64,000 bases of DNA from Prauserella flavalba (GTDB lineage: Bacteria; Actinomycetota; Actinomycetes; Mycobacteriales; Pseudonocardiaceae): positions 1 to 64,000 of the forward strand of contig NZ_MASU01000024.1 of assembly GCF_003202235.1 (NCBI RefSeq), in the 5' to 3' direction. The notes beneath the pieces were generated by a model. That model worked only from the letters and a program-made list of their open reading frames with translations, did not search any database and was not told the origin of the DNA. Below, one piece after another: positions 1 through 64,000 of this stretch. Numbering within the stretch: position 1 is the first letter of the stretch; every line of letters begins with the position of its first letter. Position numbers and translations under genes: made by a program.

Positions 1-23
1 TACTCCAGCTGTAGTTCGTGATC
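1..23. repeat. IS701-type left terminal inverted repeat
   Basis: These 23 bases are the exact reverse complement of 1402-1424. Beyond them the two ends diverge, so this is the whole repeat. Confidence 0.85.
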
Positions 24-1358
24 GGGTGCTGGGTTTTCGTGTCGTCGCTGGTAGTGGCTTTGCCGGGCGTGATGTTGGTGTCGTCGGCGCCAGGTGGACC
101 AGGCCAGGATGTCGGCGACGCGGCGGGCCGGCTTGAGGATGAGCTGGGCGTAGAGGTGCCTGATCTCGTTGCGTGTCAACGGGATCAGGCCCTCGTGCGG
201 TGGTGTGTGGCGGGCATGGGCGGCGGCGATGGCGAGGAAGGCGTGGGCCAGCATGACCAGCGTGGTCCAGCGATACCAGGAGGTCCAGGTGCGGACCTGG
301 TGCTCGTCCAGGCCGGTGAGTTCTTTGCCGGTCTGGAACGTTTCCTCGATCGTCCAGCGACGCCCGGCAACGCGGGCCAGCTTGGCCAGTGAGACCCGGC
401 GGGGGCTGTAACAGCGGTAGAACGCAGTCTCCCCGGTGCGCCGGTTGCGGCGCATCAGGATCCAGTGATAACCGGTGGTGCCCGCGGGGTGCAGCCGGAT
501 GCGGGCCCACAGGTAGTAGCGCCGGCCTTTCGCGCCCGCTCCGGCGGAGAGCTTCTGCCAGGCCCGTTTCGGTAGCGCGGCCGCCCGCTCATCAGCTCGC
601 ACGCTCTGCCTGCCGGGCCCGGGAATGCGATGGTCGCAGGCCACGGCCAGCACATAGGCCTGTCCGCGTTGTTCGAGCGGATCGCGCAGGCCGGCAGCGT
701 CTTTGCCGTAGGCCTCGTCCCCGGTCACCCACCCCACCCGCACGCCCGCGTCCAACGCCCGGGTGATCATGGCCAACGCGAGCCGGGATTTCGTGGTGAA
801 GCGGGTCGCGGCGGGCACTCCGGCCCGGTCCCGGCGCCGGGGGTCCTCGGCCCAGCTTTCAGGCAAATAGAGCTCGCGGTCGATGAACGTATGCCCGGCC
901 GGGGTGGAATACGTCAGGAACACCGACATCTGTGAGTTCTCGATCCGGCCCGCCGTGCCCGTGTACTGCCGCTGGACTCCGACCGACTCGGTGCCCTTCT
1001 TCAGGTCGCCGGTCTCGTCGATGACCAGCATCGCATCCTGATCACCCAGCTGCTCGACCACGACCTCGCGCAGGTCGTCACGAACCCCGTCCGCGTCCCA
1101 GCTCGCGCGCGAGAGCAGGTTCTGCATCCCATGCGGGGTCTTGTCCCCGACAGCCTCGGCGATGGTCCAGCAGTTCACCCGAACCAGCCCGGCCAGCAGC
1201 CCCTGCACGAACCGCCCCGCGCGGCGACGCGACTCCACCCGCGCGAACCGGTGCCCCATCCGCACGAACATCTCACCCAGCAGCGACTGCCACCCCGCAG
1301 GGTCTACGCTGGCAGCCGCGGCCACCACATGATCTTGAGTTGTCTTCACAAACACCAT
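1..1358 (-). CDS. IS701-family DDE transposase (3' end beyond window)
   Basis: The reading frame opens at the ATG at 1358 and stays open to base 1, so it leaves the window without a visible stop. It encodes about 452 residues. Motifs in order fit an IS701-type (SRSO17-like) transposase: LVIDETGDLKKG with the first Asp, WVTGDEAYGKD with the second Asp, and WTIEETFQTGKE with the catalytic Glu. The last visible codons lie inside the left terminal repeat. If the target duplication is CTAA, as on the right side, the next reverse-strand codons would be TAT TAG, so the stop would come from the target site; that is inference. Nothing in the visible part is broken, so the element could be active. Confidence 0.85.
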   Translation of the reverse strand, partial: MVFVKTTQDHVVAAAASVDPAGWQSLLGEMFVRMGHRFARVESRRRAGRFVQGLLAGLVRVNCWTIAEAVGDKTPHGMQNLLSRASWDADGVRDDLREVVVEQLGDQDAMLVIDETGDLKKGTESVGVQRQYTGTAGRIENSQMSVFLTYSTPAGHTFIDRELYLPESWAEDPRRRDRAGVPAATRFTTKSRLALAMITRALDAGVRVGWVTGDEAYGKDAAGLRDPLEQRGQAYVLAVACDHRIPGPGRQSVRADERAAALPKRAWQKLSAGAGAKGRRYYLWARIRLHPAGTTGYHWILMRRNRRTGETAFYRCYSPRRVSLAKLARVAGRRWTIEETFQTGKELTGLDEHQVRTWTSWYRWTTLVMLAHAFLAIAAAHARHTPPHEGLIPLTRNEIRHLYAQLILKPARRVADILAWSTWRRRHQHHARQSHYQRRHENPAPDHELQLE

Positions 1359-1401
1359 GATCACGTGGTGGCCGCGCCCATCTCACCGGCCCCTCCAGCA
1401 A

Positions 1402-1424
1402 GATCACGAACTACAGCTGGAGTA
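1402..1424. repeat. IS701-type right terminal inverted repeat
   Basis: Exact inverted copy of 1-23. It is followed by CTAA, the likely target duplication. Confidence 0.85.
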
Positions 1425-1427
1425 CTA

Positions 1428-1691
1428 ATGTGCGCCCTTGTGTGGGAAGACCGCAGCTCGCGTATCGACCATGAATCGCTGGAACAGCACCTGTGGGAGC
1501 AGGTAGCCGATGACTTACGCACCATGATCGGCTCCCGCAAACTGCCACCTGGCGCGAAGCTGCCGAACGAGCGCGAGCTGGCGGAGCTGTACGCGGTGAG
1601 CAGGCCGACTACTAGGCGGGCCGTCTTCGAGCTGCGGAAAGAGGGCTTGCTGATCGTGGTCACTGGCAAAGGGACGTTCGTGCGGCGCTGA
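1428..1691 (+). CDS. Short GntR-type winged-helix regulator
   Basis: This is an 87-residue protein that is almost only a GntR winged-helix DNA-binding domain: LWEQVADDLRTMIGSRKLPPG, then KLPNERELAELYAVSRPTTR as the recognition region, and a closing wing GLLIVVTGKGTFVRR. There is no room for the effector domain of normal GntR proteins (about 240 residues). A close paralogue lies at 19510-19764. The ATG lies on the CTAA duplication of the IS701 element, so the native 5' end may be displaced; comparison with the paralogue suggests translation could begin near the WEDRSSRIDHES segment. The divergent partner gene that the paralogue has is missing here and may have been lost to the IS insertion. 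Confidence 0.6.
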   Translation: MCALVWEDRSSRIDHESLEQHLWEQVADDLRTMIGSRKLPPGAKLPNERELAELYAVSRPTTRRAVFELRKEGLLIVVTGKGTFVRR

Positions 1692-2428
1692 ACGCCCGTG
1701 AATCCTGACCAGGGCAAACGTGTGCCGACGATCTCCATTCGTGTGGATGGACGGCCATACAGGCGACTATCCGATGGGGCAATCCCGGTAGCGTCACGAC
1801 CGACAAGACCTCGCGAAGCCGCGATGCGGGACGAGCTGGATCAGCGCGAGCCTCTAGTCCAGGCATCGCCGATGCACCGACCGGGCCTTCTGCTGGTAGG
1901 ATTTAAGGCGGTCGTTCAGGCCGAGGGTGGTGCCGGTGAATGCCGTGACGGCGGACACTCTCCGGCCGAGCGGGGCTGTGTTAAACGCCTGTGCTTGGTC
2001 GCTAGGTCGCTCGACCCGACCGGCAAGGGCCAGGTCTTGGGGAGGTCAGCGATATCGCCGACCCTCGCCGTCGCGCACAATGGGCGCGATGAAGATCAAC
2101 TGGGTATGCGTCGGCTGCGGGCCGCCGTGCGGGGACCGTTTTGCTAGCGGCCAGCGTCGGCGATAGTGATGGGCGCAATGCTAGACGCGCAATGTGTACC
2201 GGGTGCTCGTAGGTCCGCGAGGGGTATGCGGTGTCGAAGCCAATGCGCCGGACGAGGATCTTCGCCCGGTCGCGGCACGCCGAACTGGTGGTCGTGTCTT
2301 TCCGTCCGTTGGCGCGTGTACTCACGGTAGTCGGCTCGACTCGTCGCTTGACCACCTACGATACCGGCGCCAAGACCGTGGCCGATCTCGGCGCCCGCAA
2401 CCAGCACGACTGACACCCCTGAAAGAGC
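1692..2428. other. Gene-poor stretch
   Basis: No frame here has recognisable domains or a convincing ribosome site. Several frames are open only because stops are rare at this GC. I see no inverted repeats that would mark an element end. It is probably debris between the IS element and the decayed glycosyltransferase. Confidence 0.4.
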
Positions 2429-3070
2429 CTAATCGAATCTGCCGCTGCACTCTACGCCCCTACGTGAGCGGATGATCTTGCTTCGGCACCATCTCGATCG
2501 CCGAACTCCGGCCAGTTTGTCAATTGGCCAAAATGGGGCCAGAACGCCTTCGCTCCATTGAGCGCCGGGAGCATCAACCGCCGCGCTGCGGCGAAACACA
2601 CCAAAGGCCGATAATGGCCGGTGGATTTCCAGAACGGAAGGACAGATTCTGGAACGGGTGACGACCTGGCGGTAGATCTCCTCGAATCGGGAAAGCGTGC
2701 GGTTCTCATCGTGGGTGTCGGCGATCCCCCGGCTCGCGGCACCCATGCTGACACGCAGTTCGTCGGAGATCAGGATTCGGCGTAATGCGTCGGCGAGCCC
2801 GGCAATGTCGCCCGAGGTGAACAGGAACCCGTTCTCACCTGGTATGACCAGTTGCAGCAGTGCGACAGCGTTAGCTGCAACTACGGGCAGGCCTGATGCC
2901 ATGGCCTCGAGCGTCGCGATGCTCTGCAGCTCCGCGACTCCTGGCATGGTGAACACGTCGGCGGCGGCGTAGACGGTCGGCAGCTGCTCGTCCGGCACGA
3001 AGCCGAGAAAGTGGACGTGCTCGCGCACCTGGAGTCGGGCCGCGAGGCGTTGGGCGCCCCATCTTCCTGA
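2429..3070 (-). pseudogene. GT4-type glycosyltransferase C-terminal fragment
   Basis: Between about 3064 and 2660 the frame matches the C-terminal Rossmann domain of family-4 glycosyltransferases. It shows QVREHVHFLGFVPDEQLPTVY, the sugar-nucleotide region AAADVFTMPG, and the E-x7-E-like stretch ELQSIATLEAMASGLPVVA. The final helix ends near SRFEEIYRQVV. The acceptor-binding N-terminal domain is absent: the frame meets a stop just upstream of 3070, and the MerB-like frame begins immediately beyond. The tail after residue 123 does not look like natural coding sequence. I read this as a truncated relic with both ends lost; the substrate cannot be inferred. Confidence 0.7.
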
Positions 3071-3076
3071 GTTGAA

Positions 3077-3610
3077 TCAGCGCCCGGGCCGCACGGGCGG
3101 CGTTGACCTTGTCGCTGATTGCTGCGCCTCCTGGCCGGCGGGTCGCAGGAGAGCGCCGAACTCCGCGACCGCGCTAGCGAGCGCCTCGTCCTGATCGAGC
3201 ACAACACCGGTGACGTCGTGGTTTCTCGCGGTCCAGTGGGCGGCGTCGGGCGTGGTGAAGAAGTTGATGTGGCCGCAGGTGCGGTCCACCGAGGGGCCGC
3301 AGGCATCACCGGTAGTGCCGGCGCAGACGACCGTGGTGTCGGGGTGCCAGCGTGCGGTGTCGTGGTCGACCTGAACGGTCACAGTGCGGTCGGTGCCGGG
3401 TTCCGTGCTGGTGACGGTAATCGGGATGCCAAGCATGGCGGAGATACCGAGGGCGTCGATGGCACACATCGCGTATACGGTGCTTTCTGCGCCGTCCCAG
3501 GTGACCCGGTGTCGGGTCGGGGCGTGCGAGAACGGGTAGGCGGCGCGGATTTCGCCCCGCTCGTCGACGGCGAGGACGCCACGGCCGGTCAGTACGATCA
3601 GTGCCTGGGT
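3077..3610 (-). pseudogene. merB: Organomercurial lyase (MerB-like), N-terminally truncated
   Basis: MerB cleaves the carbon-mercury bond of organomercurials and hands Hg(II) to MerA. The visible part carries the family core: AAYPFSHAPTRHRV, then YAMCAIDALGISAML with the first catalytic Cys and the Asp, and DRTCGHINFF holding the second Cys region. The domain that normally precedes AYPFS is missing, and the open frame runs straight upstream into cytochrome P450 sequence, so the start is lost. The gene lies next to merR and merA on the opposite strand from merA, which supports the assignment. Whether a P450-MerB fusion protein is made is doubtful. The family call is secure for the core; activity is uncertain. 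Confidence 0.65.
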
Positions 3611-3975
3611 CGGTGAACTGCTCGGGGTCGCGGTTGGTTGCCGCCATACAGGTGATGATGTGCTGACCTTAGGGGGTGTGGTGGCCGCCGATGTCGAGGT
3701 CGGCGTGCGAATGCGCCGGGTCAGTTGTAACGGCACGTCGTCGCGGAGGGCCTCGTCGACCGTGTTCCCTGCGAGGGTGGGGTTGTCGCACAGCGCGGCC
3801 GACTGGTCCGGGTGGCGCGGCAGCGCGAGGGTGCTGTGGCCAAGGAGGTTGACGGCGGTTTCGTGGCCGGCGACGAAGCAGCCGCAAGTGTCGCGTTGAT
3901 CCAGGTTTCGGTGAGCTGCTCGTCCAGTGTCTCTGCTGCGATGAGCGCGGAGATCAGGTCGTCGCCGGCTCGTGG
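3580..3975 (-). pseudogene. Cytochrome P450 remnant in several frames
   Basis: P450 landmarks appear in order but in three frames. DDLISALIAAETLDEQLTE (before the I-helix) lies near 3960-3890. AGHETAVNLLGHSTLALPRH is the I-helix oxygen-binding motif, followed by a K-helix-like VDEALRDDVPLQLTRR to about 3712. ATNRDPEQFTDP lies near 3640-3600. The haem-binding Cys loop is absent. The relic abuts and partly overlaps the MerB frame, so a deletion has fused the two. It is a dead gene. Confidence 0.75.
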
Positions 3976-4136
3976 CGACGACGGTCGATGAGCAGCTCGA
4001 AGAGCGTGGAGCGAGCCCAGTTGCCGCGAGCCCCCCGGCGATCAGTAACGACAGGCGGCAACACAGCGCGGGCGATAACCGAGTGCGCGGCCGGCCAGGG
4101 GCGTGCGCTTGCTCCCGTGATCGGGATCGGTGGACA

Positions 4137-4529
4137 TCACGAAGCCGCATCCTTTCGCTCTGGCTCAGGCGCGGGGGTGATGCGCATGCAGGCGGCCAGG
4201 GCGGCGGCGTTGTCGGCGGCCAGCGAGCGGGCCAGCAGCACCAGTTCGGCCACCCGCAGGTCGGTCACTTTGTAGTGCGCGAACCGGCCCCGCCGGCGCA
4301 CCTGCACATACCCGCAGTCCGACAAGCACCCCAGGTGGGTGGACACCCGTCCCTGCGACAGGCCAACCTGCGCCACGCACTCGGTGACCGTGTGCTCCTT
4401 GTGCAGCAGGAACTCCAGCAACCGCAGCCGCACCGGGTCGCCCAGGGCGCGGAAGAACTTGGCCACCATCTCCACCCCGTTCGGCTCGGTGGGCAGCAAC
4501 GTGGCCGGGGGCTCCGGGACTGCAGCCAT
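4137..4529 (-). CDS. merR: ArsR/SmtB-family regulator of the mercury locus
   Basis: This is a small winged-helix repressor. The fold is clear: FFRALGDPVRLRLLEFLL, the recognition helix LSQGRVSTHLGCLSDCGYV, and the wing VRRRGRFAHYKVTD. Cysteines sit before and inside the recognition region (ECVAQ, GCLSDC), as expected for metal sensing. Actinomycete mercury operons are known to use an ArsR-type protein in place of classical MerR, and this gene is divergent from merA with 131 bp between starts. I chose the ATG at 4529 because GAGGAC lies nine bases upstream; an alternative ATG at 4559 adds ten residues. It presumably represses both itself and merA until Hg(II) binds. Confidence 0.85.
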   Translation of the reverse strand: MAAVPEPPATLLPTEPNGVEMVAKFFRALGDPVRLRLLEFLLHKEHTVTECVAQVGLSQGRVSTHLGCLSDCGYVQVRRRGRFAHYKVTDLRVAELVLLARSLAADNAAALAACMRITPAPEPERKDAAS

Positions 4530-4573
4530 GGGTTTGCCGTCCTCACATCGGATATGCAACGTATGCGGATGAA

Positions 4574-4602
4574 CGGATACCAGGCTAGCATCGTCGTATC
4601 CG
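4574..4602. promoter_or_regulatory. Candidate operator between merR and merA
   Basis: An exact inverted repeat, CGGATAC at 4574-4580 and GTATCCG at 4596-4602, lies in the divergent intergenic region. Related half-sites (TCGGATAT, GTATGCGGAT, GAATACG) lie on either side. It is well placed to bind the ArsR-type regulator, but the assignment is inference. Confidence 0.5.
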
Positions 4603-4660
4603 CTAGGGCGAATACGTCCAGTGGTTGGCGATCGGACGACGAACGGAGAGGGGCACAGGG

Positions 4661-6085
4661 ATGCCGTACGACCTGGCGGTGACCGGCTCGGGCGGGGGCG
4701 CGTTCGCAGCGGCGATCGCGGCCCGAAACAAGGGCCGCACGGTGGTGATGATCGAGCGCAACACCGTCGGCGGCACCTGCGTCAACACCGGATGCGTGCC
4801 GTCGAAGGCGCTGCTGGCCGCCGCCGAGGCCCGCCATATCAGCCTGGACGGCCGGTTCCCCGGCATCAGCGTCACCCCGTTCGGCGTCGACCTGCCCCGC
4901 CTGATCGACGCGAAGCGGGACTTGGTCGACTCGCTGCGGGCGGAGAAATACACCGACCTGGCCGCCGAGTACGGCTGGGACATCCTCGAGGGAACCGCCA
5001 CCTTCGCCACCGACGAGCACGCCGACCCGGTGTTGCGGGTCGATCTCGCCGCCGGGGGCACGCAGGCCGTGGTGGCCGAGCACTACCTGATCGCCACCGG
5101 CTCGACCCCGTGGGCACCTCCGATCGACGGGCTCGCCGAAGCTGGCTATCTGACCTCCACCACCGCGATGGAAGTCGACACGCTACCCGCGTCGATGATC
5201 GTGATCGGGGGCAACGCGATCGGCCTGGAACAAGCCCAGCTGTGGAACCGGCTCGGCGTCCAGGTGATCGTCGTGGAGGCGTTGGATCGGCTGGCGCCGT
5301 TCGAGGAACCCGAGAACTCCGAGGTGATCGCCGAGGTGTTCGCCCGCGAAGGCATCGGCGTGGTCACCGGCGCTACCGTCACCCGCACCGACCGGGACGA
5401 CACCGGCTACCGGGTGACGCTGACCGGCACCGACGGCCAGCCCACGCAGCTGCGGGCCGAGCAATTGCTGGTGGCCACAGGCCGCCGCCCGGCCACCGCC
5501 GGCCTCAACCTGGACGCGGTTGGGGTCAAGACCGGATCACGCGGTGAGGTTGTGGTCGACGAGCACCTGCGCACCGACAACCCCCGCATCTGGGCCGCCG
5601 GGGACGTCACCGGCCATCCGCAGTTCGTCTACGTCGCCGGAGCCCACGGCACCCTCGTGGCCGACAACGCCTTCGACCACGCCGGACGGACGCTGGACTA
5701 CCACCACCTGCCGCGGGTCACGTTCACCAGCCCCGCGATCGCCTCGGCCGGGCTGACCGACGCCCAGGCAGTCGAGCAGGGCTACGCCTGCGAGTGCCGG
5801 GTCCTGCCGCTGGAGTACGTGCCGCGGGCACTGGTCAACCGCGACACCCACGGCCTGATCAAACTCGTCGCCGAACAAGGCACCGGCCGCCTGCTCGGCG
5901 CGCACGTGATCGCCGAAGGCGCCGGGGACGTGATCGCCACCGCCGTGTACGCCCTCGCCAATGACATGACCGTGCAGCAGATGGCCGACCTGTGGTGCCC
6001 GTACCTGACCATGGCCGAAGGCATCAAACTCGCCGCGCAAACCTTCACCCGCGATGTGTCAAAACTGTCCTGCTGCGCATCCTGA
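4661..6085 (+). CDS. merA: Mercuric reductase MerA
   Basis: MerA is a cytoplasmic FAD- and NADPH-dependent enzyme that reduces Hg(II) to volatile Hg(0). The 474-residue protein starts with a dinucleotide-binding GSGGGAFAAAIAA. It has the redox-active disulfide GGTCVNTGCVPSK (Cys40 and Cys45), an NADPH-binding region around MIVIGGNAIGLEQAQ, the FAD motif IWAAGDVTG, and the C-terminal vicinal cysteines SCCAS (Cys471-472) that hand over the metal. There is no N-terminal HMA domain, as is usual in actinomycetes. The start at 4661 follows GGAGAGGGG at 4646-4653; upstream in-frame starts lack such a site. It is divergent from merR and probably repressed by it. All key residues are present. Confidence 0.95.
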   Translation: MPYDLAVTGSGGGAFAAAIAARNKGRTVVMIERNTVGGTCVNTGCVPSKALLAAAEARHISLDGRFPGISVTPFGVDLPRLIDAKRDLVDSLRAEKYTDLAAEYGWDILEGTATFATDEHADPVLRVDLAAGGTQAVVAEHYLIATGSTPWAPPIDGLAEAGYLTSTTAMEVDTLPASMIVIGGNAIGLEQAQLWNRLGVQVIVVEALDRLAPFEEPENSEVIAEVFAREGIGVVTGATVTRTDRDDTGYRVTLTGTDGQPTQLRAEQLLVATGRRPATAGLNLDAVGVKTGSRGEVVVDEHLRTDNPRIWAAGDVTGHPQFVYVAGAHGTLVADNAFDHAGRTLDYHHLPRVTFTSPAIASAGLTDAQAVEQGYACECRVLPLEYVPRALVNRDTHGLIKLVAEQGTGRLLGAHVIAEGAGDVIATAVYALANDMTVQQMADLWCPYLTMAEGIKLAAQTFTRDVSKLSCCAS

Positions 6086-6254
6086 CCGAACGATTCGCCC
6101 GCACCACGCCGGGTAGTCACTGCCTGAACGGACGCCACGCATCGGGGAGGAGTTCTCCTGACAAGCACAATCCGGGGCTTGGCCGACGATCTGGCCCTTG
6201 GGCCACTTCGGGGTATGCGGCGACGAAGGTGAAGGAACCAGTCAGCATGACGCT

Positions 6255-6596
6255 CTACCGGTGACGCCTTGTTTCTCGTATCCGGTGACCTGACCGGGTC
6301 GGACTTCTCGCGGACCGCGACCGCCGTGTGCTCGTCGGTGCATGGGCGGTCGCGCCACTGGCGGCCGAGTGGATCCACCAGGCCGCCCTGGCCGTCCGCG
6401 CCGCCGTTCCCGTCAGCGAGGGATGCTGCTCGTCGTAGCGCTGGACGGCGCGCCGCTGCAGCCACCGCAAGCACCGCAGGCAAACCCCGATCTCGCGATG
6501 CTGTCCCAGGCGAACCAGCTCCGCCTCGGGGTACTCGGTGCCGCAGCACCAGCACCCCGTCGCCGAAGCCCGTGCCTGTTCAGGCTGCGCCGACAC
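6255..6596 (-). CDS. Small CxxC protein, C-terminus probably frameshifted
   Basis: The N-terminal half is convincing: GCWCCGTEYPEAELVRLG, then VCLRCLRWLQRRAVQRYDEQ, giving two Cys pairs that could bind zinc. I place the start at the GTG at 6596 because GGAGGTGATC, an almost perfect ribosome site, lies just upstream. After about residue 80 the sequence becomes low-complexity and basic, and the neighbouring frame continues more plausibly (GLVDPLGRQWRDRP), so a frameshift is likely. I recall this as a conserved small actinomycete protein without known function; that recollection was not checked. Confidence 0.45.
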   Translation of the reverse strand: MSAQPEQARASATGCWCCGTEYPEAELVRLGQHREIGVCLRCLRWLQRRAVQRYDEQHPSLTGTAARTARAAWWIHSAASGATAHAPTSTRRSRSARSPTRSGHRIRETRRHR

Positions 6597-6796
6597 CAGG
6601 ATCACCTCCAGCCCCGCAATGATGTGCGCTGAGACCACCATCCCACTAGATGCGGCTATCCGGCTGCGGGTCTATGCTGTGCGAACGGACTGGCTCGGCG
6701 GTCGTGCCGCAGAGCTCCCGGACATCCTCTCTGCTTCGACGGCGAGCTCTGCGTGCCGCGCCTGCCGTCTACCAGTCGTCCGCCAGGAGACATCTG

Positions 6797-7724
6797 TTGA
6801 CCAGCTACAGCGTTCTGCCCTCCGGTCCCCGCCCCACCGTCATCGCCACCTGGCCCGGCGAATGGTCCGACCACAGTGTCAAGGTCACCACCCTCGCCGA
6901 CACTGACCAGGCCAGCGAACTCGCGCACGTCCTCACCCGCCTCTCGGAAGGGGCGTGGGACGCCGCCGCCTGGCTGGACACCTACTCCGCGATCGAGGCC
7001 GGCCTGACCACGCTCATCGACCAACTGCGCGCACCGGCGGACAAGATCAGTGAGATCCACCTGCCCGAAGGCGGTTACCGGCACACCGACCAGTGGAGCT
7101 TCACTGACGTCAAAGGACCTGCCAGCGGCCGAACCGCCCGCGTCCGTGAACGCGATGACCCGCGCCCAGCGGCTCACGATCGCCGACGAACTGTCCTCTG
7201 ACGCCGCCAGCCGCACGCAGGCGTTGCGTCTCCTGCCGACCGGACAGGATCCCGCCGCGACCTCCCGTGCTTGGCAGATTTGCGAGGTCACCCGATCACT
7301 GCGCAACGGCCAAACCGGTCCGCTCCCCGAAGGTGCCGCCGCGTGGTTGGTCCGTGGCTGGGGACCGGATCGCTCACCGGCCGAGCGGTGGGCGGCCCGC
7401 GATCGGTTGGTGCGTATCGAGCAACTGGTCTCCGCGTGTCAGGCGCACGGCGGCCGGGCAGCGGCGGAAGACGACCCGATGCTCGCCCACCTTCGTGGTG
7501 CCCGTACGCCGTGGAAATGGTCGACGACGAGGTCTTCTATGTTTCCGTGCACGACGGACATCGCAACTCGTGGGATACCAGCCCATACGCACCGATGACC
7601 GTCACCCGTGCCGGTAATCGCAACCGTGAATCGGAGATCCTTCGGCGCGCTCGACCCGACCGACGACGACGGATTCGTCCGGACGCTCGGTGAGTGGACC
7701 CGGCTCGTGCCGTACCACCGCTGA
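6797..7724 (+). pseudogene. Unknown gene broken by at least three frameshifts
   Basis: Translation would start at the TTG at 6797, behind AGGAGA. The first frame gives TSYSVLPSGPRPTVIATW and continues to about 7105, the second runs from there to about 7500 (DELSSDAASRTQALRLLPTG), the third holds PYAVEMVDDEVFYVSV, and the last ends in GEWTRLVPYHR before the TGA at 7722-7724. Joined, the frames give a single protein of about 300 residues of even composition. The first shift looks like one extra A in TCAAAGG near 7112. I do not recognise the family; there are no clear catalytic motifs, signal peptide or membrane segments. Confidence 0.5.
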
Positions 7725-8155
7725 CCGGCCTGCCGCTTCAAACGATCAAGCCGCCAGCGTGCATGCGTCGGAGTCTCTCGGATTCGATCTCGTCCTCGGC
7801 CAACTCGACTGTCGCGTCCTCCCCAGCTTCAGAGCGCACAGACCCGCAAGCCGCCGTGCCCTCTCAGCGTCAATTCCAGTCACGTGCGCCGCGTGTCAGC
7901 GGAGATCGGCCTCGGGTCGATCGCCGGGTGCTCGGCCCGCCGCGCCTGTCCTACATACGCCGGTTGCCGGGGCTGTGGGAGGGACGTCATACTCGCGTTT
8001 GGACGAACTCGAATCCCCGGTGACGGACTTGCTGTGGTAAGCTGACCAGCCGTCAAGGTTGGTGCTGAGCCGGGAAAGCCAACCTCGCAATTGACATCGC
8101 CGGCAGCGGTGATGTGTCACTGACGCGGCCAGCTTGGATCCATCCCTCGATGGTC
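7725..8155. other. Gene-poor stretch
   Basis: The stretch lies between the broken unknown gene and the stop of the LysR gene. No frame shows a family motif or a ribosome site, and I see no repeat. Nothing is supported here. Confidence 0.4.
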
Positions 8156-9058
8156 TCAATCCTGCTGGATGCCTGCGGCGATGGCATCTGCGTTGGCAAG
8201 CAGAGTCTTCACCGCGTTAGTTTGTGCTGCCTCGCGTCGGTAGGCAAGCTGTACGTCGAGCGACCACCGTGGCAACGTGAGCGACAACTCGACGATAGTT
8301 CCAGCCCGCAGTGAATCCACTGCCGCGAATTCAGGAATGATTGCCACATAATCCTGTTTGATCGCCAACTCGATCGCGACTGAGGGTAGTCCAAGAAGTT
8401 GGACCGGGCGTTCCGGCGGTCGTCGCGGATATTCGAAGATCTCGGCAAGTATATCCGCGTCTGGATTCCAGCGATAGACGGCAATCCGTGAGGTACTTAG
8501 CGCATCGATACTTACCGAAGGTTGCTCGGCCAACGGATGTCGGGGATGGCTCACGGTGAGCAGTCTGGAGCGGCACAAGTTGTGCGCCGTGATGCTTGCC
8601 GGAAAAGCCTGATTGATGACCAGTCCGATATCCGCTGTTCCATCCAGTAAAAGGTCGATTACTTCACGACTGTGGGCGACTCGGCAGTGCGCTTGTAACG
8701 ACGAATCGCTCAAGATCTTGAGTACCGGTGGGAAGAGTTCCGTTCCCAGGCTGGCGGGCGCGGCAAGAATGAGCCGGCTGGATGCCTCGGTTCCCACTGC
8801 CTGGTGAGCCTCGCCGAGTAAGTCGAGACAGCGACGTGCGTAAGGCACCAGTCGTTCTCCGGCTGGGGTGAGCGTTGACCCGCGGGCTGTGCGTGCGAAC
8901 AACTGCGTCGTCAGTTTGTGTTCCAGCGTGGCGATGCGTGCGCTCACGGAGGGCGTCGCGAGTCGCAGTTCCCTGGCCGCTGTGCCGAAGCTTCCGGCGC
9001 GGGCAACGGTGAGGAATACAACGAGATCGAATGTTTCCAGGCTCTCATGAGTAGCCAT
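8156..9058 (-). CDS. LysR-family transcriptional regulator
   Basis: The 300-residue length is standard for LysR proteins. Residues 9-66 form the N-terminal helix-turn-helix (DLVVFLTVARAGSFGTAA, then LATPSVSARIATLEHKL). The rest is the periplasmic-binding-like effector domain, including RLILAAPASLGTELFPPVL and a central hinge. It is divergent from the solute-binding-protein gene at 9182, with 123 bp between starts. In LysR systems this arrangement usually means the protein controls both itself and the operon in response to a substrate or intermediate of the pathway. The ligand is unknown. The gene is intact. Confidence 0.92.
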   Translation of the reverse strand: MATHESLETFDLVVFLTVARAGSFGTAARELRLATPSVSARIATLEHKLTTQLFARTARGSTLTPAGERLVPYARRCLDLLGEAHQAVGTEASSRLILAAPASLGTELFPPVLKILSDSSLQAHCRVAHSREVIDLLLDGTADIGLVINQAFPASITAHNLCRSRLLTVSHPRHPLAEQPSVSIDALSTSRIAVYRWNPDADILAEIFEYPRRPPERPVQLLGLPSVAIELAIKQDYVAIIPEFAAVDSLRAGTIVELSLTLPRWSLDVQLAYRREAAQTNAVKTLLANADAIAAGIQQD

Positions 9059-9181
9059 AGGCCCAGCCTAACACTGGCGACAGGGAGATGCCACCTACCG
9101 CGCTAGCGTACACGCTGCCATGCTGGCGAAACCCGCGCGAAGTCTATATAGGAGCACCTAACGGGCAGATCGGAGACTCCG

Positions 9182-10057
9182 ATGGCAAAGCGTTCTCCTC
9201 GATTGAAAACACTGATGGCAGCGGCGCTATCGCTCGCGCTGGTCAGTACGTCCTGCGGGACCAATTCCGGGGCCGTTGGTTCGAACAATTCTGCGGGCCT
9301 GCCGACCACTTTGGTGGTCGCTACGGGTGACTACAAGGTTCCGACGAGCTTCTTGAACAAGAAGGGCGAGCTGGACGGGTTGAACGTGGACCTCACCAGG
9401 GCGTTGGGCCGTCGGCTCGGCGTCGAGATGAAGCTGGTGGCCGTTCCGTTCGACGCTGTGATTCCCGGTATACAATCCGGCCGGTTTGACACCGCTCTCT
9501 TCAATGTGAGCGATACGCCGGAGCGGCGCGCGGTCGTCGACCTTGTCGACTACGCGCCATCGGGCACTGTGATTGTGACACGAAAAAATGATCGTAAGGG
9601 GATCACGGCCAACCCACTTACCCTATGTGGCCGGACAGTCGCGGTGAAGGCGGGGCAGACCGAGTTTAATATCCTGAACAAGGACGTGTCGCCGAAATGC
9701 AAAGAGACGGGCGAACCTGCGATCAATTTCCAGACTTTCAAGGACGACAACGGCTTGGAATTCGCCGTGGAGACTGGGCGTGCCGACGCCTTCCTCGGGG
9801 GCACCACGGTGACGCCCTACTTCGTCAGCAGGAACTCTGACACGTTCGAGATCGTGGGCAAACTGCCGATTGCGCTGGATCCGCTGGGTATGCCCTTCGC
9901 GAAGGGGCGCGATGACCTGGTGGGTGCCGTGCTCGCTGCATGGAAGGAGATATGGCAGAGCGGTGAGTACGAGCGGATCGCGAAGAAGTGGTCACTGCAA
10001 TCAATTGTTCCAAAGGATATCTCGTTGTTCACCGTGAACGGGGGCGACAAGTCATGA
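9182..10057 (+). CDS. ABC transporter substrate-binding lipoprotein (family 3)
   Basis: This is a 291-residue extracellular solute-binding protein for a polar amino acid or related compound. It has a lipoprotein signal with lipobox STSC (Cys25). The mature part has the family-3 pattern: LVVATGDYKVPTSFLNKKGE, LDGLNVDLTRALGRRLGVEM, and VAVKAGQTEFNILNK. The ATG follows GGAG, and a TATATAGGAG stretch lies upstream. It overlaps the permease gene by four bases (ATGA). With the next two genes it forms a complete importer, probably under control of the divergent LysR protein. The exact ligand cannot be read from sequence. Confidence 0.9.
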   Translation: MAKRSPRLKTLMAAALSLALVSTSCGTNSGAVGSNNSAGLPTTLVVATGDYKVPTSFLNKKGELDGLNVDLTRALGRRLGVEMKLVAVPFDAVIPGIQSGRFDTALFNVSDTPERRAVVDLVDYAPSGTVIVTRKNDRKGITANPLTLCGRTVAVKAGQTEFNILNKDVSPKCKETGEPAINFQTFKDDNGLEFAVETGRADAFLGGTTVTPYFVSRNSDTFEIVGKLPIALDPLGMPFAKGRDDLVGAVLAAWKEIWQSGEYERIAKKWSLQSIVPKDISLFTVNGGDKS

Positions 10058-11004
10058 CATCGCTTACCGAAAGCCGGGAGACGTCGCTCGACCGCGATCG
10101 GGCTACCGCCGAGGACTTCGAGGTCAAACCGGGCCTGCATATCGTGCGGTGGGTCGTGGCGGGCGTGGTTCTCCTCTTTGCTGCGCAACTGGTATACGGC
10201 GCGGCGACCAATCCTCGGCTGTCCTGGGACATCGTGGCCGACTACTTCTTTGACCCGCAGATACTTGATGGCCTGCTCGTCACCTTGGGATTGACGATGG
10301 TCTCACAGGTGCTTGCAACTGTCATCGGGCTCACCGTGGCGCTCATGGCGCTGTCACACAATCCGGTGCTCGTGGCGGTCGCTCGCATCTACGTCGCTGT
10401 GTTTCGGACAGTTCCCACGATGGTGCAGATGTTGTTCTGGTACTACCTTGCGGCCGTCGTACCAGTCTTGTCGATTGGCATCCCATTTGGTCCGGACCTT
10501 GTCACACTCGACACAAACTCGGTAATGACTCAGTTCGCAGCGGCATTGCTCGGTCTCGCACTTGGCGAGGCAGCGTTCTTGGCGGAGTACTTCCGTGGTG
10601 GAATCATCTCGGTACCGCGTGGGCAGATCGACGCAGCTGCGGCTTGTGGACTGACACCGGCGTGCACATTCCGCCGCATCGTGCTTCCGCAGGCGCTCAG
10701 GGTGATCCTGCCTGCCTATGGCAATGCCATGATTATTAACATCAAGAACACCTCGCTAGTCTTCGTAATCGGGGCCGGCGACTTGATGACGCGCGCCCAG
10801 CTCATCTACTCCCAGAACTTCCAGCAGATTCCGCTCTTGATTGTTGTCAGCGGCTGGTACATGGTGATCGTCTTGCTGCTCACCTGGCTGCAACGTCGTA
10901 TCGAGGTTCGATATTCACGGGGTTATGGAGACCGACCGGCGCCCGGAAGAGTGTGGTCCTGGCTCCGTGAGAACCTGAGTACGCGGCCGAGGAGCGTGCG
11001 ATGA
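10054..11004 (+). CDS. Amino-acid ABC transporter permease
   Basis: A 316-residue inner-membrane permease of the His/Glu/Gln/Arg/opine type, with about five hydrophobic segments. The coupling EAA loop is clear: FLAEYFRGGIISVPRGQID followed by AAAACGLTP. It has an N-terminal cytoplasmic extension of about 40 residues. The ATG at 10054 overlaps the stop of the binding-protein gene, and its own end overlaps the ATPase start by four bases, so the three subunits are translationally coupled. Only one permease gene is present, so it probably works as a homodimer. Confidence 0.92.
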   Translation: MTSLTESRETSLDRDRATAEDFEVKPGLHIVRWVVAGVVLLFAAQLVYGAATNPRLSWDIVADYFFDPQILDGLLVTLGLTMVSQVLATVIGLTVALMALSHNPVLVAVARIYVAVFRTVPTMVQMLFWYYLAAVVPVLSIGIPFGPDLVTLDTNSVMTQFAAALLGLALGEAAFLAEYFRGGIISVPRGQIDAAAACGLTPACTFRRIVLPQALRVILPAYGNAMIINIKNTSLVFVIGAGDLMTRAQLIYSQNFQQIPLLIVVSGWYMVIVLLLTWLQRRIEVRYSRGYGDRPAPGRVWSWLRENLSTRPRSVR

Positions 11005-11795
11005 GTGGAAGTATTGTGGTTCGGGCCGTTGGTGTTCATAAATGGTACGGCGATGTGCACGCGCTACGCGGCGTCGATCTCGATGTCCCCCGAGGAAGCG
11101 TGGTCTGCCTCCTCGGGCCCTCAGGCTCAGGTAAGAGCACCCTTTTGCGTTGTATCAATCGACTTGAAGTACCGACTTCCGGCGGTGTAGAAATCGAAGA
11201 CGATTGTATCGGCTACAAGCGGGAGCCGGGACGTCTCCGTCCGTGCAGTTCACGGCGTCTTGCGGCGCAACGTCGCTGCACCGGGATGGTCTTCCAGCAG
11301 TTCAACCTGTTTGCGCATATGACGGTTCTGCAGAACGTGATGGAGGGCCAGACAAGCGGTCTGGGTACGCCGAAGGCGCAAGCCCGTGAGCGCGCGTTCG
11401 AACTGCTGGACGGCGTTGGTCTTGTGGACAAGGCCGACCATTACCCAGGGCATATCTCCGGAGGTCAGCAACAGAGAGTTGCGATCGCGCGTGCCCTCGC
11501 ATCGAATCCCAAGGTGCTGCTGTTCGACGAGCCGACCTCGGCGCTTGATCCTGAACTCGTGGGCGAGGTCCTCGCAGTGATGCGATCGCTCGCGCAGGAG
11601 GACGTGACGATGATCGTGGTGACCCACGAGATCGAATTTGCGGCAGAGGTCGCGACGGAAGTGCATTTCATGTGCGATGGCTCAATTGTTGAGAGCGGAA
11701 ACCCGCGCCAGGTGATCGACGCGCCACAGCAGGAGCGCACACAGTACTTCCTCGCTCATATGAGGAAACGTCGCAGTGCGGACACAAAAGCATAG
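11001..11795 (+). CDS. Amino-acid ABC transporter ATP-binding protein
   Basis: This is a 264-residue ATPase subunit with all motifs: Walker A GPSGSGKST, signature ISGGQQQRVAIARALA, Walker B KVLLFDEPTSALD, and a switch His in VVTHE. It contains a slightly long insertion after Walker A (about residues 60-90, basic and Cys-containing) compared with typical family members. It overlaps the permease gene by four bases. It energises uptake by the permease encoded just upstream. Confidence 0.94.
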   Translation: MSGSIVVRAVGVHKWYGDVHALRGVDLDVPRGSVVCLLGPSGSGKSTLLRCINRLEVPTSGGVEIEDDCIGYKREPGRLRPCSSRRLAAQRRCTGMVFQQFNLFAHMTVLQNVMEGQTSGLGTPKAQARERAFELLDGVGLVDKADHYPGHISGGQQQRVAIARALASNPKVLLFDEPTSALDPELVGEVLAVMRSLAQEDVTMIVVTHEIEFAAEVATEVHFMCDGSIVESGNPRQVIDAPQQERTQYFLAHMRKRRSADTKA

Positions 11796-11803
11796 AACTT
11801 ATC

Positions 11804-13015
11804 GTGAGTAAATACCACGACAGAAGGGGCTGGAAGCAGTTGACCATTTCAGATCTGGCGAGTTGGAGTGTTGCGAATTCCAGAGCGCGACGTTGCAAAC
11901 GGTGGTCGCTATATCCGGCAGAAATCATCGACCTGACCGTTGCCGAGATGGACCTGCCGGTGGCGGAACCGATCATGGCTGCCGTACGCGACGCGGTTGA
12001 TCGCCAGGCCTTCGGGTATCCGCTTCCCGGGCACGACAGCGAGTTGCCGGCCGCCGCAGCGGAATGGCTAACCGCACAAGGTCTGGCGGTACAACCCGAA
12101 CACGTCAACCTCATTTCGGATGTCATCAAAGGGATGGTGCTTGGCCTCAGACATTTCGCTCCTCCGCATACTCCTGTCGTGGTTATCACGCCTACGTACA
12201 GTCGTTTTCTGGACGCGGTCGAGGCCGCGCAACGACAGGTGATAGAGGTGCCGATGCTACTCGGTGAGAACGGCTACAGCCTGGATGTTCCGGAGATCGA
12301 AAAGGCTCTTCGGCAGGGCGCGCGGACCGTGCTGCTGTGCAATCCGAGTAATCCTGTGGGCCGGGTCTTCAACCATAGCGAGCTAGCTGAGCTCAGCGTG
12401 CTCGTAGAGCGGTTCGGCGCACGCGTCATCAGCGACGAGGTCCATTCGCCGCTTCGGTACGGGACGAAGTTCGTGCCTTACGCGAGCGTAAGTTCGGCGG
12501 CGGCGGAGCATTCGATAACACTGACAAGTGCTAGCAAGGCGTGGAACATCCCAGGACTACGCTGTGCGATCATGGTGCTAACGAATCCGGCGGATCAGCT
12601 CACCTGGGACGTACTGCCGCGCGCGTCAAAGGGGGGCATCTCGCCTCTCGGGATCGAGGCCTCTACCGCTGCCTTCAAACAAGGGCAGCCATGGTTGAAC
12701 GAAGCGATCAAACTGCTTGACGTCAACCGGCTGGCAGTCGGCGACTATCTGAAAAGGGCCGGGTTGGGGGGGGTCATGTGTATGCCGGAGGCGACCTACC
12801 TCGCCTGGTTTGACCTACGCGAGTTCGGCCATCCGGACCCCCAGCGCTACCTGATGGAGAACGCCGGTGTGGCTACCACTAGCGGTGACGAGCACGGCGT
12901 CGGCGGCGCTGGATTCGTCAGGGTGAACTTCGCGACTCCCCAGAGCGTTCTGCTGGACGCCTTGGAACGGATGACAAGTGCGCTACGTAGGTCGCCGACC
13001 CGGAACTCGTCCTGA
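11804..13015 (+). CDS. PLP-dependent C-S lyase/aminotransferase, PatB/MalY type
   Basis: The 403-residue fold-type I PLP enzyme shows the PatB/MalY signature: DLTVAEMDLPVAEPIMAAV near the N-terminus, FGYPLPG, LCNPSNPVGRVF, SDEVHSPLRYG and the Schiff-base lysine in TSASKAWNIPGLRCA. Members of this family usually cleave the C-S bond of cystathionine or Cys conjugates, giving a thiol, pyruvate and ammonia. The start is a GTG eight bases after the ATPase stop, within the same operon. Together with the importer this suggests use of a sulfur-containing or otherwise modified amino acid; that is inference. Confidence 0.85.
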   Translation: MSKYHDRRGWKQLTISDLASWSVANSRARRCKRWSLYPAEIIDLTVAEMDLPVAEPIMAAVRDAVDRQAFGYPLPGHDSELPAAAAEWLTAQGLAVQPEHVNLISDVIKGMVLGLRHFAPPHTPVVVITPTYSRFLDAVEAAQRQVIEVPMLLGENGYSLDVPEIEKALRQGARTVLLCNPSNPVGRVFNHSELAELSVLVERFGARVISDEVHSPLRYGTKFVPYASVSSAAAEHSITLTSASKAWNIPGLRCAIMVLTNPADQLTWDVLPRASKGGISPLGIEASTAAFKQGQPWLNEAIKLLDVNRLAVGDYLKRAGLGGVMCMPEATYLAWFDLREFGHPDPQRYLMENAGVATTSGDEHGVGGAGFVRVNFATPQSVLLDALERMTSALRRSPTRNSS

Positions 13016-13130
13016 TTGCCCGCAGATTGACGATTGACCTCATCCTGGGCCGAGTGTTGTCGGCCGTAGCAACGTCGCGTACCTGTCGGCCGGGCTTTGG
13101 TGAGTGGCTGGCCCCTGCGCCGGAGCGGTG

Positions 13131-14348
13131 ATGAACAGAGATGAAGACTCCGATGGAAGGAAAAGTGTCGTTGTGGAATCAAATTTTGCCAAATCGGTAA
13201 TCGGCGATGTGCGGGTGCATCTCGTGCGATTGCCGGGTATGACGAACGTCTTCCGAGAGGAAGCAGCGATTGTCGAAGTGCAGACAGAAGACGGCGTCAG
13301 CGGTTGGGCAGAGGCGAATGGCCTGCTGCTTGCGCTCAAGGCGCACGTAGAGGCGGACCGTCCGCATCCACGCGATCGCGGCCCGCGGGCCGCGCTGGTG
13401 GGCCAGCAGTTCGCTGATGTCCATGCTGCGGTGGAGGCGCTCCGCAGCAACACAACGTTGTCTGGACGTTCCGGGCTCGGTCGTGTAGCCAATGGTGCGA
13501 TTGAGACGGCGCTGTTCGATCTCGCCGGTCGACTCGACGGCGTGCCCGCCTGGCACCTACTTCTAGGGTCGGCCGAAGGTCCCGAGCAGCACGTCATTAC
13601 TCCCTACATCACGATCTTCAATCGTGGCAGCTACCCCGATGTGGTTGCCAAGGCGAAGGAAGATATCGACCGTGCCAGGAGCTTCGGGTACCGACATTTC
13701 AAGATCGAAGCAACCAGTTACAACACCGACGAACGTCAGGCGGTGACGATTGTCGATGAGGTGCGCTCTCACGTCGGTGACTCCGTGACGTTGTTCGTCG
13801 ATAATGTTTACCGGTGGGCCGAGTATACCGCCGGCGCGGAGGCCGCGAAGGCGTACAAGTCATTGGGCGCCGAGTTTCTCGAGGACCCTTTTCTGCCGGA
13901 GCAGTGGGAATGGTGGCGGCGCCTTCGAGACGAGGTCGGTCTGCCGCTCGCGACGGGCGGCGGTATGGAAACGCTGGAACGTTTCTTAGCGCAGATGGAG
14001 TTCGCGAACACGGACATCTTGCAACCAGGCGCGCATGTGGCCGGCTTGCTGGGGGCGCACGAGGTAGCGCAGGCGGCTGCGAAGCGGGTCAGGAGTATCA
14101 CGCCGTTTGGCGTATCGGCAACGACACTCGCAACAGGCGGTGCGCTCCACTTGGCCGCCGCAAATCCGAACGTGAAATACATTGAGTACGCTCCAGCGAA
14201 TCTGTTTAGGGTATTGCGTCTGAGGTCGGACGTAACACCCGACGAGCCGGAATTGCGGCCCGACGGCACGTTCCTGGCGCCCACAACCCCGGGTATCGGA
14301 GTCGACTGCGACACGGACGCCATCGACAAGTACCGGGTGTCGGGGTAG
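13131..14348 (+). CDS. Enolase-superfamily enzyme (mandelate racemase/MLE type)
   Basis: About 405 residues, typical of the superfamily. The N-terminal capping domain is followed by a TIM barrel with the likely catalytic Lys in YRHFKIEATS and metal ligands in LFVDNVY and FLEDPF, then a third acidic residue in TGGGME. The usual His-containing motif near the C-terminus is replaced by SITPFGVSA, so the reaction may differ from mandelate racemase. I chose the ATG at 13131 because GGAG lies five bases upstream; an in-frame GTG at 13104 is possible. The gene is 115 bp after the lyase and probably belongs to the same operon. It could epimerise or dehydrate a carboxylate, but the substrate is unknown. 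Confidence 0.82.
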   Translation: MNRDEDSDGRKSVVVESNFAKSVIGDVRVHLVRLPGMTNVFREEAAIVEVQTEDGVSGWAEANGLLLALKAHVEADRPHPRDRGPRAALVGQQFADVHAAVEALRSNTTLSGRSGLGRVANGAIETALFDLAGRLDGVPAWHLLLGSAEGPEQHVITPYITIFNRGSYPDVVAKAKEDIDRARSFGYRHFKIEATSYNTDERQAVTIVDEVRSHVGDSVTLFVDNVYRWAEYTAGAEAAKAYKSLGAEFLEDPFLPEQWEWWRRLRDEVGLPLATGGGMETLERFLAQMEFANTDILQPGAHVAGLLGAHEVAQAAAKRVRSITPFGVSATTLATGGALHLAAANPNVKYIEYAPANLFRVLRLRSDVTPDEPELRPDGTFLAPTTPGIGVDCDTDAIDKYRVSG

Positions 14349-14370
14349 CCAGCTGGCGGACGCTAGCTGG
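14349..14370 (+). terminator. Possible terminator after the catabolic operon
   Basis: CCAGCT and AGCTGG form a short stem around a ten-base loop directly after the enolase-superfamily gene. There is no T tail, which is common in actinomycetes. Confidence 0.4.
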
Positions 14371-14794
14371 GTGACTAGCCGCAGGGTCGCCGGGTGTGTC
14401 GGCACCTGGCGGCCTTTGCGTGCGTACGCCGGGCTACCTGACCGGATCTGCGCCGGACATGGTGCCCGCGCGAATCTCAGGAGAGGTCGGGCGTCCGTCG
14501 TAGTCGCAGCAATGGCCCTCAGCCTCGACCCTGTGTGTCAACAAGGGGCGGAAAGGGGAGGACGGCCGTCCCATTCCTACATCCCGGCGACCACGTTGGC
14601 GGTGATCCCGGAGGCTGGTTCGTAGCGCCGGTTGGAGATGGTCCGCCGTTGACGTGTGCGGCCAGCCACCAGGGTCAGTGAACCCTTGAACGCGCAGTCC
14701 GCCCAGCGTGGCGCGGCACAATAGGCTCGAGTTCGTGGCAACGGCTGTCGGACAGCTCCGGGAGAGACCGAACGGCTACCCGCATGTCTGGGGT
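14371..14794. other. Gene-poor stretch before the IS481 element
   Basis: No convincing gene or repeat is visible. It ends in CTAG at 14795-14798, the target site of the IS element. Confidence 0.4.
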
Positions 14795-14798
14795 CTAG

Positions 14799-15877
14799 GT
14801 GTGCTGTTCGGGGACGTTGGTGATGGGCTGACACGCTGAGGATGATCTTGATATGGGTGAGGACCTCCGGGTTCGGTGTGGATTGCGACATCAACACCCG
14901 AACACCAGGAGGTCCTCGATGGTCCACCGTAACGCCTCGTTGACCCCGACGGGCCGGCTGCGGCTTGCCCTGTGTGTCGTGGAGCAGGGATGGTCGCTGC
15001 GTCGGGCAGCGGAGCGGTTTCAGGTCAGTCACACCACCGTGGCCCGCTGGGTGGGCCGTTATCGCCAACACGGCCCGGCGGGGATGAACGACCGGTCCAG
15101 CCGGCCGCATCACAGCCCGAACCGCACGTCGCCTGAGGTGGAGGCTCTGGTCGTCATGTTGCGGCAGGAGCACAAGATCGGCCCGGTTCGCCTGTCGGTG
15201 CGGGCTGGGGTGGCGCCCTCGACCGCCCATGCGATCCTGCGGCGCCACGGGGTGCCGGTGCTGGCCGCGTGTGACCGCGCCACCGGCGAGCCGATTCGCC
15301 GCTACGAACGCGCCACTCCGGGCGAGCTGGTACACGTCGATGTCAAGAAACTCGGCCGTATCCCCGACGGTGGTGGGCACAAGGTCCTGGGCCGTGCCCA
15401 AGGCCGAGCCAACCAGGTCCGCACCGCCGGCGGCGGCTACCTCTGTCTGCACACCGCTCTGGATGATCACTCGCGCCTGGCCTACACCGAGATCCTGCCC
15501 GACGAGAAAGCCGCCACCTGCGCAGCCTTCCTACGCCGTGCGCACGCCTGGTTCGCCAGCCACGGCATCACCATCGAGCGGGTGCTGACCGACAACGCCT
15601 GGGCCTACCGCAAAACCACCTGGCACACCACCTGCACCGACCTGCACATCACACCCCGCTTCACCCGCCCCTGGCGACCCCAGACGAACGGGAAGGTGGA
15701 ACGCTTCCACCGCACCCTGCTCGACGAATGGGCCTACCACCAGCCCTACACCTCAGAAACCCAACGACAAGCCGCCTTCCCCGACTGGCTCGACTGGTAC
15801 AACTACCACCGACCCCACACCGGCGTCGGCGGCAACACCCCCGCCAGCCGCGGAACCAACCTCACCGAACAGCACAT
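14799..15877 (+). mobile_element. IS481-family insertion sequence with CTAG target duplication
   Basis: The imperfect terminal inverted repeats begin TGTGCTGTTCGG (from 14800) and end CCGAACAGCACA (to 15876), with similarity reaching about 26 bp inwards. CTAG is present immediately outside both ends (14795-14798 and 15878-15881), matching the target choice known for many IS481 elements. It holds one transposase gene. The stop codon of that gene, TAG at 15879-15881, is made of target-duplication bases, so the element itself carries no stop. Both ends and the gene look intact, so the insertion may be recent. Confidence 0.88.
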
Positions 15878-15881
15878 CTAG
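14919..15881 (+). CDS. IS481-family transposase
   Basis: A 320-residue DDE transposase. The N-terminal helix-turn-helix (SLRRAAERFQVSHTTVARWV) is followed by the rve-type integrase core: HVDVKKLGRIPDGGG with the first Asp, VLTDNAWAYRKT with the second, and NGKVERFHRTLLDEWAY with the Glu. The ATG at 14919 follows AGGAGG at 14907-14912. The protein is full length for the family. The final TAG is supplied by the CTAG target duplication. Confidence 0.93.
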   Translation: MVHRNASLTPTGRLRLALCVVEQGWSLRRAAERFQVSHTTVARWVGRYRQHGPAGMNDRSSRPHHSPNRTSPEVEALVVMLRQEHKIGPVRLSVRAGVAPSTAHAILRRHGVPVLAACDRATGEPIRRYERATPGELVHVDVKKLGRIPDGGGHKVLGRAQGRANQVRTAGGGYLCLHTALDDHSRLAYTEILPDEKAATCAAFLRRAHAWFASHGITIERVLTDNAWAYRKTTWHTTCTDLHITPRFTRPWRPQTNGKVERFHRTLLDEWAYHQPYTSETQRQAAFPDWLDWYNYHRPHTGVGGNTPASRGTNLTEQHI

Positions 15882-16372
15882 GGCGGTATCCCTCCCAGAT
15901 GACGAGTTGACCGAGGGGCTCACGCTGCGGGCAGACCGCAATCCGCCTGCGGCCCGGCGTCGTCGCCGAGCTGCACTACGACAACAGTCTGGTACGTGCT
16001 TGGGCGTTGGATGAGCGAACCGGCTCCCCAACCGGGCGCCTTCACCGCCGATCTGGACGCGGCGACGAGATCGCCCTCGGCGCTGTCGCCACGTCGCTCG
16101 TTGCGGCTGAACTGCTCCACGGCAGGCCGTTGCGCTCGGTCGACTCGAACGTCACCGTGGTGGACTTGTGCGCGGCCCCATCCTTCGCCCGTGTCGCGGC
16201 TGTGAGTGCGGCGCGGGCTCCGGCTGCCGACTGCGACCGTCGAGATGAACCGGCCCCTGTCTAGCTCGCCGTTGACGCCCATCCTCGTAGCGTTGATCTG
16301 ATACACCTCATCGGCCAGTACCCGGAAGGAGCGGGATGGTGGGGAAACCGTGCGAGTGAGTGGCGCGGGTAG
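15882..16372. other. Gene-poor stretch
   Basis: I see no intact gene. One forward frame around 15910-16130 has scattered plausible codon use but no motif I can name. The HsdM fragment begins right after it. Confidence 0.35.
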
Positions 16373-16720
16373 CCTTGGATCTACGACCTGTGTACCAATC
16401 AACATTTCACACTCAAGCAGAACCCACTGCGCCGTCAACACCTGGACGATTTCGTCGAGCGCTACGCGTCCGAAACGCCACGCTCCGAGCGGATCGAGTC
16501 CGAACGATTCAGGCCGTTCATCTATGACGCCCTTCTCGCGCGCGACAAGGTCAACCTCGACATCACGTGGCTCCGTGATGAGTCACTCGAAGACACCGAC
16601 AACCTTCCAGCCCCACACCTCATCGCCCGCGAGATCATCGAGGACCTCACCGCCGCACTGGTCGAACTCGAAGTCGTCGCTGCGGCGCTCGAACTGTCAT
16701 CCGGCGGAATGTCCGACTGA
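16373..16720 (+). pseudogene. hsdM: Type I restriction-modification methyltransferase (HsdM) C-terminal fragment
   Basis: The frame lacks a start codon, begins just after a TAG and ends at the TGA at 16718-16720, giving about 115 residues. It matches the C-terminal tail of HsdM proteins: YDLCTNQHFTLKQNPL, LDDFVERYASE, SERFRPFIYDALLARDKVNL, and the closing helix around IAREIIEDLTAALVELE. The catalytic N6-adenine methylase domain (NPPF) is absent. Nothing recognisable as hsdS or hsdR lies nearby, so this is the last trace of a lost R-M system. Confidence 0.75.
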
Positions 16721-16837
16721 AGAATGACTCGGACATCGAGAGTCCTCCGGTCAATGCTTGTCAGGGGGACTGTTTCACGGACGGTGTTTCCGACCGACAC
16801 GCCGGGCGTGAGTTCGGCGGGACGGACACTGTGAGTG

Positions 16838-17720
16838 ATGACATCTGATGCTGTGAGCGCATCGAGGAAGACCAACAAGCAGGAGCAACAGCTGTCGGCG
16901 GAGCAGGCGGGCCGCAGCCGAGCTGGTGGCGCAGGCGCGCGAGCGTGGGCTGGAGCTGACCGGGCCGGACGCGCTGTTGAAGATGTTCACCAAGAATGTG
17001 CTGGAAACGGCGCTGAACGAGGAAATGACTGAGCATCTCGGTCAAGAGAAGAACCATGCCGAGTTTGGACGGGACTCGTCGAATGTGCGTAATGGTACGC
17101 GGTCGAAGACGGTGATCTCGGACGCCGTGGGCGAGGTGGAGGTCGAGGTTCCGCGTGGTCGGGAATCGACGTTCGAGCCGAAGATTGTGAAGAAGCGTCA
17201 GCGTCGATTGACCGATGTCGATGAGATCGTGTTGTCGCTGTATGCGAAAGGTCTCACCAGGGGGAGATTTCTGCGCATTTCGCTGAAATCTATGGCGCCT
17301 CGGTGTCGAAGGAAACCGTCTCACGGATCACCGACAAGGTGGTCGCCGAGATGCAGGAGCGGGCCAGCCGTCCGCTCGATTCCGTGTACGCCGCGGTGTT
17401 CATTGACGCGATCGTGGTCAAGGTGCGTGATGGGCAGGTGACCGACCGGCCGTTCTACGCCGCTGTCGGCGTCACCACGGACGGCTGCAAGGAGGTCCTG
17501 GGCCTGTGGGCCGGCAGCGGCGGCGAGGGCGCCAAATTCTGGATGAGTGTTCTCGTGGACCTGAAAACCGGGGTGTTAAAGACGTTTTCTTTCTCGTCTG
17601 CGACGGGCTGAAAGGACTGCCCGAGGTCGTGGAGAACGTCTGGCCGAGCACGATCGTCCAGAACTGCATCATCCACTTGATTCGCAACTCATTCCGGCTC
17701 ACCTCGAAGAAGTACGTGAA
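16838..17720 (+). pseudogene. IS256-family (Mutator-type) transposase, frameshifted and truncated
   Basis: Four frames in order give an IS256-type transposase. They start with TNKQEQQLSAEQA, then LLKMFTKNVLETALNEEMTE and the FEPKIVKKRQRRLTDVDEIV stretch. Next come SKETVSRITDKVVAEMQERA and AAVFIDAIVVKVRDG (first Asp), and finally KDVFFLVCDGLKGLPEVVE (second Asp). Frameshifts lie near 16910, 17265 and 17570. The sequence stops matching at about 17715 (TSKKY), so the C-terminal Glu region is missing. No matching terminal repeats were found. It cannot be active. Confidence 0.85.
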
Positions 17721-17976
17721 AGATTCACATGCCGTTGACAACTCGGCCGAGTGAATCGTGCCGCTGCTGAAGTCGTGCTCAGGTGCAGTGCCGCCTCATG
17801 GATGCCTCGCGAGCGCCGTGTTGTCCGCTCTGGTTCAGATCTTGATGTCGCCGGTCTAATCGCCCGCACCAACCCGGCCGACTTCGGGCAACGGAGACGT
17901 CCCACCGGCCCGCGTCGACCAGGTGTACAGCAGGTCAGGCTCATGATGACGAGCCGGGCGGGGGAACGTCACGGTG

Positions 17977-18130
17977 ATGGCGACGCAAAAGGGTGCGTGC
18001 GGCCTCAACACGCTAGTTGATCGTGACGCGCCATCGCTGTTCCGCATCTACGACTACCTACTCAGCGGCGGGCACAATTTGGCCGCCGACCGGCTCGTGG
18101 CCGACAAGATCGCAGCTCTGGTGCCCGAAT
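17977..18130 (+). pseudogene. DUF574 SAM-dependent methyltransferase, N-terminal fragment
   Basis: The start of this frame matches the conserved N-terminus of DUF574 methyltransferases of actinomycetes: APSLFRIYDYLLSGGHNLAA, then DRLVADKIAALVPEC. The SAM-binding core is absent. From about 18130 the sequence continues as an NB-ARC/TPR regulator in another frame, so a deletion has joined the two. Confidence 0.65.
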
Positions 18131-18134
18131 GTGG

Positions 18135-19430
18135 CGTGCCATCGCTGGGGCCCACCTCGCCGCGCATCCTCGGCGCGACCTCGCGCTTCTGATCACCGGC
18201 CTGCGCCACCATCCCGCCAAGGCTTCATCCGGCGCCTTGGATTCGCACGAGCTGCCTGTCGGAGGAGTGCTGCAGATGAGCGACGAGGACCTCGACGTCA
18301 CCACCGCCCGGCTGTACCGCGGCCTGGTTGAGCAGCCCGGCGCCGAGTTCACCGCCAACCCGCTGGCCGCCGGCCTGGAAGTCCCGGTGACCGAGGTCGA
18401 GCGAGTACTCGGACGGTTGCTGGAGGCCAACCTCGTCACCGAGACCGGTGACGAGCGCTACCGGCTGTACGACCTGGTGCGCGACCACGTGACGCCCCTG
18501 ACCGACCAGGACGACGAGGCCCGCGCGCCTCGCGGTACGTCGTCGGATGATCGAGTGGTACCTGCGGCGCACCGCGGCGGCCGACAAGGTCATCAACCCG
18601 TTCCCCCGTCGGTTCAGCCCCGTCTACTTTAGCCTCGACACCCGGGATGTTCCCCGACGCCAAGGCCGCCCTGGACTGGGTCGAGACCGAACGAGGCAAC
18701 CTCCTGGCCGCACAACAGGTTGCCGCCGACAGCGGCTGGGACGAGCTGGTGTACCAGTTCGCCGACGCCCTGTGGAGCCCCCTGCGCCCCAACTACACCG
18801 CAAGCGAACTGGTGTGGTCCCAGTTCCTCGGAGCCAACGCAGCCGCCGACGCCGGACACATCCTGGAGATCGTCTGCCGTACCCGGCAGGGCTTCGGTGA
18901 AACCAACCTCGAACTCCACGAGGCCGCGATCGCCATCTGCGCCATCGCCGTACAGCGTGCCACCGAGGTGTGCGATCCGTGGCTGAAATCCGGCGCATTG
19001 GCCACTCTCCCGCGCGCACCTCAAGGCCGACGAATTCCCACGCCGCCCGCCCGGACCTGGAACGGGCGCTGGAGATCGCCGAGGACCCCAAGATCGCCGA
19101 CGCCAAGCTCGCGGTACACCACCTACGGCTCGCGGCGAGCATGTTCGCTGGCATCAGCGACCACATCGGCCACGCCCGCACCGTCATGCACCTGGCGCGA
19201 GCCTCACCCTGAACGGGCAGGCCGCCGAGGCGCTGACCGAACTGACCGCGATCGAGCAAGCCGTGCACGACTACGGCTTGGTTGGCTACCTCGCCGACCT
19301 ATACACCGTGCTGGGCGAAGTCCACGCCGCGCTAGGCAACACCGCCGAGGCCCGCCACCACTTCGGCAGGTCATCGACTGCTACACCGTAGCCGGCCCAC
19401 TCCGGCTACGGCGACAAGCGGACTCTTGAG
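18135..19430 (+). pseudogene. NB-ARC/TPR (AfsR-like) regulator remnant, frameshifted
   Basis: The segments are characteristic of the C-terminal half of AfsR/SARP-type regulators. AGAHLAAHPRRDLALLITGL closes the NB-ARC region. A winged-helix part follows (LYRGLVEQPGAEFTANPLAA, then VERVLGRLLEANLVTETGDE and YRLYDLVRDHV). After that come MIEWYLRRTAAADKVINPFP, DAKAALDWVETERGNLLAAQ and TPR-like helices (ERALEIAEDPKIADAKLAVH, EALTELTAIEQAVHDYGLVG). They sit in at least four frames. The DNA-binding and P-loop parts are missing. It is a dead gene, probably once an antibiotic or morphogenesis regulator; that role is family knowledge only. Confidence 0.75.
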
Positions 19431-19509
19431 CCTGTTCTGAAGCTGATACGGAATGCCGCAGCGGTAACGGCGACGGATTGATGTGCGAGGTCAGGCAACG
19501 CCTGGCTCG

Positions 19510-19764
19510 CTATGTCCGGGCGACGAACGTTCCCCGGCCGAAGCGCGTGACGACTAAGCCGTCCTCCTTCAGCTTCAACAGCGCACGGCCGATCGTCCCG
19601 CGGGCTACGCCGTAAATCGAGGCCAGGGCCGACTCGCTCGGCAACCGCACACCTGGCGCCAACGCGCCGCTCTCGATGTCTGCGCGCAGGTCAGCAGCCA
19701 CCTGTTCCCAGACGAAGTCCGGCCCGTCGTGATCAATGCGGTCTGCGCGATTGTCCCAGCTCAC
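19510..19764 (-). CDS. Short GntR-type winged-helix regulator
   Basis: About 84 residues, only a GntR DNA-binding domain: FVWEQVAADLRADIESGALA, VRLPSESALASIYGVARGTI and the wing LVVTRFGRGTFVART. It is a paralogue of the protein at 1428-1691 and shares the leading SWDNRADRIDHDG-like segment, which is why I start it at the GTG at 19764; longer in-frame starts exist up to 19869. It is divergent from the two-gene operon at 19890, and the intergenic region has direct and inverted repeats. It therefore probably represses that operon, as short GntR proteins do in actinomycete plasmids. Confidence 0.7.
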   Translation of the reverse strand: MSWDNRADRIDHDGPDFVWEQVAADLRADIESGALAPGVRLPSESALASIYGVARGTIGRALLKLKEDGLVVTRFGRGTFVART

Positions 19765-19781
19765 CTGCAGGAAAATACGCA

Positions 19782-19851
19782 CTCCTATGCGCCTACCTTG
19801 CCATAGCGACGTCCATAGACGGACACAGACTCCTACAGACGTCCATAGGAG
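19782..19851. promoter_or_regulatory. Repeat-rich operator region of the GntR gene
   Basis: CTCCTATG (19782-19789) and CATAGGAG (19844-19851) form an exact inverted pair. GACGTCCATAG occurs twice as a direct repeat, 19808-19818 and 19838-19848, exactly 30 bp apart (about three helical turns). These lie between the GntR start and the divergent operon and are good candidates for its binding sites. Confidence 0.5.
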
Positions 19852-19889
19852 CCTATATTTTACCTGCAATAACGTGAGGAGGTAGAGTC

Positions 19890-20306
19890 ATGAGAGAACC
19901 ACAAGCGACGCCGCCACCCGCGCGTACCCACCGCGCGGCTCGGGAGGGGTTCACCGTGTCGCCCGCCGATGAACAGTGCCTCCGGATCGCCGACGCACTG
20001 CTGGATGACAACGTGGCACAAGCTGAGGTATACCTCTGGGCTGCGTGGCACCCCACCGCCGAGTTTCCCGACGAGGATTACTCTTCCGAAGAAAGGGCCT
20101 GGGCCACCGCCATCCGTACCCTTCGCCAGCCTGCTGCGCAGGACCTGGAGAGCGCGCTGGTACGGCTGGACCAGGCGATCTGCGCCGAAACGACACACCT
20201 TCTGCAGCACGACGACAGCGCCGCGCGCGACACACTGCGTTCCGTCGGCACCCACCTTCTCGCGCGGGGCCACACGATCCTCACCGTCACGGAGTCCCAG
20301 CCATGA
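19890..20306 (+). CDS. Unknown protein, first gene of GntR-controlled pair
   Basis: The 138-residue protein starts at an ATG behind GAGGAGG, an excellent ribosome site. It is acidic and helical: ADALLDDNVAQAEVYLWAAW, then EERAWATAIRTLRQPAAQDL and ETTHLLQHDDSAARDTLRSV. There is no signal peptide, membrane segment or catalytic motif. It overlaps the next gene by four bases (ATGA). I do not recognise the family. The divergent short GntR gene and the repeats between them suggest a small regulated module. Confidence 0.65.
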   Translation: MREPQATPPPARTHRAAREGFTVSPADEQCLRIADALLDDNVAQAEVYLWAAWHPTAEFPDEDYSSEERAWATAIRTLRQPAAQDLESALVRLDQAICAETTHLLQHDDSAARDTLRSVGTHLLARGHTILTVTESQP

Positions 20307-20920
20307 TCGTGCGACGACTCCGCCGATACGCCAGCCTCACCCGACGGCAATGGGAGGACATGATCGACGTTCTCTGCGAGATCACCATTGCCAGTCACGG
20401 CGCGCTCGAACACCTGCAACACCGGGGGCGCGGCATCCTCGAAATCGCCCGCCGACGGCGGCGCCCCCTACCACGAGCGCATGCCCTCGGCGCCGCCGAA
20501 ACACTCTTCCGCCGCGAAGTACACGAAGCGATCGGCCTGCTGGCCACCTACATCGAGGACAGTGAGATTGACGAACACTACCTCAACGAAGTCGGCGCCG
20601 AAGTTCGCATCATCGCCGAACGCATGGAATGCTTTCCCCGCGAACCACTCCCGCCGCCACCATCCAACGACATCAGCGTCCAACTCACGCGCATCAACCA
20701 CGCCGTCGACGCCGAAGCAGCCATGATCTACCAACTCAAAGACACCGGCCAACCCTCCGCCACGACCTACCTCCGGCGCAGGGGCCTCCACCTCCTCGAG
20801 CTCGGCATGCTCGAAACCGAACAAGCCGGCATCGACATCACCGCCATCCGCTCAGCCATCTCCACCGCCTTCAACATCCCCAACCAAACAAATAGCGAAA
20901 GTCGCGGCCTGTGCAGATGA
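20303..20920 (+). CDS. Unknown helical protein, second gene of GntR-controlled pair
   Basis: The 205-residue protein overlaps the upstream gene by ATGA. The N-terminus is basic (VRRLRRYASLTRRQWED). The rest is predicted helical, with EAIGLLATYIEDSEIDEHYL and AEVRIIAERMEC. It shares the loose helical pattern of its upstream neighbour, so the two may bind each other. No known domain, signal or membrane segment is seen. Confidence 0.6.
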   Translation: MIVRRLRRYASLTRRQWEDMIDVLCEITIASHGALEHLQHRGRGILEIARRRRRPLPRAHALGAAETLFRREVHEAIGLLATYIEDSEIDEHYLNEVGAEVRIIAERMECFPREPLPPPPSNDISVQLTRINHAVDAEAAMIYQLKDTGQPSATTYLRRRGLHLLELGMLETEQAGIDITAIRSAISTAFNIPNQTNSESRGLCR

Positions 20921-21030
20921 CCTGGATTTCGCAGGAAGTCACGGGCTGCTTCTTCGGCTAGCAAAGCGCGAACTTGCCTTCCGCGCCCCCATCGGACGCG
21001 CATCACAAGTCTGCGTCGTCGAGTCGGATA

Positions 21031-21123
21031 TCAGCTGCCCAGGCCCGGCGGATCGATAACGCACGAGCGCGGGATTGCGAACACAGTTCGGTCCAAGGGC
21101 ACGGTGATCGTCTCGATTGGCAA
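21031..21123 (-). CDS. Possible 30-residue peptide gene after the kinase
   Basis: A TTG start at 21123 lies one base after the kinase stop, and AGGAGG sits eight bases upstream inside the kinase gene, so translational coupling is likely. The peptide begins with PIETITVPLDRTVFAIPRSC and ends PGLGS. A neighbouring frame continues as AADIRLDDADL, so a frameshift near the end is possible. Its function is unknown; it might be a substrate of the radical SAM enzyme upstream, but that is speculation. Confidence 0.35.
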   Translation of the reverse strand: MPIETITVPLDRTVFAIPRSCVIDPPGLGS

Positions 21124-21124
21124 C

Positions 21125-21969
21125 TCAGGCACCTCCTGACCTCAGCAGTGGCGCGGTCAGCTCGTGCAGCGGTGTGATCAGCGCCGGGTGGTCGCCGAGT
21201 TTTGTGGCCCGGTGCAGCAGCCGTGCCGCCACCCACAACAGGGCCCGCTGGCCGTCGTCGGTGTCCAGCACCGTGCCGAAGGTCCGCCAGACGCGGCGCG
21301 CCACGTCGGGGACGAGCAGGCTGTAGCAGTACAGCGAGGCCGCGTCGGTGCCCGCTGGGCCGCGCCCCCAGAATTCCCAATCGAGGATGCCGAGTTCGGG
21401 TGCCAGCAGGTTGTTCCAGTGGAGATCGTTGTGGATGGTCTCCCAGCGGCGAATGTGCAGGTCAACGCCGAGCGTGTCACGCACTCGCCGTGTGTCGATG
21501 CCGCGCGTGGCGTAGCGAGATGTCGACACTTGGCGCAAACGGTCCAGGCTGTGCGCAGGGACTCCCACCAATCATCCGACAGATCCAGCGGAGCCTGGAG
21601 AACATCTGTGGGCGAGCACGGATGCCCGCCTAGGACGGTCATGACGTCGGCGCGGACGCGTCGGTGCTGGTCAGCCGCCTCCCACTGGGTGGTGTCGAGC
21701 ACGCGCGGTTTCGGTACCCCACGGATGATGTTGGCGTCGAGGTTGCCAGTCCAGAAGTCGCTGCCGTGATCCAGCCATCGGGTTTGCTCAGAGCCCACCC
21801 GCAACCAGCAGAGGCCGCCGGCGCCACGGGCGACGGCGACGACGGACCGCAGCCGCCAGCCGAAGGTCGGTAGCTCGACGAGGGTCAGCCCGAAGTGGGC
21901 GGCGGCGTGGTCGAGGTTGTCGCGCATCCACGCGCGAAACGCCTCGTCGGAACGCTCAACCTCGGTCAT
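21125..21969 (-). pseudogene. Aminoglycoside-phosphotransferase-like kinase, one frameshift
   Basis: The gene begins at the ATG at 21969, overlapping the ATPase stop (ATGA). The first frame runs through LVELPTFGWRLRSVVAVARG and LDTTQWEAADQHRRVRADVM to DDWWESLRTA near 21555. There the frame shifts by one base into SLDRLRQVSTSRYATRGIDT. The catalytic loop IHNDLHWNNLL (Brenner motif) and the metal-binding GILDWEFWGRG follow in the second frame. Joined, it is about 280 residues, normal for APH/choline-kinase-like enzymes. The substrate is unknown; linkage to a radical SAM gene suggests modification of a small molecule or peptide. A sequencing error could explain the shift. Confidence 0.65.
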
Positions 21970-22691
21970 GGAGTGATATGCCGCAGGTAGAACGCGGGCT
22001 CGGCGAGGAACCGCCGCCACTGCGCCGTGAGGTCCAGGCCGTCCCACTTCGCCCGGCGTGTCCCGTGGTCGCCGATCTCGATGATGTCGGCACCTGCGCG
22101 CCGGAGTGTCCGAGGTCGTGCATGAGCGCCACGAGCTGGAGACACGAGGTGAACGACAGCGCCGCCTCGGGCTCGTCCATGAGATAGAGCCCGCCACCTT
22201 GGAACATTTCGGCGAACACGGTCAAAAAGCCCTCGCCGTGACTCATCTCGCTCGTGTCAGCCTCCCAGTGCCCGCTCATCCCGGACACGGCATTCATCAG
22301 CCCGAACGCGGTCTCGGCGCGCAGGAAGAACCCCTTCCGTTTGGTGCGCGGGCCTGACCGCATCCGGGCACCTTCGGGTGTGGTTTCGAGTTGCACGACC
22401 TCGCCGAGGGGTGTGCGAGGGCGGTCGTTGCCGTACTTGCGGCCGGCGCGCCCGCCGTAGGCGTCGAGTTTGAACGCCTCGGCAATGGCTTCCACGACAG
22501 TGGATTTCCCGGAGCCGTTCTCGCCGACCAGCATTGTCACCGGAGCGGTGAATTCGAGCCCATTGTCGGCCAGTTCAGCCACGCACGGCACCGTGTAGGG
22601 CCACGAGGTCAGGGCAGCGGGTCGCAGCCCCTCGGGGATGAACGCGCGTCGGACAGCATCCGCCTCTCCCTAATCCCTGTTCGTCAGCCAT
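21966..22691 (-). pseudogene. AAA-type ATPase, frameshifted with a small internal deletion
   Basis: Translation would begin at the ATG at 22691, overlapping the end of the radical SAM gene by eight bases, but the frame breaks within ten codons. The main frame has Walker A MLVGENGSGKSTVVEAIAEA and Walker B LYLMDEPEAALS. After GHSGAQV the expected switch-His segment is absent, and the neighbouring frame resumes with ADIIEIGDHG and ends RRFLAEPAFYLRHITP at 21966. So about 40-50 bp plus frame are lost exactly at the ATP-switch region. It resembles stand-alone SMC-hinge-less ATPases. The gene is probably inactive. Confidence 0.65.
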
Positions 22692-23613
22692 AGTCCGGTG
22701 CGCAAGCCCCAACCGGTCGGCAGTTGCCTGCTGGTCGGCACGCCGGGCTGCACGAGGGTCCGCATTGAGGGTCGCACATGGTCGGCACGCACATCGTCGC
22801 CGGCCGATCGGCGAACGCGGTGCGGAGCTCGTTGCTGACGTGGGCGGCTTTTTCGCTGGTCAACGCGGCGGCGAGGCTGCTCTCGCGCACATTGCCGATC
22901 GGAAGCCAGCGTGAGAACACGCACGGCCACACGATGCCGTCCGCCGCGACAGCGGCCGAGCCGCGACCGCATTGTCCGCAGAGCTGACCGACCGTGCCCG
23001 GCTGCCCGCGGCCGCCGCGCCCGACGTGCCGGAGCCGATCGCGGCCGATCTCAGGTACGCCGAGGTTCACCAGCTCCGCTGCCGCTTCGTTCACTCGCTG
23101 ATTGTCGGCGAGGTCGATCAGCCCGGCGCGCAGCGGAATTCCGCTGCGCAGCGCCTTGCTGATGTTGGCACGTGTGCGGGCGAGCGAGGGGCGGCCAGTG
23201 ATGGCAGCGTGCCGGTCAGGGTCGTCGGAGTAGTAGGAGGTCGCGAGGCTGACGCCAGGGCGGGAGAACACATGCCACAGCTCGTCGCTGATATGCACGA
23301 GGTTGGTGAACACCTCCACTTGCACATCATGGGCGAGCGCATGGTGCACCAACTCTGGCAACGCCGGGTGCAATGTGGGCTCGCCGCCGATCAACTGCAC
23401 GGTCGTGACGCCCAGCTCCGCAGCTTGGTCGAGCACACCACGCCAGCCATCGGGCGTCATCGTGCCGTGGGTGCCCATCGGCGAGCTGCCTGCGTAACAG
23501 TGAGTGCACTCAAGCTGACAGCGGCCCGTGATCTCCAGCCACAGGAACGTCAACAGGTGACGGTCGCAGGTGACAGCGGTCAGCGCGGCATGGGCGTCAT
23601 CGGCGTCAAGCAC
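22684..23613 (-). CDS. Radical SAM protein with Cys-rich C-terminal tail
   Basis: About 309 residues from the GTG at 23613; in-frame starts up to 23769 exist but the longer N-terminus is unlike the family. The 4Fe-4S-binding motif is ITGRCQLECTHCYAGSSP (CxxxCxxC, Cys32, 36 and 39 from this start). The TIM-barrel continues with TTVQLIGGEPTLHPALPELV. A SPASM-like region (LCGQCGRGSAAVAADGIVWP, followed by C) is followed by a tail with seven Cys, starting CVPTMCDPQCGPSC. Enzymes with such extra clusters usually modify ribosomal peptides. It heads a tightly coupled reverse-strand operon with an ATPase and a kinase, both damaged. The substrate is not known. Confidence 0.75.
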   Translation of the reverse strand: MLDADDAHAALTAVTCDRHLLTFLWLEITGRCQLECTHCYAGSSPMGTHGTMTPDGWRGVLDQAAELGVTTVQLIGGEPTLHPALPELVHHALAHDVQVEVFTNLVHISDELWHVFSRPGVSLATSYYSDDPDRHAAITGRPSLARTRANISKALRSGIPLRAGLIDLADNQRVNEAAAELVNLGVPEIGRDRLRHVGRGGRGQPGTVGQLCGQCGRGSAAVAADGIVWPCVFSRWLPIGNVRESSLAAALTSEKAAHVSNELRTAFADRPATMCVPTMCDPQCGPSCSPACRPAGNCRPVGACAPDYG

Positions 23614-23852
23614 GTTCCAGCTAGCGGCATGCCGCGGAGAGGGTTGCGAACCGCGGACGACCAGTCGCCAAAGAGGTGCCACCTCGCCGCGACCCCTGCC
23701 AACGCCGCTGTGGCTGATTCTGCTCCGCAGTCGTGTGTAGAGAGATCGAGCGACGCGGCGAGCGCGCACGTCGGAGAGGCGGTAACAGATTCGAGGTCGC
23801 GTGCGGTCTCCAAGCCACCCATGACGGAGACGGCCTTCAGGTCATCTGTCAT
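23580..23852 (-). CDS. Possible precursor-like small ORF upstream of the radical SAM gene
   Basis: A 90-codon frame from the ATG at 23852 ends at 23580, overlapping the radical SAM start. It begins MTDDLKAVSVMGGLETARDL and includes SPTCALAASL and STHDCGAESA, with a few Cys and small residues. The position fits a precursor peptide, but the ribosome site is weak and the composition is not diagnostic. Confidence 0.3.
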   Translation of the reverse strand: MTDDLKAVSVMGGLETARDLESVTASPTCALAASLDLSTHDCGAESATAALAGVAARWHLFGDWSSAVRNPLRGMPLAGTCLTPMTPMPR

Positions 23853-24127
23853 TCCGCTGATGACCACGCAAAGTGATACGGCTACGACAATGTGGTGAAC
23901 TCGCGGGACAATGTGGCCTCGTGGCGTGTGCTCCGGCTTATCGTGGACGATCTGGATGCGACGGTCAAAGCGGTACGCGCGGGCTACGCCAATGGGGAGG
24001 TGAGTAGGCCCGGTCGTGACGACGTCGTCGTCACTCGGGCGGCCCAGCCAGGCTCGTCGATGCGAGCGGCTCGTCCCCAGGGTCAGTGGCCGAGGACGAG
24101 CCAGGCGAGCTGGGTGAGTCGATGCCT

Positions 24128-24148
24128 TCACAGGTCCTTGTTGCGCAT
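24128..24148 (-). other. Six-codon ORF behind a very strong ribosome site
   Basis: GGGAGGAGG is followed six bases later by ATG at 24148 and the short frame MRNKDL then TGA. If the TGA is ignored the frame continues RHRLTQLAWLVLGH before a second TGA. It may be a leader or mini-gene, or chance. The rest of 23853-24234 holds nothing else I can support. Confidence 0.2.
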
Positions 24149-24234
24149 GGCGAGCCTCCTCCCACAGATGGCGGACGGCCGAGTCTGGTAGCCCGAGCCG
24201 TCGCGAGCGGGCGCGGAACGAAAGCGGGACCAGT

Positions 24235-25500
24235 ATGACGGCACATGCAACGGGTCGGCACGAGCAGTCGGCTGGCGATCAGCGCGCGGCATCGCGTTTA
24301 CTACCGCTGCGATTCACGCTGTACTTTGTCGCAACCGTGTTGGCAGCTGGCGCGATCTGGGCGGTGGCAGCGTTAACTGAAACAATCCACGGTGCAGATG
24401 GCACTACGTTCGGCGTGCTCGTGGTGTCCGGCCTGGTGGCGGGCGAGCTCGCTGGGCAGATCGAGCGTCGGCGTCGGCGCTTCTCCGACACGCCACACGT
24501 GAATTTCAGCTCGGTATGGACGCTGGCTGCCGCGTTGCTGCTGCCCCTGGACTTGGTCTCGCTGGTCGCCGTGGTGCTGTATGCGCATCTCTGGGTACGA
24601 AGCTGGCGTGGCGTGACGGGCGTGCGTGCCTACCGCGTCGTGTTCAGCGTGGCCAACGTGATCGTGTCCTGCCAGGTGGCCCAGTGGTTCGCACGAGAGT
24701 TGGGCCTGTTCCCGCTCGGGTCGGAGCTGGCACTGACCGGAGTGCTGGCTCTGGCGGTGGTGGTCCTGGCGTATTTCGCGACCAACTCGATCATCGTCGG
24801 GATCGCGATCGCGCTGCTGCATCCTGGGCGTTCGCTGGCTGGTTTGACCGGGCCTGCGAGTGAGAACGTGCTCGAGCTGGCTACCTTGTGCTTCGGGACG
24901 GTGGCGGCGGTGCTGGTGAGCACCGAGCCGTGGCTGGTGGGGTTGCTGGTGCTGCCGCTGTACGCGTTGCACCGCAGCGTGCTGGTCACCCAGTTGGAGC
25001 GCGCGGCGACGCGGGACGGCAAGACCGGTCTGCTGAACGCGGCGAGTTGGCGCGCCCAAGCGGATGCCGAACTCGATCGCGCCAGACGCCACGACAGGGC
25101 CGTGGGCCTGCTCATGATCGATATCGACCGCTTCCGCACGATCAACGAGCGCTACGACCGGGGTATCGGCGACGAGGTGCTGGGCGCGGTGGGCGCGACG
25201 TTGCGCAAGGGCACCCGGCAGGAGGATCTGTGCGGCCGGCTGGGTGGCGAGGAGTTCGTGATCATGTTGCCCGGGGTGGCCGGGCAGGACCTGGTGCGCG
25301 TCGCCGACCGCCTCCGGCGCCGCATTGCGGAGACCACGATTGCCACTGGCGCGCCCCTGCCGCTGCAGGTGAGCGTGTCCATGGGGGCGGCGAGCTATCC
25401 GCGGGCCGGCTCGTCGGTGGAGGAGTTGCTGCTGGCGGCGGACAACGGGCTGTTCGCGGCCAAGGACGGGGGACGCAACCGGGTTGTGCTGGCCGGCTGA
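24235..25500 (+). CDS. Membrane diguanylate cyclase (GGDEF)
   Basis: The 421-residue protein has an N-terminal half of six to seven membrane segments (from about residue 25 to 250) and a C-terminal GGDEF domain. The active loop is RLGGEEFVIMLPG, and the product-inhibition I-site RQED lies in the expected place before it. GLLNAASWRAQADAELDRAR is the usual domain start (GLLN in place of GLxNR). It should make cyclic di-GMP from GTP at the membrane, possibly sensing a signal through the membrane region. It is monocistronic, with no partner EAL gene in the window. Confidence 0.92.
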   Translation: MTAHATGRHEQSAGDQRAASRLLPLRFTLYFVATVLAAGAIWAVAALTETIHGADGTTFGVLVVSGLVAGELAGQIERRRRRFSDTPHVNFSSVWTLAAALLLPLDLVSLVAVVLYAHLWVRSWRGVTGVRAYRVVFSVANVIVSCQVAQWFARELGLFPLGSELALTGVLALAVVVLAYFATNSIIVGIAIALLHPGRSLAGLTGPASENVLELATLCFGTVAAVLVSTEPWLVGLLVLPLYALHRSVLVTQLERAATRDGKTGLLNAASWRAQADAELDRARRHDRAVGLLMIDIDRFRTINERYDRGIGDEVLGAVGATLRKGTRQEDLCGRLGGEEFVIMLPGVAGQDLVRVADRLRRRIAETTIATGAPLPLQVSVSMGAASYPRAGSSVEELLLAADNGLFAAKDGGRNRVVLAG

Positions 25501-25515
25501 CCCCGGAGTACGTGG

Positions 25516-25881
25516 TTAGGGTGGCGGTGCTCGGTATTCGCGTGCCCAGTCGACCAGGGATCGCAGGGCGCGGAGCAGGCTGCGTCCAGCCGGGGTGAGC
25601 CGGTACCAGACGGCGCCGAATCGGTCTCCTTCCGCTCGACGCTCGACGAGTCCCTCATCGTGCAGTCGTTGCAGGGTGGTCGTCAGGACCTTTTCGCTGA
25701 GGGGACGCGTGTGGGAGGCCCAGCCGATGCGTTCCTCGACCTCGTTCACCTCGGCCCGAAGCTCGCCGAACCGTCGTTCTCCCGGCGCCAGGGCAGCCAG
25801 TACGGCGACGGTCCAGTCGCCGTTGAGCACGGCGAGGGTGTCGCGCACCTGCTGGCGGTATGGCATGTCCCAATCGGCCAC
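25516..25881 (-). CDS. HxlR-family transcriptional regulator
   Basis: The 121-residue winged-helix protein has the HxlR pattern: VRDTLAVLNGDWTVAVLAAL, RRFGELRAEVNEVEERIG, LSEKVLTTTLQRLHDEGLVE and WYRLTPAGRSLLRALRSLVD. Family members act as dimers and often respond to electrophiles or redox signals; here the usual N-terminal Cys is absent. It is convergent with the GGDEF gene (15 bp apart). A palindrome at 26016-26033 lies upstream and could be its operator. Confidence 0.88.
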   Translation of the reverse strand: MADWDMPYRQQVRDTLAVLNGDWTVAVLAALAPGERRFGELRAEVNEVEERIGWASHTRPLSEKVLTTTLQRLHDEGLVERRAEGDRFGAVWYRLTPAGRSLLRALRSLVDWAREYRAPPP

Positions 25882-26583
25882 CCCGGTTGCGTATCACGAT
25901 CAACACCGCGGGTTGACGACCCCCGGCGACCCGATCGGGTGGTGTACCGCAAGACCGTTTTCGAGGGCTGACCTGGTGTAGGTCGAACGGGTGAAGATTG
26001 CCCGACTAACCCTGGGGTAAGTCGGTACTTACCTTGCACTCAGTCGAGGTCCGCGCGCTACACGTAGATCAATCCGCCGCCGCGGATGGCGACAGAGGCG
26101 CGCAGAGGGGGGACTTGGCCATGGTTCATCGTCGACCGTTGATGACCGCACCCGATCCCGCTGCCGGGGTAGCGAGATGCATCTTCTATGGGTGTGGCGA
26201 TGCCGGACGAGATGCTGGCGTCTGGGGAGGCGCAGCGGGCTGTGCTCAAGCTCTGATAGGCGCGTTGCTGAGCATGCCTGGCCGCTCAGTGATTCAGGTC
26301 TTTGCGTTTGCCTGGCCGCTACGCCGTGGCCAGGTGGCTCCCGGCAGGGATGACGGCGATGAGTGCACCCGCGACGAGGACAGGGCTCAATGCGAGAGTG
26401 CTGCGCTGGCGTGGCTGCCGAGCGGCTCGCCAGGTCAGGGTGATGTCGGCTGTGGAGAGTCATGTCAGGGCCGAGGCCCCGTGGTCGCGGGTGGCGACGG
26501 GGGCACCGGTGAGTCGGGTGCCGGTGCGCCGGTCTGGTGGTCGCGGCGTTGGTCACCGGCGTGCCGCGCGGGGGGTGTGTGGG
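25882..26583. other. Gene-poor stretch upstream of the Tad locus
   Basis: Apart from the palindrome at 26016-26033, I see no supported feature. Open frames exist on both strands but have Arg/His/Pro-rich, shadow-like composition. The promoter of the Tad operon probably lies in the right part. Confidence 0.4.
26016..26033. promoter_or_regulatory. Perfect palindrome upstream of the HxlR gene
   Basis: GGTAAGT and ACTTACC are separated by CGGT. Many HxlR proteins bind TAC-N-GTA-like inverted repeats, so this could be the operator, although it lies 135 bp from the start and no clear divergent gene follows. Confidence 0.45.
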
Positions 26584-27216
26584 ATGTCGACGATGTTGTG
26601 GCTTATTGGGGTCGGAGTGCTGCTTGGTCCCGGGCTGGTCGCCGTTGCCGAACGCAGCCTGGGCTCTCGTCAGGGACCATGCAGTTCATGTGTGGTGGTG
26701 CTGGTTGCGGCGTCGGTGGGGTGTGCGGTGTTGTTCGCCGTGGGGTGGGCGCGGTTTGGACCGGGCCCGGTGGCAGTGGCGTGGTGCTGGGCGTGTGCGA
26801 TGAGCTGCGTGCTGACGATCACCGACGTACGGTCTGGGCGTTTGCCGTTTCCGATCGTGGCCGCGATGACAGCCGGAGGCTTGGCGTGCTTGACGATGGC
26901 TGCGGCCGCCGAGAATCGCTGGACGAACTTGGGCTTCGCCTGCGGGGCGGCGCTAGGGGTGTTGGCCATGGCGGCAGCGGTGCAGGCGGTGGCACCGGAG
27001 CACACCGGCGGCGGGGACACCGCTCTGTACGGGGCGGTCGCGCTGTATCTGGGCTGGTTCGGCTGGAATGTCCTGGCGACCGGACTGCTGCTGGCTGCCG
27101 GCCTAACCGCGGTAGTCGCCATCGCGGTCGCGGTGGTCACGCACCAAGCGCGCGCCCGTTTTCCCGCCGGTCCTTCCGTGCTGGCTGGCGCCCTGCTGGG
27201 GATGTTGTTCGCGTAG
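26584..27216 (+). CDS. Prepilin peptidase-like membrane protease (A24 type)
   Basis: A 210-residue protein with about six membrane segments. The two catalytic aspartates of A24 aspartic proteases are visible: one in TITDVRSGRLPFP and the second in GGGDTALYGAV (GxGD motif). It would cleave leader peptides of the Flp-like and TadE-like pseudopilins encoded downstream (33887 onward). The ATG at 26584 is chosen because upstream in-frame sequence is Arg-rich and not membrane-like. It is the first gene of the Tad locus. Confidence 0.8.
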   Translation: MSTMLWLIGVGVLLGPGLVAVAERSLGSRQGPCSSCVVVLVAASVGCAVLFAVGWARFGPGPVAVAWCWACAMSCVLTITDVRSGRLPFPIVAAMTAGGLACLTMAAAAENRWTNLGFACGAALGVLAMAAAVQAVAPEHTGGGDTALYGAVALYLGWFGWNVLATGLLLAAGLTAVVAIAVAVVTHQARARFPAGPSVLAGALLGMLFA

Positions 27217-27292
27217 CGAACCGATCGACGCTGAGCGTCGGCTCGCGCGGAGCGGACGGCTCTGCGAGTTCGACAGCGTGGGGGAATGCGTG

Positions 27293-27856
27293 ATGGCTTG
27301 CTCGATCTGGCGCTCGTCGGCCTGGGGTGTCATCGTGGCGGTGGCGCTCGGCGCTTCGTTGCTGGTGTCCGGGTGCAGCGGCGAGAGGCCGTCCGCGCCA
27401 CCGCCACTGGATTCGTCTGCGCCATCCCAGGGATCGCTGGCTCCGTCGGCGTCGCTGGATGCGGCGGCCGCGGTAGAGGCCGCGTACACCCAGTTCTGGC
27501 CGCGTTCGGCTCAGACGCCGCACAAGCCCGAGGACACCTGGCGTGACGCGATCGCCGCGATCGCCATTGAGCCGCAGCTGAGCGTCACGTTAGAGGCAAT
27601 GCGCCGCAACAAGGCGGCCGGGTTCACCACCTACGGTGAGGTTGTCGTGCGTATCACTTCGGTCGAGGTGAGCGGCGACACGGCCAAGGTGGTCGACTGT
27701 CAGGACGCCTCCCGTGCGGGCCAGGCCGACGCGCGCACCGGTGACCCGAAGACCGTTGGCGTGCCTCGAATGCCGGTCACGGCGACGATGAAGCGCGATC
27801 AAGCTTCCGGGCAGTGGAAGGTGGCTCGACTGCGCTTTCCTGGGGGTGCGTGCTGA
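27293..27856 (+). CDS. Lipoprotein of the Tad locus, unknown function
   Basis: About 187 residues. A signal peptide ends in the lipobox LLVSGCSG, followed by a Pro/Ser-rich linker (PSAPPPLDSSAPSQGSLAPS). A globular part resembles NTF2-like or Mce-associated folds: AVEAAYTQFWPRSAQ, VVVRITSVEVSGDTAKVVDC and QWKVARLRF. It overlaps the next gene's ATG by one base. It is probably membrane-anchored outside the cell and works with the secretion apparatus. The start at 27293 follows GGGGGAA; a GTG at 27278 is possible. Confidence 0.75.
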   Translation: MACSIWRSSAWGVIVAVALGASLLVSGCSGERPSAPPPLDSSAPSQGSLAPSASLDAAAAVEAAYTQFWPRSAQTPHKPEDTWRDAIAAIAIEPQLSVTLEAMRRNKAAGFTTYGEVVVRITSVEVSGDTAKVVDCQDASRAGQADARTGDPKTVGVPRMPVTATMKRDQASGQWKVARLRFPGGAC

Positions 27857-28794
27857 TGCATCGTGGACTGCTCGCCATCCCCGCGTGTCTGGCTGCGGCC
27901 ACGGGTGTGCTGGCGGCCAGCCCGTCGGCGGCGGCTGACGAACCTCACGATGATGGCCAGGTCGTCGTGACGCCGGTGGACCCGTATGGTCAGTACACGC
28001 CACCGCGGGTGGATCTGCGGGCGTTGTACTCGCGCGGCGAGGCGCCGATCCGCCGCGGCGGACCGCAGGCGACGTCGTCGCCCGGGAGCCTAGCGGGCAC
28101 CGACGGGACCGGGACGGCCGACGCGTCGAGTGGTCTGCCGCCGGGCTGCTTCCTGGGTGGGTTCCCCGTTGGTGACGGCCCGGGAGGTATCCGGTCGGGC
28201 GGCAATGCGGTGGGGCTGCGGTGTCTGCCGTCCGTGCCGGCGGATGCCCCGCCGGGGGCGCAGGCTCCCGGCCCACCACCCTTGCCGACTCCGGCAGAGC
28301 TGGCCGCGAGAGCGTTCGAGCAGCTTCGTCTTCCTTTGCCGGTGCCGCGGCATTCGCCGGATGTGCGGTTGCCGGATGGGCGGGACGCCACGATCGTTGG
28401 GGAGAACACCTGGGTGTGGACCGACCGGAGCGTGTGGCATCCGGCGGTGCAGCGGGTGCAGGTGGGTCCCGTCTGGGCGGAGGTGACCGCGACGCCTGTG
28501 GCGATGTTGTTCAACTCCGGCACCGGCGGCTCGATGTCGTGTGCGGGTCCGGGCACGCCGTATGACCGGTCGTACGGGCTGCACGCTGCCAGCCCCGATT
28601 GCGGTTTTGTGTACACCCGCTCGTCGGTCGGGCAGCCGAACGACCAGGCCACGGCGGAGTGGGCGATCCAGTGGTCGGTGAGCTGGGTCGGCTCGGACGG
28701 CACCACGGAGGTCGGCGGGGACTTCCCGCAGATGAGTTCGCGGGCCGCGGCCACGTTCGCGGTGGCCGAGGTGCAGGCCCTGCGCGCGAACTGA
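27856..28794 (+). CDS. Secreted protein of the Tad locus, unknown function
   Basis: The 312-residue protein has a clear Sec signal (LLAIPACLAAATGVLAASPS, then an AAA site near residue 28). A proline-rich middle and a C-terminal domain with several Trp follow: IVGENTWVWTD, EWAIQWSVSWVGSDGTTEVG. Cys pairs (GCFLG, LRCLP, MSCAG, DCGF) could form disulfides. It is translationally coupled to the lipoprotein gene. I know it only as a conserved companion of actinomycete Tad loci; it may be an exported surface component. Confidence 0.75.
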   Translation: MHRGLLAIPACLAAATGVLAASPSAAADEPHDDGQVVVTPVDPYGQYTPPRVDLRALYSRGEAPIRRGGPQATSSPGSLAGTDGTGTADASSGLPPGCFLGGFPVGDGPGGIRSGGNAVGLRCLPSVPADAPPGAQAPGPPPLPTPAELAARAFEQLRLPLPVPRHSPDVRLPDGRDATIVGENTWVWTDRSVWHPAVQRVQVGPVWAEVTATPVAMLFNSGTGGSMSCAGPGTPYDRSYGLHAASPDCGFVYTRSSVGQPNDQATAEWAIQWSVSWVGSDGTTEVGGDFPQMSSRAAATFAVAEVQALRAN

Positions 28795-28895
28795 CGGACA
28801 GGACTTTGACAACCGCATTCTGCGACAGATTCGTTTCTCGCATTCTGCGGAAATAAAGGCAACAACATTTTTGGAATGGGGAAGGAGTTACCCCA

Positions 28896-29594
28896 GTGGG
28901 TACTGCTGTGTCTTTTTCCCGGCCGCCACAGCCGCGCAGCGGCGACTCGGGGCTCACCGGCCAGGGCGAGGAGGGCGATGGCCCGCGGGTGCCCCGGCGG
29001 CGCCGCTGGTGGCTGCTGGGCGTCGCGGTCGTGCTGGCCGCGGTGGTCGCGTACGGCAACCACGCGCTGATCGCGGGGCAGGACGAGCGGGTCGACGTGT
29101 TGGTGCTGACCCGCGACGTCGGGTGGGGCCAGCGGATCGGCGAAGGCGATCTCGGCGTAGCCAAGGCGGTCCCGGACCAGCGGCTGGCCTCCATCCCCGC
29201 CAGCGACCGAGCCGGGGTGGTCGGCCAGGTCGCGCGCTCGACGCTGCCTGCGGGCACCGTGCTCGCCCCCGGCCAGCTGTCCGCGCAGCCGGTTCCCGGG
29301 CCGGGCGAGCGCCTCGTCGGGCTGCCGGTGAAACCGGGGCACCTGCCCGCCCGCGGGTTGGCACCCGGCGACCTGGTCCAGGTGACCCCGGTCGCGGGAG
29401 GCACCGGAACCGATGCGAGCCAATCCACGGCGAGCACGGCCGGGCCGTTTCGCGCGCGGGTGCTCGGGGTTGGCCCGCCGGACTCCACCGGCGCGGTCAC
29501 GGTCGATGTCCTGGTCGGCGCGGACACCGCGCAGGCCGCAAGCAGCGCCGCCGCGGGCCAGGTGGTCCTGGTCCAGCTCGGTCCCGGCGCCTAA
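28896..29594 (+). CDS. SAF-domain protein (CpaB/RcpC-like)
   Basis: The 232-residue protein has one membrane segment (WWLLGVAVVLAAVVAYG, about residues 38-55) and then a SAF domain: DVLVLTRDVGWGQRIGEGDL, LPAGTVLAPGQLS, ERLVGLPVKPGHLPARGLAP. CpaB/RcpC proteins are periplasmic or extracytoplasmic parts of Flp pilus machines. It starts at a GTG behind GGAG and precedes the CpaE-like gene by 40 bp. AT-rich sequence just upstream (28795-28880) may hold a separate promoter. Confidence 0.82.
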   Translation: MGTAVSFSRPPQPRSGDSGLTGQGEEGDGPRVPRRRRWWLLGVAVVLAAVVAYGNHALIAGQDERVDVLVLTRDVGWGQRIGEGDLGVAKAVPDQRLASIPASDRAGVVGQVARSTLPAGTVLAPGQLSAQPVPGPGERLVGLPVKPGHLPARGLAPGDLVQVTPVAGGTGTDASQSTASTAGPFRARVLGVGPPDSTGAVTVDVLVGADTAQAASSAAAGQVVLVQLGPGA

Positions 29595-29634
29595 AAGACG
29601 ACTGCTGTCTGGAAGGGCGGTGAGGGTGTTGGCA

Positions 29635-30462
29635 ATGATCACGATCGTCTCGGGCAAGGGGGCACCCGGCGCGACCACGACGTTGGCCGCGCTGGCGGCG
29701 GCCTGGCCCGTACCGGTGGTGTTGGCCGACTGCGACCCAGCCGGGGGCGACCTCGCAGCGGGCTGGCTGGGCCAGTGGGTCGTGGACGGCACGATCCGCA
29801 CTGACCTCGGCGTGTTGTCGCACGCCACGGCGACCCGGCACGCGACGGCGGGCGACCCGGCCACGCTGCTCGACCACGTACAGCAGGTTCCTCCGGCCCG
29901 GCACGTCGGGCTGCTGGCCGGGTTGAGCGCGCCGGGCCAGCACGCCGCCGTCGGCACCGCCGGGTGGACGCGCCTGACCGCGGCGCTGGCCGCGTTCAAG
30001 ACCACGTCCGGGCACCCGGCCGACGCGCTGGTCGACATCGGCCGCTACAGCACGCTCACCCCATGGCCGCTGCTGCTGGCCGCCGACCTCGTGCTGGTAG
30101 CGGTACGCCCGACCCAGCGGCACATCCTGGCCGCACGCCCGCTGCTGGCCGAGCTCGCCGAGCGGATCGTCCCGCACCGGCTCGGGTTGGCGGTCTGCGC
30201 GACGACTCCGGCGGGCAGCCGGGAAGTCCGCGCGGCGCTGGGCCGGGAGGCGGGCGTGCAGGTCGCTGCGGATGCGCGGGCGGCGGCGGTGTTCTCCGAC
30301 GGCGCCGACGGCGGCACGCTGCCACGCCGGTCGCCGTTGCTGCGCAGCGTGCGCCGCGCGGCGCGCCGCCTGCACGGCACCTACCACCAGGACACCCCGG
30401 CGGAACTGCGCACACCGGCCGCACCGGGCTCGCCGGGCGTGCTCACCGGAGGAGCCCGATGA
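29635..30462 (+). CDS. CpaE/TadZ-like MinD-family protein
   Basis: A 275-residue P-loop protein. The deviant Walker A reads SGKGAPGATTT: the signature Lys at the start is kept, but the usual GK(T/S) Lys is replaced by Ala, so ATP hydrolysis may be lost, as in some TadZ proteins. Other landmarks are VVLADCDPAGGDLAAGW and ADLVLVAVRPTQRHI. Such proteins localise the secretion machine at the membrane or pole. It overlaps the CpaF gene by ATGA. The ATG at 29635 follows GGTGAGG; a GTG at 29626 is possible. Confidence 0.82.
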   Translation: MITIVSGKGAPGATTTLAALAAAWPVPVVLADCDPAGGDLAAGWLGQWVVDGTIRTDLGVLSHATATRHATAGDPATLLDHVQQVPPARHVGLLAGLSAPGQHAAVGTAGWTRLTAALAAFKTTSGHPADALVDIGRYSTLTPWPLLLAADLVLVAVRPTQRHILAARPLLAELAERIVPHRLGLAVCATTPAGSREVRAALGREAGVQVAADARAAAVFSDGADGGTLPRRSPLLRSVRRAARRLHGTYHQDTPAELRTPAAPGSPGVLTGGAR

Positions 30463-31976
30463 CGTTGCCGCACAACGGGTACCGCCCCACCACCGGCCCC
30501 ACGGCCCCGCGTCGCCCGCCCGACCTGTCGGCACCGTTCGCTGGTGCCCTGGGAACCGGGCCAGCAGCGCCGCCAGCGCCCACAGCACCGCCGGACGGGG
30601 CGACGGGCGGCTACCTGGACCCGCAGGCCGTGCGGGCGATCCGGGAGTCGGTCGCCGCCCGCCTGGAACAGGTCGCCGCCGGGGAAGCACATTTGGACTC
30701 GCCGCTGTCGGTCGAGGAGCAGCAAGCCCGGATGCGCGCCTACGTGGCCGAGGAAGTCACGGCCTGGGTACAACGTCGCGCCGCCGCGGGCCAGGCGCCG
30801 CTGCCAGTCGACGACGAACGGCGGCTCGTGCGCGCGGTGGTGGCCGCGCTGTCCGGGCTCGGCGCGTTGGAGGAGCTGCTGGAGCGCGAGGACGTGGAGA
30901 ACATCCACGTCCACGGCTGCGACCACGTCTTCCTCGAACTCGCGGACGGCTCGATCGAACGGTGGCCGCATCCGGTCGCCGACACCGACGCCGAGCTGGT
31001 CGAGATGCTCGCGGCGATGTTCGCCCGCCAGGGCCAAACCAGCCGGGAGTTCAACGCCGGTCGCCCGATGGGGAACTTGCGGATTCCTGCCGGTGGCCCG
31101 CTCGGGGCGCGGGTGGCGGCGGTGATGGAGGTGTCCGACCGGCCGCGGGTGGCGATCCGCCGCCACCGCCTGGTCAACGTCGGCCTGGACGACCTGGTCG
31201 CGAACGGCACCCTCGACCCGCTGCTCGCCTCCTTCCTGCGTGCAGCCGTGCGCGCGGGCTGCAACACGGTCGTCTCCGGTGGCCCCGCTGCCGGGAAGAC
31301 CACCATGTTGCGCGCGTTGTGCCGCGAGATCCCCGCCTTCGAGCACGTGGTCACCGTCGAGGAGGAGTACGAACTCGGCCTGCACATCGGCCCCCGGCCG
31401 TTGGTCACTCCGCTGGAAGCGCGCCCAGCGAACTCCGAGGGCATCGGCGAGATCACCCTAGACGACCTGCTCAAGCAGACGCTGCGGCACTCGCCGAGCC
31501 GCGTGATCGTCGGCGAAGTTCGCGCCGGAGAAGTCACCGCCATGCTCCGCGCGCTCGGGAACGGGGCGACCGGGGGCATGTGCACCCTGCACGCGATCTC
31601 CGCGTCGGCGGTGTTCGACCGGATCGGCGCGCTCGGGCAACTCGCCGATCCACCCCTGGCCATCGACGCAGCGCACCAATGGACCGCCTCGGCGATCGAC
31701 CTCGTCGTGCACGTCGCCCGCACCGACCATCCCGGGCGCCGGGAGCGGTTCATTGCCGAAGTGATCGAGGTCGGCCCGGTCGGCGATTCCGGCCGCCCGG
31801 ACACCACCCGGATCTTCGGCCCCCGCCCGGTGGACGGGCGCGCCGTGCCTGCCTACGCACCCAGCCGCGACCTGCTGGAGCGGCTGGAACGCCACGGCTT
31901 CGACCGCGCCGCGCTCGACGCCGCCGGTTCCGGCACCTGGCACACCGCTGGTTTCCCAGATGCAGGTCTGCGATGA
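30459..31976 (+). CDS. tadA: CpaF/TadA secretion ATPase
   Basis: A 505-residue hexameric secretion ATPase that powers pilus assembly or secretion. After a Pro-rich N-terminus comes the N-terminal domain (LEQVAAGEAHLDSPLSVEEQ). The RecA-like core has Walker A SGGPAAGKTTMLRAL, the Asp box around VTVEEEYELGLHIG, the Walker B-like VIVGEVRAGEVTAML, and the His box in GGMCTLHAISAS. All motifs are intact. It overlaps both neighbours by four bases. Confidence 0.95.
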   Translation: MTLPHNGYRPTTGPTAPRRPPDLSAPFAGALGTGPAAPPAPTAPPDGATGGYLDPQAVRAIRESVAARLEQVAAGEAHLDSPLSVEEQQARMRAYVAEEVTAWVQRRAAAGQAPLPVDDERRLVRAVVAALSGLGALEELLEREDVENIHVHGCDHVFLELADGSIERWPHPVADTDAELVEMLAAMFARQGQTSREFNAGRPMGNLRIPAGGPLGARVAAVMEVSDRPRVAIRRHRLVNVGLDDLVANGTLDPLLASFLRAAVRAGCNTVVSGGPAAGKTTMLRALCREIPAFEHVVTVEEEYELGLHIGPRPLVTPLEARPANSEGIGEITLDDLLKQTLRHSPSRVIVGEVRAGEVTAMLRALGNGATGGMCTLHAISASAVFDRIGALGQLADPPLAIDAAHQWTASAIDLVVHVARTDHPGRRERFIAEVIEVGPVGDSGRPDTTRIFGPRPVDGRAVPAYAPSRDLLERLERHGFDRAALDAAGSGTWHTAGFPDAGLR

Positions 31977-32914
31977 CGACCGTGTGGCCGTGGCTGCTCG
32001 GCCTGGCGGCGGTGCTGGCGGTGGCCTGCGCCGTGGCCGCGTTCCTGCCGCTCGCCGCGCGGCAGCCCGACGAGTCCGCTCGAGCAACCACGCCATGGGG
32101 GTTGCTTGCTTGGCGAGCAGTCGTCGCACGGGTTCCGCTGCGCCGGGTGTTGCTGGCCGTGGCCGCAGGCGCTGTGGTGTGGTGGGCCACCGGCTGGCCG
32201 GTCGCCGCGATCATCGCCGCCGCCGGAGTGATCACGGTGCCGATCCTGGCCCGCGGACACGACGCGCAGCGGCTCATTACCCGGCTCGACGCGTTGGCAA
32301 GCTGGGTGCGGCGCCTGGCCGACGTACTCGCCTCCGGCGCCGGTGGCCTGGAGCAGGCGATCGCCAGCTCCGCGCGCACCGCACCCGAGGCGCTCGCCAC
32401 GGAAGTGGAGACCCTGGCGGTGCGGCTGCGCACCCGCGGCCTGGAGCAGGCGTTGCGCGCGTTCGCCGAGGACGTCGGTGACGAGGCCGCTGACGAGGTG
32501 GTCCTTGCGCTGATCTTGCGCTCGCGGGCGGGCGGGCGTGGCCTGGTCGACATCCTCGACGCCAAAGCCACCGCTCTGGAACGGGAAGTGGTGGCGCGCC
32601 GGGACATCGAAGCCGACCGCGCCAAACCCCGCACCGACGTTCGCGCGATCCTCGGCATCACCGCCGTCCTGTTGGCCGGGCTGGTGTTCTTCGCCCACGA
32701 GTTCCTCACCCCGTTCAACGATGTGCTGGGTCAGCTGGTGATGGCCGGGATCGGCGGACTCCTGGGCGCGGCCGGGTGGTGGATGCACCTCCTGACCCGA
32801 ACTCGCCGCCCGGCGCGGCTGCTCGGCGCGGCCTCGCGCACCCCGGTGGGGGCACCGAAACCGACGCGGAAGGCGGCCGTGGTCGCCCCGGCCGGGGAGG
32901 GGGTGCCGCGATGA
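31973..32914 (+). CDS. tadB: TadB-like membrane platform protein
   Basis: A 313-residue integral membrane protein of the T2SF/GspF type. Hydrophobic segments lie at the N-terminus, around residue 60-85 and near the C-terminus (AILGITAVLLAGLVFFAHEF). The cytoplasmic T2SF core contains LDALASWVRRLADVLASGAG, then GLEQAIASSARTAPE. It forms the inner-membrane platform on which the ATPase acts. It is coupled to tadA and tadC by ATGA overlaps. Confidence 0.88.
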   Translation: MTTVWPWLLGLAAVLAVACAVAAFLPLAARQPDESARATTPWGLLAWRAVVARVPLRRVLLAVAAGAVVWWATGWPVAAIIAAAGVITVPILARGHDAQRLITRLDALASWVRRLADVLASGAGGLEQAIASSARTAPEALATEVETLAVRLRTRGLEQALRAFAEDVGDEAADEVVLALILRSRAGGRGLVDILDAKATALEREVVARRDIEADRAKPRTDVRAILGITAVLLAGLVFFAHEFLTPFNDVLGQLVMAGIGGLLGAAGWWMHLLTRTRRPARLLGAASRTPVGAPKPTRKAAVVAPAGEGVPR

Positions 32915-33816
32915 GCCCCGGCTTCACCGCTGCGGTGCTGGGCGCGCTCGCAGGGCTCGCGGTCGTGTGCGTGATCCTGGCTCTGGTACGCCCGGCCCCG
33001 GTCAACCTGGCCGCCGCGGTCGCCGAGCTGGACGACCGCACCGCTCGCCGCGCCGACGGCGCTCCGCCAAGGGGCCGGTGGGCGACGCGGCTGGAGCACC
33101 TCGCCGGCTACTCGGCTCGGTCATCGAGCCGCTGGTGGGGCATCCCCACCGCCGACCTCGACGTACTCGACCACACGCCCGAACGCTATGTCGCCCGCCG
33201 CCTGGCCTGGGCCGCAGGCGCCACCGCGGCCGTTCTCACGGTGACGGGGCTGGCGTGGTTCGCCCGGCTCGGCTTTCCCACCACCGTGGTGGTGCTGGCC
33301 GCCGTGATCGCAGCCGTGGCGGGATCGGTGGTGCCGGTCCTGGCCGTGCGCGAGGACGCCACCCGGGCACGGGAGGAGTTCCGCCGCGCGACTGCGGCCT
33401 ACCTCGACCTCGTGGCCCAGGAACGAGCCACCGGCCGTGCGCCGAGTCAAGCGCTAGGCGAAGCCGCCGCGGTCGGCGATTCCTGGGTGTTCGCCCGGAT
33501 CAGCCGCACGCTCGGCCGCGCGATGCGCGCCGGGCACACCCCCTGGGTTGCCTTGTCCCGGTTGGGAAAGCGGATGGGCGTGGTCGAACTCGCCGACCTG
33601 GCCGACATCCTCGCCACCGCCGCCGACGGCGCCGCCATCTACAGCACGCTGATCGCCAAAGCGAGCGCGCTGCGCTCCGCAGCCCTGGCCGCGGACAAGG
33701 CCGACGCCAACGCCCGCTCCCAACGCCTCGCGCTTCCGGTGGCGCTGCTGCTGGTCGCGTTCCTCCTGCTGGTCATGTACCCGGCCATGATCCGGTTGAT
33801 TGCCGGAGGCGCCTAA
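32911..33816 (+). CDS. tadC: TadC-like membrane platform protein
   Basis: A 301-residue T2SF-type membrane protein paired with TadB. It has membrane segments at residues 5-25, about 100-150 and at the end (LPVALLLVAFLLLVMYPAMI). The cytoplasmic stretch FRRATAAYLDLVAQERATGR and the RLGKRMGVVELADLADILAT region fit the family. Its stop is followed by a 70-bp gap before the Flp-like gene, where expression may be adjusted. Confidence 0.88.
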   Translation: MSPGFTAAVLGALAGLAVVCVILALVRPAPVNLAAAVAELDDRTARRADGAPPRGRWATRLEHLAGYSARSSSRWWGIPTADLDVLDHTPERYVARRLAWAAGATAAVLTVTGLAWFARLGFPTTVVVLAAVIAAVAGSVVPVLAVREDATRAREEFRRATAAYLDLVAQERATGRAPSQALGEAAAVGDSWVFARISRTLGRAMRAGHTPWVALSRLGKRMGVVELADLADILATAADGAAIYSTLIAKASALRSAALAADKADANARSQRLALPVALLLVAFLLLVMYPAMIRLIAGGA

Positions 33817-33886
33817 CAAAACCTCTGGGTTCAAAACCGCTGCGGGACAACAGAACCGCAGGTGACGTGAAGGGAGTTGAACACCG

Positions 33887-34141
33887 ATGCCGAAGACAGT
33901 CCGCAGCATCCACACCAGAGTCCGGTGGCGCTACGGGCAGCTCGTTGGGGTCCTCACCGGTCTGGCGGTGGCGCTGGTCACCACCGTGGAGAACCGGTGG
34001 GCACAGGCACGGGCGTCCGGTGATCGCGGTTCGGAGTCGGTGGAAAAGGCCGTGCTCGTCGCTATCGGTCTGGCCGTGGTGCTCGGGCTCGCGTTCGCCA
34101 TCCGCGCCGTGGTGCAGAAATACCAAGGCCAGCTCCAGTGA
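33887..34141 (+). CDS. Flp-like pseudopilin
   Basis: An 84-residue protein with a long N-terminal leader and one hydrophobic helix. The junction GDRGSESVEKAVLVAIGLAV resembles the Flp processing site: a Gly/Ser-Glu stretch before the hydrophobic helix, with a Glu near position +5. Flp pilins are small and abundant, which fits. The start follows GAAGGGAG. It is the likely major substrate of the prepilin peptidase at 26584. Confidence 0.75.
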   Translation: MPKTVRSIHTRVRWRYGQLVGVLTGLAVALVTTVENRWAQARASGDRGSESVEKAVLVAIGLAVVLGLAFAIRAVVQKYQGQLQ

Positions 34142-34207
34142 TCAGCGCGACCGGACTGCGCTGCGCCGGTGGCTGGCGTGCAGGAGTCAACGAAGGGAGC
34201 GACCAGG

Positions 34208-34645
34208 ATGGCGACGACCGAAGAGATCGAACGCCGGGTTGAACAGGCCGACGCCGCTCGTAGCGCGAAACGCTCAGCCGTCGCGAAACGGGTCGGGGAA
34301 CTCGCCCAGCAAAGGGCCTCGATCGCGGAACAGCTCAGCGACATCGAGCGTGAGCTCGGGGACGTGCTTGCCGAATCCACGGACGTCATGGAGATCGCCG
34401 AGCTGGCGCGCTTCACCGACATCCCGGCGGCTGACCTCAACCGGTGGCTGGGCAGTCGGAAGGCGACTCGCTCCAAGCGGAAGAAGCCTGCCGGGCGCGC
34501 GTCGAGCACGAAGAGCGCCGCGACCCCGGCATCGTCCACACGAGACACACCAGCGGCGGACGCGCCATCCACCCGACGCAAACCTCCCGCGCCGGGCGAC
34601 GACACGGCGAACGCGTCCGACCCGGTGACCACGGAGGTCGGCTGA
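34208..34645 (+). CDS. Coiled-coil protein with Lys/Ser/Pro-rich tail
   Basis: A 145-residue soluble protein. Residues 1-70 are predicted coiled coil (EEIERRVEQADAARSAKRSA, then KRVGELAQQRASIAEQLSDI). Residues 75-100 look like a small HTH-like segment (AELARFTDIPAADLNRWLGS), and the rest is a basic, disordered tail (SRKATRSKRKKPAGRASS). I start at the ATG at 34208 behind AAGGGAG. It sits inside the Tad operon and overlaps the next gene by one base. Its function is unknown; it may link DNA or the cell body to the machine. Confidence 0.65.
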   Translation: MATTEEIERRVEQADAARSAKRSAVAKRVGELAQQRASIAEQLSDIERELGDVLAESTDVMEIAELARFTDIPAADLNRWLGSRKATRSKRKKPAGRASSTKSAATPASSTRDTPAADAPSTRRKPPAPGDDTANASDPVTTEVG

Positions 34646-35058
34646 TGCTATCCCGCGGCCTGGGCAACGACACCGGCTCGGAGTCGGTGGGACTGGCCTT
34701 GCTGTTCCCAGTCGTGCTGCTGCTGATCCTGTCGGCGGTGCAGGGCGGGTTATGGTGGTACGCGCACGCCGTCGCCAGCCAGGCAGCCCAAGCCGGAGTC
34801 GACGCTGGTCGTCCGGTCGGCGCCACGAACACCACGGCGGTCCAGTCGGCGCGTTCGTTCGCTGCCCGAGCGGGAAGTGGCGTGCTTGCCGCCCCCGAGG
34901 CGCAGGCCGTAGTCACCGCGGACAACGTGCAGGTCACTGTGTCGGGGTCTGCTCCACGTTTGCTGCCCATGCCGGGCCTAGACATCGAGATCTCCGCCAC
35001 CGCGCGGGCCGTGAAGGAGCGCTTCACCGTGCCCCTGGCCGCCGGAGGTGGCTCATGA
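34645..35058 (+). CDS. TadE-like pseudopilin
   Basis: A 137-residue protein with an N-terminal pseudopilin-type segment: GSESVGLALLFPVVLLLILS, followed by an extracytoplasmic domain. TadE/F proteins are minor pseudopilins processed by the same peptidase as Flp. It is coupled to the next gene by ATGA. The first of three consecutive TadE/F-type genes. Confidence 0.8.
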   Translation: MLSRGLGNDTGSESVGLALLFPVVLLLILSAVQGGLWWYAHAVASQAAQAGVDAGRPVGATNTTAVQSARSFAARAGSGVLAAPEAQAVVTADNVQVTVSGSAPRLLPMPGLDIEISATARAVKERFTVPLAAGGGS

Positions 35059-35513
35059 GCCGCAACACCCGACTCCGTCGACATGGTCTGCGGTCGCGGT
35101 GGTGGGGTGATGCGGGTTCGGTCAGCGTCGAGGCCGCGGTGCTCGTGCCTGCCGTGCTCTTCGTCGGGCTGCTGATCGTCGCAGGTGCCCGCACCTCCTC
35201 GGCGCAGCAGGCGGTCGACAATGCCGCCACCGCCGCGGCGCGGGCCGCCTCGATCGCCCGCGGCCCGGCTGCGGCGCAACAGGCCGGGGCGGCGGTGGCC
35301 CGGGAACGGTTGGCGCGCGAGGGCATCACCTGCCGCGAGTCCAGCGTGGCGATCGACGCCAGCCAGATCACGGTCGGCCGCGCCGGGTACGTCCGAGCCA
35401 GCGTCACGTGTCGCGTTCCGCTCGGCGATCTTGCTTTGCCCGTCCCGAACGGAACCCGAACGATCACCGGTGCCTTCACCAGCCCGGTCGACCCGTATCG
35501 AGGCATCCCATGA
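35055..35513 (+). CDS. TadE/TadF-like pseudopilin
   Basis: A 152-residue protein with the pseudopilin segment GSVSVEAAVLVPAVLFVGLL, including the conserved Glu, and an extracytoplasmic part with two Cys (ITCRES and VTCRVP) that may pair. It overlaps both neighbours by four bases. Confidence 0.8.
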   Translation: MSRNTRLRRHGLRSRWWGDAGSVSVEAAVLVPAVLFVGLLIVAGARTSSAQQAVDNAATAAARAASIARGPAAAQQAGAAVARERLAREGITCRESSVAIDASQITVGRAGYVRASVTCRVPLGDLALPVPNGTRTITGAFTSPVDPYRGIP

Positions 35514-35938
35514 CCTCCCGAGCAACGACGGCACCAACACCGCCGCGGGATGCCGGGTCCGTGAGCGTGATGGTCGCCGTCCTGGTGCCCGCGCTGCTGC
35601 TCGTGCTCGCCTTAGTCGTAGACGGCTCCGCGCGGCTGCGGGCGATCGCCCGCGCCGACGCGCTGGCCGCCGAAGCCGCCCGCGCGGCCAACACCGCGGT
35701 GGACACCCGCAGCCCCGCGGTCAGCATCGACACGACGACCGCAGCGCGCACTGCCGCCGACTACCTCGCTCGTGCCGGGTATCCCGGTCAGGTCAGCGTC
35801 GCCGGACCGCGCGCGGTCCGCGTGACCGTCACCGTCGTCGAGCCCACCCCCATCGGGTTGCTCGGCGGTACCGCCGAGGCGACGGGCACCGCGTTGGCCG
35901 AACTCGGCGTCGGCACCCGGACCGGTGACCTGCCATGA
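35510..35938 (+). CDS. TadG/Rv3654c-like pseudopilin
   Basis: A 142-residue protein with the segment GSVSVMVAVLVPALLLVLAL; the conserved Glu is replaced by Met, which is frequent in the third member of such triplets (Rv3654c-like). The rest is an Ala-rich extracytoplasmic domain. It overlaps the LysM-BTAD gene by four bases. Confidence 0.78.
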   Translation: MTSRATTAPTPPRDAGSVSVMVAVLVPALLLVLALVVDGSARLRAIARADALAAEAARAANTAVDTRSPAVSIDTTTAARTAADYLARAGYPGQVSVAGPRAVRVTVTVVEPTPIGLLGGTAEATGTALAELGVGTRTGDLP

Positions 35939-38900
35939 CCGCCGCACCAGCACAGCGGATTCGCGGGGCACTCGCCGCGCTGGCCTTGCTTGCCTTCATT
36001 GCCGGGATACCGTGCGGACTTCTCGCGCTTGGCGCCGACCCGGCCCGCCTGTTTCCCGACCATTGGCCCGACCCGGCTCCGATCGGTCAATGGCCCGAAC
36101 GGATCTGGAACGCGTTGCGGTGGGCGTGGCTGACCGGCGACCTCGTGCTCTGGCTGGTCGTGGCGGTGGCGTGGGCCGGCTGGTTCTTGCTGACTCTTTC
36201 CGTCGTGGTCGAGGTGATTCGCCAGACGGGGCACGGTGTCCGTACCGCCCGCGGTCTGCTGCGCCGGGTGCCGCGTGGCCGATGGATCGCCGGACTGGTG
36301 GCCGCCGTTCTCGTGGCCACCTCCGCCGGTACCGCAGGGGCATCGACAGCCCCGGCAACACCGGTTGCGGCCACCGCGCCGCCATGGCCCCACGAACATC
36401 CCGTCACGGCAGCCCGGGTCTCCGCAACGGACACCGCGACCGACCAGACTGCGGTGACGGTCGGCGCCCCAAGCACGTCGTCTCCCGCAGCGGCGGGAAC
36501 AGACGACGCCGTGCCCTACACGGTGGTCCACGGCGACACCTTGTGGGACTTGGCCGAACGCCACCTCGGCCGTGGCACCCGCTACCACGAGATCGTGCGG
36601 CTCAACCCCGGCCTGCTCGCCGACAGCCCCGGCGACCTGGAACCGGGATGGACGCTGCTGTTGCCACCGGACGCCGTCGCCTTGCCCCATCCCGCGGACA
36701 TCGCCACAGCGAGCGGGCGCACCGTCACCGTCGAGCCCACCGACACGCTCTCGGCCATCGCGGAACGCGAACTCGGCGACCCAGACGCCTGGCGCGCGAT
36801 CTTCGACCTCAACGCCGGCCGCACCCAACCCGACGGCCGCGCGCTGCGCCACCCCGACCAGATCCTACCCGGCTGGCACCTCGTCCTGCCCGCCCAAGCG
36901 GCACCACCACCCGCGCAGCCACCAGAGCAGCCCGCGACGCCACCGAACAGCCCGGCACCCGCTCACGCCCCAGAAGGCCCGGCTACCTCCGCCGAGCAGC
37001 CCGCCCCGCCGCACGCACCTCGAGGAGAACAGCCGGACATGCCCGAGGCACAACCCGGAACCGGTATCGCACTGCCGACCGGTGCGTTCGTCGGCCTCGG
37101 ACTGGCTGCCCTGATCACCCTCGCGATGATCACCGTCCGACTCCGGCGCCGCCGCTGGTACCACCCCGGCGCACGCGACGACGCTGACCCTGCCGGCCTC
37201 CCGGTCGTCCGCGCACTGCGCATCGCCCACGACACCACCGCGCCCCAGCCGGTCGACGACAACCCGGCCGCTGCGCCCGCACCACCTGGACATCCACGAC
37301 CGGCCGACATCCACGCCCGCGACCGAGCCCAGGCCACGGTCCGTGCTGTGCTCCCGGCACCCCAGGACACCTCGCTCGGCGTACGCGACGGGCACGCCAT
37401 CGCGCTCGACCTCGCCAGCACGCGAGGACTGGGACTCACCGGTCCCGGTGCCCACGCCGCCGCACGGGCCTTGATCACGACCCTGCTCGCGCAGGCCACC
37501 AGCGATGACCTCGACGCCATGATCGTGATGCCCGCCGACGACGCCCGCGCGCTCTTCGGACACGACCTGCCGGATCCCGTCCCGGACCGGCTCCTCGTCG
37601 TTGACGACCTGCCCGCAGCGCTGGCGACGTTGGAGGCCGAACTGGTCGCCCGCACCGACACCGGCGACCTCGCGCGGGACGACCCACCAGCGAACACAGC
37701 GTTTTCGAGCGGCGACACCGGACCTGCCGTGGTGGTAGCCACGCCCACCGCGGACACGAACCGGCGTGCGCACGCCGTCCTCGACAACGGCGCGCACCTC
37801 GGTCTGGCTGGCGTGTTCCTCGGCCCCTGGCACCCCGGCGGCACCGTGCGCGTGCGCGACGACGGCACCGTCGAAGCGACCAGCCCCACCCTGAGCGATG
37901 ACTTGGCCGGCACCCGACTGTTCACCTTGCCGGACGCCGACGCCCGTGACCTGCTCGCACTCCTGCACGCGGCCGAGCCCGGCAGCGACGACCCGATCCG
38001 AGACCGCACCGGCGCCAGCAGCGCCGTGGAAACGGGCACACAGCGGCAAAGCCGGGCCGAGAACACGACGGCGAGTCCCGAGCCACCCGTCTTCGAGTAC
38101 GAGTTCGCTACCGAACCCGACGCCGCAGCCGTGACCCCACCGACGGAGACCGCCAGCGACAACCGCGGCGAGCACCCCACGACCGGACCGTCCGGACCGG
38201 CTGAATCAGAAACGACCGAGCCATCCCCGACGGAGGTCAGCAACCACCCACGCCCCTCGGCCGCCCGGCGCGACGACAACCCAACGACCGAGCCGCGCCC
38301 GGCCACAGAACCAGCCCCGGCCCCGCCACTGCACCTGCAGGTGCTCGGCCGGCTGCACCTGACCAGAGCGTATCCCGAACCCCGTGACCTCATCGACGTC
38401 CTCGCTCCGCGGCAACGCGAGATCCTGGTCTACCTGGCGCTACACCGTGACGGGTGCCGACGCGAAACCCTCAGCGCCGCGCTCTGGCCGGACGCGCCCG
38501 GCGAACGTCCCTACAACAGCTTCCACGCGACCCTGTCCCAGCTACGCCGCGGCCTTCGCCGGGCAAGCAACGACGACACCCTCGACATCATCGTCAACCA
38601 GGACAGCCACTACCGGCTCGACCAGACGATCCTGACCGCCGACCTCTGGCGGCTCCAGGACGCCATCACCGCCAGCCGCCAAGCCCCGGCAACAGAGGCT
38701 GTCGCGGCGGCGAATCGCGTCACCGAGCTGTACCGCGGAGACCTCGCCGAAGGCATCACCGCGGACTGGATCGACGGGCCCCGCGAAGCCCTCCGCCGCG
38801 ATGTCCTCGACGCGCTCAGCACCCTGATCCGCAAGATCAGAACCGACAGCCCCGAACAGGCACTCGCTCTGCTGGAACAAGCCCGCCACCTTGACCCCTA

Positions 38901-39093
38901 CAACGAGGCGATCTACCGCGACCTCATGCGTCTGCAGGCGCGCCTGGGCCAGCACGACAGCATCCCACGCACCCTGCACCTGCTCACCACATCGCTGGCC
39001 GATCTCGACCAACGCCCCGCCCCGAGCACCCTCAGCCTCGCGGACGCCCTACAACAGCCGAGAAATCACATATCCAACCGGCAGGCCAGCTAA
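35935..39093 (+). CDS. LysM and BTAD domain membrane protein closing the Tad operon
   Basis: The protein is 1052 residues long. N-terminal membrane segments lie at about 10-30, 65-95 and 120-140. An extracytoplasmic part has two LysM peptidoglycan-binding motifs (YTVVHGDTLWDLAERHLG at about 197, VTVEPTDTLSAIAERELGDP at about 263) and a Pro-rich linker. A further membrane segment (FVGLGLAALITLAMITVRLR) lies near 385. A cytoplasmic part contains a nucleotide-binding-like region (LGLTGPGAHAAARALITTLL) and ends, from about 798, in a winged-helix plus BTAD module (LHLQVLGRLHL, APRQREILVYLALHRDGCRR). BTAD modules are otherwise found in SARP regulators. It could couple cell-wall anchoring to control of the machine; that is inference. 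The gene is intact. Confidence 0.88.
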   Translation: MTAAPAQRIRGALAALALLAFIAGIPCGLLALGADPARLFPDHWPDPAPIGQWPERIWNALRWAWLTGDLVLWLVVAVAWAGWFLLTLSVVVEVIRQTGHGVRTARGLLRRVPRGRWIAGLVAAVLVATSAGTAGASTAPATPVAATAPPWPHEHPVTAARVSATDTATDQTAVTVGAPSTSSPAAAGTDDAVPYTVVHGDTLWDLAERHLGRGTRYHEIVRLNPGLLADSPGDLEPGWTLLLPPDAVALPHPADIATASGRTVTVEPTDTLSAIAERELGDPDAWRAIFDLNAGRTQPDGRALRHPDQILPGWHLVLPAQAAPPPAQPPEQPATPPNSPAPAHAPEGPATSAEQPAPPHAPRGEQPDMPEAQPGTGIALPTGAFVGLGLAALITLAMITVRLRRRRWYHPGARDDADPAGLPVVRALRIAHDTTAPQPVDDNPAAAPAPPGHPRPADIHARDRAQATVRAVLPAPQDTSLGVRDGHAIALDLASTRGLGLTGPGAHAAARALITTLLAQATSDDLDAMIVMPADDARALFGHDLPDPVPDRLLVVDDLPAALATLEAELVARTDTGDLARDDPPANTAFSSGDTGPAVVVATPTADTNRRAHAVLDNGAHLGLAGVFLGPWHPGGTVRVRDDGTVEATSPTLSDDLAGTRLFTLPDADARDLLALLHAAEPGSDDPIRDRTGASSAVETGTQRQSRAENTTASPEPPVFEYEFATEPDAAAVTPPTETASDNRGEHPTTGPSGPAESETTEPSPTEVSNHPRPSAARRDDNPTTEPRPATEPAPAPPLHLQVLGRLHLTRAYPEPRDLIDVLAPRQREILVYLALHRDGCRRETLSAALWPDAPGERPYNSFHATLSQLRRGLRRASNDDTLDIIVNQDSHYRLDQTILTADLWRLQDAITASRQAPATEAVAAANRVTELYRGDLAEGITADWIDGPREALRRDVLDALSTLIRKIRTDSPEQALALLEQARHLDPYNEAIYRDLMRLQARLGQHDSIPRTLHLLTTSLADLDQRPAPSTLSLADALQQPRNHISNRQAS

Positions 39094-39810
39094 ACGAACC
39101 CAGCGCCTAACGCAGGAAGTAGACGCGAATCTCATAGCGATCCGCCAGTTTCCTGAGGCTGTCCAACACGAGCCAACGTCGTTATACTGGGTTAATTCCT
39201 CGCGGATACGTTGAACGCCGGGATGTGAACTTATTCGCGTGATTCCGGGAAGCGGCGGTGGCGGCCCGCGGAGGCGAGCTGCAGCACGGCCCGAGGCCAG
39301 TACTCTGCCGCGTGTACAACCGGCATGGAGTCGGCGGCGAGCCCGTAGACCTCTCGCCCGTCCACCTTCCTCTCGACCTTCCTTTCCGTCTTCCTTTCCG
39401 GGCTCCCACTAGAGAGGAAGGGGCGCGTCAAAGCCTTGTTGCAGGCCAACGCTGGGCAACCCCTTCCTCCGTGTTCCCCGACTTCGGTGCCGGCAGGCAC
39501 GTGAACAGTCGGCTTGGGTGGTGTGTTGGCTATCTGATGCTCGCACTGCCTTCCGTCCGCAAGTCCCGTTCTGCTGTAGCCAGCTTCTTCTTCATTCTCC
39601 TTCGCCACAGCTTCCCTTCCATTCTTTCTTCTTTTTGATCCTAAGTGACTGCATGGCTCTTTCCGCCTTCTCCTTGCCCGCAAGATAAAACCTAACGATA
39701 CAGAAACATGACTCATAGATGTTGACAACCATATAAACGGCGTGGCTGCAAGTGGTGTGATTCAAAAACCGCAAGATATCCAAAGAGAAATTCGTACTGA
39801 ATCCAAGCTG
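39094..39810. other. Gene-poor stretch, partly AT-rich, before the tandem repeats
   Basis: A TATACT hexamer near 39184 is a possible -10 element. At 39361-39405 pyrimidine-rich CTTCCTTTCC-like runs repeat. From about 39620 to 39800 the sequence becomes clearly AT-richer (TAAAACCTAACGATACAG and similar), with a TTGACA near 39723. I see no gene I can support. Confidence 0.45.
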
Positions 39811-40091
39811 TGCGGGTCGCGGGCGCGGGCGCTGGCTGCCGCTGTGCGGGTCGCGGGCGCGGGCGCTGGCTGCCGCTGTGCGGGTCGCGGGCGCGGGCGC
39901 TGGCTGCCGCTGTGCGGGTCGCGGGCGCGGGCGCTGGCTGCCGCTGTGCGGGTCGCGGGCGCGGGCGCTGGCTGCCGCTGTGCGGGTCGCGGGCGCGGGC
40001 GCTGGCTGCCGCTGTGCGGGTCGCGGGCGCGGGCGCTGGCTGCCGCTGTGCGGGTCGCGGGCGCGGGCGCTGGCTGCCGCTGTGCGGGTCG
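39811..40091. repeat. Eight perfect 34-bp tandem repeats plus a partial ninth
   Basis: The unit begins TGCGGGTCGCGGGCGC and ends GGCTGCCGCTG. Copies start at 39811, 39845, 39879, 39913, 39947, 39981, 40015 and 40049; a ninth starts at 40083 and matches for about nine bases. I see no differences between the eight. Because 34 is not a multiple of three, all frames stay open on both strands, so the open frames here are artefacts of the repeat. AT-rich DNA flanks the left side. Possible roles are iterons of an origin, protein-binding arrays or a polymorphic minisatellite. Confidence 0.95.
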
Positions 40092-40748
40092 GTCTCTTCC
40101 TCTGCGTCTTCCCAGCTCAAGGGCCCAACCGGCCCTGAGCGGCGAGGTCGACGCCGAAGGTAACGGCGAGATAACGGAACCCGGCTGGAGCTTGAAAGTG
40201 TCTAGGCAGTGCGTCAACCTAGACATGTAACCGAGACAGACCGGAGGGGATGAGACAGAGAAGGGCGTGAGGACCGGGACACGGCGTCCCGCGAGCGATC
40301 TCCTTCCTTTCTTCTCCTCAAAGGATTGGCCGTTACGAACCATAAGACCCGCATAGCGCGGGCAGCGGCTTGGGCCGCGCGGACAGCAGCGAAACCGTGC
40401 AGGGCAGTAGTGGGGAACGACGCGTAGCCAAACGCGCATTTCTAGTCTGAGATGCGTAGTAACTGCGCTTGCAGCCCCGTTATGTGAATCCCTTGCTATA
40501 GAGCGGAGTAGCGCGCATAAAGGCATGCCTGCCACAGGTGTGTCCCCAAGATAACTACATGGTGGTCTAGCACCGAAAAACGTCACAACGTGTGGGCGTC
40601 CGGATTGTGTAAAGCGGTTGCCGACATTGAACGACACTCTCTCAAGCGCGTCGCGCCTTTTCTGTTCATAGCACGCTATGTCTTACGGGCATGGTTCCCT
40701 GCGTTGTGCACTAGACATAACGGCTTCCCTTTTAGGGAGGTTCAGGGA
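40092..40748. other. Non-coding stretch with hairpins
   Basis: GTCTAGG at 40200-40206 and CCTAGAC at 40218-40224 form an exact stem. CCCGC and GCGGG around 40354-40368 form a smaller one. Base composition is lower in GC than in the flanking operons. No open frame is convincing. It may hold regulatory RNA or origin sequences, but I cannot name one. Confidence 0.4.
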
Positions 40749-40805
40749 ATGCGCTACCGGCCGACCGGGCGCTATCGCTTGCGTTTACGCATCGCACGGA
40801 CATAG
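40749..40805 (+). CDS. Possible 18-residue Arg-rich peptide gene
   Basis: The frame MRYRPTGRYRLRLRIART is preceded by GGGAGG eleven bases upstream of the ATG. Seven of 18 residues are Arg. It could be a leader peptide for the downstream operon or a real basic peptide. Evidence is limited to the ribosome site and composition. Confidence 0.35.
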   Translation: MRYRPTGRYRLRLRIART

Positions 40806-40923
40806 AAGATGATCCCCTTTGCGTGAATCGCACCCGACGCGTCCACATTTCGGCCCGTACCAGTTCGCAACTGGCCTGAACCGCCAAACGACACGCAACT
40901 ACAACATCATTGGAGGTTCTGTC

Positions 40924-41082
40924 ATGACGCGTAAAGACTTCAAAGAAATTGCCGATTCCGTACGTCGGGAAGTTGTCGCCGACGACGAACGAAAAGCGCT
41001 CGCCGACGCCTTGTGCACGTACTTCAAATCGGTAAACCCCCGATTCGACCGCGACCGTTTCTTTGCCGCATGCGGTCTGTGA
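40924..41082 (+). CDS. Small conserved mobile-element protein, 52 residues
   Basis: The ATG at 40924 follows GGAGG. The protein reads MTRKDFKEIADSVRREVVAD and ends VNPRFDRDRFFAACGL. I recall this as a small protein frequent on actinomycete plasmids and phages, without known function; that was not checked. It opens a run of same-strand genes that continues to 49.7 kb. Confidence 0.75.
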   Translation: MTRKDFKEIADSVRREVVADDERKALADALCTYFKSVNPRFDRDRFFAACGL

Positions 41083-41117
41083 CTCGCACTAATCCGCACC
41101 CGCTGGGAGTGTCAATC

Positions 41118-41882
41118 ATGAACAACCCTGAAATTTCGTTTTCCGAAGATGCGCACTTGTTCTTCAGGCAGAATTTCCGTTACGGGACATGGGACGGTGA
41201 AGACTGCGCCCGAGATAATGACTGGTCCGGATTCGGGTTCGTGCTCGGATCGGGCGGTGACCCGCTGCCAATTCCCGGCGATTACCTCACCGGGCACCAG
41301 TGCGCCCACCTGGCGGACGTGTCCAACGGGCACGCGGCGGTGCGGCTCATGGAGGAAGCGGCACCCGGCAAAGCGGCCGAGTGGAACGGCCTTCTCGCCT
41401 ACGACTACGGCGATTCCGCCGCACGTGAGGCCGCCGACCGTATCGGTGCCGCTCTCGCCGGATACCCGCTGCTCGACGACGAAGACCTGTCAGAGCGGGA
41501 ATCCGAGAACGCCGCGCGCGTGCTGGTCGACTGCTACGACGTGCCCGAGGAAATCGCGGCGGACGTCGTTTCGGCGCTGAGCGATGACGGACAGACCTTG
41601 TGCACCGACTGTCACGGCTGGGATATCGACCACATCATGCCCGAGCTGGGATATCGGCAATGCGTCGAGTGTGACAAGTGGCTCGAAAGCGCTTGTGATG
41701 AGCCGCTGCATTACGACTGCGCCGAATACTACGCAGAAGACGACTGCGAATGCGTTTCGGCCATGGTCGACGGATACCGACACGGCAATCACACCGTAAC
41801 CATGTCGGACGTTCGCGAAACATTGCGTGGCTGCGAACACTGTTACCCCGTTGTCTACCCCTACGGCAAAAACGTGGCGTAA
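41118..41882 (+). CDS. Unknown protein with C-terminal CxxC motifs
   Basis: A 254-residue acidic protein. The N-terminal part has FRYGTWDGEDCARDNDWSGF. The C-terminal part has four Cys pairs (LCTDCHGW, QCVECDKW, DCECV, RGCEHCYP) that could bind zinc. It starts 35 bp after the small upstream gene. No known enzyme motif is visible. It is less GC-rich than the Tad genes, suggesting a different origin. Confidence 0.7.
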   Translation: MNNPEISFSEDAHLFFRQNFRYGTWDGEDCARDNDWSGFGFVLGSGGDPLPIPGDYLTGHQCAHLADVSNGHAAVRLMEEAAPGKAAEWNGLLAYDYGDSAAREAADRIGAALAGYPLLDDEDLSERESENAARVLVDCYDVPEEIAADVVSALSDDGQTLCTDCHGWDIDHIMPELGYRQCVECDKWLESACDEPLHYDCAEYYAEDDCECVSAMVDGYRHGNHTVTMSDVRETLRGCEHCYPVVYPYGKNVA

Positions 41883-41923
41883 CGAACGCGGCCCGTCAAA
41901 CGGCACTAGGAAAAGGAGTCACC

Positions 41924-42331
41924 GTGGATACCAACAACCCGGTTGCCGGAAGCGAGCAGGACCGGCAATACGCGATCTTTCGTGACTACGCCGACCAGCA
42001 CGGAGCCCGGCGCGCGTACCAAGCATTATCCACCATGGGTGTCCACCATGAACTATTAGTGAGCCTGGTCGTGCGTTATCTCGCCGAATCGGGCCCACAA
42101 GGGAATGACCGGCCCGACGACGAAACCGTATTCGCCTACGGCACCGAGCACGGACACGTGCGCGTGATCCTTCGGTGGCGCGGATTGTGGCGCGGGTTGG
42201 CGTTCTGCTCGGTTGAGCCCGACGAAACCGAGCAATGGCACCGGCATTTCAGCGATGCCGAACGGTGGCTTTCGCAACGTGCCGCACTAAGCCGGGCAGA
42301 AGAATCCATGCGATCTCACTACCGCAACTAG
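41924..42331 (+). CDS. Unknown 135-residue protein
   Basis: A GTG start at 41924 follows AAAAGGAGTC. The protein is acidic and contains DYADQHGARRAYQALSTMGV and VRVILRWRGLWRGLAFCSV. No membrane segment or known motif is seen. It lies between the CxxC protein and the DUF932 gene in the same direction and is followed by a strong hairpin. Confidence 0.68.
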   Translation: MDTNNPVAGSEQDRQYAIFRDYADQHGARRAYQALSTMGVHHELLVSLVVRYLAESGPQGNDRPDDETVFAYGTEHGHVRVILRWRGLWRGLAFCSVEPDETEQWHRHFSDAERWLSQRAALSRAEESMRSHYRN

Positions 42332-42340
42332 CCGCACCGC

Positions 42341-42395
42341 GTTGTGCCGTTTCGGTGCCGCGCGCGTTCGCGTGCGGACGCCGTGACCGCACAAC
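42341..42395 (+). terminator. Large hairpin upstream of the DUF932 gene
   Basis: GTTGTGC (42341-42347) pairs with GCACAAC (42389-42395), and an inner stem around CGCGCGTTCGCGTGCG closes on a TTCG tetraloop. It shares the GCCG(T/C)TTCGGTGCC segment with the hairpin after the DUF932 gene. It may end or attenuate the upstream transcript. Confidence 0.5.
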
Positions 42396-42434
42396 GGTTT
42401 CCGTATCACATCCGATAACGAAAGTGGGTCTGTC

Positions 42435-43439
42435 ATGTCCAAAGAAACCAGCGAATGGCTCAACAACAATGTGTTGATTGGGTTCACCGACAAGCGCGGG
42501 CACGCGTGGCACTACCGGGCATCGGCGCAAGGCAGCGAGCCGAACCACTACGCCGGAGCAATCCCGGTCGCCGATGTGCAGCGGCGCTTGTTCCACTGGA
42601 CCGCCGAACCGGAACCGGTGCTTGTGGCGGGCAAGTTCGGCCTTCGCCGCGTGCCCAACAAGCAAGCCATCACCGCATCGGATACCGGTGACGTCCTCGG
42701 GATCTTCGCCGACGGGTACACCGTGCACCAGTACCAGGAATGGCTACTGGACAAGGTCGGCACGATCCTGGACGACGGTCTGTCGATCGGTTCCGCGGGC
42801 CTGCTGCGCGACCGCCGACAGGCCTGGGTGAGCGTGGAAGTGCCCGAGAACATCACCACCCCGGAAGGCGTGGAGTTCCGGCCGAACCTGGTCGCCTGCA
42901 CCAGCCACGACGGCAGCCTTGCCACCACCTACAAGCGCACCGTGACCAACGTGGTGTGCGACAACACGATGTCGGCAGGGCTGCGCGAGTACGGCCAGCA
43001 GTTCAAGGTCAAGCACTCCAAGAACGGCAAGTTCCGCATCGTGGAGGCCCGTGACGCGCTCGCGATGGTCCACACGGTGGCCGAGGAATTCGCCGCCGAG
43101 GTCAAGGCCCTGTGCGAAACGACCGTGACCGACCAGGCATGGCGCGCCTTCCTGGACGCACACACTCCGGTGCCCGAGGAAAAGGGACGCGCCCGCACTA
43201 CCGCGACGAACGAACGGGCCGCGCTCAACCGGTTGTGGAACACCGACAACCGGGTCAGCCCCTGGCGCGGTACCGCGTGGGGAGTGGTGCAGGCCATCAA
43301 CACCTACACCCACCACGAAGCGATCGTGCGCAACGCCTCCCGCGCCGAACGCAACATGTCCCGCGCGGTGGACGGAAAAGCCGACGCGCTCGACCAGGAC
43401 ACCGTGACCACGCTCGGCAAGGTGCTGGCCTCGGTCTGA
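42435..43439 (+). CDS. DUF932 family protein
   Basis: A 334-residue protein of the DUF932 (phage/plasmid-like) family. Landmarks are PVADVQRRLFHWTAEPEPV, DTGDVLGIFADGYTVHQYQE, LVACTSHDGSLATTYKRTVT and the conserved VVCDNTMSAGL. The family is common on actinomycete plasmids and phages, and its biochemical role is not established. The ATG follows AAAGTGGG. It is flanked on both sides by related hairpins. Confidence 0.85.
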   Translation: MSKETSEWLNNNVLIGFTDKRGHAWHYRASAQGSEPNHYAGAIPVADVQRRLFHWTAEPEPVLVAGKFGLRRVPNKQAITASDTGDVLGIFADGYTVHQYQEWLLDKVGTILDDGLSIGSAGLLRDRRQAWVSVEVPENITTPEGVEFRPNLVACTSHDGSLATTYKRTVTNVVCDNTMSAGLREYGQQFKVKHSKNGKFRIVEARDALAMVHTVAEEFAAEVKALCETTVTDQAWRAFLDAHTPVPEEKGRARTTATNERAALNRLWNTDNRVSPWRGTAWGVVQAINTYTHHEAIVRNASRAERNMSRAVDGKADALDQDTVTTLGKVLASV

Positions 43440-43462
43440 AAAGGACTGTCGCCGCTTCGGTG

Positions 43463-43487
43463 CCCGCGCGGCCATGCGCCGCGCGGG
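43463..43487 (+). terminator. Hairpin after the DUF932 gene
   Basis: CCCGCGCGGC (43463-43472) and GCCGCGCGGG (43478-43487) form a perfect ten-base stem with a five-base loop. It carries the same GCCGCTTCGGTGCCC lead as the hairpin at 42341. Confidence 0.6.
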
Positions 43488-43572
43488 TGCCGTGGCCGCG
43501 AGATGGCCACAGCCGACGCCCGAACCAATTCCGGCGCACACAAATCCGCGACACAGGAAGGAAAACGAACCC

Positions 43573-44442
43573 ATGGACATGCAGGCATTTGCGGTAGCGA
43601 TGGCGGAAGCGCTCGACGGGACGTGGACGGTCGAACCGGGCTACCACGGTCACCGCGACCGGGTCCTGATCGGCCCAGATGGTGAAGACGTTCACGTGTG
43701 CTACTCCGACTGGGAGAAGGCACCACGGCTCAGGCTTTCCGCCAGCCTCCCGGCCGAACTAGCGACTATCCGGAACCGCCACGGAAACCCAGCGCCATTA
43801 CACGAAATTACGGTGTCCCCGGCCAAGACACCCGAAACCGTCGCCGCCGAGACTGCCCGGCGGCTGCTGCCCGGCTACCGGGCCACCCTCGCGGAAACCC
43901 GCGAGCTGAAACAACGAATCGATGACCAGGCCGCCGCACGCGACCGGCTCGCGCACGCCATCGCGGACCCGCTCGGCGCGACCGTCCAACCGCCCGGACT
44001 CAGCCCGCTCGGCTGCGACCCGCAGGAAGCAATCGTGCGCTACCAGGGGCCGCTGGCCGGCACCGCCACGGTGCCCCGCAACTGCAAGCACGTGGCGTTC
44101 GCCTTCTCGGTCGCGTCGGACGACGCCGCCAAAGTCGCCGCGTTCCTCGCGACATTCCCGCACACCGACCACCCGACCAAGTCCGAACCGGAAAGGAAAC
44201 CGACGGACCAGGAGATGCCGCACTTCACTCGAGACCAGGTTTCCCGCGCCGTCAACGACGGTGCCGACCTCGTGATCGACGAAGTGGCCACGCGCGACCG
44301 TGACGACGACCTGATCAATCTCGTTGTGAACGCCGCGCTCACCCGCCTCGACAACCCCACCGCTGACCTGGACCAGGTCATCACCGAGTGCTACGACACC
44401 GAGCCCTCCGAGGTCCGCAGCTGGTGGAGCGACTGGTCCTGA
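43573..44442 (+). CDS. Unknown 289-residue protein
   Basis: It starts at the ATG at 43573 (MDMQAFAVAMAEALDGTW). The N-terminal region WTVEPGYHGHRDRVLIGPDG looks like a beta-rich nucleic-acid or ligand-binding domain, a central coiled coil (ETRELKQRIDDQAAARDRLA) follows, and the C-terminus is acidic (LDQVITECYDTEPSEV). No enzyme motif is visible. The gene is in the same direction as its neighbours. Confidence 0.7.
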   Translation: MDMQAFAVAMAEALDGTWTVEPGYHGHRDRVLIGPDGEDVHVCYSDWEKAPRLRLSASLPAELATIRNRHGNPAPLHEITVSPAKTPETVAAETARRLLPGYRATLAETRELKQRIDDQAAARDRLAHAIADPLGATVQPPGLSPLGCDPQEAIVRYQGPLAGTATVPRNCKHVAFAFSVASDDAAKVAAFLATFPHTDHPTKSEPERKPTDQEMPHFTRDQVSRAVNDGADLVIDEVATRDRDDDLINLVVNAALTRLDNPTADLDQVITECYDTEPSEVRSWWSDWS

Positions 44443-44484
44443 CCACCCAGCCCACGAACTCAATCCAGAGAGGACAGAGGGACC

Positions 44485-45144
44485 ATGAGCAAAGGCACCA
44501 TGAGCGGCGAGTGCGGAACCCCAGGGTGCGACAACATCGGCATGGGGATTTCCATTGCCGTGTCACACCCCAGCGTCTACCGGTGCAGCACGTGCCTGGA
44601 CTGCATCAACGCGCTGGCCCCGCGCTGGACACCCGGTATGACCGACCGCGACGCCTACGACGCCCGTACTGACGCGATCGGCGAGATGGACGCCGACACC
44701 CTCCGCAGCGAAGCGGCACCTATCCTCACGCGACTCACCACGGCCCGTGACGCGTACGCCCGGCTGGCCGACCTGATCGGGGCCACCGCCGCACGGGACC
44801 TGGTGAGCGCTATCGTCGATGCGGGAGACCGCGTCATTGACGTCACGGTGACCAACTGGTGGGCCGCGTACCGCTGGCCCGCACACCACCGGACCACCGC
44901 CCCCGAGCAGGAGCGGTTCGCCTTTACCCACGCATGGCCCATCACGGTCAACGGACTCGGCATCGGCACCGTCCGCCGCATCACCGAAGGGGACCGCGAG
45001 CGCTACACCGCCCGCGACCTCACCGGCGGCAGCATCCGGCCCGACCTTCCCGCCGCCGAGGAACCCACCTACGGCACACCGCACGAGGCCGCGCGCGCAC
45101 TCGCCGCCTGGGCCGCCCGCATGGGATGGGACCAGGACCACTGA
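44485..45144 (+). CDS. Unknown 219-residue protein with N-terminal zinc-ribbon-like Cys
   Basis: The N-terminus has two Cys pairs (GECGTPGCDNIG and YRCSTCLDCINALA) that suggest a treble-clef or zinc ribbon, followed by a helical region (ARDAYARLADLIGATAARDL) and a C-terminal domain. The start lies behind AGAGGACAGAGGG. Function unknown; a nucleic-acid-binding role is possible. Confidence 0.7.
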   Translation: MSKGTMSGECGTPGCDNIGMGISIAVSHPSVYRCSTCLDCINALAPRWTPGMTDRDAYDARTDAIGEMDADTLRSEAAPILTRLTTARDAYARLADLIGATAARDLVSAIVDAGDRVIDVTVTNWWAAYRWPAHHRTTAPEQERFAFTHAWPITVNGLGIGTVRRITEGDRERYTARDLTGGSIRPDLPAAEEPTYGTPHEAARALAAWAARMGWDQDH

Positions 45145-45168
45145 CCCGCCCGCGTTTGTCACCCGCCC

Positions 45169-45207
45169 GCTCGCCGCCTCGCCGCCACCGACGGCGGGGC
45201 GGCGAGC
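45169..45207 (+). terminator. Hairpin between two unknown genes
   Basis: GCTCGCCGCC (45169-45178) and GGCGGCGAGC (45198-45207) are perfectly complementary, with a further inner GCCGCC/GGCGG stem. It is a strong candidate terminator or processing site. Confidence 0.6.
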
Positions 45208-45229
45208 CCTGCCCACAGGAGCACCACCG

Positions 45230-46090
45230 ATGAATCACCAGACCGACCACGACCCGCTCGCCGAGGCCCGCGCCGAGGCCGACCGGAACCGTGCCCGCGC
45301 CGACGCGGCGGAAGGGCTCGCGGCACTGCGCGCTGCCAGCCTCGCCGAACTCGCCGCCTACGCCGAAGAGCTGCGCTGCCAGGTCGCCGACCTCACCGAC
45401 GACGCGCACACCCTGTTCAAGGCCACGCCCTACCCACCGGACGGGCTGCGCTACGTCACCGCGCGCATGAACCGCCTCGCCGACACCATGGCACGCGCCG
45501 CCGCCGGATACACCGGAGTCCGCGCCAAAGACATGGCCTACCCCCGCATTCTCGACGACCTCGCCGCGCACGGATGGGCCGCCCGCCCCGATCACGAACT
45601 CGACGGCACCCTGCCGCCGATCCCGTCCGCCGAATTGGGCGAGCGGCGCGGTTACCGGCGCGGCTGGGTCCGGGACGGGCACACGCTCACGTTGTGGTTC
45701 ACCGGGCCGCACGGGCTGGCCTACGCCGATTCCAGTGAGCGCGGACGCCTGTTCGAGACCACCGAGGTTCGCGCTGTGATCACCGGCGAATCCGGTGCAA
45801 CCGACCGTGCGCCCGTCACCCCGGGGCAACCACTCGACGCGAGCTATGCCCAGGTCGCCGAGTTCTTGCACGGGATGGGGTGGACCGGCCCCGCGGACAC
45901 CTACGCCTGCGATGAGCACGGCATCCGGTGCACCACCGGGCCCGGCGTTCACGCCACCTGGACACGCCCCAGCAATCCGCAGGTCGAGCTGTCCGTGTGG
46001 GGCATCGGCGACGAGCCCGCCCACGCCCGCTACTGGGCCGGGCCCATCACCTCACTCGTCCAGCTCGCCCGCATCACCCGCCACCGCTGA
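45230..46090 (+). CDS. Unknown 286-residue protein
   Basis: The N-terminus is a coiled coil (LAEARAEADRNRARADAAEG, then ELAAYAEELRCQVADLTDDA). The C-terminal part contains two beta-rich segments (GYRRGWVRDGHTLTLWF and HATWTRPSNPQVELSVWG). The ATG follows AGGAG. No known domain is recognised. Confidence 0.7.
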   Translation: MNHQTDHDPLAEARAEADRNRARADAAEGLAALRAASLAELAAYAEELRCQVADLTDDAHTLFKATPYPPDGLRYVTARMNRLADTMARAAAGYTGVRAKDMAYPRILDDLAAHGWAARPDHELDGTLPPIPSAELGERRGYRRGWVRDGHTLTLWFTGPHGLAYADSSERGRLFETTEVRAVITGESGATDRAPVTPGQPLDASYAQVAEFLHGMGWTGPADTYACDEHGIRCTTGPGVHATWTRPSNPQVELSVWGIGDEPAHARYWAGPITSLVQLARITRHR

Positions 46091-46176
46091 CCACCTCGCG
46101 CCCCAAGAGCAGCCGCGCAGGTGGGACCGCGTCGCGCAGAAGCACAGGAAAGCCAAGCAACGCAGGAGAAACAGCC

Positions 46177-46729
46177 ATGACCGCATCAACAGAAAGTGAC
46201 CCCGTACTAGACATTCTCGGCGACATCACAAAAATTTTCGGCTCACTGTTCGACCAGATGGACTGGGCCGAGGAGGAAATCGCACGAGCGATCACCACTA
46301 ATCCAGCTGAGGCGGACACGCTCTACCACGGTTTTTCGCTGCTCACGCCCACGCATGAGCGCATGTCCCGCGAATTCGTGTTCCGGCCGCACTGCCGCGA
46401 AAATCCTGAATCGGGTCGTCAACGGCGCAGACACCAGACCGGGCACGGCAGTCGAAGTGTGCTGCGCCTGCAGCGAAGTCAGCACGATTGCCCCGATGCG
46501 ATCCGCTGCCGCCGGACTGTACGCCCGCATGTGGGCCGCTGCCTTCCCCGATGCTCGCGTGTTCGGTGAGCGGCAGTTGCACCACGAAGCGCTGGAAGGC
46601 TCGACCATCGACGACCTCGAAGCCGATGCCCGCCGCCGACTCGCGGTCAAAGATCGCATACTCGGCACCATCGAATGCGCCGGACGTCACCACGGCGAAA
46701 TCGTTCAATGCAAATACGCCGGAGCTTGA
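46177..46729 (+). pseudogene. Unknown gene with one frameshift in an A run
   Basis: The ATG at 46177 follows CAGGAGAAA. The first frame (VLDILGDITKIFGSLFDQMD, then EEIARAITTNPAEADTLYHG) runs to about 46396, where a one-base loss in GCGAAAATCC shifts reading to ILNRVVNGADTRPGTAVEVC and DARVFGERQLHHEALEGSTI, ending at 46729. Joined it is about 183 residues. Sequencing error in the A run is as likely as real inactivation. Function unknown. Confidence 0.55.
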
Positions 46730-46803
46730 CCGCCACCCGTGCAACGCGCCGCCATGCGCGCGGATTCGTATCTACCTAATTCCATTACTGAAAGGGCATC
46801 GTC

Positions 46804-47367
46804 ATGGCCACTGGAGCCGTCGTCAACGCGGCAACTCGACTCGATTGCGGACATGTTTCGGTGCCCGACGGAATCGGCACCGGATTCGCGACCGACTCCG
46901 CTACCGGCGCGACCATCTGCTACGCCTGCGCCACCGAACGACAGCGCGACGCACTCAACCACGCGACCCGTTTCGCCGCCTACGTCGCCTGCGACAGCGT
47001 GACACTCACGACCTGGTCAGGCGGGCATCTCGCCACCATCGACCCGGCCGACCGGCACCAGGCCGGCGAACGAGCCACCACGCCAACCGGGCACCGCTGG
47101 ACCCGCTTTACGTGGCACGCCACCGACGGCGACGGCGGCCGATGGTTCGGCGTCAATGGCGGACCGGGCCTCGTGGTCTTCCTCCGCCGCCTCCGGGTGT
47201 GCGCCTGGCAAACCGAATTCGGCGACGGTCGCCCGCCGCGCTACTGCCATCGGCGCGCAACCCAACAGGTCAGCAGCGCACCGCACACCCTCTGCTGCCG
47301 CCAGCACGCCCGCATGGCGCGCGATCTCTATGCCTGGACCACCCAGCCGATCACCACCACCCGATAA
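46804..47367 (+). CDS. Unknown 187-residue protein with CxxC motifs
   Basis: It contains LDCGHVSVPDGIGTGFATDS and ICYACATERQRDALNH, a CxxC pair, then a beta-rich core with LTTWSGGHLATI and RWTRFTWHATDGDGGRWFGV, and ends with further Cys/His (RYCHRRATQQ, LCCRQHARM). A zinc-binding role is likely. The ATG follows GAAAGGG. Same-strand neighbour of the other unknown genes. Confidence 0.7.
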   Translation: MATGAVVNAATRLDCGHVSVPDGIGTGFATDSATGATICYACATERQRDALNHATRFAAYVACDSVTLTTWSGGHLATIDPADRHQAGERATTPTGHRWTRFTWHATDGDGGRWFGVNGGPGLVVFLRRLRVCAWQTEFGDGRPPRYCHRRATQQVSSAPHTLCCRQHARMARDLYAWTTQPITTTR

Positions 47368-47394
47368 CGCCTCTGTGCAAGGAAAGGATCTGCC

Positions 47395-48106
47395 ATGTTC
47401 ACACCGAATCTCACCGCGACAGACGGCGACGTGTACGTCGCCCTCGCCGACACCACACAGACGTTCCCAGCAACCATCGAAAACGAGCGTTGGAACGGAT
47501 TTGCTGTGCCCCGGTTCCGGCGCACTGTCGCCGAGGCCATTGCCTTGTGGCTCAACACCATGCACGACCACGACCCCGACGAATGGCCCGACACCGCCAC
47601 TTTCGACGGTGACGTGCTGACGGTCCTCGAAACCGAGGAGCACAGGCCGGACCGGATCGAGCCGGACGAGAACAACCGCTACGCGATCGGCTATCGCGGG
47701 TGGTGCTGGGAACTCACCGCTCCGCCAACCGATCCGCAGGCTGATGCCGGTCTGCTGGCCGACTCCGCCCAGCTCGTGCCCGAGGACGACGAAATCCTGG
47801 TCACGATCAACATCGACGGTACGGACCCCGCCTTTCCTGCGCTCGCCTCGGAGATCCATGGGTGGAGCAGGGCTGGATGCCCCCGCTTCCGGCGCACCGT
47901 GGCCGAGGTGGTCGTCGCCTGGATCAGCGACACCGCCCGCAAATACCCGGGAAGGATCTGACCTCGCCTACTGGGACGGCGACACGATCGTCATGGTCGA
48001 CCACCAGGCCATCGGCGAAGACGGATACCTGCCTGACCGGATCACCGCCGCCGAAGACGGCCGCTTCTCGATTGGTGCCAACTTCGAGTGGGAGCGCGCG
48101 GACTGA
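47395..48106 (+). pseudogene. Two-repeat unknown protein with one frameshift
   Basis: The ATG at 47395 follows AAGGAAAGG. The protein consists of two copies of one domain: RFRRTVAEAIALWLNTMHDH with DGDVLTVLETEEHRPDRIEP, and RFRRTVAEVVVAWISDTARK with DGDTIVMVDHQAIGEDGYLP. The first frame ends early at 47961, but a one-base shift at CCCGGGAAGG (about 47950) restores the second repeat to its natural end at 48106. Joined it is about 236 residues. Function unknown. The strong terminator at 48153 follows. Confidence 0.6.
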
Positions 48107-48152
48107 CCGGGCCGGTAGCCGACCGCGAAGCGGGGCCCGGCCATCGCGGTCA

Positions 48153-48186
48153 GGAGGGGCCGTCCCTGACGGCCCCTCCGCTTTTC
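48153..48186 (+). terminator. Rho-independent terminator
   Basis: GGAGGGGCCGT (48153-48163) and ACGGCCCCTCC (48169-48179) form a perfect 11-base stem with a five-base loop, followed by GCTTTTCG. It is the clearest terminator in the window. Confidence 0.85.
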
Positions 48187-48259
48187 GCAGCCATGCCTTC
48201 AACCGGCGGCTGTGCCGCGCAGATGACAGATCGAACGACAGCGGACACAGAGGAAAGCC

Positions 48260-48589
48260 ATGCATGCCAAGTCAAATCGCGTACGTCCACTCGGGCCTGT
48301 CGCTATCGACAAACTAGACCCGACGATGTTCGCAGGTGACGGCGAGCCCCGGGACACCGCCAACCAGGACGACATCATTCACGACAACACCCGCAAGGCC
48401 GGATTCGCTGCAACTGCCATCAACGCCTATGCCGCGCAGGTCGGCGGCGGCTACGAGACCTTCCACGCCCTCATGAGCGACTTCTTCGCAGACCTGCACC
48501 ACCTTGCCGACGCCCTCGACATCGATCTCGCCGCCGCCATCAACGACGGCCGGGACGACTACCTCGCCGAGATCGGCTGCGATCGATAG
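48260..48589 (+). CDS. Unknown 109-residue protein
   Basis: The ATG follows GAGGAAAG. The protein is acidic, with DDIIHDNTRKAGFAATAINA, then ETFHALMSDFFADLHHLADA and LDIDLAAAINDGRDDYLAEI. The last part resembles helical segments of all-alpha nucleotide hydrolases, but the catalytic ExxE motif is not clear. I would not assign a function. Confidence 0.68.
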   Translation: MHAKSNRVRPLGPVAIDKLDPTMFAGDGEPRDTANQDDIIHDNTRKAGFAATAINAYAAQVGGGYETFHALMSDFFADLHHLADALDIDLAAAINDGRDDYLAEIGCDR

Positions 48590-48642
48590 CCGCCGAGCAG
48601 CGACAGGCCCGGCGGAAACGGAAGAAAGAAAGGAAAACAGCA

Positions 48643-48849
48643 ATGACCGAAGTGAAACTGACCAAACTCACCAACGATAATGTTCGGGCGCTCAGGGAAA
48701 CGATGAGCAGCGAGCAGGCGGCGAAAGTCCGGCAGGCCCGGCCCCCCGCCGTCGCGGCCGACCGAGACGCCCCGCCAGCATCCCACGTAAGAACCACGAA
48801 GCCGCATCCTGGCCCGTCGGCCGCACGTCGCTCCCGGCCACATCAATGA
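48643..48849 (+). CDS. Small ORF, C-terminus doubtful
   Basis: The first 29 codons (MTEVKLTKLTNDNVRALRET and on to SSEQAAKV) look like real protein behind AAGAAAGG, but from there the frame is Pro/Arg/Ala-rich and reads like out-of-frame sequence. It may be a real short gene ended by a frameshift. Confidence 0.4.
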   Translation: MTEVKLTKLTNDNVRALRETMSSEQAAKVRQARPPAVAADRDAPPASHVRTTKPHPGPSAARRSRPHQ

Positions 48850-48861
48850 CGAACAAAATCC

Positions 48862-48898
48862 GCCTGTGGGGACGGCATCCGATGTCATCCCCACAGGC
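48862..48898 (+). terminator. Hairpin before the 48923 gene
   Basis: GCCTGTGGGGA (48862-48872) and TCCCCACAGGC (48888-48898) are exactly complementary, with a 15-base loop. Confidence 0.7.
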
Positions 48899-48922
48899 CC
48901 GCTGTCCTGATTGGAGATCCGT

Positions 48923-49201
48923 ATGAGCGCCCAAGAATTCCGTATCTCGTGGACATTCATGCAGAAGTTCGCGATGACACTCACGGTGGACGAAGCCCGC
49001 GCCGTCTTCACGCCCGATCCGTCAGCCGTAAACCAAGACGCGGACCGCGCCCGCCAGCAGCTCGCAGTGAGTGCGACGATCGAAGAGCTGCGGGACCTGC
49101 TGCAGAAGAACCCGACTGTTCTCTACGACGCGATGTGTTCTGTGGAGGACGACGAGGTCGAGCACGTGCGCCGCCTCGACAGCATCGAGATCGTCGGGTG
49201 A
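48923..49201 (+). CDS. Unknown 92-residue protein
   Basis: It starts MSAQEFRISWTFMQKFAMTL behind GGAG. It is acidic and helical (DADRARQQLAVSATIEELRD, then LLQKNPTVLYDAMCSVEDDE). It lies six bases before the PAPS-reductase-family gene and is probably co-transcribed with it. Confidence 0.65.
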   Translation: MSAQEFRISWTFMQKFAMTLTVDEARAVFTPDPSAVNQDADRARQQLAVSATIEELRDLLQKNPTVLYDAMCSVEDDEVEHVRRLDSIEIVG

Positions 49202-49207
49202 ACGCGC

Positions 49208-49672
49208 ATGGGCCACCACGACTGTCACGAAAAGACGGATGATCCGGACCTGGCTCGCTACGACATCATTCTGGTGAATTCCAGTGGCGGCAAGGATTCC
49301 CAAGCGATGCTCGACGTCGTCTGCCGCCGCGCGGCTGACGCGGGAGTTCTGGACCGGATCACGGTCCTGCACTGCGCGCTGGGGCGCGTCGAATGGCCAG
49401 GAACCGCGGACCTCGCTAGGCGGCAAGCCCTGCACTACGGCGTCCGATACGAGGAGCGCCACCCAGAGCAGGGAGACCTGCTGACCCAAGCCCGCCAGCG
49501 CGGGCGCTGGCCGTCGGCCACAGCTCGCTACTGCGCCTCTGACCAGAAGCGCGGCCCAGCAAGGAAACTCGTCACGCAGTTAGTCAACGAGCTAGGCACG
49601 ATCAACCGGCCCGCTCAGGTGCTCAACTGCATGGGCCTGCGTGCCCAGGAGTCTCGCGCACGTTTGAAGAAG
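49208..49672 (+). pseudogene. PAPS-reductase/ATP-pyrophosphatase family protein, 5' half
   Basis: 155 codons encode the N-terminal part of a PAPS-reductase-family enzyme. The PP-loop is NSSGGKDSQAMLDVV, followed by ITVLHCALGRVEWPGTADLA and VLNCMGLRAQESRARLKK. After AAGAAG (ending 49672) the sequence changes to unrelated DNA, and the missing 3' half lies at 61369-61680. Codon 155 is complete at the break, so removal of 49673-61368 would restore a 258-residue protein in frame. Members of the family in mobile elements often adenylate or thiolate nucleic acids; the role here is unknown. Confidence 0.88.
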
Positions 49673-49895
49673 TTCCAGCAATGTTGCGCTGGCTGCATCA
49701 CGGGTCCGGCGGGATTTGCCTGTGAGGTGGCGCGTGGCCGGTTCGCGCGACGACCGAGTTCTATCACGTGCCCGCCGTGTTGATCGAGGCGTGGTCCGGA
49801 ACATCGTTTGAGATGGTGTAGCCTGCGCGCTATTGGTGCGTTCGGTGCATCATAGGGGGGCGATCTGGGACGACCTTGGTTGCGGAGGGTGACGA

Positions 49896-51140
49896 TTGGT
49901 CGATGGGGGACGGACTGCGGGCCTCCGCCGTTCCGGCGTGTCGTCTGTTGTGCCTGGGGTTGCCACGTTGCATGTGGTGCCGGGTGTGTCGATGCTGCGG
50001 CCTGCGGAGGCGGTGTTCGAGAAGACCCTGCAAGGGTTCGCTGATCACCAGCGGGCTCGGCGGTTGACGAAGGACACGGTGCGCCAGCGGTTGCGGATGG
50101 CTCGGCAGGTGCAGGGGGTGGCGGACGGCTATCCGTGGGAGCCGGTGTGGAACCGGGGTCTGTTCGATCGGTGGTCGGCGATGCTGGCCGACAGCGTGGC
50201 CACGTCCACGATGCGCAAGTACCAGAACGATCTCGCGCTGTATCTGGCGTATCTGAGTGATCCGGCCTACGAGTGGCCGCAGGTGTGTCAGGGGTTGTTC
50301 GGCAGGTTCAACTCGTTCGCGCTGCGGGATCTGAACGCGGTCCGTCATGCGCAGGAGTACATCGGCAAGCCCAGCGGGAATCGGCCGCTGGCCCGCGAGG
50401 AGATCAAGCGCCTGTTCGGTTCCATGGAACCGGAGATCCGGCGGCTGCGGGCGGAGGGGCACAAGGGCGCGCTGACTGCGGCTCGTGACCTGGCGCTGTT
50501 GACCACGCTGTACGGCTGGGGCCTGCGGCGACGGGAGGCGGCGCGGCTGGAGACGCACGACTGGCGGAGGCAGGCGAAGCTGCCCGAGTTCGGCGACCTG
50601 GCGGCGCTGGCGGTGCGGTGGGGCAAGCCCAGCGCCGGGCAGCCGCCTCGGCGGCGGATGGTGATCTCGGTGTGGCCGTGGGCAGTGCAGACGGTGCAGG
50701 TCTACCTGGAGAACGTCCGCCCGCTGTTCTATGTCGACCGCGAGGACGACGGCGTGATGTTCCCGACCGAGCGCGACGAGATGATCTCGGAACGGGCCGT
50801 CAACCAGCGCTTCCAGCACTGGCGCGAACTGGCGGGCCTGCCGGATCATCTGGGCCCGCACTGCCTGCGGCACACGTACGTGACCAGGCTGATCGAGTCC
50901 GGCTACGACGGGCAGTTCGTCACCGACCAGGTCGGTCACTCCCACTCGGCGACCACGGCGATCTACACGGCGGTCAGCAGCGATTTCAAGAACCTGAAGG
51001 TCCGTGAGCACCTGGACGCGGCGGAGGAAGCCGCGTTGCAACGTGCCTTCGCGATGGCCGAGACGGAGGCGGAGATGGACGACGACTTCAGCGATCACGC
51101 GTCAGGTGAGCCTGCTGGCCGCCGGAGGAGGGTGCGATGA
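49896..51140 (+). CDS. Tyrosine recombinase/integrase
   Basis: A 414-residue tyrosine recombinase. The core-binding domain is MLADSVATSTMRKYQNDLAL. The catalytic residues are visible: Arg in LTTLYGWGLRRREAARL, HxxR in LGPHCLRHTYVTRLIESG, and GHSHSATTAIYTAVSSD with the second His and the nucleophilic Tyr. The N-terminal 32 residues are low in structure, so the ATG at 49992 (MLRPAEAVFEKTLQ) may be the true start. It overlaps the HTH gene by ATGA. It lies 220 bp from the left end of the element and is the likely transposition enzyme. Confidence 0.9.
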   Translation: MVDGGRTAGLRRSGVSSVVPGVATLHVVPGVSMLRPAEAVFEKTLQGFADHQRARRLTKDTVRQRLRMARQVQGVADGYPWEPVWNRGLFDRWSAMLADSVATSTMRKYQNDLALYLAYLSDPAYEWPQVCQGLFGRFNSFALRDLNAVRHAQEYIGKPSGNRPLAREEIKRLFGSMEPEIRRLRAEGHKGALTAARDLALLTTLYGWGLRRREAARLETHDWRRQAKLPEFGDLAALAVRWGKPSAGQPPRRRMVISVWPWAVQTVQVYLENVRPLFYVDREDDGVMFPTERDEMISERAVNQRFQHWRELAGLPDHLGPHCLRHTYVTRLIESGYDGQFVTDQVGHSHSATTAIYTAVSSDFKNLKVREHLDAAEEAALQRAFAMAETEAEMDDDFSDHASGEPAGRRRRVR

Positions 51141-51520
51141 ACGCGGTGTCCCGGCCAGGGCCGGACGAGCAGAACGACGACGTGCAGGCTCGGCAGCCAC
51201 GCTACGAGTGGCGACTGCGGGAGCTGATGGCGGTCCGCAAGAACTGGTACACCACCACGAAGCTGATCCCGGAGTTGCGCAAGTACGGCTTCGAGTTCGA
51301 CCGCAGCTCGATCTATCGCCTCGTCAGCACCGAGCGTCCGCCGAAGATGCCGATCGAGTTGATCCTGGCCCTGTGCAAGATCCTCGATTGCCGGTTCGAG
51401 GACCTGGCGGTGGAGATCGAGCCGCACCCAGCCGTCGAGGAGCCACCGCGCTGCGGCCCGCGGCCGGCCGTGCCGGACATGCCGTTGTTGTCCGCGGACT
51501 TCTTCGACGCCGAGAGCTGA
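51137..51520 (+). CDS. Small Xre/HTH_26-type DNA-binding protein
   Basis: A 127-residue protein with a Cro/C1-like helix-turn-helix over residues 25-95: RLRELMAVRKNWYTTTKLIP, then FDRSSIYRLVSTERPPKMPI and LILALCKILDCRFEDLAVEI. The acidic tail is unstructured. It overlaps the recombinase gene and precedes the zinc-ribbon gene by 19 bp. It may be a directionality factor or repressor for the module. Confidence 0.82.
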   Translation: MNAVSRPGPDEQNDDVQARQPRYEWRLRELMAVRKNWYTTTKLIPELRKYGFEFDRSSIYRLVSTERPPKMPIELILALCKILDCRFEDLAVEIEPHPAVEEPPRCGPRPAVPDMPLLSADFFDAES

Positions 51521-51539
51521 CCGAACACGGGTAACGCAC

Positions 51540-54064
51540 GTGGGGAAAGGGCGAGGTGTCTGCGCCGGCTGCGGACGCGACCGCTCGCTGGTCACCAGCG
51601 GGCTGTGCCATACCTGCTACCACGCCCGCCGGGACAAGGAGACCTGTGTCGGGTGCGGCCGACTGACCGTCCCGATTGGACGCACAACCGAAGGGGCGTG
51701 GTGCCAGAACTGCAACGGAAAGCGCCGCGCCGAACCGTGCTCGCTGTGTGGCCGGTCCGGGCGGGTGGCCGCGCGGCGCGACGGGCAACCGGTGTGTCGG
51801 CGGTGCTGGCAGCGCGAGCGGCGCGTCCCTCAACCATGCTCGGTGTGCGGGCGGACGATGAAAGCCACGAAGAACACCGCTCAGGGCCGGGTCTGCTACA
51901 CCTGCCACCGCAAGACGCTTCCCCGCGAGCCGTGCTGGGTGTGCGGCAAGGTCGTGCTGGCCACCGCCCACACCGAACAGGGAGCGTGGTGCGAGCGGTG
52001 CCGCCGGACGCATCTGGCTGAGCCCTGTTCACGGTGCGGTCAGACAGCACCGGTCACGTCCGCGACGACGAGGAACGGCCGGTGTGCCGGCGGTGCTGGC
52101 AGCGCGAGCATCAGCGGCCTCTGCACCGGTGCGTCGACTGCGGCGAGGACAAGCCGGCGGCGCGGCTCACCGACGAGGGCTCGCTGTGCGAGAAGTGCGA
52201 CAACCGGCGTGCGCCAAAGCTGCTGTGCCCGCGCTGCGGGAAGACCCGCAAGATCGGGATCCTGAGCACCGGTGTCTGCCGGGTCTGCGCCCGGCAAGCC
52301 ATTCCGCGGCGGCCGTGCCGCACCTGCGGCCAGACCCGGTTGGTGGCCTACCGCGACGCCGACGGTGAACCATGGTGTGACCGCTGCCGCCGCCAAGCGC
52401 AGGCGGAACCGTGCTCGGGCTGCGGCGCCCGCAAAGTGGTCTGCGCCCGTGACCACAATGGACCGTGGTGCAAGGCGTGCTGGGAAGCGGTGCGGCCTGG
52501 CCCGCCGTGCACCGACTGCGGGCAACGACCGTCGATGCCTGTGCCCGGTGTGGACGGCGTGGCCAGGTGCGTGCCGTGCTACCTGGCCGCCCAGGTGCCG
52601 TGCGCGCGATGCGGAACCACCGCCCGCGCCGAACGGCATTGGCCGGAAGGCCCGGTCTGCCTGTCCTGTGTGGACGCCGTACGGCTCACGCACGAGCACT
52701 GTCACCGCTGCGGTCAGCTTGCCGGGGCGTTCCGCCGCGAGCCCGCCGGGCCACTGTGCCCGGACTGCGCGGGCGTCACCTTCTCCTACCGCTGCCCGAC
52801 CTGCGGGGCCATGGGCCGTCTGCTGCGCGGCCAGTGCCTGCCCTGCACCGCGCGTCAGGACCTGATCGAGGTGTTCACCCAACCCGACGGGCAATCGGCA
52901 GCCTGGTTGGCGCCGCTGGCCGAGCTGCTGGAGAACTACGACAACCCGTACTCGCTGTGCCTGTATCTGCGCCGGCCCGGCGGACAACTCATCCGCCGGA
53001 TGGTGACCGGCGAACTGGCCTGTTCGCACGAGGCACTCGACGAGCTCCGGCAGACCACCGCGGTGCAGCACCTGCGCGGCCTGCTGGTGCTCGCCGAGAT
53101 CCTCGAACCCCGCGAGGAAGAACTCGCCCAGCTCACCCGCGACGTCCAGACCCTGCTGGCGCGGGTGACCGCCCCGCAGGACAAGACCATCCTGGCTCGC
53201 TACGTCCGGTGGCACCTGATGCCCTTGGCCCACCAGCGCGCCGAACAGGACACCAATTTCACGTACTACCAGCGCGAACACCTCGGGCGGAAGCTGGATG
53301 CTGCCCGGCTGCTGCTGAGCTACCTCCGCACCCGCGGGATCAGCCTGGCCGCCCTGACCCAACCCGTGGTGGACCGCTGGCTGATCCGCAACCGGCCCCG
53401 CCAGCGCTACGCGCGCCCGTTCCTGCTGTGGGCCGCCACCAACGGCCTGGCCCCGGCCCACGTCGCGATCGGCACCTCGGCCCACACCGGCAACCGGGAG
53501 ATCATGAGCGAGACCGACCGCGTCCTGCTCGCCGTCACGCTGGAGACCGACGACACGCTGGCGCTCACCGATCGGGTCGCCGGCTGCCTGGTCCTGCAGT
53601 ACGGACAAAGCTGCTGGCGGCTGGTCAACCTCACCGTCGACGATGTCCTCGCACACCCCGACGAACCCGGCATCCTCGGCCTGCAACTCGGCCGCGACCC
53701 CTTGTGGCTCCGGCCCCGGCTGTCCGCACTCCTGCACCAGCTCGTCACCCACCGCCGCCCGCTCGCCGGCGCGCTGAGGCACCGCCCAACGCCCTACCTG
53801 TTCCCAGGGCTGCGCCACGACCGGCCAATGGCCTCGGCCACGCTTCAGACCCGGCTGCGCAAGCTGGGCGTCCCCAGCGCCCGCACCGCCCGCAACGGCG
53901 CCTGGCTGTCACTGGTCGGCTCGGTCCACTGGAAGATGCTCGCCGACCTGCTCGGCGTCGCCGACACCACCGCCAGCACCTGGCACCGGGAGAACGGCGG
54001 CGACCGCGCCAGCTACGTCGCCAGCCGCCTGCGCCAAGGGCAGAGCATGGCAGGCCCCGAATAA
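51540..54064 (+). CDS. Zinc-ribbon array fused to a degenerate tyrosine-recombinase domain (one frameshift)
   Basis: Two frames join near 52050 into one protein of about 840 residues. The first 440 residues are a long series of CxxC pairs: VCAGCGRDRS, LCHTCYHARR, TCVGCGRLTV, PCSLCGRSGR, VCRRCWQRER, PCWVCGKVVL and many more, about twenty pairs spaced 10-20 residues. The C-terminal 400 residues resemble a tyrosine recombinase: FLLWAATNGLAPAHVAIGTS, LVLQYGQSCWRLVNLTVDDV, then YLFPGLRHDRPMASATLQTR. The catalytic residues appear degenerate (SCWRLV, RTARNGAWLSL, and STWHRENGGDRASY at the Tyr position). The frame change lies in CCGGTCACGTCCGCGACGAC. It may be a sequencing error, a real lesion or programmed frameshifting. 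It may act as an accessory DNA-binding partner of the active recombinase. Confidence 0.7.
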
Positions 54065-54167
54065 CCGGCGGCCCGGTGCGCCCAGGTGGGCCCGGACGAC
54101 ACCGGGGGAAACCGGCGCGAAGTGGCCCCATGTGGTCGGTTTAGACGCCGGATTCGTGGATAGCGGC

Positions 54168-54199
54168 TTGACCTTGCCCCGCGGGCAAGCCCCTACGTT
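54168..54199 (+). promoter_or_regulatory. MerR-type promoter 1
   Basis: TTGACC (54168-54173) and TACGTT (54194-54199) are separated by 20 bp, and CTTGCCC/GGGCAAG forms a perfect dyad in the spacer. The overlong spacer with a central dyad is the hallmark of promoters twisted open by MerR-family activators. It faces the 22-codon ORF at 54289. Confidence 0.82.
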
Positions 54200-54288
54200 C
54201 GGTGGCATCGCGGGTCGGGCGCGCCCCGAGCGGGCGCTGCTCGGTCCGGCACGACAGGCAGATGTTGCGGAACCGAAGGAGGTTGGTG

Positions 54289-54357
54289 ATGGCGGTCGCG
54301 ACCGTGGACGAGACGAACAAGAGCACACGGGCCCGCGTCGCGCCGGACACCGCCTGA
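54289..54357 (+). CDS. 22-residue peptide gene under MerR-type control
   Basis: The ATG at 54289 follows GGAGG. The peptide begins MAVATVDETNKS and ends VAPDTA; it has no Cys or His, so it is unlikely to bind metal. The stop lies inside the terminator stem. Promoter 1 lies 90 bp upstream, so the whole transcript would be about 180 nt. It could be a real peptide, a leader or just part of a small regulatory RNA. Confidence 0.5.
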   Translation: MAVATVDETNKSTRARVAPDTA

Positions 54358-54381
54358 CCCGCAACCGGGTCAGGCGGTGTC
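54346..54381. terminator. Bidirectional terminator between the small ORF and the MerR gene
   Basis: A perfect 15-base stem, 54346-54360 (GACACCGCCTGACCC) with 54367-54381, encloses a six-base loop. It overlaps the last codons of both converging genes; both proteins end in the residues DTA encoded by the two strands of the palindrome. Confidence 0.88.
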
Positions 54382-54780
54382 GGCGGTCTCGATGATGCGG
54401 CAGACGACGGCGTCCTCGCCGCGGCGTTGGCTGTCACGGGCAGCGCGGCGGGCCTCGACCAGGGTCCGGCGCATCGCGCGCAGATCGGAGAGTTTGCGGT
54501 CGATCTCGGCGATGTGGGCGTCGAGCAGGGTGGTGACCCGCCCGCAGGGGGCGGCGCCGCAGCGCTGCAGGTCCAGGATGTCTTTGATCTCGCCCAGGGT
54601 GAGGTCCAGTGCCTTGGCTTGGCGGATGAACCGCAACACGTCCACGTCGTCCCGGCTGAACGTGCGGTACCCGGCGTCGGTGCGTTGGGCGGGCGGCAGC
54701 AGGCCCTTGGACTCCCACAACCGCACTGCCTTGGCGCTGACTCCGGCCGCCTCCGCGGCGGCCCCGACAGTCATCTCCAT
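54370..54780 (-). CDS. MerR-family heavy-metal regulator
   Basis: A 136-residue MerR protein. The N-terminal winged helix is TVGAAAEAAGVSAKAVRLWE, followed by LPPAQRTDAGYRTFSRDDVD. The dimerisation helix starts near ITLLDAH. Cys in LQRCGAAPCGRV (Cys74 and Cys79 from this start) and near the end in VVCRIIE are candidate metal ligands; the pattern differs from CueR, so the metal is uncertain. The ATG at 54780 follows AAGGGA by eight bases. It is divergent from the CopZ-like gene, with promoter 2 between them. Three matching operators in the element suggest it is the activator of all of them. Confidence 0.88.
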   Translation of the reverse strand: MEMTVGAAAEAAGVSAKAVRLWESKGLLPPAQRTDAGYRTFSRDDVDVLRFIRQAKALDLTLGEIKDILDLQRCGAAPCGRVTTLLDAHIAEIDRKLSDLRAMRRTLVEARRAARDSQRRGEDAVVCRIIETADTA

Positions 54781-54810
54781 CACATGGCTCCCTTCCGACG
54801 CACTCCAGTC

Positions 54811-54842
54811 TTGACCTTACCCCTCGGGCAAGGTTCTAGCGT
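54811..54842 (+). promoter_or_regulatory. MerR-type promoter 2
   Basis: TTGACC (54811-54816), a 20-bp spacer and TAGCGT (54837-54842). The dyad CCTTACCC/GGGCAAGG has one mismatch. It lies 49 bp before the CopZ-like start and next to the divergent MerR gene, so it probably controls both. Confidence 0.85.
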
Positions 54843-54890
54843 GATGTCAGCGAGAGAAAGAGCAGCTCAGAAGCGTGGAGGAGTCCCGTG

Positions 54891-55112
54891 ATGGAGTCGT
54901 GGGTGTTGCAGGTTGAGGGGATGTCGTGCAGCGGGTGCGAGCAGCGGATCGGCGCCGTGCTGCGCCGGGTCGACGGCGTGTCCGGCGTCGTGGCCGACCA
55001 CACGTGCGGGCGGGTCGAGGTCCGCGTCGACCCGGCGGTCACCGACCGCACCGTGTTGGTGGAGCGGATCGAGGCCGCCGGCTACCACGTCGCCGAGGAG
55101 GTCTCGCGATGA
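54891..55112 (+). CDS. CopZ-like heavy-metal-associated protein
   Basis: A 73-residue HMA-domain protein with VEGMSCSGCEQRIGAVL (Cys13 and Cys16), a length usual for copper chaperones such as CopZ. It begins at the ATG at 54891 behind GGAGGAG (an adjacent GTG at 54888 is possible) and overlaps the P-type ATPase gene by ATGA. It would deliver Cu(I) or another soft metal to the ATPase. Control is by promoter 2. Confidence 0.9.
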   Translation: MESWVLQVEGMSCSGCEQRIGAVLRRVDGVSGVVADHTCGRVEVRVDPAVTDRTVLVERIEAAGYHVAEEVSR

Positions 55113-57592
55113 GCCTCGTGACCGAAGACCGCCCGCAATTGTGGGCGTCGGAGCCCAGCGCGACGCCGGGCCACGAGCGGATCCGGGCCCGGATCGCCGG
55201 GCTGCACTGCTCGCTGTGCACCGGCACGATCGAGAAGGCCCTGGGCCGGATGGACGGCGTGGACACGGTGGCGGTGAGTCTGACCCACGAACAGGCCCTG
55301 GTCGACTACGACCCGCAGCGTGTCTCGCCGGAGCAGATCCTCGGCACGCTGCGGGATGTCGGCTACGAGCTGTATGACCCGCGCAAGCTGCGCCCGTTCG
55401 AGGAGGAGGAACGCGACCTCGTCCGCGAGGGCGCCAGGTTGCTGGCGGCGATCGCGGCGAGCCTGACTGCGATCGGGTTGATCGCCACCGTGACCGGGAT
55501 CTGGTCGGTGCTGGTGCCCGCGTCGGTGGTGGCGTTGATGGTGCCGTTGTCGTTCGCGTTGCTGCGCCCCGCCGGGAACCTCAAGGCCCTGGCCGGGGCG
55601 GTGGCCATCGTGACGCCCGGCGTGGCGGCGCTGGTGCTGCGGGCGACCGGGGTGCTGGCCGAGCCGCTGATCGGGTGGCTGGCCGGGGTGTTGGCGGTCG
55701 GGGTGGTGGTCGGGGTGGCGCCGCACATCCTGCGGATGGCGTATCAGTCCGCCCGCCGGGGCATCCTCAACCAGCACGTGCTGCTGGAGGTGGGCGCGTT
55801 CGCCGGCATCGCCGGCGGCGTCATCGGCCTCACTGGGGTGCTGCCGGGGTATCCGACGGCGGCGTTCTTCGCGGTGTCGGTGCTGGTGGCGAACTATCAC
55901 ATCTTCTCGGAGTGGTTGTCGCTGCTGGTCAAGACCCGCTCCAGCCAGTCGGTCAAGAAGCTGCTCGATCTGCAACCCGACCTGGCCCGCGTCGTCGACA
56001 CCGACGGCGGCGAATCCGAGGTTCCGGTCGAGGACGTGGCGCTCGGACAAGTGGTGCGGGTGCGGCCCGGCGAGCGCATCCCGCTGGACGGGCGGATCCG
56101 GTCCGGGGCCTCCGCGATCGACCTGTCCCTGGTCACCGGCGAACCAATCCCCGCCGAACGTGGACCTGGCGAGGAGGTCGTCGGTGGGTCGATCAATGGC
56201 ACCGGCAGCCTGCTGATCGAGGTCACCGCCAGCCACACCGAAGGCTTCCTCGCTCAGGTCGTCCGGCACGTCGAAGACGCCCGCGCCCTCAAACCCGGCA
56301 TCCTGCACCTGGTCGACCGGGTGCTGCGCGTCTACACCCCCACCGTGCTCACCATCGCCGCGCTGGCCCTGTTCGGCTGGCTGGCCGGCAGCTGGGCGCT
56401 GGCCGGGGAGCCGGATGTGCGGCGCGCGGTGTTCGCCGCGCTGTCGGTGCTGGTGATGGGCTACCCCTGCGCTGTGGGCATCGCCGCGCCGCTGGCCATC
56501 GTGCGCGGCACCGGCGCCGCCGCCGACCGCGGGATCGTGATGCGCACCGGGGAGGCGTTCCAAACCTTCAGGCTCGTCACGCGGATCGTGCTGGACAAGA
56601 CCGGCACCCTCACCCAAGGTCGCCCCACTGTCCGCACGGTCGATGCCCTCGACGGCGACACCGATGGGCTGCTGGCCGTGGCTGCCGGGGCGGAGGGCCC
56701 GTCGGAGCACCCGCTCGCCCGTGCGGTGGTGACCGCCGCCCGCGAGCGCGGGCTGATCGTGCCCACGGCCGAGGAGTTCGCCTCGGTCACCGGCTCCGGT
56801 GTCCGCGCCACAGTGCACGGCCGGGAAGTGCTGGTTGGCCAGCCCGCGTTCCTCACCGACAACGGCCTTGATCTCACCGCCGTGACCGGGCGGGTCGACC
56901 AGTTGCAGGCCGCCGGGCACACCGTGATCGTGGTCGCCGTGGCAGGCACGGTTGAGGGGTTGATCGCGTTGGGCGACGAGGTGCGCGCCGATGCCGCCGA
57001 GGCCGTGGCGCGCATGCGGGCTGTCGGAATGGACCCGGTCCTGGTGACCGGGGACAACGAACGCGCCGCGCGGCGGGTCGCCGACCAGCTCGGCATCAGC
57101 CAGGTGCGGGCGGGGGTGCGCCCGGAAGGCAAGGCCGAGATCGTGCGCGAGTTGCAGGCCGACGGCACTCGCGTGGCGATGGTCGGTGACGGCATCAACG
57201 ACGCCCCCGCCCTGATGCAGGCCGACGTCGGCGTCGCCGCCGGTGGTGGCACCGACATCGCTGTGGAATCCGCCGACATCGTGCTGCTGCGCGACGAGGT
57301 CACCGCGGTGCTCGACGCCCGCGAGATCAGCGACCGCTCCTACCGCCGCACCCGCACCAACGTGGGGCTGGCGTTCACCCTCAACGGTATCGGTGTCCCG
57401 CTGGCCACCACCGGCCTGGTGTATCCGGTGTGGGCGATGATCGCGATGGCCGCCTCGGTCACCGCCATCTTCCTCAACTCCATCGGCACCCGACCCTCCC
57501 TACTGGTCCAGGCCATCAGCAGCGTCGGTCGGCAAGGACGTCAACACGACGCCGAACAGGCCGAAACAGAACACCAGCGGGCAGCCGCCTAG
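55109..57592 (+). CDS. P1B-type heavy-metal ATPase with YPC motif
   Basis: An 827-residue metal pump. An N-terminal HMA domain carries AGLHCSLCTGTIEKAL (Cys34 and Cys37). About eight membrane helices follow, then the actuator loop LVTGEPIPAERG and the phosphorylation site LDKTGTLTQG (Asp496). The hinge MVGDGINDAPALMQADVGVA is intact. In the metal-path helix the usual CPC or SPC is replaced by MGYPCAVG (Tyr452-Pro453-Cys454), so the transport site has one Cys and may prefer another metal or state than Cu(I). It is coupled to the CopZ-like gene and followed by a thioredoxin gene. Confidence 0.92.
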   Translation: MSLVTEDRPQLWASEPSATPGHERIRARIAGLHCSLCTGTIEKALGRMDGVDTVAVSLTHEQALVDYDPQRVSPEQILGTLRDVGYELYDPRKLRPFEEEERDLVREGARLLAAIAASLTAIGLIATVTGIWSVLVPASVVALMVPLSFALLRPAGNLKALAGAVAIVTPGVAALVLRATGVLAEPLIGWLAGVLAVGVVVGVAPHILRMAYQSARRGILNQHVLLEVGAFAGIAGGVIGLTGVLPGYPTAAFFAVSVLVANYHIFSEWLSLLVKTRSSQSVKKLLDLQPDLARVVDTDGGESEVPVEDVALGQVVRVRPGERIPLDGRIRSGASAIDLSLVTGEPIPAERGPGEEVVGGSINGTGSLLIEVTASHTEGFLAQVVRHVEDARALKPGILHLVDRVLRVYTPTVLTIAALALFGWLAGSWALAGEPDVRRAVFAALSVLVMGYPCAVGIAAPLAIVRGTGAAADRGIVMRTGEAFQTFRLVTRIVLDKTGTLTQGRPTVRTVDALDGDTDGLLAVAAGAEGPSEHPLARAVVTAARERGLIVPTAEEFASVTGSGVRATVHGREVLVGQPAFLTDNGLDLTAVTGRVDQLQAAGHTVIVVAVAGTVEGLIALGDEVRADAAEAVARMRAVGMDPVLVTGDNERAARRVADQLGISQVRAGVRPEGKAEIVRELQADGTRVAMVGDGINDAPALMQADVGVAAGGGTDIAVESADIVLLRDEVTAVLDAREISDRSYRRTRTNVGLAFTLNGIGVPLATTGLVYPVWAMIAMAASVTAIFLNSIGTRPSLLVQAISSVGRQGRQHDAEQAETEHQRAAA

Positions 57593-57670
57593 CGACTACG
57601 CGTCGACGGGCGGGTAGGTCCAGCCGGCCTCCCGCCCGCCATGCACGCCCTGACAGCGAAGGAGCGAGTC

Positions 57671-58003
57671 ATGTCCTCGTTTCCGATCCTCGCCCACGGC
57701 GACATTGCGGCGGCGCTGAACCGGCCCGACTTGGTGCTGCTGGACTTCTGGCAAGCCTCCTGCGCACCCTGCCGAGCGCTGGAGCCCAGGCTGGACGAGT
57801 TCGCACGCGTCCACCCCGGCGAGTTCAGCGGCTACCGCGTCGATGTCGACACCAACCAGGCCACCCCGGCACAGTTCGGAGTGCAGTCCATCCCCACCCT
57901 GGTGCTTTTCCGCGACGGCCGGGAAGTGGCACGGCTGGACGGACTCATCCGTGTGGCCGACCTGGAACAAGCCCTGCGGGATGCACAGACCGGCAACCAG
58001 TGA
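57671..58003 (+). CDS. Thioredoxin-like protein (CAPC)
   Basis: A 110-residue thioredoxin fold. The active site is FWQASCAPCRALEPRL (Cys31 and Cys34), where WCGPC is usual; the cis-Pro region is QSIPTLVLFRDGREV. The ATG follows AAGGAG. It is 78 bp after the ATPase gene and probably in the same operon. It may keep the Cys of the metal-handling proteins reduced. Confidence 0.88.
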   Translation: MSSFPILAHGDIAAALNRPDLVLLDFWQASCAPCRALEPRLDEFARVHPGEFSGYRVDVDTNQATPAQFGVQSIPTLVLFRDGREVARLDGLIRVADLEQALRDAQTGNQ

Positions 58004-58135
58004 GGACGGCCAGCCGCACACCTGGATGCTGGCCCGCTACCTCGTCGCCGGCACACACGATCGGCGCTGGGCCACCGTGGTTCGCGAATCGCACTGTCGG
58101 TTCGACCCGCGTGGGGTGAACGGCCAACCCGCGAG

Positions 58136-58167
58136 TTGACCTTCCCCCGGGGGCAAGCTTCTACGGT
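58136..58167 (+). promoter_or_regulatory. MerR-type promoter 3
   Basis: TTGACC (58136-58141), a 20-bp spacer and TACGGT (58162-58167); the dyad CTTCCCC/GGGCAAG has one mismatch. It precedes the first MFS gene by 120 bp and repeats the architecture of promoters 1 and 2. Confidence 0.82.
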
Positions 58168-58286
58168 CAGCTCGGCAGACACAGCACGGTCAGCGTCACG
58201 GCAACCGGGAGCGGCTCCAGCGGCCGATGCGGTGGCGTGGCGTTGTCGTGGTGGGGAAACAGCAAACGTGCGTAGGGAGAGAACGC

Positions 58287-59716
58287 GTGGATCGGATTCG
58301 GATGAAACCAGCGCCGCGCGGCGCGGTGGCGAGCATCGTCGGGGTGACGTCGGTGGCGACATTCCTGTCCAATCTGAGTTCCACCGGCACCTATTTGGCG
58401 GCACCGGAGATCACGCGGGCCTTGGGGGTGGCTCAGCCCGCCGCGATCGTGACCGTGATCGCCTATCTGGTGCCCTTTGCCGTCGTGATGCCGGTCATCG
58501 CCAAGCTCGGCGATGCCTTCGGGCACAAGCGGCTGCTGCTGGCCGGGCTCGGCCTGTAGCGGCCGGGTCGCTGGCGACCCCCGCGGTCCCGCAGTTCTCC
58601 GCGTTCCTCGCGCTGCGGCTGGTGCAGGGGCTCGGCGGCGGCATCATGCTGGTGTCGATGGTGTTCATCGCCCGTCAGCTCGCCGACCGGCAACGGGAAA
58701 CCGGGTTGGGGATCTGGCGGGCGGCGCTGTTGGCCGGCACCGTCGCCGGCCCGCCGATCGGGGGCTACCTCGCCAGCCTGCTGGGCTGGCAGGCGATCTT
58801 CTGGGTCACCGGGCTGGCCGGCGCCGCCACACTGGGCTGGGCGGCCGTCACGTTGACGGAACTGCCCCGGCAGCGGCGCCGCCGGTTCGACTGGGTCGGC
58901 GCCACCGCGTTCACCGTCAGCTTCTCCGCCCTGGTTGTCGGGCTGGCCGCGGCCGGGTTCCTGCGCACCATGGGCGGCGGTGCCACCACCGGCCCGGTGG
59001 CCGCCCTCAGCTCGCTCGCCCCCGTCTTCCTGGGGATCTTCGTGGTAGGGCTGGCGGTGCTGGTCATCAATCAGCGGGTCAACGCGCAGCCGTTGTTCGC
59101 GTCGTCGCTGTGGCGCAACCGGCAGTTCCTGCTGGGCAACGCGGGCACCTTCCTGGTGTGCGTGGGGATGTTCTCGGCGATGATGTTCACCTCGCTGATG
59201 CTGCGCAACGTGTTCGACCTTCCGGCGGTGCAGGCATCCAACGCGCTGCTGCTCATGACCGTGGGGGCGGTGGTCTTCGGCGTGTGGGGCGGGGCCCTGG
59301 CCGGCCGGTTCGGACCGGGGTTGCCCTGGGCGAGCGGGTTCGTGCTCACCGCAGCCACATTCGTCGCGCTGGCGGTGCTGGTGTCCCCGGTGGCCTCGGC
59401 GGTGTGGCTGTTCGTACTCGCGCCGCTGTCCGGCGCCGGGCAGGGCCTGCCGCTGGGCCCCACCGCGTCGGTCGCGCTCCGCGACGTGCCCGACGAGGAC
59501 ACCGCGGAGGCCACGGGCTGGTTCGACTTCTCCCACAACATCGGCCGCGCCGTAGCCATCGGCGGCCTGGGTGCGCTGTTCGTGCCCGGTGACGCGGCCA
59601 GCTACACCCTCATCTTCTGGGTCAGCGCCACACTCACCGCGCTCGGGGCGGCCCTGGTGCTGGGCATCAAGCGCCCCGCATCCGCTACCCAGGCACAGCC
59701 CGCTGCTGCGACCTGA
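58287..59716 (+). CDS. MFS transporter (14-helix type), one frameshift
   Basis: The GTG at 58287 follows AGGGAG. The first frame gives TSVATFLSNLSSTGTYLAAP and LGDAFGHKRLLLAGLGL, then reaches TAG at 58557-58559. A missing G in CTGTAGCGG would continue it as VAAGSLATPAV, and the second frame runs to 59716 with ALRLVQGLGGGIMLVSMVFI, GWQAIFWVTGLAGAATLGWA and AGQGLPLGPTASVALRDVP. Joined it is about 476 residues with 12-14 helices, like DHA2-type drug exporters. The break may be a sequencing error. It is under promoter 3. Confidence 0.75.
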
Positions 59717-59821
59717 CCCGGCCCGCTTCCGCACCGGTGTTTGCCCCGGCGTGCCGCGCGCGGCGGCGCCGTTGGCTAGGGCAGGCGTGCTGTACAGGAC
59801 AATCAACGCAAAGGAGTGCAG

Positions 59822-61018
59822 ATGTCTGATGAGGTGGTCTCGCCCGCTGCTCCGCGGGGCATGCTGGCGCTGCTGACCACTGCCGCGTTTCTGATCTTCG
59901 CGCAGATCTTCATGGTCGCGCCGATCCTGCCGCGGCTGGCGGAGGTGTTCGACACCGCGCCGGGGTTCGTCGGGCTGGCGGTGCCGGCCTATCTGGTGCC
60001 CTACGGGGCGATGACGCTGGTGTGGGGACCGCTGTCCGACCGCGTCGGTCGGCGCCCGGTCATCCTCGGCTCGCTTGTGGCGTTCATTGCGCTGACCGCC
60101 GCGACCGCGCTGGTCGACAGCGCCGGGGCGTTCATCGCGATGCGGCTGGCCACCGCGATCGGGGCCAGCGGTGTCGTCCCGATCGCGCTGGCCCTCATCG
60201 GTGACCTCGTCCCGTTCCACCGCCGCGGGTACGCCCTGGGCTGGCTCTTCGGCGGCATGGCCGGCGGGATGGCGGCAGGCGCCGCTGGCGGTGCACTCGG
60301 CGCACCCCTCCTCGGCTGGCACGGGCTGTTCCTGACCGCCAGCGTCAGCGGGCTCATGCTGCTGACCGTAGCGCTCGCGGTACTGCCCGCGACTCCCCGG
60401 CCGACCACGGTGCCGCCGCTGCGGGCGGTGGCGGCCGGCTATGTGGCGCTGTTGCGCCACGCGCGGGGACAACGCACCTACGGCTACGTGCTGATCAACG
60501 CCGTGCTGCACTCCGGCATCTACACCTGGCTCGGTGTCTACCTGCACCAGCGGTTCGGTCTCGGCGAGTTGGGCATCGGCCTCACCCTCCTCGGCTACGG
60601 CATCCCTGGGCTGCTGCTCGGCCCCGTCATCGGACGCCTCGCCGACCGCTACGGCCGCGCCCGCATCATCCCCGCTGGGCTCGCTGTCGGCGCCGTCTGC
60701 GCCCTACTGCTGGCCATCCCCCTCCCGCTGCTGGCCGTGCAGGCCAGCATCATCACCCTGTCCCTGGGCTATGACATGACCCAGCCACCCCTCGGTGGCA
60801 TCGTCACCGATCTACCCGGCCACCGGGGGCAGGCCATGGGCCTCAACGTCTTCACCCTGTTCACCGGCATGGGGTTCGGCAGCCTCGCTTTCGAAGCGGT
60901 GTTACTGCCCGGCGGATTCCCCACCGCCCTGCTTGTGTTCGGCGTGGCCGCGGCACTGGGCGCCGCACTCGCCGTCCCCCTCTTCCACACCGAACAACCC
61001 CGTGCCGCTGTCGAGTAG
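59822..61018 (+). CDS. MFS transporter (12-helix type)
   Basis: A 398-residue exporter with about 12 helices: FAQIFMVAPILPRLAEVFDT, the loop motif LVWGPLSDRVGRRPVILGS, and a second half with LLGPVIGRLADRYGRARIIP. The ATG at 59822 follows AAGGAG. It is 105 bp after the first MFS gene and intact. The substrate is unknown; the context suggests metal-linked stress or export of a metallophore or drug. Confidence 0.88.
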   Translation: MSDEVVSPAAPRGMLALLTTAAFLIFAQIFMVAPILPRLAEVFDTAPGFVGLAVPAYLVPYGAMTLVWGPLSDRVGRRPVILGSLVAFIALTAATALVDSAGAFIAMRLATAIGASGVVPIALALIGDLVPFHRRGYALGWLFGGMAGGMAAGAAGGALGAPLLGWHGLFLTASVSGLMLLTVALAVLPATPRPTTVPPLRAVAAGYVALLRHARGQRTYGYVLINAVLHSGIYTWLGVYLHQRFGLGELGIGLTLLGYGIPGLLLGPVIGRLADRYGRARIIPAGLAVGAVCALLLAIPLPLLAVQASIITLSLGYDMTQPPLGGIVTDLPGHRGQAMGLNVFTLFTGMGFGSLAFEAVLLPGGFPTALLVFGVAAALGAALAVPLFHTEQPRAAVE

Positions 61019-61368
61019 GTAATTGTCCCGGCACCACCCAGGCGCAGTGAGCCCAGCCTCGGTGGCGGCAACGCCGGGCTGATGGCCGCCCACCGCGTGC
61101 CTGCAGCCGGCCGCGAGGTCATGGCGAGGCGGGATGAACCGCCGCTCAGGCAAACGCCCTCGACCGTCGCGTTAAGACTCGCGGTCCTCATGGTCGTGGC
61201 AGTGCTACGCGGGCGCGTTACTACTGAGGATCCCGGCCAGAGGCTGACCGCCTCTGTACTTGCGCCCGCAAGCAGAACCCCGAGCGGACCACACGCACGT
61301 GACCAGGAGTCACCGCAGGGTTGGAGCATTCGGCGCGGACGAGCATTGCTCGTTGCCAGCAGGCGAAG
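61019..61368. other. Right end of the inserted element, no gene seen
   Basis: The stretch between the last MFS gene and the rejoining point has no supported gene. It ends ...CAGGCGAAG at 61368. No copy of the left-end sequence (from 49673) longer than a few bases is visible. Confidence 0.5.
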
Positions 61369-61680
61369 CTGAGTCCGGATCACACCGCGAGCAACGGCCG
61401 ACGCGAAGTCAGCACGTGGCTGCCCATCCACGAGTGGACCGAAACGGAGGTATGGCAACACATTCGCGCTAGCGGTGTGCCCTACCACCCCGCTTACGAC
61501 GCCGGAATGACCCGGTTGTCGTGCTCTCTGTGCATTCTCGGGAGCCGCGCGGATCTCCTGCGCGCCGCACGCCTTCGGCCAGACCTTGCGGCCGAGTACG
61601 CACGGATCGAGGACGAGATCGGGCATCGGTTCCGCAACGACATGTCGATGGCGGAGATCATCACCGCCGCAAATCCTTAG
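61369..61680 (+). pseudogene. PAPS-reductase-family protein, 3' half
   Basis: The frame LSPDHTASNGRREVSTWLP, IHEWTETEVWQHIRASGVPY, then HPAYDAGMTRLSCSLCILGS and IGHRFRNDMSMAEIITAANP is the C-terminal half of the protein whose N-terminal half ends at 49672. It includes the conserved SCSLC Cys pair. It lacks its own start; it ends with TAG at 61678-61680. Together the halves make 258 residues. Confidence 0.88.
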
Positions 61681-61725
61681 TGGACAGTTCCTGTTCTGAG
61701 TCCTCCCGAGTTCCGATAGTCCGCT

Positions 61726-61740
61726 GTTCGTATCACGAAC
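61726..61740. promoter_or_regulatory. Palindrome upstream of the DprA-like gene
   Basis: GTTCGT and ACGAAC are separated by ATC. It lies 65 bp before the DprA-like start and could be an operator. The GTTC/GAAC order is the reverse of an actinobacterial SOS box. Confidence 0.35.
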
Positions 61741-61763
61741 GCTGAGAACGATTGAGGTTCGCC

Positions 61764-61805
61764 ATGCCTGCATCCGATGACATCTCCGCGCACGACTTTT
61801 CTTGA
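61764..61805 (+). CDS. Possible 13-residue upstream ORF
   Basis: MPASDDISAHDFS starts at the ATG at 61764, behind GAGG, and its TGA overlaps the ATG of the DprA-like gene. It could couple translation; otherwise it is chance. Confidence 0.25.
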   Translation: MPASDDISAHDFS

Positions 61806-62635
61806 TGCGCGCGACTGAGCCACCCACGCAATCCGTCGGCGCCTACGCCGCAGTCCACGGCCCAGTGGAGGCCGCCGACCGCATCCGCGCCGGTTGTGCA
61901 CCCCCGGCGGTGCTCGCCGAGGTCGCACAGCCTGAACCCGATCTACGCGACGACCTCGCCGCACTCGAGGCGGGGCATGCCAGGCTGCTCACCCCCGAGG
62001 ACGACGACTGGCCGAACGCGGCGGCGCACGACCTGGCCGCCTCCGGCACGGGAGCGCCGCTGGGCCTGTGGGTGTGCGGTGACCCGCAGCTCGGAGTCCT
62101 CACCGCTGGACCGGTGGCCGTGGTCGGCTCGCTGGCTGCCAGCCCGTATGGCGAGTACGTCGCTGCGGAACTCGGGCAAGGCGTCGCCGATCGGGACATC
62201 GCCATTGCCAACGGTGCCGGGTTCGGGGTCGAAGCGCACGCGCTGCGGGGTGCCCTGAGCACCTCCGGACGCGGCCGGTGCCTTGTCGTGCTGGCGTGCG
62301 GTATCGATGTCGGCTACCCCGCCGACCACGGTCCGCTCTTGCGGGAGATCACCGACTCCGGCGGAGTGCTGGTCACCGAGTACCCCCTTGGCACGAAACC
62401 TCGCCGCACTCGTGGCTACGCACGGCAACGCCTGGTCGCCGCGCTGAGCGAGGCCACGGTGATCGTCGAGGCCGGCCGACGCAGCCCGGCCCTGGCTGTA
62501 GCGCGTACGGCGTCGAGGCTCGGCCGCCGCGTCTACGCGGTCCCCGGACCGGTCACCTCGGCGACGTCGGCTGTTGACCGGACTACTGAGCGACACGCCG
62601 ACCAGGCGTACACGTGGCTGATCTCTAGCCGGTAG
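61805..62635 (+). CDS. dprA: DprA/Smf-like protein
   Basis: A 276-residue Rossmann-fold protein. Matches to DprA include VAVVGSLAASPYGEYVAAEL, GFGVEAHALRGAL, CLVVLACGIDVGYPADHGPL, VLVTEYPLGTKPRRTRGYAR, and the ending GRRVYAVPGPVTSATS. DprA loads RecA on single-stranded DNA in transformation; the versions on mobile elements probably protect or process incoming DNA. The conserved G(S/A)R is GSL here, and the usual first helical domain is short. It overlaps the tiny upstream ORF and is 28 bp from the recombinase gene. Confidence 0.8.
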   Translation: MRATEPPTQSVGAYAAVHGPVEAADRIRAGCAPPAVLAEVAQPEPDLRDDLAALEAGHARLLTPEDDDWPNAAAHDLAASGTGAPLGLWVCGDPQLGVLTAGPVAVVGSLAASPYGEYVAAELGQGVADRDIAIANGAGFGVEAHALRGALSTSGRGRCLVVLACGIDVGYPADHGPLLREITDSGGVLVTEYPLGTKPRRTRGYARQRLVAALSEATVIVEAGRRSPALAVARTASRLGRRVYAVPGPVTSATSAVDRTTERHADQAYTWLISSR

Positions 62636-62663
62636 AACACGTGCAGCTTATGAAGGAGGCTGC

Positions 62664-63905
62664 GTGAGTCCGGTGGATGGAGCTGAGCGCGATTTGGGGT
62701 CGCTTCGTTTACCTCGGTGGGGGCGGGTCGTCGCTGTCGAAGGCGTGGTGCCGTGGTTGCTGCTGGATCCGAGCGGCACGGCGGTGGAGCCCGTCGAGCG
62801 GTTCCTGCGGGATTTCGCGACGCGTAACCGGCCTGCGTCGGTGCGTAGCTATGCCTATGACCTGCTTCGCTGGTGGCGTTGGTTACAGGTCGTGGACGTC
62901 GCGTGGAACCAAGCCACTCCCGCCGAGGTGCGGGACTTGGTGCTGTGGATGAAGCAAGCCGCGAAGCCTCGCCGATCACCGAGGACGGTGTCGGCATCGA
63001 TCGCGGGCACGGTCAACCCCATCACGCGCAAGCGATATCTCGGCGATCAGTACGAACCGACCACGGTCCGGCACTCGAATGCCGTGCTGCGCAGCTTCTA
63101 CGATTTCTGGTTAGACGTCGGCGAAGGACCGTTGATCAACCCGGTGCCACTTCACCGCGCGCCTGGTCGCCGCCCGCACGAGCATCACAATCCGCTGAAA
63201 CCATTCCGCCCCGAAGGTCGGTTGCGTTACAACCCGAGTCTGGCCAAGCGCAAGCCGCGAGCGATGCCTGACGGTCAGTGGAACGAACTGTTTGCCGGAC
63301 TGCGGTCCAATCGGGACCGCGCGATCGTGGCGTTGGCGATCAGCAACGGGGCCCGCGCTGCCGAACTCCTCGGCGTTCGAGGAGTCGACCTCGACTGGGG
63401 CGACCAGCTGATCCGAGTGGTTCGCAAAGGGACTCACGTCGAGCAGTGGCTGCCGGCCAGCCCGGAGGCGTTCGTCTGGCTCCGCCTCTATCTCGCTGAC
63501 CTCGGCGTTGCGCTGGAGCCGAACGAACCGATATGGCGGACACTGCGTCGCCGTGACCACGGTGATGGGCTACGCAGGCAGCCGCTGAATTATGAGGCGC
63601 TGCGGGCGGTGTTCCGGCGACTCAATGTCCTGCTGGGAACTAACTGGTCGATGCACGATCTGCGGCACACCGCAGCGATCCGGATGAGCCGCGACGGTTC
63701 GTTGTCCATGCGAGACGTGCAGATCATTCTCGGTCACGCTCACCTGTCGACCACCGCCGACGTGTATCTGATCGAGGACGAGGATCAGGTGATCAGCCGC
63801 GTCGCGCAACACCTGGCAACCCGCGATCATCGCGAACCGCCAGCGCCGGTGACGACCGGCTACGCCGACGCAGATCTGTCCGTGTTGTTCGGGAGGTCAT
63901 TGTGA
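62664..63905 (+). CDS. Tyrosine recombinase/integrase, second module
   Basis: A 413-residue tyrosine recombinase unrelated in detail to that at 49896. The core-binding domain is RFLRDFATRNRPASVRSYAY. The catalytic residues are Arg in ALAISNGARAAELLGVRGVD, HxxR in MHDLRHTAAIRMSRDG, and LGHAHLSTTADVYLIEDED with His and Tyr. The GTG at 62664 follows AAGGAGG. It overlaps the next gene by GTGA. It marks the start of another mobile element that runs past the right edge. Confidence 0.9.
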   Translation: MSPVDGAERDLGSLRLPRWGRVVAVEGVVPWLLLDPSGTAVEPVERFLRDFATRNRPASVRSYAYDLLRWWRWLQVVDVAWNQATPAEVRDLVLWMKQAAKPRRSPRTVSASIAGTVNPITRKRYLGDQYEPTTVRHSNAVLRSFYDFWLDVGEGPLINPVPLHRAPGRRPHEHHNPLKPFRPEGRLRYNPSLAKRKPRAMPDGQWNELFAGLRSNRDRAIVALAISNGARAAELLGVRGVDLDWGDQLIRVVRKGTHVEQWLPASPEAFVWLRLYLADLGVALEPNEPIWRTLRRRDHGDGLRRQPLNYEALRAVFRRLNVLLGTNWSMHDLRHTAAIRMSRDGSLSMRDVQIILGHAHLSTTADVYLIEDEDQVISRVAQHLATRDHREPPAPVTTGYADADLSVLFGRSL

Positions 63906-64000
63906 CCACAGCCACGAACGCGACGCACACGTCCGCCAGCCCGCTCGGCCGGCATCGCATGCACGACTACCAGCATCTGCTCACCCGCCATCGCGTCGGG
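63902..64000 (+). CDS. Second gene of the right-edge recombinase module (partial)
   Basis: A frame opens at the GTG at 63902, behind GGGAGG and overlapping the recombinase stop, and stays open to the window end (33 codons). It reads RMHDYQHLLTRHRVG near the edge. Too little is visible to name it; by analogy with multi-gene recombinase modules it may be a further recombinase or accessory protein. Confidence 0.55.
   Translation, partial: MTTATNATHTSASPLGRHRMHDYQHLLTRHRVG

Follow-up and report, generated by a model that had tools for sequence, protein, structure and literature searches.

The interrupted gene and its surroundings

The window, i.e., the 64,000 nucleotides of Prauserella flavalba DNA analyzed here, contains a gene of the PAPS-reductase family that is split by an insert (Table 1). 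The left end of this insert is occupied by a recombination module of three genes, encoding the tyrosine recombinase TnpA, a small HTH protein and a large zinc-ribbon protein; cargo genes follow. The window has no match in Rfam or in a tRNA search.

Table 1. Features of the split gene, the insert and the neighboring insertion (window positions).
Feature	Position	Strand	Basis
N-terminal part of the PAPS-reductase-family gene, codons 1-155	49208..49672	+	PF01507 (below cut-off), phrog_424, 93.5% identity to G046
Inserted element, 11,690 bp	49673..61362 or 49672..61361		empty site in G046; attL/attR pairs of relatives
Left terminal core arm, G TT CCAGCAATG	49672..49683	+	CGAGCAATG in most relatives
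TnpA, tyrosine recombinase	49896..51140 (alternative start 49974)	+	PF00589 5e-22
Small HTH protein, start overlaps tnpA stop	51137..51520	+	PF13443
Zinc-ribbon protein, predicted tyrosine-recombinase-fold C-terminal part	51540..54064	+	zinc-ribbon profiles below cut-off; fold from model
MerR-family regulator, CueR/CadR-like	54370..54783	-	below equivalog cut-offs
Small heavy-metal-associated (HMA) domain protein	54888..55112	+	PF00403 3.5e-14
Heavy-metal P1B-type ATPase, N-terminal HMA domain	55109..57592	+	TIGR01525 1e-159, TIGR01511 3e-127, both above cut-off
Thioredoxin-like protein	57641..58003	+	PF00085
MFS transporter, frame broken near 58,560-58,620	58227..59716	+	MFS_1 in both pieces
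MFS transporter, Bcr/CflA-like	59816..61018	+	below curated cut-offs
Right terminal core arm CATTGCTCG TTG and hexamer CCAGCA	61344..61361	+	right junctions
C-terminal part of the same PAPS-reductase-family gene, including GCGAAG	61363..61680	+	PF01507 131-172; 6-base spacing in 14/14
Second, separate insertion in dprA-like gene of the same backbone	62569..64000, past window end to about C24:66365		comparison with insert-free backbone

The two parts of the split gene are covered by adjoining ranges of the same profiles. The left part matches positions 3-119 and the right part positions 131-172 of the 175 positions of PF01507; the corresponding ranges of phrog_424 are 159-288 and 295-375. The left half scores below the PF01507 cut-off (19.1 vs. 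22.5 bits) and the right half above it. These matches confirm the original prediction that 49208-49672 and 61369-61680 belong to a single PAPS_reduct-family protein, the former encoding its N-terminal and the latter its C-terminal part. An intact homologue (93.5% identity to the left half, 97.1% to the right half) is present in G046, which is largely colinear with the split gene region and has no interruption; the equivalents of window positions 49671 and 61363 are separated there by one base. In the empty relative L124, positions 6808-7627 correspond to C24 48849-49671 and positions 7629-8835 to C24 61363-62568. The match of both flanks to an insert-free backbone supports the earlier view that one element was inserted into a formerly intact gene.

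Several PAPS-reductase paralogues occur in these genomes, and in principle the split could stem from homologous recombination between two of them, or from two of them having been joined during assembly, instead of from site-specific insertion. We consider this extremely unlikely, since identical junctions occur in two assemblies (the window and P. endophytica) and both flanks match one insert-free backbone, an argument that fails if G046 is itself a recombinant. An assembly artefact is ruled out by the two assemblies together with the empty relative.

A search for uninterrupted homologues had been proposed as a check on the insertion. All 14 intact homologues examined span the junction, the empty site is present in G046, and the spacing between the gene halves is 6 bases (two codons) in each of the 14, which may include near-identical copies (L034 and L036 score alike). 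This set omits nine remote homologues with 36-51% identity to the left half (L047, L048, L049, L051-L055 and L057), fragments short of the site (G000:C12, G161), the 5'-truncated G175:C6 copy (spacing also 6 bases) and the occupied or decayed copies L033, L045 and L056. Among the remote homologues the spacing is 6 bases in L048 and L055 and ranges from -6 to 96 in the others, where the alignment is not codon-exact.

In the window the six bases are GCGAAG at 61363-61368 (codons A-K), which puts the last base of the insert at 61362 or 61361. The element had been predicted at 49673-61368; its left edge holds (49673 or 49672), while its right edge was placed 6 bp too far. The proposed join of 49672 to 61369 loses the two codons, and the interrupted protein has 260 aa rather than 258. 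Because both junction bases are G, the window leaves 49673-61362 and 49672-61361 ambiguous; the attL/attR pairs of relatives favor the latter. The GAAG on both flanks, originally read as a junction signature, had to be abandoned as a duplicated junction: both copies are already in the empty G046 site, i.e., they are pre-existing target sequence, and the right copy is missing from the insertion in Amycolatopsis sp. 2-2.

Downstream of the split gene are Replic_Relax, coupling-protein-like, TraC/TraG-like and PrgI genes. The T4SS-type conjugation genes adjoining the host gene bear out the suggestion that the element is nested in another mobile element. Six further loci, from five genomes examined, have PrgI at a distance of about 10-17 kb from the target gene; the PrgI gene nearest to the broken PAPS paralogue G000:C12 is 56 kb away. 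The larger DNA element that carries the split gene is probably self-transmissible.

Recombination module and cargo

That the insert is a tyrosine-recombinase element, as first proposed, is supported by TnpA, which has a complete R-K-H-R-H-Y set. R211, K244, H322, R325, H348 and Y357, which we take to be the catalytic set, are invariant in all nine aligned sequences, and activity is predicted from these residues. The small HTH protein (HTH_26) is 31-93% identical to nine relatives in the alignment.

The frame of the large-protein gene is broken between 51540-52265 and 52034-54064, both in the window copy and in P. endophytica. In five relatives the gene is one open frame with products of about 805-841 aa. 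All three module genes are open in A. acididurans K13G38 (L012). The best 38 PDB matches of the structure model (pTM 0.48) were all tyrosine recombinases, although the TM-scores, normalized by query length, are low (0.27-0.38) and the rmsd is 7-16. A profile comparison of the large protein with TnpA (hhalign) gave nothing significant (probability 0.2, E 0.3). The canonical tyrosine is at its usual place in none of the 28 rows that reach it (two of 30 rows are truncated), and the H of the HxxR box is not conserved, with an H at column 359, two before R361, in 2/30 rows. Judging from the model, the C-terminal part of the large protein has a tyrosine-recombinase fold that lacks the canonical motif. 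R361 is kept in 30/30 rows, and Y402 in 27 of the 28 rows reaching it. Because these residues are retained a non-canonical active site is possible; the same residues weaken a description of the protein as catalytically dead.

The cargo of relatives at the PAPS site is different: L119 carries MerB and mercuric-reductase-like genes, L126 MMPL and MFS genes, and L020 genes for DabA and dihydroxy-acid dehydratase. The frame of the first MFS transporter (58227..59716) is also broken in P. endophytica. No relaxase or transfer protein was recognized among the products scanned from the genes of the element. The integrative and mobilizable elements (IMEs) of Firmicutes are described as using mobilization functions, oriT and relaxase (PMC5704250). 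On the strength of the scanned products it is very unlikely that the insert is itself an IME that hijacks conjugation, even though it shares with the IMEs in conserved Firmicutes ICE genes the strategy of disrupting a conserved conjugative-element gene (PMC5704250).

Insertion sites and ends of related elements

Both junctions were found at the same position in the window and P. endophytica, A. acididurans (L012 with L129, two contigs), Amycolatopsis sp. 2-2, G266, Streptomyces NRRL B-24484 (two contigs) and Streptomyces sp. LBL. A. acididurans L014 and G113 have the left junction only; the right junction occurs at this position in G012 and the L020 group, and the copy in G066 is decayed. In none of the seven family genomes bearing the right end of the L020-type element was a left half assigned to that element. 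The left halves in P. endophytica belong to loci other than the L020-type.

Among 297 family genomes there are five full-length TnpA loci with at least 74% identity, namely the window, the P. endophytica copy, two in G262 (apparently A. acididurans) and one in G266. All five are beside the PAPS gene. A close relative in Streptomyces sp. NBC_01214 (TnpA 80%) interrupts a gene for an ABC-transporter ATPase (PF00005), and a relict in NRRL S-350 lies outside any PAPS gene. No PAPS half was found near TnpA relatives of about 61-68% identity (L133, L134, G223). Comparison of these genome sequences shows that related elements with different cargo have repeatedly landed at the PAPS-gene position. Occupied positions with mercury or efflux cargo occur in Amycolatopsis, Streptomyces and one further genome. 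A limited search of the open-access literature found no description of this insertion site. The reuse of the position by relatives with other cargo, and a recombination module of three genes instead of one, go beyond the original prediction.

Immediately inward of the left junction, L012, L014, L015, L016, L017 and L018 have the sequence CGAGCAATG, and L019, L056 and L119 have variants of it. The original prediction saw no long inverted repeats; the ends do carry short arms. The terminal arms CCAGCAATG (49675-49683) and CATTGCTCG (61344-61352) are complementary at 8/9 positions in the window, and those of A. acididurans at 9/9. The circle joint deduced from these ends would be a 9-bp inverted repeat with a 6-bp spacer between its arms. 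The target arms have no visible match to the element arms. Two pairs can be compared with a closely related empty homologue (A. acididurans vs. G046 and Amycolatopsis sp. 2-2 vs. L028), and in both the terminal base is exchanged, the base of the element being found in attL and that of the target in attR.

The hexamers of the left flank vary (GAAGAA, ACGGAA, GAGGAA, CGGGAA, CAAGCT and GCGGGA; AATCGT of the relict L017 is omitted). The attR hexamer is CCAGCA, once GCAGCA, among ten right ends, three of which were retrieved with a pattern containing GCCAGCA that makes a constant hexamer easier to find. The ten do not include G012:C8:51390, where a site resembling the right end adjoins a right half that is fragmented. 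On these data the right-end hexamer appears nearly constant, unlike the donor-derived hexamer described for SE and Tn554 elements.

This bears on the alternative that the insert is an ordinary Tn554- or SE-type element, in which the right-end 6 bp are copied from the donor's left flank at each move. Such elements have a similar layout, with recombinase genes at the left, cargo, short imperfect ends and a 6-bp spacer, and the integration geometry is as described for SEs and Tn554 (PMC10214605). The near-invariant R361 and Y402 of the large protein could be a motif in line with this reading. However, a right-end hexamer that stays the same while the left-flank hexamers differ is not expected from such copying, with the reservation that the circles are deduced and that the retrieval pattern was biased. 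Furthermore, the canonical motif described for TnpA/TnpB of Tn554 and IntA/IntB of SEs (PMC10214605) is not seen in the large protein. Together, these points make the alternative rather unlikely.

Proposed mechanism and comparison with known systems

We propose that the insert is likely a site-specific, cargo-carrying tyrosine-recombinase transposon, with one position in a PAPS-reductase-family gene of Pseudonocardiaceae conjugative elements as its preferred site. Its movement is inferred from sequence comparison. TnpA would cut and join DNA at the core, i.e., the two 9-bp arms with the 6-bp spacer between them. The large partner would bind the core or the target, aided by its own zinc ribbons, and the HTH protein could be an accessory or directionality factor. 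The element would circularize and reinsert in the same gene when a conjugative element arrives or is already resident, and would therefore spread between genera together with that conjugative element. On integration the target hexamer would remain in attL and the element hexamer CCAGCA would pass to attR; the near constancy of the hexamer in attR implies that the element hexamer should be kept on excision as well. The window copy may not move by itself because its large protein is frameshifted.

It is plausible, if somewhat short of probable, that three-gene transposons form a distinct clade in which an active tyrosine recombinase is combined with an HTH protein and with a zinc-ribbon, tyrosine-recombinase-fold partner whose active site is non-canonical or empty. 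The near-invariant arginine and tyrosine of the partner make this reading slightly less probable. The conjugative-element gene position would then be a reusable bay for copper, mercury, efflux or metabolic cargo, the polarity of the reaction would keep the element's own 6-bp spacer and not that of the host, and the partner may choose the target. The empty and occupied sites suggest that actinobacteria swap metal-resistance and other cargo via a fixed slot in conjugative elements. The defined core site and the three-gene module provide a handle on the question why a second, recombinase-like partner is needed by elements of the Tn554/SE/GInt type.

The nearest known systems are Tn554, SE and GInt, of which the element appears to be a variant. 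Tn554-related elements occur on actinobacterial plasmids and chromosomes and are described as encoding a short tyrosine recombinase and a long related protein of 611-828 aa; the Famint36/41 type is listed without TnpC (Van Houdt et al. 2012, PMC3414803). As in this group, the short recombinase adjoins an unusually long protein, and as in Tn554 a fixed site is used without target duplication, here with exceptions to the target (PMC3414803). Unlike in these elements, an HTH gene lies between the two, zinc ribbons are present in the long protein, and the hexamer at the right end hardly varies. Where the Tn554 family has a second, long tyrosine recombinase bearing the canonical RHRY motif, the element encodes a protein in which the fold alone is predicted. 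The small HTH_26 protein is at most a candidate counterpart of TnpC of Tn554. The pairs in Table 2 of Van Houdt et al. may be direct relatives; none of their accessions is among the matches listed.

GInt islands are described as encoding GinD in addition to three integrase-like proteins and as having imperfect direct repeats of 10-11 nt (PMC5385486). The element resembles them in that its recombination operon occupies one end, the cargo varies, a small accessory protein is encoded and the same target is reused; it differs from the ginABCD arrangement in having only two proteins with a known or predicted tyrosine-recombinase fold (PMC5385486). SEs (strand-biased circularizing integrative elements), mainly found in Gammaproteobacteria, have four genes, intA-tfp-intB-srap, with two active recombinases, their circle takes the left-flank hexamer, and circularization is described as leaving no empty site (PMC10214605). 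The three-gene module and the nearly constant right-end 6 bp are unlike this arrangement. The element shares with SEs a predicted tyrosine-recombinase-fold protein without the canonical motif (Tfp in SEs) beside one that is active in SEs and predicted to be active here, a 6-bp spacer between inverted arms, a target hexamer in attL and a gene content without recognized transfer genes (PMC10214605).

Split gene and empty site

The two frames reported in the original prediction are present in the window and represent two parts of one family with adjoining PF01507 ranges, the match of the left half by itself being below the curated cut-off. The window lies on contig C24, which is 75,624 bases long; the whole genome measures 8.09 Mb. 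The nearest named record, Prauserella endophytica NZ_SWMS01000023, has the same insertion and differs at 5 positions from window 40026-64000. A family-wide search of 297 genomes (E ≤ 0.001) matched the left half in 35 and the right half in 44. Fourteen intact homologues spanning both halves were examined: one from the relative G046 (93.5/97.1% to the left/right half) and thirteen at 53-81%. In all of them exactly 6 bases separate the end of codon 155 from the codon matching window 61369; the window equivalent is GCGAAG, which thus belongs to the gene. The right end proposed earlier, 61368, has to be moved accordingly; the proposed 258-residue join is without two residues found in all 14 homologues, the full product having 260.

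The G046 neighbourhood (locus L124) is largely colinear with this region of C24. Colinearity is interrupted by about 250 bases near window 48733 that only L124 has, by about 50 bases near 48800 that only the window has, and by another insertion in C24 (the second insertion), which is missing from L124. Between the equivalents of 49671 and 61363, G046 has one base, an A; at either junction the window carries G instead. Because of this single base the insert comprises 11,690 bp, at either 49673-61362 or 49672-61361. A second PAPS-reductase-like paralogue in the window's own genome is broken and fragmented, and G161 has one that resembles it.

Coordinates of features in the window and in related DNA
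Feature	Location	Remarks
Left half	49208-49672	PF01507 3-119; phrog_424 159-288
Right frame	61369-61680	PF01507 131-172; phrog_424 295-375
GCGAAG	61363-61368	
L124 match	window 42241-48733	98.0%
L124 match	window 48849-49671	95.6%
L124 match	window 61363-62568	97.3%
L124 match	C24 66369-73548	94.0%
Second insertion	window 62569 to ~C24:66365	~3.8 kb
Broken paralogue	G000:C12:271140-271482	own genome
Zinc-ribbon remnant	G000:C36:20536-23115	L168; own genome
Mosaic tnpA	L017 8410-9541	
Shared right part	L020 1-9419	also L021-L025
ArsR-like and mercuric-reductase-like genes	window 4137-6085	names from sequence

Landing sites, surroundings and cargo

Both junctions occur at the same position in the window and P. 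endophytica, A. acididurans (L012 and L129, two contigs paired by sequence), Amycolatopsis sp. 2-2 (L126, 12.5 kb), G266 (L119, 10.7 kb), Streptomyces NRRL B-24484 (on two contigs) and Streptomyces sp. LBL (3.2 kb, tnpA fragment only). Only the left junction was found in a second A. acididurans copy (L014) and G113, and only the right one in G012 and the L020 group, which covers six named species of Amycolatopsis, Prauserella and Saccharopolyspora at 99.97% identity or more. The G066 copy at this site is decayed. Exceptions are Streptomyces sp. NBC_01214 (L128), with the element inside an ABC-transporter ATPase gene (PF00005), and NRRL S-350 (L017), a mosaic relict at another location; furthermore, no PAPS half lies near TnpA relatives at ~61-68% (L133, L134, G223). 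Because of these cases the position in the PAPS gene is not an absolute rule. The L017 tnpA combines an N-terminal part of the window element's clade with a C-terminal part of another.

C24 encodes Replic_Relax, a coupling-protein-like ATPase, a TraC/TraG-like ATPase and PrgI downstream, and T2SSE/T2SSF upstream. The distance between the PAPS-type gene and PrgI is ~10-17 kb in C24 and in all five further genomes tried, which were hand-picked (G046, G266, G002 on C16 and C20, G108, G192). This gene content supports the earlier view of one element within another, namely a transposon in a putative conjugative element. The second insertion splits a dprA-like gene of the same backbone, encodes 413-aa and 740-aa tyrosine recombinases and is absent in G046, G266 and A. 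acididurans.

The window cargo comprises a MerR-type regulator, an HMA protein, a P1B ATPase, thioredoxin and two MFS transporters (one frame-broken). The G266 cargo includes a pyridine-nucleotide-disulphide oxidoreductase, which we take to be mercuric-reductase-like, together with MerB and an ArsR-type regulator; L126 carries MMPL and MFS, and L020 DabA and dihydroxy-acid dehydratase. Cargo names beyond those scanned come from sequence alone. Two genes elsewhere in the window (4137-6085) resemble the G266 cargo. The right part shared near-identically by six named species includes isocitrate dehydrogenase-, enoyl reductase- and dethiobiotin synthetase-like genes (also named from sequence).

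The recombination module

TnpA is a tyrosine recombinase with catalytic positions invariant across 9 aligned sequences. The second gene overlaps the tnpA stop and encodes a small HTH_26 protein. The third product has double zinc ribbons (DZR_2, score below cut-off); its C-terminal part matched no Pfam, NCBIfam or PHROGs family at the thresholds applied. An AlphaFold2 model of the window's own 417-residue C-terminal part, built with 29 relatives, had a pLDDT of 83.4 and a pTM of 0.48. Its best 38 PDB matches are all tyrosine recombinases, among them XerA, Tn1549 Int, lambda Int and Cre (best E 1.9e-5; E ≤ 0.001 in 14; TM-score by query 0.27-0.38). Comparison of the third-protein and TnpA profiles was not significant. 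None of the 28 rows reaching the expected nucleophile place has tyrosine there, tryptophan standing in 23 of them, and the alignment shows no conservation of the HxxR histidine. Since R361 (30/30 rows) and Y402 (27/28) are retained, a non-canonical active site is possible.

The third frame is broken in the window and likewise in P. endophytica, and open in all five relatives checked (L012, L014, L119, L126, L128); tnpA is also open in L012, L014 and L119 and broken in L126. The third protein has relatives in 57 of the 394 genomes searched at class level and in 232 of 72,556 plasmid records. The L168 remnant of the large zinc-ribbon protein shares its reading frame with an unrelated TetR-like N-terminus.

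In our working model TnpA would do the cutting, while the zinc-ribbon protein with its recombinase fold, together with the HTH protein, would assemble the core and pick the target; as to movement, we infer that the transposon travels aboard the conjugative element.

Element ends and related transposons

Related left ends mostly read G or C followed by TTCGAGCAATGTTGC, and right ends closely resemble CATTGCTCGNNGCCAGCA; those of G266 are more divergent. Joined ends would read CATTGCTCG-TTG-CCAGCA-GTT-CGAGCAATG, a deduced joint with nine-base arms symmetrical about six bases and one left-arm mismatch in the window copy. Where a closely related empty homologue exists, as it does for two pairs of ends, the element supplies the final base at the left junction (G) and the target supplies its counterpart at the right junction (A, matching G046 and L028); crossover is therefore placed just left of that base.

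The insert is a site-specific transposon close to the Tn554, SE and GInt elements, although it differs from each in one or more of the features tested. According to PMC10214605, SE and Tn554-related elements have a right hexamer that is a copy of the donor's left flank. Here, in contrast, left-flank hexamers vary among insertions (GAAGAA, ACGGAA, GAGGAA, CGGGAA, CAAGCT, GCGGGA), whereas, of the 10 distinct right ends in the count, 9 have CCAGCA as the right hexamer and the remaining one, that of G266, has GCAGCA. L091, L103 and L105 were retrieved by a pattern including GCCAGCA, which biases these three towards CCAGCA; among the seven located by protein, six have CCAGCA. If this constancy holds, the clade would depart from SE and Tn554-related elements at the excision step.
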